Shown: piece by piece, positions 1 through 24,908 of the stretch
Numbering within the stretch: the first letter of the stretch is position 1
Layout of the letters: every line of letters begins with the position of its first letter
Origin: a virus
Direction: 5' to 3' (one strand)
IMG/VR virus record: IMGVR_UViG_3300037071_002104
Span: 1-24,908 of that record
Length of the DNA stretch: 24,908 nt
The notes under the pieces: model-generated
What the model saw: the letters and a program-made list of their open reading frames with translations, nothing else
Databases searched by the model: none
What the model was told of the DNA's origin: nothing
Made by a program: the position numbers and the translations under genes

Positions 1-125
1 GGAAACGCCTTCCAACCGACCTCGATCACGCGGGTACACCACTCGCCGAGCTTACCCGTGTTCACAATGGCGATTACGGCAACGATGGCCAGGGCTATGA
101 GTAATACGATTGTTGGAATTATCAC
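1..125 (-). CDS. small membrane protein, 3' end beyond left edge
   Basis: An open frame starts with GTG at 125 and runs off the left edge after 41 codons (MIIPTIVLLIALAIVAVIAI, then VNTGKLGEW...). Residues 2-20 form one strongly hydrophobic membrane segment, followed by a polar stretch. A GGGAGGG ribosome site lies just upstream. The start overlaps the stop of the preceding gene as GTGA, so translation is probably coupled. It lies next to head genes at the end of the visible late run. I do not recognise the family; a small membrane-anchored phage protein is all that can be said. Confidence 0.55.
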   Translation of the reverse strand, partial: MIIPTIVLLIALAIVAVIAIVNTGKLGEWCTRVIEVGWKAF

Positions 126-343
126 CGTGCCCTCCCTTGCCTATCGGCTCTACAGTCCTCACAGTCACAGTCGGCGTGGTCATGGTCGCACATGTCAACC
201 GCCTCTCCTATTTTTTGTATTGCATCATCAAAAGCGCATAAAATACCCGCCATACTAGCAAACACGCTGGTGGTATACCACTCTGACATAGTTTGCCCTT
301 CGTACTTTGTGGCAAGCAGTTCTGTAATGCGTCCATCGCTCAT
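122..343 (-). CDS. hypothetical protein with Cys/His-rich tail (73 aa)
   Basis: A 73-residue protein I do not recognise. It starts with ATG overlapping the upstream stop as ATGA, behind a GGGGAG ribosome site, and ends with a GTGA overlap onto the next gene. The C-terminal third is rich in metal-type ligands (CDHDHADCDCEDC), which could hold a metal ion or be disulfide-rich; this is inference from composition only. The N-terminal part is an ordinary amphipathic helical sequence. It belongs to the chain of small genes after the portal and head protein, so it may be a minor virion or accessory protein. Confidence 0.55.
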   Translation of the reverse strand: MSDGRITELLATKYEGQTMSEWYTTSVFASMAGILCAFDDAIQKIGEAVDMCDHDHADCDCEDCRADRQGRAR

Positions 344-582
344 CGCTTGCGCTCCCCTTCGGCTTGCTTTTCGCGCGCTGCGATCCTAGCCCCTAGCATG
401 GCTATTGCCGCCTGCTTACCCCCTTGTATCATCAAGTCTGCGGCTAGCCTTGCTTGTTCAGACATTTTGGCTTTGTCCTCTTGTGCCTTTGTGTCGTAGT
501 GCCAGGAACGTTCAAACTCCAACAAAGCGAACGCAAACTTGAGTACCGCCGTATCCTGATCAACAGGCTCTTCATCATCCAT
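340..582 (-). CDS. hypothetical helical protein (80 aa)
   Basis: The chosen start is the ATG at 582 (MDDEEPVDQDTAVLKF...), because AAGGAGG lies five bases before it; a longer version from 603 would overlap the previous gene and lacks a comparable site. The protein is 80 residues, predicted almost wholly alpha-helical, with an acidic start and a very basic end (REKQAEGERKR). It overlaps the next gene by ATGA. No family is recognised. Its place directly after the head-morphogenesis gene suggests a structural or assembly role, but nothing in the sequence proves that. Confidence 0.6.
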   Translation of the reverse strand: MDDEEPVDQDTAVLKFAFALLEFERSWHYDTKAQEDKAKMSEQARLAADLMIQGGKQAAIAMLGARIAAREKQAEGERKR

Positions 583-592
583 ATCAGCCTCC

Positions 593-1129
593 TTACGACA
601 CAATTGGTGCCCAGGCTAACACACAATTTGGGTGAGGTTCAATCTCCTGCGCCTCCTCCACCGTGAATACCTTGCCGTTCCTCTCTTCGCACTCAGGGTC
701 GTTGTCACTGTCAAGGCACTCCACCTTCTCGACGCCCGCCTCCGTGTATGACAGGAGCGCGCCCTGGTTGAAGGCGGTTGCCGTCTCAGTTCGGCTTATC
801 ATCTCAGAACGCGAACGCGAGGACGTAACGCCCGCCTCCCGCAGCTGCCGCGCTATCACGTCTGTACCCGGTATCTTGTCGGCATCGAAGGCCCTCTCCA
901 ACACGCCCCGTATGTCGTCCTTCGTGGTGTCCGCCATGCCTACTACGCGGGTAGCCAGCGTGCGGGTGAGCGCGCGTACTGCGGGATTCTTTACGTCGAA
1001 CGCGCCTGCTATCTCCGCATCCCAGCCGAGTTCTAAGAGGTCGAGGTAGCGCGGTGTCAGCACGCGGGCGAGGCGCGAGGCGTGGCCCTTTATGTCTACG
1101 CGGTTCGTGATGTCCTGGGCGCGTGTCAT
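593..1129 (-). CDS. Mu-F/SPP1-gp7-like head morphogenesis protein
   Basis: A 178-residue protein with the C-terminal signature of the phage Mu gpF/SPP1 gp7 minor head family: SRTETATAFNQGALLSY around residues 111-127, then a D-x-x-C-E-x-R-N-G-K stretch (DPECEERNGKVFT) and a closing HPNC motif near the end. Family members sit inside the capsid near the portal and act in head assembly or DNA delivery. It is short for the family (often 250-400 residues), so the N-terminal extension is missing or reduced. It follows the portal gene with one small gene between, the usual order in HK97-like modules. The start has only a weak AAGAAG site and is four bases past the upstream stop. Confidence 0.8.
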   Translation of the reverse strand: MTRAQDITNRVDIKGHASRLARVLTPRYLDLLELGWDAEIAGAFDVKNPAVRALTRTLATRVVGMADTTKDDIRGVLERAFDADKIPGTDVIARQLREAGVTSSRSRSEMISRTETATAFNQGALLSYTEAGVEKVECLDSDNDPECEERNGKVFTVEEAQEIEPHPNCVLAWAPIVS

Positions 1130-1133
1130 GCGG

Positions 1134-1343
1134 CTACTTCTTGCTCACGCGCATCTCTATTTGCGCTATAGTCATCGGTTCGCCATTGTCGTCTAATTGC
1201 GCGTAGATGTGGTGACTCATGAGGTAGTGCTTGGCATCTGATAGGCGCAAATCAATACTATCACCTACGCGATCAACACGCACCACAAAGTATTTTACGC
1301 CCTCGATCTCAACCTCTGATAGTATCTTCGGCGTTGTCCTCAT
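1134..1343 (-). CDS. hypothetical protein between portal and head protein (69 aa)
   Basis: A 69-residue protein starting at an ATG with AGGAGG five bases upstream; the ribosome site lies just behind the portal stop codon. The sequence (VEIEGVKYFVVRVDRVGD, then a helical end with IEMRVSKK) looks like a small beta-strand-rich fold with a helix. I do not recognise it. Its position between portal and head-morphogenesis genes suggests co-expression with the head module. Confidence 0.6.
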   Translation of the reverse strand: MRTTPKILSEVEIEGVKYFVVRVDRVGDSIDLRLSDAKHYLMSHHIYAQLDDNGEPMTIAQIEMRVSKK

Positions 1344-1352
1344 CCCTGCCTC

Positions 1353-2894
1353 CTACACCTTCCCTGCCGCCTCACCGTACACCCGCGCTATCTCGTCCTC
1401 AGTCTCCCTCTGGATAGCCGCCTCAATCTGCGCCCTTGTTTGCTTCCTGCCTGCCTTACTCTCAGAGGCCCACACAACGGACGTGTGGTGTCCATTGCCA
1501 TTCAGGGCTTTGCCTTCGTCTGTGGTGGCTGTGGATGCGTCCTGTGGCGTGTTGAGTGTGCCGTCCTCATCGCCCGATTGCACGAGGGCTGCGGCTACGT
1601 TAGAGGCCACCTTGAACATGTCATCCTCAGGCAGCACGTCATAGCCCAGGTCAGCGCGCGCCTCGCCTCTCTTGATGAGGCCTGCGTTGTACAGCGTCGC
1701 GTACTTCATGGCCTTCTTGTTCTCATCGTCCTGTAGGACGCGCACGCCCGAATAGTCCCAGTCCACGTACTCGGTGTCAGGGTCGCCTAACTCGTTCAAG
1801 AGTTGCGTGTTCAGTTCGTCCGCCCATAGCGCTTGAGTGGGTATGATGTTGGACTCGTATGCCATCTCCCTGGCCTCTGCCATGTTAGCGAAGGTGGAAC
1901 GGTCCAGGCCTGCACCCAGTCCCGCTACTATGGCGGGCACACCCAATAGGCCGCTTATGCGTTCCTCCGTTATTTTGCGGTTGTCTCTTGTGTCCATCTT
2001 GGCAGGGTCAATCTGCGGGAACGTAATGTCGAGTGGGATGGAGTACAGCAGTGGATCGCCTCGGTTGTCGCCTGTTGTCAATTGCTTCAGTTCTGCCTTC
2101 AGTCTGGGCAGGCTGTTTGGGTTGCCTGGATCGCCGAGGTCGTCATCGGGATTCTTGGGTGTTACGATCATGCCGGGCACGCCGAGGTTACGCATCATAG
2201 CCGACGAATAGCGGGCGGCAGCGTTGTCTGTATAAACCTCTCTGAGGGCTGCGGCAAGAGGTGAGAGGCCATGCATCGGGTTCTCAGGGTCGAGGCCATA
2301 GCGTATGTGAATGATGTCCTCTCTTGGCACGTCCTCCCACCTGTTGTCTCGGTAGAGTTGGTAGTACGAGATGAACTCTTTTGCCGAGGCGCGCACAGGC
2401 CTACAAGTCCAGTGAGGTTCGTAGTACAACTCGATGACTTGCTTTGCGCCATTGCGTATTTTGCGGAAGTAGCAGTCGCCTCGCCAGTTGAAGGAGATGG
2501 TGCCTGGTTGCATCATCAGCCTGCCTGAGTAAAACGGGTTAGGCCTTTGCCACAAACGGGTGAGTGGGTGCGCGTCCACCTCGACGGGCTTACCTGTCCT
2601 CTGCCGCTTCATAACACGTATGCGCGCCTCAGGGAACGTCCGCATGATCCACAAAAAGCACGCCATTACCGCGCTGTTGTCCACCAGGTCGGCTGTCTCG
2701 ACGGCGTAGTCAATATGCCCGCCGTAATAGATGCCGTAGCCGTTGGGCGAGGGCGCGTTCCATGAGTGCTGGTTGGCGCGGTAGGTGGCATCAAAAGGGA
2801 ATAAGCCCTTGAGTTCGCCCGCGTCTACCGCAGCCCTGCCGGCGGGACCGTACAGGAACCTCTCAATGATGTTCGGCTTCTTTTGTTGCATCAT
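1353..2894 (-). CDS. portal protein, HK97 family
   Basis: The portal forms the ring at the capsid vertex through which DNA is packaged and ejected. The start is placed at the ATG at 2894, which overlaps the terminase stop as ATGA; a longer frame from a GTG at 2945 lies fully inside the terminase gene and is less likely. The resulting 513 residues fit the HK97-type family. Characteristic stretches are IIHIRYGLDPENPMHGLSPL in the middle, the later RISGLLGVPAIVAGLGAGL, and the FANMAEAREM helix with ALWADELNTQLL after it. The C-terminal 90 residues are low-complexity and polar (repeated T, D, G), a common variable tail. It lies directly after the large terminase gene. Confidence 0.92.
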   Translation of the reverse strand: MMQQKKPNIIERFLYGPAGRAAVDAGELKGLFPFDATYRANQHSWNAPSPNGYGIYYGGHIDYAVETADLVDNSAVMACFLWIMRTFPEARIRVMKRQRTGKPVEVDAHPLTRLWQRPNPFYSGRLMMQPGTISFNWRGDCYFRKIRNGAKQVIELYYEPHWTCRPVRASAKEFISYYQLYRDNRWEDVPREDIIHIRYGLDPENPMHGLSPLAAALREVYTDNAAARYSSAMMRNLGVPGMIVTPKNPDDDLGDPGNPNSLPRLKAELKQLTTGDNRGDPLLYSIPLDITFPQIDPAKMDTRDNRKITEERISGLLGVPAIVAGLGAGLDRSTFANMAEAREMAYESNIIPTQALWADELNTQLLNELGDPDTEYVDWDYSGVRVLQDDENKKAMKYATLYNAGLIKRGEARADLGYDVLPEDDMFKVASNVAAALVQSGDEDGTLNTPQDASTATTDEGKALNGNGHHTSVVWASESKAGRKQTRAQIEAAIQRETEDEIARVYGEAAGKV

Positions 2895-4141
2895 AGTACC
2901 TGCCCTGTCCTTTTGGCGTTCACTACTAACTCGGTGAGTGCCCATACCAGCGCATCCATCCTGTTAGGCGAGTTGTCGCCAGGCGTCCACAGGCAGCACT
3001 CATCCTCAAGGCGTGGGAATGTGCCGACGTGGTGCGCCCTGCCCTGTTCGTACACTGCCGCTACAGGCTCGGCGCGCGTCGCCTTACCGCGTGAGGCGTG
3101 TACCAACTTCACTCTAACACTGGCGTCAATTTGCCTGATCACCTGTTCTATCATCTCGCCGCCGTTGTTACTCTCGGCTACTATCCTGTCCGCCTTGTAG
3201 CGGTGGTACGCGGTGACGGCCTGGCGCGCCCATCCGTCAGGGCTTGCTTGCAGTGAGAGGTCGTCTAACACATACGCCTCCTGGCCTATGCTGCCTGCTA
3301 CGACAATGCCCGCCTCGTCTCCCGTTGAGGTGGCGGATGGGTCTATAGCCACCACCACCCTTGCAAGGTCAGGCGCACGAAGTACGCGCGCCTTCTCAAT
3401 GTCCTCACGCTTCCACAACGCGCCAGGAGCCTCGTCTATGTCCTCTGCCTCTATTTCCATGCGGTAAGAGGCGGCAGTCATGTCCTGCGCTATCTCCGCA
3501 AGGGCAGCACGTGAGATGTGCGGGTTGTCCATACTCTTGAAGTGGAACGTCTCCCACCTGCCGGTTGTGTCCTCTTGCGCGCGCTTGTACAGTTTGGCGG
3601 CGTGGCGCGGATCGTCTGCTTTGGACACGGAACGGGAGTGCAGAGAAGGCGGCGTGTAAATAAAGACGGCGTTGCCGTTGTTGTCGAGTAGCATAGGCGC
3701 GCCTACTTCGGACCATGCGCCCTCGTTCATAAGCTGCCACTCGTCAAATATGAGTTCGTCGGCACTGTCTCCCCTCAAAGTGTCGCTGTTGTATGCTGTT
3801 TTGGCCCTGATCCTTTGCTTCGTCCCACGTAACTCAATGGAGTGCATTGTCTCATTCTTGACGTACACGCCCGCCTCAATGGGTTCGTACAGCGCGCGCT
3901 TCACCTCGAACCAAAAGGCCTGAATCTGATCCTCGGTGGGTGTGGCATAAAGGACGCGCTTACCTGCCAGGAAGCGTTGAACGGCGTATATGGCTATGCC
4001 TGTTGTCTTACCGGATCTTCTCCCAGCGCGTATGACTTTGCGTGGGCATGGGCTGTCAATAAAGGCGCGCTGGTATTGGTGTGGCCTTCTGAGGGTGACG
4101 GTGTATTCTCTAGTCGGTGCTGTCGCTGCTGACACTGGCAT
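2891..4141 (-). CDS. terL: terminase large subunit
   Basis: This is the DNA-packaging motor, an ATPase joined to a nuclease. In the N-terminal half the Walker A loop GRRSGKT is at residues 40-46 and Walker B LIFDE at 130-134. In the C-terminal RNase-H-like nuclease half the acidic residues are D267 (VVVAIDPSA), E322 (IVAESNNGGEM) and D396 (SPNRMDALVWAL), the usual metal-binding set. The 416-residue length is normal. The start overlaps the small-subunit gene by 32 bases; ACGAGG lies immediately before the ATG, and no better in-frame start was seen. The order small terminase, large terminase, portal is standard. Confidence 0.95.
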   Translation of the reverse strand: MPVSAATAPTREYTVTLRRPHQYQRAFIDSPCPRKVIRAGRRSGKTTGIAIYAVQRFLAGKRVLYATPTEDQIQAFWFEVKRALYEPIEAGVYVKNETMHSIELRGTKQRIRAKTAYNSDTLRGDSADELIFDEWQLMNEGAWSEVGAPMLLDNNGNAVFIYTPPSLHSRSVSKADDPRHAAKLYKRAQEDTTGRWETFHFKSMDNPHISRAALAEIAQDMTAASYRMEIEAEDIDEAPGALWKREDIEKARVLRAPDLARVVVAIDPSATSTGDEAGIVVAGSIGQEAYVLDDLSLQASPDGWARQAVTAYHRYKADRIVAESNNGGEMIEQVIRQIDASVRVKLVHASRGKATRAEPVAAVYEQGRAHHVGTFPRLEDECCLWTPGDNSPNRMDALVWALTELVVNAKRTGQVL

Positions 4142-4514
4142 CCTCGTAGGCGACGGTAATTCGTATGTCGCCCTGCACTTGCTGAGTAGGCGTGTACACG
4201 TTCAACATCTCGAAGTAGGTGCGCTGGTGCTGGTAACTGCCCTTCGTCGCCTCTTGCTTGAACGAGTGCATCACGTCGTGGTACACGTCACCCAGGCTAG
4301 CGGTTATAAGCTTGTGGACTTCTGCCATAAAGCCTGGGAACTTCTTCCACCTGCAAAGTGTCTCTTCGCGCACATGCAGTTCGGCGGCTAGTGCCTGCTG
4401 GCTGAGAGGCACACGGTCAAACGACGACAAGGCCAACCATTCCTGGAATCTGCGTTGCTTGTCGTGCCATTGGTTGACCTCAGTTGACGCATCTGCGCCC
4501 TTTATGTCGCCCAT
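4110..4514 (-). CDS. terS: terminase small subunit (HTH type)
   Basis: A 134-residue protein with an N-terminal helix-turn-helix (QALAAELHVREETLCRWKK, about residues 40-58) preceded by RRFQEWLALSSFDRVPLSQ. That pattern is typical of the phBC6A51-type small terminase or transposase-like HTH family. The middle is helical (oligomerisation), and the tail is acidic and polar. Small terminases recognise the phage DNA and hand it to the large subunit. The gene lies immediately upstream of and overlapping terL, which strongly supports the role. A GTGAGGG ribosome site precedes the ATG. Confidence 0.82.
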   Translation of the reverse strand: MGDIKGADASTEVNQWHDKQRRFQEWLALSSFDRVPLSQQALAAELHVREETLCRWKKFPGFMAEVHKLITASLGDVYHDVMHSFKQEATKGSYQHQRTYFEMLNVYTPTQQVQGDIRITVAYEDASVSSDSTD

Positions 4515-4553
4515 GTTCGTATGCCCTCACTCCCTACGCCAACAATAACACAC

Positions 4554-4784
4554 TCAGGGCGCGGTGTCTATACCTGCACTCTCCCGCCTGTTGTCATAGC
4601 CCACTACGATCCGCACTCGCAAACGTGGGTACGGGTAGATCATGGCGTAGCCTGTGTAGTCCAACCCGTCATATTCCACCCTCACGTAGTCCGGTTCGCG
4701 GCCCCACTGCTCTGTAGCTCGTTGACGCATCTGCATGACATACGGTTCACATAACAGCGTCAGGGCCTTGTCAAATACGTCCAT
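4554..4784 (-). CDS. hypothetical protein (76 aa)
   Basis: A 76-residue protein with a helical N-terminus (MDVFDKALTLLCEPYVMQM) and a strand-rich, aromatic second half (DYVRVEYDGLDYTGYAMIY, then RLRVRIVVGYD). The ATG follows a strong GGAGGAG ribosome site. It sits just before the small terminase in the same direction. The family is not recognised. The 140 bases upstream of it (4785-4924) hold no convincing gene. Confidence 0.6.
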   Translation of the reverse strand: MDVFDKALTLLCEPYVMQMRQRATEQWGREPDYVRVEYDGLDYTGYAMIYPYPRLRVRIVVGYDNRRESAGIDTAP

Positions 4785-4924
4785 TGCCCTCTCCTCCTCA
4801 TACCACCACTCGCAACACGTTCTCCCTGCCCTGCCACAATGCCCTCAGAGACCGCTTGTGCGCCACGCTAAGGCACGCAACGGGTGGAGGACGTGTGTCA
4901 GTACCTGTAAGCCCACACAAAGCC

Positions 4925-5401
4925 TTACAGCGCGTCCTCACTCTCAGGGCCTGCTACGCTGCGCGCCACCTCAAGCAACCGGCTGGCGGCGTGCGTCATT
5001 ACGCTGAGGTTGTAAGCCGCGTACTCCGGCTGGTACTCAGGCAGCGTGGCCTCGTACGCAATTCGGTACTCCTGGGCCGCGCTTACCAGTTCACCGGCAG
5101 CGCGCATGGACGCCCTCAGTTCGTCGCGCTCGGCTCGTAACTCCTCAGTTTCTTGCTTGACGAAGTAGTCAAAGTGCTCTTCACCCTCTGCGTCGTTGTA
5201 TGCCTGGGTCATATTGACGGCTTCAAGCTCATTCTTTAGTCGGTCGCGCTCGGCTTTCAAGTTCTCCACACATGTGCCTTCACTGTCGTGGAAGTATACC
5301 CGCCCTGCCTCGGTGTCCTGCCAACGCCTGTAGTAATCATAAACAGGCTTGCCGCAGTCACCGCATGGCGGATTGTCGCGTATTGTCACTTCACCCTTCA
5401 T
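4925..5401 (-). CDS. coiled-coil hypothetical protein with CxxC pair (158 aa)
   Basis: The start is set at the ATG at 5401 (MKGEVTIRDNPPCGDCGKPV), because AGGAGGAGG precedes it by six bases; the frame opens further upstream but would overlap the previous gene fully. The N-terminal part has a CGDC knuckle and one later Cys (GTCVENL), a possible single zinc site. It is followed by heptad-like stretches (LKAERDRLKNELEAV and ELRAERDELRASM) predicting coiled coil, then a helical tail. The function is unknown. It overlaps the preceding gene by 11 bases in a run of small coiled-coil proteins between DnaB and the terminases. Confidence 0.6.
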   Translation of the reverse strand: MKGEVTIRDNPPCGDCGKPVYDYYRRWQDTEAGRVYFHDSEGTCVENLKAERDRLKNELEAVNMTQAYNDAEGEEHFDYFVKQETEELRAERDELRASMRAAGELVSAAQEYRIAYEATLPEYQPEYAAYNLSVMTHAASRLLEVARSVAGPESEDAL

Positions 5402-5651
5402 GGTTGGCCTCCTCCTCTGTCTCCTCCGAGCCTCCCTCAAAGGCCAGCAGTGCTTGTGCTTCATTCAGCGCTGTCTCAAACTCGTCTATGCCCATGACGC
5501 CCACAACCTCGCCTATGTCGTTCTTGTTGTGCAGGATCACTAGACCGTCTACTGCTGCCACCAAAGCCCCCAACGCCTCCCGCAGCCGCGCGTTCTCGGC
5601 GCGTAGTTCGTCCACCGTTATGTGCATCTGGCCTATCGGTCTTTCGTCCAT
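5391..5651 (-). CDS. coiled-coil hypothetical protein (86 aa)
   Basis: An 86-residue protein with ATG behind GAGGAGG. Residues 13-27 (VDELRAENARLREAL) form a short leucine-zipper-like coiled coil, followed by a helical stretch and a very acidic tail (GGSEETEEEANHEG). No family is recognised. The zipper resembles those in its two neighbours, which suggests that these small proteins could pair or have arisen by duplication; that is inference. Confidence 0.55.
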   Translation of the reverse strand: MDERPIGQMHITVDELRAENARLREALGALVAAVDGLVILHNKNDIGEVVGVMGIDEFETALNEAQALLAFEGGSEETEEEANHEG

Positions 5652-5669
5652 AACCCTAACCTCCTCTTG

Positions 5670-5891
5670 CTATAACCTCTCCACCAGCCGCCTCAATTCC
5701 ACCACAACCGCCTCCACCCGCTTTGCTTCCCTCTCCACCGACACCCTCGTAGGCGACAGCCTACCGGCGCACATACTCAGCTTGCTTCTCAGCGCCCGAA
5801 GTTCCCACACCAACGCCTCACGCGCAGGATCAGGCTCGTATGTGGGCTTGCCTGCGGTGAGGTGCGACGGTAGCGAGGCCAGGCGAGTCAA
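5670..5891 (-). CDS. hypothetical helical protein, TTG start (73 aa)
   Basis: The frame begins with TTG at 5891, four bases past the previous stop, with GAAGGG six bases upstream; there is no in-frame ATG nearby, so a TTG start is most likely. The 73-residue product is basic and mostly helical (REALVWELRALRSKL and VEREAKRVEAVVVELRRLV, both with heptad spacing). The function is unknown. Its tight placement between two other genes supports it being real, though it is the least certain member of this run. Confidence 0.45.
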   Translation of the reverse strand: MTRLASLPSHLTAGKPTYEPDPAREALVWELRALRSKLSMCAGRLSPTRVSVEREAKRVEAVVVELRRLVERL

Positions 5892-5894
5892 TGA

Positions 5895-6194
5895 CTACCC
5901 TTCTGCGCCTTCACCGAGGGCGGCAATCAGTGCCTCTAACTTGTCCTCGTCAAACTCGTAGGACGTGAAGGCGGACCAGTCGCCCATTGAGTTCTCGCCT
6001 TCACTATGCCACACCTTGCACGTTGCTATGAACTCCAAAGCCACACCCAGCGCCTCCAACAGCCACAACACGTCCTCCTGCCCTATTACCCTCTGCGCGT
6101 CCACCGTCCCGTACCGTATTGTGCCTTTGGGCGGTGCGTGCCTCTCCCTTATGGCTTCCAGCCTGGCCTTGATTGTCTGCATGTGTTCGTCCAT
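5895..6194 (-). CDS. hypothetical protein (99 aa)
   Basis: A 99-residue protein with ATG and an AAGGAGG ribosome site at eight bases. The N-terminus (MQTIKARLEAIRERHAPP) is a helix, followed by GTIRYGTVDAQRVIGQEDVLWLLEAL. That resembles a widespread phage small-protein style in which a helical 'I..RL.aI..R' start is followed by 'D...LL..L'. I cannot name a function. The end is acidic. It is co-directional with DnaB upstream. Confidence 0.6.
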   Translation of the reverse strand: MDEHMQTIKARLEAIRERHAPPKGTIRYGTVDAQRVIGQEDVLWLLEALGVALEFIATCKVWHSEGENSMGDWSAFTSYEFDEDKLEALIAALGEGAEG

Positions 6195-6218
6195 TTGTTG
6201 TGCCTCCTTCTAGGTGGG

Positions 6219-6437
6219 TTAGTGATACACGTTGCAAAGGTACACCGCCGGCGCTTCTGCTACCATTGCGGTGATCTCATCCGCCATACACGGCTCACAC
6301 AGGAAGCCTTTAGCAGGTATCCTCTCGCCCTTACACGGACCACTATAAACGTCGGTGGCGGCGTATGGTTCATTCTTCGGGATCACCTTTTTGCACCTGG
6401 CGCACCTGTCCAACCTGACTGTTATTTGCTTGCTCAT
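6219..6437 (-). CDS. zinc-ribbon-like hypothetical protein (72 aa)
   Basis: A 72-residue protein with two CxxC knuckles, CARC at residues 12-15 and CEPC at 47-50, plus Cys at 35 and 68. The spacing fits a small zinc ribbon, so a nucleic-acid or protein-binding adaptor is plausible. The ATG has AAGGAGGG six bases upstream. It directly follows the DnaB gene. The family is not named; the zinc-binding claim rests only on the paired cysteines. Confidence 0.6.
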   Translation of the reverse strand: MSKQITVRLDRCARCKKVIPKNEPYAATDVYSGPCKGERIPAKGFLCEPCMADEITAMVAEAPAVYLCNVYH

Positions 6438-6449
6438 CTCATGCCCTCC

Positions 6450-7787
6450 TTATGCTACCTCACTGTATACCCTGGTGACGGCCTGGAACTTCGTCAGCGC
6501 CGGCTCATACCTCAGTGTCACTTCGTCCACCGTTCCCGAGCGGTTCTTGGCTACTATGAGTTTCGCTACACCCATATTATCCGCAGTTTGTCCGTACATT
6601 TCAGGGCGGTAAATAAAGACGACAATATTGGCCTCGTGTTCTATGTCGCCCGACTCTCTGAGGTCCGCCAGGGTGGGCGTGTGGTCGCTACGCCCTTCCA
6701 CCGCGCGGTTTATCTGCGCGCCCGCCATTATGGGTATATTCAACTCGCGGGCTAAGTCCTTCAGCTCGCGGGCTATCTCGCCCACCTCTTGCGTACGGTT
6801 GGCGTCCCTGCGCGAGTTCTTGATCTTCTGAAGGTAGTCCACGTAAAGCATGTCAATCCCATATTCAGCCTTCAGGATATAGGCGCTTGAACGCACCTCT
6901 GACAAAGTTTGCCCGGGCTTATCATCCACGTACAGGCGGCGTTTGTCCAGCGCGCCCATCGCGTCGCTTATCCTTTGCCTCTCTTGCGGTGTGAGGTACT
7001 TGCCCTGCCTTAGCTTGCGGCTGTCCACCCGGGCGACTTCGGACACCCACCGTTCCATGAGTTCCTCCCTGCTCATCTCGAGGGACAGGAAGCCTACCGA
7101 GTGGGCGCGGCTACCCTCGAGAGCCATATTGCACATGCACGCCGTTTTACCGTGTCCCGTCCTACCGCCCAGCACCACGAAGTGAGAACGCTGGAAGCCG
7201 CCCGTGATGGCGTCGAGGTCCGCAAAGCCCGAGGGCACGCCCACCAGCTTGTCGGGCGATTGGTCTATCAAGTCCATGCGCTCCCAGAACTCGTCTAACA
7301 TAGTCCGCATGTCGTACACGCCCGCCCTGTCCGTGCTGGCCTTTATGTCCGTCAACAGCATACTCGCCCGGGCTAACGTCTCTCTGAGGTCGTCCGCCTC
7401 GTTGAAGCCGAGGGCGGCTATCTCACCGCCGGCGCTTATAAGCCTTCGCAGGGTGGCGTACTTGACTACCCGGGCGGCGTAGTACTCGGCATGCACGCTG
7501 TGCCCTGCGTTCAGCACTTTGTCCACCATGCCTATAAGCTCACTCAACAGCACGTCCTTACCCTGTACCCTCAACTCCTCGAATATGAGGCGCGGCTCGG
7601 GTGGTTCCCGGCGCTTGTAGAGGGCGCATATAGCGGCGTAGATCGCGCCGTTGCGTTCCCTGTAGAAATGCCCGGGCCGGAGGAGCGCCTCGACCTTGAT
7701 TATGGCGTCGCGGTCAATGAGAAGCGCGCCTAACACACTCTCCTCTAGTGCAATGTCATACGGCACAGGCCGTTCCACGCTAGTCAT
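6450..7787 (-). CDS. dnaB: replicative DNA helicase, DnaB family
   Basis: A hexameric 5'-3' helicase for phage replication. The N-terminal DnaB domain is recognisable (PYDIALEESVLGALLIDRDA, residues 9-28). The RecA-type motor has the P-loop GRTGHGKT at 208-215, FLSLEMSREELMERW at 233-247, Walker B LYVDYLQ at 314-320, and the conserved DLRESGDIEHEANIVVFIYR at about 375-393. The 445-residue length is normal. The P-loop GRTGHGKT replaces the commoner GRPSMGKT. The gene overlaps the initiator stop as ATGA, so initiator and helicase are probably made together; this resembles lambda O followed by a helicase or loader. Confidence 0.95.
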   Translation of the reverse strand: MTSVERPVPYDIALEESVLGALLIDRDAIIKVEALLRPGHFYRERNGAIYAAICALYKRREPPEPRLIFEELRVQGKDVLLSELIGMVDKVLNAGHSVHAEYYAARVVKYATLRRLISAGGEIAALGFNEADDLRETLARASMLLTDIKASTDRAGVYDMRTMLDEFWERMDLIDQSPDKLVGVPSGFADLDAITGGFQRSHFVVLGGRTGHGKTACMCNMALEGSRAHSVGFLSLEMSREELMERWVSEVARVDSRKLRQGKYLTPQERQRISDAMGALDKRRLYVDDKPGQTLSEVRSSAYILKAEYGIDMLYVDYLQKIKNSRRDANRTQEVGEIARELKDLARELNIPIMAGAQINRAVEGRSDHTPTLADLRESGDIEHEANIVVFIYRPEMYGQTADNMGVAKLIVAKNRSGTVDEVTLRYEPALTKFQAVTRVYSEVA

Positions 7788-8764
7788 GCCGCCGCTCCCT
7801 TCCCACGCTCACGCTCGAGGATGTACTCCTGGCGCTTACGAGCTGTTATGTCCAACGCCTCTTGCTTCGTTTCGCACCCATACGGGTAGGACTGCGTCTC
7901 CGCGCTCCATTCGTGCGCCCGCCAATTCCCTGCCGCGTCATGCTCCCACGAGTACCCATTGGGCGGCACTTTGCCCTTGAGGTCGGGGCCACTGTCACGC
8001 GCTTTCCCGTTCGTCCTCGTAGGCTTGCCCGCCATCGGGTCGTCAATGCAGCGTTGCATGACCGCCAAAAGGTAATTCAGGCTGTCGCCCTCGGTGTACG
8101 TCGCAGCAGCGTCTATGCCCTGGTCAATGACCTCTCGAGTAAGCGCGCGCTTATGCTGGGTGAACCATTCCTGAAGCTTGCGCTTTTGCGCCACTACCAG
8201 CCGTTCCCGGGCCATGAGGGTAGCGGCTTGCTCGAGCAGGTAGTTTTGGAGTTGGATGTCCGCTTGCACCTGCGGCGGTATTTCGGCTTGCCCGGGCGCT
8301 TGTGGTTTTCCTCTCTCTGCACTCTCTCTTTTCCCAGATTCCAGATTAACAGAGTTAACAGAGAGAGAAACGTTGCTAACGTCAGGTTGCAACGTTGCAT
8401 GCAATATTGCATTGTCGTCTACATTATTAGAAGCAACGTTGCTTCTACCGCGCCAGTCCCTCGAGCGCGCTGTTGCGTCGTCGCTTTTGTACTGACGTTC
8501 GTTCCAGTTATGCGGCGTAACTGTGCCCTCGTCTATCTCGTCCACCAGGCCGACCTGTATGAGTTCATCCATATACGTCCTGGCTAGATCGGGTGCTAGC
8601 CGAAACTTCCAACCGATCTGTTCTGGTGTATCCTCTATGCGCCCTCGCACCGCGCACCTATTAGCGAGAGCCATGAGGTTGATCCAGAACTTGAACAACT
8701 CCCCGGGCAACATCTGCACTTTCGGATCGTCAAGTATCTCGTCGTAAAGGCGTAACCACTTCAT
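7784..8764 (-). CDS. replication initiator, O-like/DnaD-like protein with internal origin
   Basis: A 326-residue protein. The first 95 residues (WLRLYDEILDDPKVQMLPG, then GLVDEIDEGTVTPHNWNERQ) look like the winged-helix N-terminus of phage O-like or DnaD-like replication proteins. Residues 105-145 are a polar Ser/Asn/Val linker encoded by AT-rich repeated DNA. Residues 170-245 are helical and may contact the helicase. The ATG has a GAGG site and is three bases after the nuclease gene; the end overlaps dnaB by ATGA. The palindromic repeats in the linker DNA suggest that the protein binds its own gene, as lambda O does. The role is inferred from position and domain style. Confidence 0.75.
   Translation of the reverse strand: MKWLRLYDEILDDPKVQMLPGELFKFWINLMALANRCAVRGRIEDTPEQIGWKFRLAPDLARTYMDELIQVGLVDEIDEGTVTPHNWNERQYKSDDATARSRDWRGRSNVASNNVDDNAILHATLQPDVSNVSLSVNSVNLESGKRESAERGKPQAPGQAEIPPQVQADIQLQNYLLEQAATLMARERLVVAQKRKLQEWFTQHKRALTREVIDQGIDAAATYTEGDSLNYLLAVMQRCIDDPMAGKPTRTNGKARDSGPDLKGKVPPNGYSWEHDAAGNWRAHEWSAETQSYPYGCETKQEALDITARKRQEYILERERGKGAAA
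8334..8447. other. putative replication origin: iterons and AT-rich tandem repeats inside the initiator gene
   Basis: Three copies of AACGTTGC start at 8369, 8391 and 8435, that is 22 and 44 bases apart (about two and four helical turns). Two lie in perfect palindromes: TGCAACGTTGCA at 8388-8399 and TAGAAGCAACGTTGCTTCTA at 8428-8447. A third palindrome, ATGCAATATTGCAT, is at 8399-8412. Next to them are two tandem repeats, CCAGATT twice (8334-8347) and TTAACAGAG twice (8346-8363), in locally AT-rich DNA. This is the layout of an iteron origin with an unwinding element, and lambda likewise has its origin within gene O. The origin role is inference; the repeats are directly visible. Confidence 0.6.
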
Positions 8765-8766
8765 AG

Positions 8767-9301
8767 CTAACCTCGCTCACCATGTTCAAAGCGCGCGCTG
8801 AGTGCCGACGTGATCGCGCCGTCGTATATCGGATTCCAGTCCTTCCCTCGCGTGACTACCTGTTCATACATCTCATCGCCATGCGCGCGTTTGAGTAGCA
8901 CCCACAGTGGGAGAGGGCAGTCGTGTAACTCGCCACCCAAAGTAAACAAAACGGTAAACAGGCGGTCATCCGGCGCGCCGTCCAGCAGCAGTACGTCATA
9001 CCCACCCTGGACGCACAGCTCTTCACACTTGCGCCTCTCAGTGGGCGAGAACGGGCCAGCCTTCACCTCTGCCCAGCAGGGTTGTTCGGGCAGGTAGAAG
9101 TCAGGCAAGTACCTACCTTCCGGGTAGTTCATAGCCCTCATGCTCATACTCGAAGGGAATATAGAACGCCTCGAAGAACACCGCCCAGCGCGCTTCAAGG
9201 CGCGAACGGAACCGCCAATTCTTGTAGCGCGTTTCAATAGGCTGTAGCCTGCCCTCTGTCCGGGCGAGGTCGCCAAAGTCATTAGTTGAAATAGGGTTCA
9301 T
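8767..9301 (-). pseudogene. PD-(D/E)XK nuclease-like gene interrupted by a one-base frameshift
   Basis: Two overlapping frames look like one gene. The first starts with ATG at 9301 behind GAGGTGA and reads RYKNWRFRSRLEARWAVFF ... EYEHEGYELPG before a TAG at 9113. The second frame, shifted by +1, continues as GRYLPDFYLPEQPCWAEVKA to a stop at 8767. Removing one A near 9118-9119 joins them as ELPG-GRYLPDF, matching the usual form of this phage family. The D in LPDF and E/K in AEVK form a PD-(D/E)XK core, so a nuclease (resolvase or VSR-like) is likely. Sequencing error, true mutation or +1 frameshifting cannot be told apart here. The second frame alone also has upstream starts, but its N-terminus is antisense-like in composition. 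Confidence 0.65.
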
Positions 9302-9349
9302 AATTCACCTCACTAAATGCCAAACGCCCACTGCTTGCCGGTAGTTACG

Positions 9350-9456
9350 TGCTTACGGTAACAACAGGTAGCGCAGTGAGCGCGTGGACTCGGCTATTAT
9401 ACTGTTTAGGTGTTCCGGGCGCAAAGCGCCTACCCGTTGTTTAGTTACCGTAAGCA
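9350..9456. repeat. inverted repeat flanking the replication-operon promoter
   Basis: TGCTTACGGTAAC at 9350-9362 is repeated exactly in inverted orientation as GTTACCGTAAGCA at 9444-9456. Similarity continues inward (AACAGGTAGCGC on one side, GCGCCTACCCGTTGTT on the other), so the arms match over roughly 25 of 30 positions. Each arm carries a TTAC-G-GTAA half-dyad. The repeat encloses a TATAAT promoter. It may be a pair of operators, or in a long transcript from the upstream promoter it may fold as a stem. Confidence 0.6.
9396..9424 (-). promoter_or_regulatory. sigma70-type promoter for the nuclease-initiator-dnaB operon
   Basis: On the minus strand a perfect TATAAT (9401-9396) is preceded, with a 17-base spacer, by TTGCGC (9424-9419), a three-of-six match to the -35 consensus. 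Transcription would start near 9389, about 88 bases before the ATG at 9301. The arms of the inverted repeat sit on either side. Confidence 0.55.
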
Positions 9457-9461
9457 TCCTG

Positions 9462-9470
9462 ATTATACCA
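9462..9470 (-). promoter_or_regulatory. extended -10 promoter, leftward
   Basis: On the minus strand TGG-TATAAT forms an extended -10 element; no good -35 is present. It lies just upstream of the right arm of the 9350-9456 inverted repeat, so a transcript from here would contain both arms. It could act with the second TATAAT at 9396-9401. Confidence 0.4.
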
Positions 9471-9506
9471 CCTCTCGCAACACGAATGTTATGCACACCA
9501 GCCACC

Positions 9507-9896
9507 CTACCGTACAGGCGCATAGAACCTTACGCGCGTCCTACCCTCACCCGCATACCCGTACCTCTGCGCGTCCTTATAACTCAACTCCACCAGCCCC
9601 GTCCTAACGTGGCGGGCGTAGTCTGCCGGCTGGCTACAGTCAACAACTCGCTTCCACTCCCACCCACTCCAACGGCCCGTGCGAGGGTCAAGCACCGACA
9701 CCCGTATGCGCCAGCCGAGCCGGGAGCAATCAGGGAACGTGCTGTAGCCTGTAGCGCCGTCGAGGGCTATGCCGCGCCTTGCCGCAACACGTTCGAGGAG
9801 GCCGGATCGGTAAAACGTTGCCTTGCCTTCCTGGTAGGTGGGCAGGGCGTCAGAGGGCGCGGTGAGGGCGAGGAGGCAAACGAGGAGGGCACTCAT
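9507..9896 (-). CDS. secreted RlpA-like double-psi beta-barrel protein
   Basis: The start is the ATG at 9896, overlapping the upstream stop as ATGA. Residues 1-17 (MSALLVCLLALTAPSDA) form a short Sec signal peptide with likely cleavage after SDA. The mature part has the RlpA/expansin-like pattern: KATFYRSGLLERVAARRG, then DCSRLGWRIRVSV, then VVDCSQPADYARH, then GLVELSYKDAQRYGY. RlpA-type domains bind or cleave peptidoglycan glycans, and the Asp in PADYAR could be catalytic. At 129 residues it is just one barrel. A secreted wall-acting protein in the early/replication region, far from the lysis genes, is unusual. Confidence 0.7.
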   Translation of the reverse strand: MSALLVCLLALTAPSDALPTYQEGKATFYRSGLLERVAARRGIALDGATGYSTFPDCSRLGWRIRVSVLDPRTGRWSGWEWKRVVDCSQPADYARHVRTGLVELSYKDAQRYGYAGEGRTRVRFYAPVR

Positions 9897-10078
9897 ACCA
9901 CAACCACCTTTCCGCACTCCGAGCAGAGGAAGCACCGGAGGCCCGCGAGGTACACAGCAGGTCTAACAGGCTGTCCGACGCGCTGTATGGCGCTCTGCGC
10001 TACGTCCCGTCCGCAAGTGACGCACCTGTCCAGCGAGGCAGAGAACAAAGTGCGGGCTTTTGGTGTTCGTCTGTTCAT
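9893..10078 (-). CDS. small zinc-ribbon protein (61 aa)
   Basis: The start is placed at the ATG at 10078 (MNRRTPKARTLFSASL) because a GGGAGGAG site lies about ten bases upstream; an earlier GTG at 10117 has none. Two knuckles, CVTCG at residues 19-23 and the later CFLCSECGK, give four or five Cys in a zinc-ribbon pattern, with a hydrophobic end (VVVV). The function is unknown. It is coupled by ATGA to the secreted barrel gene. Confidence 0.5.
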   Translation of the reverse strand: MNRRTPKARTLFSASLDRCVTCGRDVAQSAIQRVGQPVRPAVYLAGLRCFLCSECGKVVVV

Positions 10079-10174
10079 GCTGTCCCTACTCCTCCCTATG
10101 ACCGCAGCCACGATCACGCCGTCGCTGTTTGTGGCGACGTGACCGGGCCCGGCTGGTGTCTGACCGCACAGGCG

Positions 10175-10210
10175 CTAAACGACTCCTGAGTAGCTTTGCT
10201 GTGCCGCCAT
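10175..10210 (-). CDS. possible 11-residue leader peptide
   Basis: ATG at 10210 opens an 11-codon frame (MAAQQSYSGVV) ending in TAG. It has a strong GGGAGGGG ribosome site nine bases upstream, which lies in one arm of the hairpin at 10214-10257. A tiny translated leader whose ribosome site can be masked by RNA structure is possible. Chance is also possible, because such short frames are common. Confidence 0.2.
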   Translation of the reverse strand: MAAQQSYSGVV

Positions 10211-10213
10211 AGT

Positions 10214-10257
10214 GCGCGCCCCTCCCTTCGCGGGCACACCTGAGAGTGAGGGCGCGC
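10214..10257 (-). repeat. GC-rich hairpin upstream of a tiny ORF
   Basis: GCGCGCCCCTC at 10214-10224 pairs with GAGGGCGCGC at 10248-10257 with one bulged C, giving a ten-pair stem and a 23-base loop. No run of T follows in either direction, so it is not a standard terminator. In the minus-strand RNA the 3' arm contains part of the GGGAGGGG ribosome site of the tiny frame at 10175-10210. The rest of the gap 10079-10266 shows nothing else. Confidence 0.45.
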
Positions 10258-10266
10258 TGTTGTGGG

Positions 10267-10545
10267 CTAGCCTCTTGAGTACCCGCCGTTTTGCTTCACC
10301 TCGTCACGTGGTACAGACACAGGGCTATCACCCATGATCTTGTTGACTTCCTGGTGCGCCTGTTTGGTGGCTATGTCCCATTGTTCGCGGTTCAAGTCCA
10401 CGATCTCGCGCATCTTCATTACCTCGACCTCCAGTTCAGCCAGTTTGACAACAGCCGCGCGCCACTTGTTGAATGCTTCCGCTAGCCGTTGGCCCGTTGT
10501 CTCGGCCGGTATTCCTTTTGCTACCGCCTCCGTTGCATAATTCAC
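10267..10545 (-). CDS. helical hypothetical protein, GTG start (92 aa)
   Basis: A 92-residue protein starting with GTG at 10545 behind GAAGGAG seven bases away. Residues 20-68 form a long helix with heptad features (WRAAVVKLAELEVEVMKM), and the tail is polar. It lies 27 bases after the annealing-protein gene in the same direction, so an accessory role in recombination or a small DNA-binding role is possible but unproven. The family is not recognised. Confidence 0.55.
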   Translation of the reverse strand: MNYATEAVAKGIPAETTGQRLAEAFNKWRAAVVKLAELEVEVMKMREIVDLNREQWDIATKQAHQEVNKIMGDSPVSVPRDEVKQNGGYSRG

Positions 10546-10572
10546 TTTGTTACTCCTTCGTGCTGTTGTGGA

Positions 10573-11343
10573 CTATGCGGCCTCGCCCTTCAGCATATCT
10601 ATGAATTGGCTGGCCTCTGCCTTCGTCAGTTCGTTAGGGCGCACGCCGAATACCTCAGCACTCCTATCGTCCACCTGCTGCTCACTGAGCCGTTTGGCAG
10701 CACGCCCTATCGCGTAGATCGCTTTCAACTGCTTCTCAGTAAGCGTGACGGCAGTCGTCACATCAGGCAGGAACGGCGCGTTGTCAAAGTCCTCCTCGCC
10801 TACGAAGGATGCCTTGAGTTGCGGCACTTCCACGTAAGGCGCGGGCTGCGCGTACCGAGCAGGAGCAGACGTGTTCACAGTCTCAAGCTCCGTCTCATCC
10901 AACAGCCCTAACCCGCATATTGACAGAGTAACGCGCCTCTTGGCCTTCGTCTCTGCCTTCATAAACGCATTAGCCAGCGCGTCGCCCTGTAAGCCCTTTA
11001 TGCTGACCGCGCCTGTCGAGGTATCCTGCCTGCCTGTGGGTGTGGACGCATGGGCCGTCACCAGATACACGCCCTCTATGGTCTGCCTCTCCAATGCGGT
11101 AATGCTGATGCCGTGATTCTGCCTCAGTTGGTCCGTCGCATCCTTCTTGGCGTAGAGTACTAACTTGCCGTTGAGGGTGATGTAGTCAAACGGGCGCGTC
11201 AAGGCGTTGAGTCCCACGCTATCGCACACCGCCTTGTAGTACATGACGCGATCCGCCTCGCTGAGTTTGGATAAGTCGCCGCCTATCAGCACGCGCTCCA
11301 ACTGCGCGCCTACGTCCTGTTTGTTCGCTAATGCCGTCGCCAT
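10573..11343 (-). CDS. single-strand annealing/recombination protein candidate (RecT/Rad52-like)
   Basis: A 256-residue protein that I recognise as a common phage protein with the pattern YYKAVCDSVGLNALTRPFDY, then ITLNGKLVLYAKKDATDQLR, then ANAFMKAETKAKRRVTLSIC-GLGLLDETELETV. This core resembles single-strand annealing proteins used in phage recombination. A Pro/Ala linker follows, then a C-terminal helical module (LTEKQLKAIYAIGRAAKRL, with NELTKAEASQFIDML) seen in several phage recombination and nuclease proteins. The ATG has AAGGAG at eight bases. The family name is a judgement from sequence style; an exact assignment to RecT, Erf or Rad52 groups would need profile comparison. Confidence 0.55.
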   Translation of the reverse strand: MATALANKQDVGAQLERVLIGGDLSKLSEADRVMYYKAVCDSVGLNALTRPFDYITLNGKLVLYAKKDATDQLRQNHGISITALERQTIEGVYLVTAHASTPTGRQDTSTGAVSIKGLQGDALANAFMKAETKAKRRVTLSICGLGLLDETELETVNTSAPARYAQPAPYVEVPQLKASFVGEEDFDNAPFLPDVTTAVTLTEKQLKAIYAIGRAAKRLSEQQVDDRSAEVFGVRPNELTKAEASQFIDMLKGEAA

Positions 11344-11433
11344 TGTGTTAGTCTCCTTGTAATGCTAATATTCCTCACCAGGGCGTGTCACAGCCTGCAC
11401 GCCTATTGCTTCTAGTGTTGTGGCCCTTATGGG

Positions 11434-11661
11434 TTATTCTGTGTTGCGCCTGCCTGTGCCGCCGCATGTTTCGCAAGTGACGAACACATAGCCTAGCTCG
11501 TCGGTCAGGTCGCTTCTATCGTCGCGCAACTCCATGTCGGGTGTAACCTCACTAGCCTGAACAGGGTAGAAGCCCATACCGTCGCATTGTCCCTTGCAAA
11601 CGGTCTCAGGATCAGGCCAGTTACCGCCGTATCTGTCAGTGATGATGATCTTGTTATCCAC
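11434..11661 (-). CDS. DnaJ-type zinc-motif small protein (75 aa)
   Basis: GTG at 11661 follows AGGAGG by nine bases. The 75-residue product carries CKGQCDGMG at residues 22-30 and CETCGGTGR at 63-71, the two halves of a DnaJ-like CxxCxGxG zinc site, separated by an acidic insert. Such small one-site proteins are common in phages of actinobacteria and chloroflexi, and their function is not known. It lies upstream of the annealing-protein gene. The 90-base gap after it contains no clear gene. Confidence 0.65.
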   Translation of the reverse strand: MDNKIIITDRYGGNWPDPETVCKGQCDGMGFYPVQASEVTPDMELRDDRSDLTDELGYVFVTCETCGGTGRRNTE

Positions 11662-11667
11662 GCCCTC

Positions 11668-11838
11668 TTACCTCCTACCACGCCGCCCGTAATACCTGGG
11701 CGGCGCGTAATACCTTGCCTCAAACCCACGAATGCGCCTCTGCCTCCTGTGCGTCCTACCCACCACGCGGTTAGACACCAGCGCGACGAGAGGGAAGCCG
11801 ATGAGGACGAGGGCTAGGCCTATAAAGAGTTCTGCCAC
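11668..11838 (-). CDS. small membrane protein with Arg-rich tail (56 aa)
   Basis: A short gene: GTG at 11838, directly after the previous stop, with GGGAGGG eight bases upstream, ending in TAA at 11668. The 56 residues begin with one membrane helix (LFIGLALVLIGFPLVALV, residues 4-21) and end with a strongly basic tyrosine/arginine tail (RRQRRIRGFEARYYAPPR, ending GRRGRR). Its stop lies in the ribosome site of the next gene. An inner-membrane phage protein with a cytoplasmic basic tail is the natural reading; the function is unknown. Confidence 0.6.
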   Translation of the reverse strand: MAELFIGLALVLIGFPLVALVSNRVVGRTHRRQRRIRGFEARYYAPPRYYGRRGRR

Positions 11839-12036
11839 CTAAGCACCCTCCCTGTCATCCCGCTTACGCCTCAATGCCTCAACATCAATGCGCCTGGTAA
11901 TCACCGACTTACCGTTAGCCGCGTTCTTGTGTAAGTACCAGTACTCAGGGCGTGGCGCGTGGCTGTTGGCTATAGCCTGCAACTTCGCTATCACCTGCTC
12001 GACGGTGAGGGGTGGTTGTGGTGTGTGTTCGGTCAT
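11839..12036 (-). CDS. hypothetical protein (65 aa)
   Basis: A 65-residue protein beginning at an ATG that overlaps the methyltransferase stop (ATGA). It starts with a Pro-rich leader, followed by a helix (LTVEQVIAKLQAIANSH), and ends with a basic helix (VEALRRKRDDREGA). No family is recognised. It is expressed with the methyltransferase if coupling works as the overlap suggests. Confidence 0.55.
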   Translation of the reverse strand: MTEHTPQPPLTVEQVIAKLQAIANSHAPRPEYWYLHKNAANGKSVITRRIDVEALRRKRDDREGA

Positions 12037-12650
12037 GCCGTTACCGTCCTTTCCAACTGTGCTATTACCTGCTTGCCGAGGTATTCAGAGTAGGCGGGCG
12101 GTATGGCCTCGCATATCTCGTCATAGCTCATCCAGTCGATGTCCATCGCCCAGCGCGCTGTAGAGAGTAAATGCCCTATCGGGTTAGCCTGCCCGCCATA
12201 CCCGATATAGATCAGTCCTGGTCTATGGGCGCAACATGCCGTAAGCCCAAAGTGGATGCCCGCGTACTCAAAGTACCTATGCCGCCTGAACGGTAAGCCG
12301 AACATAGTCCCGCACAGCATGATCGGGTTGCGTAATTCAGCACGCGCTCCCGCGACATTCTCGATTATGTATGGCGTACCAGCCGCTATCAGACGTTGGC
12401 GGATAGGGGCTATCAGTTGTGGATGCCTGTGCCGTGTATGCTCGGCTGTGCATGTACTCCACGCTTGACACGGCGGCGAGGCCCATATCAGGTCGTACCC
12501 TTCCAACGGGAACGTCAGCGCGTCCGCCTGGTGGAACTCGAACGGGTAACGAGGCTGTGGGCGGATGTCTACGCCCGTTACCTCGAAGCCCGCGCGGTGT
12601 AGGCCCATCCCAGCGCCACCCGCGCCACAGAATAGGTCCAGTGCCTTCAT
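12033..12650 (-). CDS. DNA (cytosine-5) methyltransferase, short phage form
   Basis: It transfers a methyl group from S-adenosylmethionine to cytosine C5 in DNA. Motif I is DLFCGAGGAGMGLHRAGF (residues 5-22), motif IV SPPCQAWS with catalytic C61, motif VI ENV at 97-99, motif VIII FRRHRYFE, and motif X IPPAYSEYLGKQV near the end. At 205 residues it is much shorter than restriction-type enzymes (usually above 300), so the target-recognition region between VIII and X is very small. No restriction gene is adjacent; it may protect phage DNA from host restriction. ATGA overlaps bind it to both neighbours. Confidence 0.9.
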   Translation of the reverse strand: MKALDLFCGAGGAGMGLHRAGFEVTGVDIRPQPRYPFEFHQADALTFPLEGYDLIWASPPCQAWSTCTAEHTRHRHPQLIAPIRQRLIAAGTPYIIENVAGARAELRNPIMLCGTMFGLPFRRHRYFEYAGIHFGLTACCAHRPGLIYIGYGGQANPIGHLLSTARWAMDIDWMSYDEICEAIPPAYSEYLGKQVIAQLERTVTA

Positions 12651-12988
12651 GCCGCGCGCTCCTTCCTGAGAAGCGCCTTGCGCTTCTTGTCGTGCAGGCG
12701 GTTGGAAGCCGCCAGCTTACAGGGCGCGCAATAACCCGAGAGTCCGTCATACCGCGAACCGTCAAGGTAGAACTCTGACCTGTGCTTCTCTTTCTTACAC
12801 CGAGGGCACCACTTGACATCCTTACCGACGCGGTGCGCCACCTCCCGTATGCGGTGGGCCAGCATAAGCCCTTCGCGGCCCGTAAAGCGCACGGACGTAA
12901 GCGGGTTGCCTTGCGCGTCCGCGATGATGAGTACCATGTGCTCGTCGTCCTGGCGCACCAGCACGCCGCGCTTTGAAGGTTCAGTCAT
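12647..12988 (-). CDS. zinc-finger protein resembling the endonuclease VII zinc module
   Basis: A 113-residue protein. Residues 61-64 (CPRC) and 87-90 (CAPC) bracket a KKEKHRSEFYLDG..YDGLSGY stretch, the pattern of the zinc module found in endonuclease VII-like and HNH phage proteins. No nuclease core follows, only a basic helical tail (NRLHDKKRKALLRKERAA), so it may be just a DNA-binding module. The N-terminal 50 residues form a separate beta-rich part. It is linked by ATGA overlaps to the methyltransferase and to the gene before it. Confidence 0.6.
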   Translation of the reverse strand: MTEPSKRGVLVRQDDEHMVLIIADAQGNPLTSVRFTGREGLMLAHRIREVAHRVGKDVKWCPRCKKEKHRSEFYLDGSRYDGLSGYCAPCKLAASNRLHDKKRKALLRKERAA

Positions 12989-13299
12989 GCGCTTACCTCC
13001 TGTTCTAGACGCCTAACCCACTCAGCGTGTCCGGCCTCTGCCTGTTCCCAAGTTTCGTAGCGATCCATTTCCTGGTCATGTTCGCCGCCGAATACCATAG
13101 TTTCAAACAGGATGGGCGGGCCAAAGCCTGGCAGGTTGTGGTCATAGGACAGGAATACCGTTGACACCCACACCTCACCCACGTGCGTACTTGCGACTCG
13201 CCGTTCGTCCTTACTGCCGAATAGCAGTACGCCCTCTTTGTCAGTCGCGGGTACTGGTGTATGCCCATCTAACTTCCACCACATTTGTCTTTCAGACAT
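12985..13299 (-). CDS. conserved phage hypothetical protein (104 aa)
   Basis: The start is the ATG at 13299 (MSERQMWWKLDGHTPVPA), with GGGAGG about ten bases upstream. The 104-residue sequence follows a style seen widely in phages and prophages: a WWKLDGHTPVP start, EVWVSTVFLSYDHN in the middle, FETMVFGGEHDQEMDRYETW, and EEAEAGHAEWVRRL-like ending (here EQAEAGHAEWVRRL). This is recognition from memory of a common family whose function I cannot state. It is coupled by ATGA to the next gene. Confidence 0.7.
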   Translation of the reverse strand: MSERQMWWKLDGHTPVPATDKEGVLLFGSKDERRVASTHVGEVWVSTVFLSYDHNLPGFGPPILFETMVFGGEHDQEMDRYETWEQAEAGHAEWVRRLEQEVSA

Positions 13300-13301
13300 G
13301 C

Positions 13302-13568
13302 TTACCACCTCCCTCTACTCCCACCGAACGGCACGCTTTTAGCCGCAGCCTTCGGTGCGCCTATAGCCGCGTCCACGTCACGCTGTAGCGCGTCCCGCTC
13401 CTCCAACGAGCGCACGAACGTGCCCGTAAAGCCTGGGTACGCGGCGCCCGCCATAAGCCACTGAAAGCACACCGCGCCCGCCTGCTCACTTATGCGGATG
13501 GTGGCGTTGGGGTAGCGGAGGCGCATGGTGTGGGCTAATGCCTTTAGCGTTACGAGGTCGAGGCTCAT
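13302..13568 (-). CDS. hypothetical protein (88 aa)
   Basis: An 88-residue protein starting at an ATG that overlaps the previous stop (ATGA). The N-terminal helix (VTLKALAHTMRLRYP) is followed by short strands (ATIRISEQAGAVCFQWLMAG), a helix, and a basic Gly/Arg end (FGGSRGRW). No family is recognised. It sits in the chain of small early genes. Confidence 0.5.
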   Translation of the reverse strand: MSLDLVTLKALAHTMRLRYPNATIRISEQAGAVCFQWLMAGAAYPGFTGTFVRSLEERDALQRDVDAAIGAPKAAAKSVPFGGSRGRW

Positions 13569-13768
13569 ACTGACGCCTCTACCTGCTCAATCTGGATGCG
13601 CTGCATGACTATGCGCCAGGTGTCAACGCCCTGGTCATAATGTGTGGTTAGCACCTGCCAGCGATTCGTCACCAGTGTATTGACGTGTGTTTTGTTGACG
13701 GCGGTAATACCGTCAATGCTCATAATCCGCCCGTCGTAATCCGCTTCTAAAAATAGGTACTCGAACAC
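13565..13768 (-). CDS. hypothetical protein, GTG start (67 aa)
   Basis: GTG at 13768 has AAGGAG seven bases upstream. The 67-residue protein is beta-strand rich (MFEYLFLEADYDGRIMSID, then WQVLTTHYDQGVDTWRIVM). No family is recognised. The gene contains an inverted repeat, TTGACGG at 13695-13701 and CCGTCAA at 13710-13716, which may be chance or a binding site. Confidence 0.5.
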   Translation of the reverse strand: MFEYLFLEADYDGRIMSIDGITAVNKTHVNTLVTNRWQVLTTHYDQGVDTWRIVMQRIQIEQVEASV

Positions 13769-13810
13769 GGTGTGTCTCCTTGTGTGGTATAATCTCCGTA
13801 AGTCAATGGG

Positions 13811-14185
13811 TTAGCCCTCGTTGCCTCGCCTCAGTCGCCTCTCTACAGGCGGCTGTTGCTTTGTGCGCCTTACAGAGAAGCGCAGCACATTCGTCGGTGG
13901 ATTGGGTAGCGCATCCGCGTCATATAGCATCCTCTGTAGGTCGCGCCTGCCCGCCCGTATGTAGTGCGGGTACGGTGTGCCCGGCAGGTGCTTACTCTCC
14001 CACTCAGCCACGCGCTTACGCCAGCAAGCTGCCTCCAGAAGCGTGATCGCTTCCCTGAGGGCGGCGCGTTCCCTCTCACGTTCGCAGCGCGTAATCACGC
14101 CGTCCCTATCGTGGCTATCCATGACAGCTTCGAGGTCAACCGCGCTCGTACATCCTTGCTCCAGTAGGGTGTATTGGTTGCCCAT
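13811..14185 (-). CDS. helical hypothetical protein (124 aa)
   Basis: The ATG at 14185 (MGNQYTLLEQGC) is preferred because GAGGAGGTGA precedes it; an upstream TTG at 14215 is weaker. The 124 residues are mostly helical and highly charged (RCERERERAALREAITLL), with a Cys-Trp pair and a basic C-terminal tail (RRTKQQPPVERRLRRG). The family is not recognised. It opens a new group after an 85-base intergenic stretch that holds dyads, so it may have its own control. Confidence 0.55.
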   Translation of the reverse strand: MGNQYTLLEQGCTSAVDLEAVMDSHDRDGVITRCERERERAALREAITLLEAACWRKRVAEWESKHLPGTPYPHYIRAGRRDLQRMLYDADALPNPPTNVLRFSVRRTKQQPPVERRLRRGNEG

Positions 14186-14210
14186 AAATCTCACCTCCTC
14201 TTTTCGCGGA

Positions 14211-14265
14211 ATCAATTGATTGAGTCGGGTAATTGCGCGCTACAATAGGCGCATGACAATTGCCC
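14211..14265. promoter_or_regulatory. intergenic dyads, possible operator region
   Basis: The gap 14186-14300 contains the palindrome ATCAATTGAT (14211-14220) and an inverted pair GGGTAATTG (14227-14235) and CAATTGCCC (14257-14265), with one mismatch. A TACAAT lies between (14241-14246, plus strand), with TATTGT read on the other strand. No -35 with proper spacing was found for either strand. A regulatory role is suggested by symmetry only. Confidence 0.3.
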
Positions 14266-14300
14266 ACGACATACAGCCTCACGCCCGTTCGCCTTGACTG

Positions 14301-14810
14301 TTAGGCTACGTCTTCAAAAAGCGATTCGAGTGTGTACTTGCGGGCGGGCTTCTCAGCAGGCTTGACGGCGGGCGCTTCCACACGCCTAGACTTGGCAATA
14401 CACTCGCGCTGTATCCGAAGCGCCACCTTTGCCGCGTGCCAGCAGGGGCTTCCGGCCTGAGCCGCCTGGCATTCACACCGTATGTAGGCGTAGGGTGGCA
14501 GGTAAGCGAAGGCGTTCAGGACGGGCGAGGTGTACACCCTGACTGCGTAAGAGGGCTTGCCCGGTCGGGACGAATAGACGCCGTAGAGGTCGAAGTCGAA
14601 GTTGGTATTGTGGCCCAAATAGTGAGCGCGCCTCGTCTTAGTGCGGGCACGCTCTATCGCTGCCTGTATGCGCTTCTCAACCGCCTCAGTGTAGGCGGGT
14701 ACTTCCGGTGTCTGCTCGGTCACGTCACAGAGGCACTCGGTGTCAATGCGGGCGTGGGCGCACACCTGGCAGCGTTCGTCGGTGACGTTCATTTTCGTGC
14801 TGGGTGTCAT
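14301..14810 (-). CDS. SWIM-type zinc-finger protein (169 aa)
   Basis: The start is set at the ATG at 14810 (MTPSTKMNVTDERC) because AAAGGA lies six bases upstream; two upstream in-frame ATGs lack a site. Residues 14-28 hold CQVC and CLC, a possible first zinc site. Residues 112-125 read CxC-x8-CxH (CECQAAQAGSPCWH), the SWIM zinc finger used for DNA or protein contacts, as in bacterial and phage regulatory and recombination proteins. The tail is basic then acidic (TLESLFEDVA). It lies near the start of the early operon. The function is unknown beyond likely nucleic-acid binding. Confidence 0.65.
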   Translation of the reverse strand: MTPSTKMNVTDERCQVCAHARIDTECLCDVTEQTPEVPAYTEAVEKRIQAAIERARTKTRRAHYLGHNTNFDFDLYGVYSSRPGKPSYAVRVYTSPVLNAFAYLPPYAYIRCECQAAQAGSPCWHAAKVALRIQRECIAKSRRVEAPAVKPAEKPARKYTLESLFEDVA

Positions 14811-14871
14811 GTCGTGTCCTTTCATAATGGGCGCACCGTTGCGCGTCTCTCGGCTGTTGAGGTTCACCACG

Positions 14872-15090
14872 TTAAACCTCCTCAAACATGCGGCGCACTG
14901 ACGCTGCCTGAATGGGCGAGAGACGAGAGGCCCAGGCCACATAAATATCGTGGCAAGTGGGGCAGTCGAGGCTTCCTGGTGGCATCGGATGTCCCTCGTC
15001 CATACAAACGGGCCACGTCGCCATCTCGTCCTTTAGCATGTCTCTCGCGTCGGATTCGAGCAGTTGCATTTCTGTCCAGTGGTCGCTCAT
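14872..15090 (-). CDS. hypothetical protein with possible zinc site (72 aa)
   Basis: A 72-residue protein whose ATG overlaps the RHH regulator stop (ATGA). It contains C29, then CPTCH at residues 43-47 with a nearby EGH, so a small metal site is possible. The rest is helical (WTEMQLLESDARDMLKDEM). The family is not recognised. It is the second gene of the early operon. Confidence 0.55.
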   Translation of the reverse strand: MSDHWTEMQLLESDARDMLKDEMATWPVCMDEGHPMPPGSLDCPTCHDIYVAWASRLSPIQAASVRRMFEEV

Positions 15091-15266
15091 GCTGCCACCG
15101 CCTGCTTGCGCTCTATGGCCTCAAGTAAGACGGTGCGCGCCCAATCGGAGGTACTGCGCTTGTCACTCTGCGCTGCCAACGCGATCCGAGCCTTGTCCGC
15201 CTTCGTGATGCGGATGTGTAGTACGTCGTCCTGCGCTACTTTCTCGCGGTCTTTCGGGAACATCAT
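15087..15266 (-). CDS. ribbon-helix-helix (Arc/CopG-like) regulator, first early gene
   Basis: The start is set at the ATG at 15266 (MMFPKDREKVAQDD...) with GGAGGG upstream; earlier in-frame ATGs at 15305 and 15284 fall in the operator-like palindromes and have no ribosome site. The 59 residues have one strand (VLHIRITKADKAR, residues 15-27) and two helices (ARIALAAQSD, then TSDWARTVLLEAIERK), the Arc/CopG/MetJ-type RHH pattern. Such proteins bind DNA as dimers through the strand. As the first gene from the leftward early promoter, next to the repressor, it may control this switch, its own operon or a later promoter. Confidence 0.7.
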   Translation of the reverse strand: MMFPKDREKVAQDDVLHIRITKADKARIALAAQSDKRSTSDWARTVLLEAIERKQAVAA

Positions 15267-15281
15267 TTCCACCCTCCATTT

Positions 15282-15293
15282 CATACCGGTATG
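15282..15293. promoter_or_regulatory. palindromic operator candidate
   Basis: CATACCGGTATG is a perfect 12-base palindrome. It lies about 23 to 34 bases downstream of the predicted start of the leftward early transcript (near 15316), a typical place for repressor blocking. Related CATATG and GTATG half-sites continue to about 15310. The binding partner (XRE repressor or RHH protein) is unknown. Confidence 0.45.
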
Positions 15294-15322
15294 CCGTATG
15301 TGCATATGTACCTATCTACCTA

Positions 15323-15351
15323 ATTGTATCACAAAGTATCACGTAATGCAA
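15323..15351 (-). promoter_or_regulatory. leftward early promoter with direct-repeat operator
   Basis: On the minus strand TTGCAT (15351-15346) and TACAAT (15328-15323) are separated by 17 bases; the -10 matches five of six consensus bases. Transcription would start near 15316 and give a 50-base leader before the RHH gene. Within the promoter, GTATCAC is directly repeated at 15326-15332 and 15336-15342, a ten-base period that could be one protein face. This is probably the main early promoter controlled by the repressor. Confidence 0.6.
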
Positions 15352-15415
15352 TACCCCTGACGACGAATCCGGAGGCCAATTTCAAACTTATGGCATAAAT
15401 ATGAAAGAGGGCATA

Positions 15416-15925
15416 ATGGGCATCTCAACTGGCTATAATTCCCTTGTTATGGCTGATAGGATAGTAGTTCTCCCATTCGGCAAAGCGATCCGCGTCAGAC
15501 GTGAGCGGGCGCGACTATCTCAGGGCGGGCTTGCCGACCGCCTGGACTTAGGGATAGACCAGTCCACCGTCAGTAAGTGGGAAAGCAGGCAAACGGCGAT
15601 GCGCCACTACGAGCCGCTACAGGCTCTAGCCCGCGTGTTGGATGCGCCCATAGACGACATCATTGAAGGGCGCGTACCTGCCGAGTGGGTAGGTGCTCTG
15701 AGAGAGAACGGCGCGGTCTATGGCGACGATCTGACCCAGCAGCTTGAAGCGCAAGTAGGCCCGCTATCGGACCTGCAAAAGAACATTGTGGTAGACATCC
15801 ACGACCTGAACGAGGAAGCGCAAGAGGAAGTCCACAAGCTGATCCGACTGTTGCTTGTGGGCCACAGAATAAACCCAGACCCGCCGAACCAGACCGACTC
15901 AACCAGAAGGGCAGGAGGGCTGTAA
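15416..15925 (+). CDS. XRE-family transcriptional repressor (lysogeny repressor candidate)
   Basis: The protein carries an N-terminal XRE helix-turn-helix: FGKAIRVRRERARLSQGGLA, followed by QSTVSKWESRQ as recognition helix and the usual MRHYEPLQALARVLDAPIDD end of the domain. The remaining about 90 residues are helical (LTQQLEAQVGPLSDLQKNI, then EEAQEEVHKLIRLLL), likely for dimerisation; no LexA-type protease motif is visible. The start is uncertain: ATG at 15416 has GAGGG four bases upstream, while ATG at 15449 would fit a leaderless transcript from the TATAAT at 15434. It is divergent from the early operon and upstream of the integrase, which fits a lysogeny repressor. Confidence 0.75.
   Translation: MGISTGYNSLVMADRIVVLPFGKAIRVRRERARLSQGGLADRLDLGIDQSTVSKWESRQTAMRHYEPLQALARVLDAPIDDIIEGRVPAEWVGALRENGAVYGDDLTQQLEAQVGPLSDLQKNIVVDIHDLNEEAQEEVHKLIRLLLVGHRINPDPPNQTDSTRRAGGL
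15434..15439 (+). promoter_or_regulatory. -10 element for repressor, possible leaderless transcript
   Basis: A perfect TATAAT on the plus strand ends nine bases before the ATG at 15449, so a transcript would begin about two or three bases before that codon. No good -35 is present 16-18 bases upstream, as often for activated maintenance promoters. A leaderless repressor mRNA from a weak -35 promoter is the arrangement known for lambda cI at PRM; here it is an inference. Confidence 0.4.
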
Positions 15926-15926
15926 C

Positions 15927-15998
15927 ATGCCAAATATTGGAGGAAGGGCGTGCTCAAGTTACACCCTAGACTTTTGGAGGATCGCGTCACTCTTATAA
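15927..15998 (+). CDS. possible 23-residue ORF after the repressor
   Basis: ATG at 15927, one base after the repressor stop, has GGAGGG seven bases upstream and opens 23 codons (MPNIGGRACSSYTLDFW...) to TAA at 15998. It overlaps the next gene in another frame. It may be a translated linker that helps ribosomes reach the next start, or it may be chance. Confidence 0.2.
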   Translation: MPNIGGRACSSYTLDFWRIASLL

Positions 15999-16297
15999 GA
16001 CTGTTGCGACTATTACCCGAACGCGATCAAGCATACGTGCATGAGTTCATACGAACCAAACTGGCGCGCCAAAACAGCCGCCTGCCCATAGTCCTGCGCG
16101 TCCTGGGTGAGGAGTACGTGCCCACATCGCCGACCGATGAGCGCGCGGTCACAACCCTCGACCTGCTGGTGGAGGCACAAGTCATAGGCACGTTAGACAT
16201 AACCTACCGCGACCGCCGCGAGCCTATGGTGACGTACTGGCGGCGCGTCTCAGGGTGCTTCGTCCCGTTCGTGCTGGCATGGGCGCAGGTGCTATGA
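15950..16297 (+). CDS. hypothetical protein between repressor and integrase (115 aa)
   Basis: GTG at 15950 has GGAGG six bases upstream. The 115-residue protein is helical at first (LLEDRVTLIRLLRLLPERD, then AYVHEFIRTKLARQ) and beta-rich at the end (VIGTLDITYRDRREPMVTYW). Its stop overlaps the integrase start as ATGA, so the two are probably made together. The family is not recognised. A role with the integrase, such as a directionality or regulatory partner, is a guess from position; a repressor partner is equally possible. Confidence 0.6.
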   Translation: MLKLHPRLLEDRVTLIRLLRLLPERDQAYVHEFIRTKLARQNSRLPIVLRVLGEEYVPTSPTDERAVTTLDLLVEAQVIGTLDITYRDRREPMVTYWRRVSGCFVPFVLAWAQVL

Positions 16298-17826
16298 AGT
16301 CCTGCGTAGTCTATGCGCGCGTGAGTACAGTTCAGCAAAGTGAACAAGGCACGTCACTAACCACCCAGGCCGCAGCATGTGAGAAGTACGCCACTGAGAA
16401 CGGGTACACCGTCTTACGCGTCATACAAGAGGACATGAGTGGAAGCACCTTAGACCGCCCAGGCCTCGACGAAGTGCGAACACTAGCCCACTCAGGCGCT
16501 ATACAGGCCGTAATATGCCACACGCCCGACAGGTTGAGTAGGGAACTGGTAGACATGCTGATCGTCAAGCGCGAGTTAGAGCGCGCCGGTTGCCTCCTCC
16601 TCTTCGCGACGGTAGCGCAGGACACCTCACCAATGGGCGCGGCCATGCTTCAGTTGTCAGGCATAATAGCCGAGATTGAGCGCAAACAGATTATGGAACG
16701 TACCCGCCGAGGCCGTGATCAGCGCGTCAGAGAGGGCCGCGTAATGCGAGGCCGCATCCCACCCTTCGGCTACTCATACGACACCGAACAAAAGACGCTA
16801 CGCATAGAAGAGGCGGATGCCGTATGGGTGCGCCATATGTACCACTGGTACGCCTCAGAAGAGATCAGCCTCTATGAAGTAGCCTGCCGCCTCAACGCCC
16901 AGGGCGCGCGTACACCGGAGGGCGCGGTAGGGTGGGTGGTGTCAGCAGTGCGCGCCATACTGCGTAACGAGGTGTACAAAGGACGGTGGACGTGGAACCG
17001 CTACCGCCACCTCACGCAGCCTACACGCCACCGAGAGGAACGCCCAAGAGAGGACTGGCTGGTTGTGGGTGTCCCTGCCCTGGTGACGGATGACGTGTGG
17101 GCAAGAGTGCAGTACCGCCTCGCCAATAACCGCGCGGCAGGTTGGCGCAAGGGCTACGCCGAGTACCTGCTCAAAGGGCAGGCCTTCTGCGGCGTATGCG
17201 GTAGACGCCTGATTTGCAGAGGTGGCGACAACTCGCGTAGCAACCCGTACTATGAGTGCTTTGACCGCTACGCCGTCCGCACCGAGGGCGCAGGCTGCGG
17301 CGTATGCGTCAGGGCGGACGCATTAGAGGCGCAACTGTGGCAGGAAGTCCAACGCCAACTCTCACACCCAGCCCTAGCCGCCGCCTTAGAAGCGCGCGCC
17401 GTCCCTACGCCCTCACCCTCTACAACGCCACAGGACGCACTCAGAGCCATTCAGAGGCAACAGGAACGGCTATTGGATGCCTACACCACCACTGAGGCCA
17501 TAACCAAGCAGGACTTCGAAAAGCAGGCAATCGCCCTACGTAAGAAGGCACAGGCGTTGGAAGCGCAGGCGAGGGAAGAGAAGCCGACGGGCCAGCAGTA
17601 CCGCACGCTAGAGGACGTGCTGACGCGCATAAGAGAGGGCGCGGTACGCCTCAACAGCGCGACGTTCCAGGAGAAGCGCCAGTTGGTGGTGGACTTAGAC
17701 ATAAGGGTGGCGGTGACGCGGGATGCGAAGTGTCCCACGACTTACAGGGCCGAGGTGGAAGGCTTGCCTCATGCGTGCACGCTGGTGATTGAGAAGCCTA
17801 GACGCCGCGATTACAAGGGCGGGTGA
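16294..17826 (+). CDS. large serine recombinase (phage integrase)
   Basis: It integrates and excises the phage by serine recombination between attP and attB. The start is the ATG at 16294 (MKSCVVYARVSTVQQ), overlapping the previous stop as ATGA; a longer frame from 16255 is less likely. The catalytic Ser is S11 in YARVS, followed by the resolvase core (DRPGLDEVRTL, DRLSRELVDML, and AEIERKQIMERTRRG, residues 127-140). The recombinase domain follows (GRIPPFGYSYD, with NEVYKGRW), then a zinc ribbon (C299/C302 and C335/C338) and a helical coiled-coil end. The 510-residue length is typical. attP would normally lie next to the gene; the 48 bases after it are the first place to look. Confidence 0.93.
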   Translation: MKSCVVYARVSTVQQSEQGTSLTTQAAACEKYATENGYTVLRVIQEDMSGSTLDRPGLDEVRTLAHSGAIQAVICHTPDRLSRELVDMLIVKRELERAGCLLLFATVAQDTSPMGAAMLQLSGIIAEIERKQIMERTRRGRDQRVREGRVMRGRIPPFGYSYDTEQKTLRIEEADAVWVRHMYHWYASEEISLYEVACRLNAQGARTPEGAVGWVVSAVRAILRNEVYKGRWTWNRYRHLTQPTRHREERPREDWLVVGVPALVTDDVWARVQYRLANNRAAGWRKGYAEYLLKGQAFCGVCGRRLICRGGDNSRSNPYYECFDRYAVRTEGAGCGVCVRADALEAQLWQEVQRQLSHPALAAALEARAVPTPSPSTTPQDALRAIQRQQERLLDAYTTTEAITKQDFEKQAIALRKKAQALEAQAREEKPTGQQYRTLEDVLTRIREGAVRLNSATFQEKRQLVVDLDIRVAVTRDAKCPTTYRAEVEGLPHACTLVIEKPRRRDYKGG

Positions 17827-17874
17827 GTATGTCGCCCATGTAAGCATAGCCGGAAGGATACTAACATTCACAAC

Positions 17875-18159
17875 ATGCCCACACGCATCCGCCGACGAGT
17901 AAGGCCCGACAAGAGGCAGGACAGGCCTAGTGTGCGCCTGCTGGCGGCTGAGTACGCCGTGACGCTGGATGCGCTGTTGGATGCCTTTAGCGAGTATGAC
18001 GACTGTGCGCCTTACTCGGATCAGTGGAATAGCGCGCTTGGTAGGATAAAAGCGTTGTCAAACAGGGTGCAGGACTTGTCCGACAGGCTGTTCAGGGCTA
18101 CGGGTTACTCACCTAAGTTGTGGCGCTACCTTCGCAGCCAGTCCGCCACCAGACGGTAA
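17875..18159 (+). CDS. hypothetical protein downstream of integrase (94 aa)
   Basis: A 94-residue protein with a basic start (MPTRIRRRVRPDKRQDRP) and helical remainder (VRLLAAEYAVTLDALLDAF, then GRIKALSNRVQDLSDRLF). The ATG lacks a close ribosome site (GGAAGGA is about 16 bases away), so translation may be weak or leaderless. It ends 34 bases into the convergent hydrolase-like gene. The function is unknown; the small basic form near an integrase could fit an excisionase-like or nucleoid role, without direct evidence. Confidence 0.5.
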   Translation: MPTRIRRRVRPDKRQDRPSVRLLAAEYAVTLDALLDAFSEYDDCAPYSDQWNSALGRIKALSNRVQDLSDRLFRATGYSPKLWRYLRSQSATRR

Positions 18160-19016
18160 GCCGCCTCGTCCCTGATCAGGAACCGGCGGTCCCATGAGGG
18201 CGGGTTGCCTGGGTCGCCTCCTGACACGAACGGGCAGAGCATAGCCACTCGTTGGCCTAGCGGGTGCTGCCTGCCGTCGCGCTGTGACAAGAGGATCTCT
18301 GCCACCTCAATATAAGCCGCCATCTTCTGTACCTGCGTAGCGTTGCCTGACACGCCCAACTCATCTATATACAGGAGTTTATGCCACAGGTTCGCCGCCT
18401 GCTTCAACATGAACTTCAGGCGCAGCTCGTCCACAGGCCCATCCCATGCGTACTGGTAGACGTGTACGCCGTTACCGTCCGCCGACAGGTAGCCGAATCT
18501 GCCTTGCGCCTCGGTGTAGGCCATCTCAGGCAGGCAACATATCTCACGCCACGTTACGCTACCTGGGACGGGTTGCTCATCCTCGCTTATACTGCGGCAC
18601 GTTTGGGCAGGCGAGATGACGCGCACGCCCATCTTTTGCAGTTGGATGCGTACCGCGTCAAAGCGGCGGCGGTGGACATAGGCGAACTCCGCGCCATAGG
18701 TATTCGAGGTGTACGAGAAGTCAAGCGCGTTCTCAGGTTCACACCCGACGAACACGCCCACGACCTCTATAACCTCACGCGCCATCGCCACATGAGCCGC
18801 TATACGCAAGGGCGCGTCGTCCTGGTAGTAGCTGCCCTCGTTGACGCGCAAGTACACCCTACAGCCCATACCCGCAAGGCGCGCAAGGGTAGAAGTGTCG
18901 GCGAACTCAAGGCACAGCATGACGGTGCGAACGGTGGACGCCTCAAGGTTGCGCCAGTCTACAGCGTCAAGAGGCAGCGAGAAAAAGAGGGTGAAGTCGC
19001 GCTTTTGGAAGCCCAC
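18126..19016 (-). CDS. TIM-barrel glycoside-hydrolase-like protein, end of late operon
   Basis: A 296-residue protein starting with GTG at 19016, which shares one base with the preceding stop. Repeated strand-helix blocks (VMLCLEF, RVYLRVNEGSYY, VVGVFVGCEPEN, VHVYQYAWDG, LLYIDELGVSGN) suggest a TIM barrel. E93 in CEPEN and E219 in YIDELG are placed like the acid/base and nucleophile of clan GH-A hydrolases (after strands 4 and 7), and no signal peptide is seen. It may be a wall-degrading or tail-bound hydrolase. The fold and catalytic residues are inferred from spacing; no exact family is claimed. It converges with the lysogeny cassette. Confidence 0.5.
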   Translation of the reverse strand: MGFQKRDFTLFFSLPLDAVDWRNLEASTVRTVMLCLEFADTSTLARLAGMGCRVYLRVNEGSYYQDDAPLRIAAHVAMAREVIEVVGVFVGCEPENALDFSYTSNTYGAEFAYVHRRRFDAVRIQLQKMGVRVISPAQTCRSISEDEQPVPGSVTWREICCLPEMAYTEAQGRFGYLSADGNGVHVYQYAWDGPVDELRLKFMLKQAANLWHKLLYIDELGVSGNATQVQKMAAYIEVAEILLSQRDGRQHPLGQRVAMLCPFVSGGDPGNPPSWDRRFLIRDEAAYRLVADWLRR

Positions 19017-19333
19017 TACTCACCCGCCTCTAAGCCCGTCACAGGCTTGAACAGGAACGCAGGCAACAGTAGCAATTGTTCCATAAGAGGCGCGCGTACC
19101 TCGCCCACGCCCTCTATAGCCGCGAAGTCCGCACGCGCGTCAAACAACCGCTTGACTTGCGCCTGCGTCTTCCAGCCGTTGCGCTTCCAAACGCCCAGGA
19201 GACGGCGGTATTCCTCGGCCTCCTCAGGCCCTAGCATCTCGGCCACAATCGGGTTGAGTTCGTAGGGCGCGGGTGGCCCGAACTCGGCGGCAGTCTCTAC
19301 CAGCGCGTCCTGGTGTTCAGGGTCTATGTTCAT
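19016..19333 (-). CDS. hypothetical protein in lysis region (105 aa)
   Basis: The start is the ATG at 19333 (MNIDPEHQDALVETAAEFG) with AAGGAGG eight bases upstream. The 105 residues are acidic and helical (EEAEEYRRLLGVWKRNGWK, then QVKRLFDARADFAAIEGV) with a hydrophobic end (APLMEQLLLLPAFLFKPV). No family is recognised. It is between the holin-like gene and the hydrolase-like gene in the late operon, overlapping neither by more than a base. Confidence 0.55.
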   Translation of the reverse strand: MNIDPEHQDALVETAAEFGPPAPYELNPIVAEMLGPEEAEEYRRLLGVWKRNGWKTQAQVKRLFDARADFAAIEGVGEVRAPLMEQLLLLPAFLFKPVTGLEAGE

Positions 19334-19346
19334 TCTGTGTGCCTCC

Positions 19347-19697
19347 TTACGTGATACCACCTGGTGGCTCGGCTTCGGGCTTGCCCTCTATTATTCGGTG
19401 GAGGCCCTGGCTCACGGCATACCCGACCGCGCAGGCCAGGAACAAGCCATTCAGCACGACGGGCTGATTAGTCTGCAACTGTAGCAGCACGTAAGCGCCT
19501 ACAGGCAGCACGAAGGACAGGGCGATAGCAAGCCAGAACTTGAACTTGGAGGGCATCCCCGCCGGGTTCCCGCGCTTGACCAGCATGTCAATGAACTCGA
19601 TTATGGCGAACACAAGCCCGCCCACAGTGAGGGCGACTACCGCCACCCCTAAGAAACTGTCCGCTACTAGTGATTGCAAGAAAGTGATGATGTCCAT
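19347..19697 (-). CDS. holin-like membrane protein, three TM segments (116 aa)
   Basis: A 116-residue protein with hydrophobic segments at about residues 16-38, 53-73 and 80-100 and a polar, Pro-rich cytoplasmic-type tail. Size, segment number and position near an amidase gene fit a holin, the protein that opens the membrane at lysis. The ATG has GGAGGAG six bases upstream. Holins have little sequence conservation, so the assignment rests on topology and context. Two other small membrane proteins lie upstream in the same operon, so any of them could be the holin. Confidence 0.5.
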   Translation of the reverse strand: MDIITFLQSLVADSFLGVAVVALTVGGLVFAIIEFIDMLVKRGNPAGMPSKFKFWLAIALSFVLPVGAYVLLQLQTNQPVVLNGLFLACAVGYAVSQGLHRIIEGKPEAEPPGGIT

Positions 19698-19700
19698 TGT

Positions 19701-20303
19701 CTACTCCTCCTCTGTACACGGATAGCCATTTATCGCGCCTATCGCATAAAGCGCCTCGACGTACTCATGGAAGGTACTACCCTCCTGCACGTCCTCAAAC
19801 GTCTGCGTACCCGCCACAGGTGCGGGCAGCCCAAGCGCGATTGACACGATCTTCGACAGTTGCGCCCTCGTCACCGCGCGGTTGGGCTTGAAGTACGGGC
19901 GGTCCCCAGGAGGCACGCAAGGTGTGGGCGGCTCTGCGGGCGCTGCCAACGAGGTAGCCCACACGTCATTCAGCACCCACGCTTCGACGCGCGTATCTAC
20001 AAGCACCTGCCCTGTCCCACCTCTGCGCGTAGTCATGTACACGAACAACTGATCTTTCGGCGTGCCTACGTCGCGGTGTGTCATCTTCAGGTTCGTAATC
20101 TTGAGGTCAGGGTCTATGGTGTCCACCAGCGCGTAGTTGTCGCCGTCCTCCGCTATGTACACATCCGCAAAGGTGTCGTTATTGTTCTGAGGGTTGGGCG
20201 CGTGGGCCACCACCAGGAAGCCGCGCCCCTCGGCGTCCCAGTCCATAGCGGCGTCAATGTACCCACTGCTGACTTCCTCGATTATTGTCTGCGTGTTCGG
20301 CAT
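19701..20303 (-). CDS. SLH-domain phage protein
   Basis: A 200-residue protein. Residues 1-115 are a beta-rich domain (DAEGRGFLVVAHAPNP, then FADVYIAEDGDNYALVDTI) of unknown type. Residues 129-196 form an S-layer homology segment: CVPPGDRPYFKPNRAVTRAQ, then LSKIVSIALGLPAP, then TFEDVQEGSTFHEYVEALY, ending INGYPC. This form of SLH repeat is typical of Chloroflexota cell-surface proteins. SLH domains bind cell-wall polymers, so the protein may attach virions, lytic enzymes or itself to the host surface. No signal peptide is seen, so it would be released on lysis or carried in the virion. The ATG has AGGAGG eight bases upstream. Confidence 0.75.
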   Translation of the reverse strand: MPNTQTIIEEVSSGYIDAAMDWDAEGRGFLVVAHAPNPQNNNDTFADVYIAEDGDNYALVDTIDPDLKITNLKMTHRDVGTPKDQLFVYMTTRRGGTGQVLVDTRVEAWVLNDVWATSLAAPAEPPTPCVPPGDRPYFKPNRAVTRAQLSKIVSIALGLPAPVAGTQTFEDVQEGSTFHEYVEALYAIGAINGYPCTEEE

Positions 20304-20315
20304 CCTATTTGCCTC

Positions 20316-21176
20316 CTATGCTAATTCGTTTACTAATGCGCCCGTTCTAATACTGACCACGCCCACGCCCGCCTTCCACGCCAGGCTGCGGTACTCGAAT
20401 AACTGGCACGTAAAGCCCGTCAGTTCGGGCAGTTCCGACCAGGGGTGCTCGGTGCCTGCCTCTTCATTCGACAGTGGATAGCCGAACTCTAATACGCCGC
20501 CGTTGGCGCGCCAGTAGTCGCCTATCGCCCCGCCTATGGAGTAGCCCGTCGCTGTGAAGTAGCCGTTCGCGTCAGGGTTCTGTTCGCCTGTCCCTGGCCC
20601 GCTAAGGATGCCATTTAGGGTAGTCACGTACTCACCTACTTTAGCCAGGAACGCATCCCACGCGCCGGGTGTGTGACGTAGTTTCGCGGGGCAGTCCTTC
20701 CCATAGGCGGCGTTGTGTTGGACTATCCACGCGACGGGCTTATCAAACTTCACAGCCTTACAAGCGAACAGGCGGGCGGCGTTGTCCTGGGTTTTAGTCC
20801 AGTCGCCGTCCACGTTGACGCACAGTTCCGTGCCGAGCCAGTTGGTGTTACTGGTAGGTGTGCCGCCGTGATAGGCAACCTCTTGCCAGGGCAATAACTC
20901 TATAGCCTCTTCATCATCTACTACGTGGTGATAGGACGTTCTATCAGGCCCGCCCCAGTTAGGCGCGCGTACGTACAATTCGTGCATGTGAGCATCCGCC
21001 CCTCGGCGTGGGTTGGCAGTCTCATGCACCGTATCCTGGGTGGGTATCTCTCCGGGCCGCTTCCTGCCAGGGCGGTTAGGCGCGCGCACTCCGGGTCGCT
21101 GCCATTCGGGGATGTGGTTTATCCTGTAAGTCAACCCCAGGAGGGCGGCTAGTTGCGCCAGTGTTTCATCCCGCAT
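20316..21176 (-). CDS. N-acetylmuramoyl-L-alanine amidase (endolysin) with C-terminal wall-binding segment
   Basis: The catalytic domain is of the amidase_2 type: VHETANPRRGADAHMHELYV at residues 50-69 (zinc H51), SYHHVVDDEEAIELLPW, then AYHGG, and QHNAAYGKDCP with H154 and C162 as further zinc ligands. It cleaves the bond between muramic acid and the peptide stem. After a linker (residues 192-205), a C-terminal segment (ATGYSIGGAIGDYW, FGYPLSNEEAG, TCQLFEYRSLAW) matches a repeat common in Chloroflexota surface and hydrolase proteins. The 286 residues suit a phage endolysin; there is no signal peptide, so a holin is needed. The ATG has AGAGG about six bases upstream. Confidence 0.85.
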   Translation of the reverse strand: MRDETLAQLAALLGLTYRINHIPEWQRPGVRAPNRPGRKRPGEIPTQDTVHETANPRRGADAHMHELYVRAPNWGGPDRTSYHHVVDDEEAIELLPWQEVAYHGGTPTSNTNWLGTELCVNVDGDWTKTQDNAARLFACKAVKFDKPVAWIVQHNAAYGKDCPAKLRHTPGAWDAFLAKVGEYVTTLNGILSGPGTGEQNPDANGYFTATGYSIGGAIGDYWRANGGVLEFGYPLSNEEAGTEHPWSELPELTGFTCQLFEYRSLAWKAGVGVVSIRTGALVNELA

Positions 21177-21191
21177 AGCGACCTCTCAGTG

Positions 21192-21200
21192 TGCTATAAT
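21192..21200 (+). promoter_or_regulatory. extended -10 promoter of the HNH cassette
   Basis: TGC-TATAAT on the plus strand is a perfect extended -10; no good -35 lies 17 bases upstream. Transcription would start near 21207, giving a leader of about 64 bases that includes the hairpin at 21214-21240. It lies just upstream of the divergent amidase start. Confidence 0.5.
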
Positions 21201-21213
21201 AGGCACAAGAAGC

Positions 21214-21240
21214 CCCCGCGCCTGCGAGAACAGGCCGGGG
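21214..21240 (+). other. GC-rich hairpin in HNH gene leader
   Basis: CCCCG-CG-CCTG pairs with CAGG-C-CGGGG around the loop CGAGAA, giving nine pairs with a small internal bulge. It begins within about ten bases of the predicted transcript start and ends 30 bases before the HNH ATG; no T run follows, so it is not a terminator. A stability element or a regulatory leader is possible. Confidence 0.5.
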
Positions 21241-21270
21241 ATCGGCTAACACCTGAATGGAGGCACTAGC

Positions 21271-21729
21271 ATGGATATTGTACTTGATTCCCCCAAACTG
21301 TGTGATTGTGGATGCGGCTTGCCTGCTCCTATTGCCATAAAGACGCGCACTAGGCAAGGTCATGTGAAGGGCCAGCCCGCACGATTTATCCTGGGGCATT
21401 ACGCTAAAACTAGAGGATTTAGCAATCCCGAAGATTTGCTTTGGCCGAGGGTTGATAGGCAGCGCGCCCCCACTGATTGCTGGCCCTGGACGGGCTACAC
21501 GAACACCAGGGGCTACGGTGTTATCCGCATCAATCGGCGCACCGTTCTTGCCCACCGCATCGCCTATCAGGTGGAGCGCGGCCCCATCCCTGACGGCTTG
21601 TTCGTCTGCCACCACTGCGATAATCCGCCTTGCTGTAATCCTGCCCACTTGTTTCTGGGTACGCAAACCGAGAACATGCGCGACATGATTAGCAAAGGTA
21701 GAGGGAACAAGTCGAAGCAATCCAAGTAA
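21271..21729 (+). CDS. HNH homing-type endonuclease
   Basis: A 152-residue protein with the HNH core LAHRIAYQVERGPIPDGL followed by FVCHHCDNPPCCNPAHLFLG (H114, H115, N123, H126; zinc cysteines C113, C116, C121, C122), and the TQTENMRDMISKGR end usual in phage HNH genes. An N-terminal CDCGCG may hold another zinc. It cuts DNA, probably for its own spread or for packaging-related nicking. GGAGG lies seven bases before the ATG. It is opposite in strand to all its neighbours, has its own promoter, and ends five bases before the next minus gene, which suggests insertion into the late operon. Confidence 0.88.
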   Translation: MDIVLDSPKLCDCGCGLPAPIAIKTRTRQGHVKGQPARFILGHYAKTRGFSNPEDLLWPRVDRQRAPTDCWPWTGYTNTRGYGVIRINRRTVLAHRIAYQVERGPIPDGLFVCHHCDNPPCCNPAHLFLGTQTENMRDMISKGRGNKSKQSK

Positions 21730-21734
21730 CATCC

Positions 21735-22217
21735 CTAACCTCCATCCTTCGCTGCTTCTGATGAGTGCCCTTCGTCCGTATCCCTCAAGACCGCTTTAGC
21801 GTCCGCCCTCTCCTGCTTATTAGGCACTCTCAGCAACCTCAAAGCGTCCGCCCTGTCTATCAAAGCATCCAGCTTGCGCCTGTACAACAATTCGGCTACC
21901 ACGTAGGCGATGATGAAGACGGGCACGAACACGAACACCCACGCGAGGGCTACCTGCTGTTCGTGCCCAGGATGGTCCGTAGGTTCGTGTATGTATAGGG
22001 CCTGCACGCCCAGCAGGGTGAAGGCGACCTCGGCGAACGTCAGCACGAAGCACAGCGCGTTCTTGAGGACGTAGAGGATACGCAGCGCGCCGTTCTCTCC
22101 CCTCTGCCTCGCTCTCCTGCCTCTGCGCCACACGTTCACCCACCACCACACGCAGAACACTATGCCCAAACCGTTCCCAAGCGCCCATATCCACTCCCCC
22201 ACCGTCGCCTCACTCAT
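21735..22217 (-). CDS. membrane protein with three TM segments (160 aa)
   Basis: Hydrophobic segments lie at about residues 12-29 (VFCVWWWVNVW), 48-76 and 88-112, followed by a charged helical tail (KLDALIDRADALRLLRVPNK) of about 50 residues. It overlaps the previous gene's stop by eight bases. A holin, antiholin or other lysis membrane protein is possible from position. No family is recognised, and the long charged tail is unusual for a holin. Confidence 0.55.
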   Translation of the reverse strand: MSEATVGEWIWALGNGLGIVFCVWWWVNVWRRGRRARQRGENGALRILYVLKNALCFVLTFAEVAFTLLGVQALYIHEPTDHPGHEQQVALAWVFVFVPVFIIAYVVAELLYRRKLDALIDRADALRLLRVPNKQERADAKAVLRDTDEGHSSEAAKDGG

Positions 22218-22425
22218 AGCGACCGCCAGTCATAAGGTCTAACTCACGCTGGTAGCGCGCCAGTTCAAGCCGTGCCGTCTCCATAGTCTTATCCGCCTTC
22301 TTGATCACCTGCTCAACGCCCTCTATGCGCTCCACCAACGCCTCCTCACCGGGCGTGGGCGTGCGGGCAGGCGCAGGCGTGGGCGTATGCCCCAATGCTC
22401 GTAGTAGCCAGTCCCACCTGCTCAT
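22210..22425 (-). CDS. small coiled-coil protein with Pro/Thr linker (71 aa)
   Basis: The start is the ATG at 22425, within a TGATG overlap with the previous gene and behind GAGGGTGA; a longer open frame upstream is antisense-like and not used. After MSRWDWLLRALG comes a Pro/Thr/Ala repeat (TPTPAPARTPTP), encoded by the repeated GGCGTGGGCGT stretch near 22355-22387. A coiled-coil helix follows (VERIEGVEQVIKKADKTME, then RLELARYQRELDLM). The function is unknown; it may pair with the coiled coil of its upstream neighbour. Confidence 0.55.
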   Translation of the reverse strand: MSRWDWLLRALGHTPTPAPARTPTPGEEALVERIEGVEQVIKKADKTMETARLELARYQRELDLMTGGRYE

Positions 22426-22703
22426 CACGTCACCCTCTTGCGGGCGGTACTCACCGCGCTGCCCGTCGTGCGTACCGCCTCCACCAACAGGTCGGTCTGT
22501 TCGTCTAACTTCTCCTGCAAGCGCGTTATGTCCTGCTCTCTCTTTTGTATTTGCCCTTCCAAACGGGTGATCACGCCTCGGTGCGTCTTGCCCGGCACTA
22601 TCCACTCGGCTACGAAGCCGACGAGGACGACTGCCAGCACGACACTTGAACCCTTCGACAGAAGGTCTATAATGAACACCGGGTCGAATACCTGTAAGAG
22701 CAT
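22425..22703 (-). CDS. membrane-anchored coiled-coil protein (92 aa)
   Basis: One membrane segment at about residues 18-36 (SSVVLAVVLVGFVAEWIV) is followed by a coiled coil (RLEGQIQKREQDITRLQEKL, continuing DEQTDLLVEAV). This form is seen in phage hemolysin/holin-associated proteins (XhlA/BhlA style) and in spanins, but no exact family is claimed. The ATG has GGAGGT nine bases upstream and overlaps the tail gene stop as TGATG. Its lysis role is inferred from form and position. Confidence 0.55.
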   Translation of the reverse strand: MLLQVFDPVFIIDLLSKGSSVVLAVVLVGFVAEWIVPGKTHRGVITRLEGQIQKREQDITRLQEKLDEQTDLLVEAVRTTGSAVSTARKRVT

Positions 22704-24908
22704 CAGTTAAATACCTCCGAAACCGTGAGCTCTGCCTGATCTATGTACAGCCCGCCGGGGCCGCTCGTCATGCGTATCTGGATAGCGAAGCCGACATCCG
22801 TATCATCGTAAGGGTTGCCGCCGAACGAGGTAATGGGTGTCTGTTCTACCCACGTATCCGCCGCGTCCGCCGAGGTGTTGAAGGTCACAATATCGAAGGA
22901 GGTAGAGAGATCGAGAAGCACTATAGTCCAGAACTTGCCGCCGTTATTCAGGCTGCTTACGTGCGTCCACAAGGCCCACTCATGCACCCAGAACTTGCGC
23001 CCCGTCCTGATACGGTACTCGCCCAACACGTCATTGTCGTTGGTGTAAGGTTGGAATGAAGTAGCGCGGTCAGACCATGAGAGCGCATACTTAGGGCCTA
23101 GCCAACCTGCCGCCGCCGCCGAGTACTGGCCCTGCACGTTGAGGGTGGTATTCAGAAAGGTATCGCCGTCATCAGGGAAGCCGGGCCAGGTCGCGCCACT
23201 GGTGGGTTTGGGCGGGTACGTCTTGACTTTGGACAGGGGCAGAGGGACGGCTACCACCTCGAAGCGGGTGACCATGCCCTTAGCCATATTCCGCATACCT
23301 TGCGTCAGCGTCTTCTGGCCCGCCACCGAGTAGATCTCTATATCCTCTAAGAGGACGGAGTAGGTGTCGTCATCCAGTGACGAGCCGTTCACCCACACCT
23401 CTATAGCGTCGCCCTGCCTGCGGAATACCAGAGAGAAGGGCGTGCCATTTATAGGGCCATAGCCCGTGTCTAAGAGGCCGGGACTGCCGCCGTCACCCAG
23501 GATTTCGCAATAGAGGGTGTCGTCGGTGTCTTTGAAGATGTGGATGTATGGAGCCGCGTCATAGTCAGCGCCGCCGATGAAGGCGAACGTCTCTAATACG
23601 CCCGCGTCAAGGGCGGTAGGAGTGTAATCCAGCCTAACGGTGAAGTCTGCTAGAGTGGCCCGCGCCGGGTAGCCCTGCGCGCCGCCTGCCGTGCCCGTTA
23701 CCGCCAGGCCGTCAGAGGTGAACTTAGAGTCCGTAAAGGTGAGAGGACGGATGCCTGTAGCCACGTCCACACCGCGCTTTGGGTCCAACCGTATGAGGTC
23801 GTCGTGCGTTCTGCCGTCGTCGGGAATGTCAGTCTTGGGCAGCTCCAGCGCTGCCAATGGGTAGTTAAAGCCTATCAGCCTGTCCGGTTCGCCCTCTACT
23901 CTCAGGAATTGAATGTCGGATACGCCAGGGTCTTGCCACGCCTCGCGCTCGTCCAGGAGGGTGACGGGCGAACCCATAACCCTACCTGTCGTAAGGTTCA
24001 ACTCCTGAATGAATGGGTAGTAGTCATTCCCTAGCAGGGTAACGGGCCTGCCCGTCACAAGCAGGTACGCGCGTCCACCCACGAAGCACAGGTTAGGGTC
24101 TGGCCTGCCGTCAGTGGCGAAGGGTGGGACGCCCGTGTCGGCGTAGACGTTGCCCATGTTAGTCCAGGGGCCTTCCGGCAGAGAGGCGCGCACCAGGTAC
24201 AGGGGTGAGGACGCGCCCGACGTGTCGAAGCCTACGCCATACCAGTAGCCGGTGGTAGGGTCTTTCGCGAAGCCTGCGTCTAAGAGGTCCGACAGGTTCA
24301 CGTCGTCCGAGTACGTCCACCCGCTTGTGGGTGAGAGGGATGTGTAGTGGCCTGTACGCACGGGCGTGAGGAGAGTTACCCAGGCGTGCCAGATGCCCGT
24401 CACCTTGTCGTATACCACCGAAGGGTACTTGCCTGGAATGAGCATGGCTGAGAGGGTAGCGCCCGGTATGCCTTCGAGGGTGGACGCGCTACGCAGTTTG
24501 GTGTTCAGCGTCTCTACAGGGTTGGTAGAGTAGACGTAGTAAGTACCGTCCACGTGCAGGATGCTACTCTCAGCGAACGTAGCGGCAGCCGCCAATGTGC
24601 CTTTGTTCACCCATGAGCCTGCGCGTGCGCGATCTACGAGTGAGATGTTGTCGAAGAGGTCAGTAAGGCGCGACACCTGCGCCGCTTCTATGTAACCCGC
24701 TTTTATTTCTGTGCCTACTGGGTGAAAGTGGCCCTGATCTACCCAGATGGTGTGATCGGCGGCTGTGGTGTCCGCCTCGTATACGGCCAGTTGCGCCATC
24801 CTCATGGCGGCATTCGTGAAGGTGTGCTGTAGCGAATACAGCGCGAACTCGTCGGTAAGCTTGCGCTCGACGTTGGGGCTGGTAAGGGGCGTGCCGTCCT
24901 CATCGAAT
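22703..24908 (-). CDS. large tail-associated protein with beta-propeller (GH43-like) and LamG-like regions, 5' end outside
   Basis: The frame stays open from the right edge (FDEDGTPLTSPNVERK...) without a stop, so the start is outside; at least 734 residues are visible. The first part (TPLTSPNVERKLTDEFALYS, then AMRMAQLAVYEAD) looks like a tail-fibre N-terminal segment. Roughly window residues 105-380 contain repeated aromatic blade-like strands (ILHVDGTYYVYS, YPSVVYDKVTGIWHAWVTL, KDPTTGYWYGVGFD, DGRPDPNLCFVGGRAYLLVT) as in five-bladed GH43/GH32-type sugar-active propellers. About residues 390-560 resemble a LamG/concanavalin domain. Receptor binding or depolymerase function is likely; the catalytic acids cannot be assigned with confidence. 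Confidence 0.65.
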   Translation of the reverse strand, partial: FDEDGTPLTSPNVERKLTDEFALYSLQHTFTNAAMRMAQLAVYEADTTAADHTIWVDQGHFHPVGTEIKAGYIEAAQVSRLTDLFDNISLVDRARAGSWVNKGTLAAAATFAESSILHVDGTYYVYSTNPVETLNTKLRSASTLEGIPGATLSAMLIPGKYPSVVYDKVTGIWHAWVTLLTPVRTGHYTSLSPTSGWTYSDDVNLSDLLDAGFAKDPTTGYWYGVGFDTSGASSPLYLVRASLPEGPWTNMGNVYADTGVPPFATDGRPDPNLCFVGGRAYLLVTGRPVTLLGNDYYPFIQELNLTTGRVMGSPVTLLDEREAWQDPGVSDIQFLRVEGEPDRLIGFNYPLAALELPKTDIPDDGRTHDDLIRLDPKRGVDVATGIRPLTFTDSKFTSDGLAVTGTAGGAQGYPARATLADFTVRLDYTPTALDAGVLETFAFIGGADYDAAPYIHIFKDTDDTLYCEILGDGGSPGLLDTGYGPINGTPFSLVFRRQGDAIEVWVNGSSLDDDTYSVLLEDIEIYSVAGQKTLTQGMRNMAKGMVTRFEVVAVPLPLSKVKTYPPKPTSGATWPGFPDDGDTFLNTTLNVQGQYSAAAAGWLGPKYALSWSDRATSFQPYTNDNDVLGEYRIRTGRKFWVHEWALWTHVSSLNNGGKFWTIVLLDLSTSFDIVTFNTSADAADTWVEQTPITSFGGNPYDDTDVGFAIQIRMTSGPGGLYIDQAELTVSEVFN

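Follow-up and report, generated by a model that had tools for sequence, protein, structure and literature searches.

Within the replication initiator gene of a 24,908-base virus record (the window, meaning the whole stretch of DNA analysed), we found a 114-base patch at positions 8334-8447 that is very probably an intragenic theta origin of the lambda/P22 kind, bound by the initiator that the gene encodes and using the DnaB-type protein of the neighbouring gene as its helicase. The patch also codes for the flexible middle of the initiator protein. A preliminary description of this DNA had read it as a probable phage origin, a reading now supported chiefly by related initiator genes (see below). 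On these comparisons the window carries a variant form of a known kind of putative intragenic phage origin, with support well beyond the evidence of that description.

The early region of the window is read leftward, and the helicase gene lies directly downstream of the initiator gene, overlapping its end by 4 bases (Table 1). The profile phrog_3926 ('replication initiation protein') matched initiator residues 1-104 (E=2.1e-12), and PF09681 (Phage_rep_org_N) scored 16 bits (E=0.012), under its gathering cut-off of 23.3. The genes for a serine integrase and a Cro/CI-type repressor indicate a temperate phage. Positions 1787-10929, candidate origin included, were 100% identical over 9143 bases to a second IMG/VR contig, IMGVR_UViG_3300037070_002307 (L003), so that an assembly error in one record does not account for the repeats. 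Upstream of the initiator operon, an intergenic perfect 12-nt inverted repeat, GCTTACGGTAAC/GTTACCGTAAGC (9351-9362 and 9444-9455, ~81 bases between), is possibly regulatory.

Table 1 Features of the window and of the initiator protein
Feature	Position	Strand	Evidence or remark
DnaB-type replicative helicase gene	6450..7787	-	PF03796 E=2e-81, phrog_19 E=4e-102
Replication initiator gene, 326 aa	7784..8764	-	phrog_3926, AlphaFold2
Pyrimidine-rich flank (+ strand)	8308..8333		Imperfect inverted repeat with 8348-8370
Probable unwinding tract: CCAGATT x2 and TTAACAGAG x2	8334..8363	+ (non-coding)	CCAGATT at 8334-8340/8341-8347; TTAACAGAG at 8346-8354/8355-8363
Imperfect palindrome AGAAACGTTGCT, iteron	8366..8377		Dyad 8371/8372; next dyad 22 bp away
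12-bp perfect palindrome TGCAACGTTGCA, iteron	8388..8399		Dyad 8393/8394; reads ATLQ
14-bp perfect palindrome ATGCAATATTGCAT, variant site	8399..8412		CG replaced by TA
20-bp perfect palindrome TAGAAGCAACGTTGCTTCTA, iteron	8428..8447		Dyad 8437/8438; codes R-SNVAS
AACGTTGC, three copies	8369-8376, 8391-8398, 8435-8442		Starts 22 and 44 apart
Cro/CI-type repressor gene	15401-15925		Profile search
Serine integrase	16255-17826		Profile search
Initiator protein, winged-helix N-domain	residues ~1-95		AlphaFold2
Initiator protein, helix	residues to ~113		AlphaFold2
Initiator protein, disordered linker	residues 121-154		AlphaFold2
Initiator protein, helical C-part			AlphaFold2

The three copies of AACGTTGC, the three perfect palindromes and the two tandem repeats listed in the preliminary description were all present. 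The tandem repeats make up the probable unwinding tract, which on the + (non-coding) strand contains CAGA four times at intervals of 7-9 bp; the pyrimidine-rich flank is a possible outer edge of this tract. The label 'AT-rich' given to the repeats holds only relative to their surroundings, at 52-61% GC. Palindromes of at least 12 bases numbered 8 in the whole window against 8.5 expected, an ordinary count, and their clustering is thus the unusual part. Three of them in this 121-bp stretch had p ~5e-5 by a first-order Markov model of the local sequence, and at least three were found in 0.015% of synonymous shuffles that kept the protein and the codon usage of the gene fixed (p ~1.5e-4); the 20-mer palindrome turned up in 0.06% of such shuffles (p ~6e-4). 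Moreover, the 10-mer GCAACGTTGC is read in two frames within the window, once as S-N-V-A and once as A-T-L-Q, so peptide constraint cannot be its reason.

A repeat score, counting shared and inverted 8-mers per 120-bp segment, was highest in the window for the segment starting at 8341 (31, against at most 8 elsewhere). The proposed check of local melting also pointed to the block: by nearest-neighbour stability, 8313-8432 was the second least stable 120-bp segment, and segments starting at 8313-8320 were near the bottom of the ranking. The least stable one, 15297-15416, is AT-rich, intergenic and located around the repressor gene start; no iteron-type repeats were seen in it and it is likely a promoter/operator region. 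The proposed check of GC skew was uninformative in this fragment; there was no turn at the repeat block, and the cumulative minimum fell at 23029 of 24.9 kb, which we counted against the origin reading.

Since palindromes suit dimeric regulators and a Cro/CI-type repressor gene is present, the sites could instead serve the initiator or the phage repressor as transcriptional operators and not be the replication origin. We consider this improbable, as the sites lie ~320-400 bp inside the gene, away from a promoter, no GNAACG/CGTTNC dyad was found in 15300-15400 (intergenic, before the repressor), no comparable paired-site cluster exists elsewhere in the window, and related phages retain the sites beside a CAGA tract within the gene (see below).

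The structure predicted by AlphaFold2 for the initiator agreed with the earlier placement of the repeats in a linker between a winged-helix N-part and a helical C-part: residues 11-80 fell in blocks of mean pLDDT 91-98 and the linker residues 121-154 were below 50. The palindromes code for residues ~106-133 and the CAGA tract for residues 134-144; hence, the DNA element sits where the protein tolerates change. A sequence search of solved structures with the initiator gave nothing convincing. Foldseek returned no match at E<=0.001, its matches being chiefly generic winged-helix and proteasome-lid structures; the third-ranked was the MDR plasmid initiator 4pta (E=0.008). A plasmid search yielded two distant protein relatives, and the module had no DNA match there.

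Among known systems, P22 had the layout closest to that of the window: its annotated rep_origin (32840-32984) lies within the initiator gene 18 (32488-33303), which is followed by the DnaB-like helicase gene 12. Both share the repeat-density signature, although the repeat sequences differ, and the match between the initiator and P22 gp18 was weak (hhalign probability 10%, E=0.003 over 59 winged-helix columns). Across the complete P22 genome, the repeat score was highest at the annotated origin (segment 32841, 20; second-best 11). In lambda, run as two pieces together spanning 1-40500, the annotated iterons (39034-39118) came first within 38000-40500 (segment 39030, 18; next 4) and no segment of 1-38000 exceeded 10. 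Midway along lambda O, the iterons, which are imperfect inverted repeats, adjoin an AT-rich opening tract (PMC7466680); like the sites of the window, they lie between the parts coding for the N- and C-termini. The parallel with lambda drawn in the preliminary description therefore stands for the arrangement, with annotated iterons inside O, and does not extend to demonstrable homology of the proteins by sequence, as none was detectable between the initiator and O (hhalign probability 0.6%). Also in contrast with the window, O is followed by the loader gene P instead of a DnaB gene, and the annotated lambda iterons start 20-24 bp apart whereas the window sites follow an 11-bp half-site ladder (see below). 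In SPP1, oriL lies inside the initiator gene 38, with initiator-binding repeats and an AT-rich unwinding element, and the phage encodes a DnaB-type helicase (PMC6316719); unlike the window, SPP1 has repeats in direct orientation, its loader is a separate protein (gp39), and it carries a second origin, oriR. The features of the lambda/P22 type found in the window are the intragenic inverted-repeat iterons between the DNA-binding and C-terminal parts, the adjacent low-stability repeat tract and the helicase gene directly downstream.

Relatives of the initiator were gathered by protein similarity alone (55 loci) and reduced to a non-redundant set of 21 sequences less than 70% identical in the N-domain, i.e., the window and 20 relatives. 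Acinetobacter phage Silvergun and Pseudomonas prophages are among the cultured relatives. Nearly all the relatives presented AACG/CGTT half-sites just past the winged-helix end, W[ND]xRQ(Y/F)xSD, and a CAGA tract after them. The half-sites often form perfect palindromes, GTAACGTTAC or GAAACGTTTC for example; in L063 the half-site is the related GTGACG. The linkers of the 21 sequences contained 81 half-sites against 24.8±3.9 in synonymous shuffles and 115 CAGA against 48±5, and AACGTT occurred 23 times in the 150-nt linkers against 3.2±1.7. In 86 deduplicated linkers the half-site spacings peaked at 11 (108 pairs), 22 (52), 33 (26) and 44 bp (8). Among the protein-selected sequences, window excluded, the peaks were broader (11-12, 22-23 and 33-35) and 87 of 182 dyad pairs fell within 1 bp of the ladder, compared with 11.4±4.1 after shuffling. 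Eleven base pairs correspond to about one helical turn and are no multiple of a codon. All three reading frames of the motif were used in the 86 linkers (39/22/20). The CAGA units were 6 bp apart in 314 cases and 5 bp apart in 39, and some arrays therefore change frame along their length. The repeats are thus conserved in the same place despite changed amino acids, as the preliminary description would have them. The reading in three frames, together with the 11-bp ladder, shows statistically that selection across relatives acts on the DNA and not on the peptide.

Another idea is that the repeats arose incidentally, with selection favouring a repetitive peptide linker of low complexity; in its favour, the linker is disordered and many relatives read NVTVT...DTDTDT. 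We give it hardly any credence, since the sequence comparisons already contradict it: the same DNA motif, in its three frames, encodes unrelated peptides across phages (CNVT, KRYSNA, ETLQKRS, VKRF and RPVTLQ), it is lost in synonymous shuffles, the 11-bp step of the ladder is not divisible by 3, and arrays of the pentamer CAGAN do not stay in one frame.

One apparent exception among the relatives, L023, encodes an in-frame HNH endonuclease domain, with the half-sites and the CAGA tract intact behind it. In both L023 (ORF from 3486) and L130 (4615-5703), such an HNH domain separates the winged-helix domain from the putative origin module, which is intact in each case; the insertion may be of the homing type. 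These insertions at the block, and C-terminal parts so divergent that columns of the full alignment average 21% identity, would suit a junction for recombination or module exchange, in which conserved DNA separates a conserved N-domain from variable C-domains and no origin need be present. This explanation is very unlikely in our judgement; it accounts neither for the helical phasing nor for the adjacent unwinding-type tract, and exchange at an origin would itself follow from DNA conservation.

The repeat score was highest outside the linker in 6 of the 20 relative loci, with a peak only near the linker in L025, and it also peaked outside the linker in Silvergun; we counted these results against the origin reading. 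Half-site type and winged-helix residues gave no clear signal of covariation in the recognition helix. DnaB_C exceeded its cut-off in 4 of 22 related records, several of which are short fragments, and other members of the group may recruit the host helicase.

We then searched IMG/VR with a pattern made of DNA only: GTAACG, 0-20 bases and CAGATACAGATACAG, about 21 specified bases. It matched at least 120 viral stretches, of which 80 were retrieved, and all 80 matches were in an open frame in or beside initiator-type genes, mostly with a recognisable winged-helix end just upstream. Nine of ten less typical matches fitted initiator, O-like, DnaD-like or primosomal PHROGs, belonging to several families; the tenth, L105, had a winged-helix domain immediately upstream in another frame. 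The module was rare in cultured phages (nine records), several of them annotated as 'replication initiation protein', 'replication protein' or 'replisome organizer'. Two wine phages without annotation, H20 and H21 (OP964052.1 and OP964054.1), matched a half-site plus GATACA module at the DNA level, which suggests a wide host spread of the module. In the open literature searched, neither GATACAGATACA nor GTAACGTTAC turned up in work on phages, and no description of the AACG-ladder/CAGA-tract grammar was found. The module in these many other phages looks like an apparently undescribed, testable class of putative phage origin.

The window resembles members of this group, which comprises uncultured phages and prophages such as L011, L022 and L050, in its homologous winged-helix N-domain, directly followed by phased half-sites at the same place and then by a repeat tract; its dyads, 22 and 44 bp apart, occupy the second and fourth rungs of the 11-bp ladder. 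It differs in that its half-site is GCAACG, rare in a group that mostly uses GTAACG or GAAACG, and in the polarity of the tract. The CAGA units of the group are 5-6 bp apart on the coding strand, whereas those of the window are 7-9 bp apart on the other strand; a coding-strand CAGA tract downstream of the half-sites was absent from the window (1 CAGA versus 4 TCTG). Reading away from the iterons, the strands of the tract are thus swapped relative to the relatives, a point counted against the origin reading. The swap may be an alternative solution or the sign of a tract that is read differently, and it is the least certain part of our interpretation. A search with the window's own version, GCAACGTT followed by TCTGTT x2, gave 25 matches, in which the sole initiator was L205 on the identical contig and the rest lay in unrelated reading frames; that no further initiator with this version turned up also counts against the origin reading.

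Origin activity of 8334-8447 would proceed as follows. As the dyads and their phasing suggest, the winged-helix domain of the initiator would bind GCAACGTTGC-type palindromes (half-site GNAACG) as dimers, presumably on one helix face because the dyads lie at multiples of 11 bp. Once assembled, the complex would open the CAGA/TCTG tract of low stability beside the palindromes, probably keeping hold of one strand; judging by gene order, the helicase loaded at the opened tract would be the DnaB-type protein of the next gene. Single-strand recognition of this kind is known from winged-helix Rep proteins of plasmids, which bind to a single strand of the unwinding element (PMC4081077), and from DnaD, which recognises one strand in oriC (PMC10201434). 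More tentatively, and with rather more doubt than confidence, we propose that a very large set of phages share a single origin class in the linkers of their winged-helix initiators, one without description in the literature searched and common to several initiator families, in which palindromic half-sites on an 11-bp ladder adjoin a strand-specific CAGA tract engaged by the initiator as single-stranded DNA, the window being a case of reversed tract polarity. If so, this reversal would also reverse the strand on which the helicase is first loaded.

To our knowledge, the origins of most phages are unknown. The DNA-only pattern finds initiator genes and putative origins directly in unannotated contigs, which makes origins predictable, and open to testing, in a very large number of uncultured temperate phages. 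The curious NVTVT...DTDTDT linkers would be explained as read-through of a putative origin. The natural variants, in half-sites, tract polarity and HNH insertions, should be useful for studying how winged-helix initiators open DNA and load helicases.

In two loci, L105 (2884-3840) and L055 (from 4001), the initiator frame is interrupted within the linker, either at the half-sites or shortly ahead of them. In L105 the winged helix and an NGDVT...DTDTETET linker lie in different frames, and L055 has a longer GAAA tandem than L050. A pseudogene, a sequencing error, slippage and a programmed frameshift are the candidate causes of these breaks.
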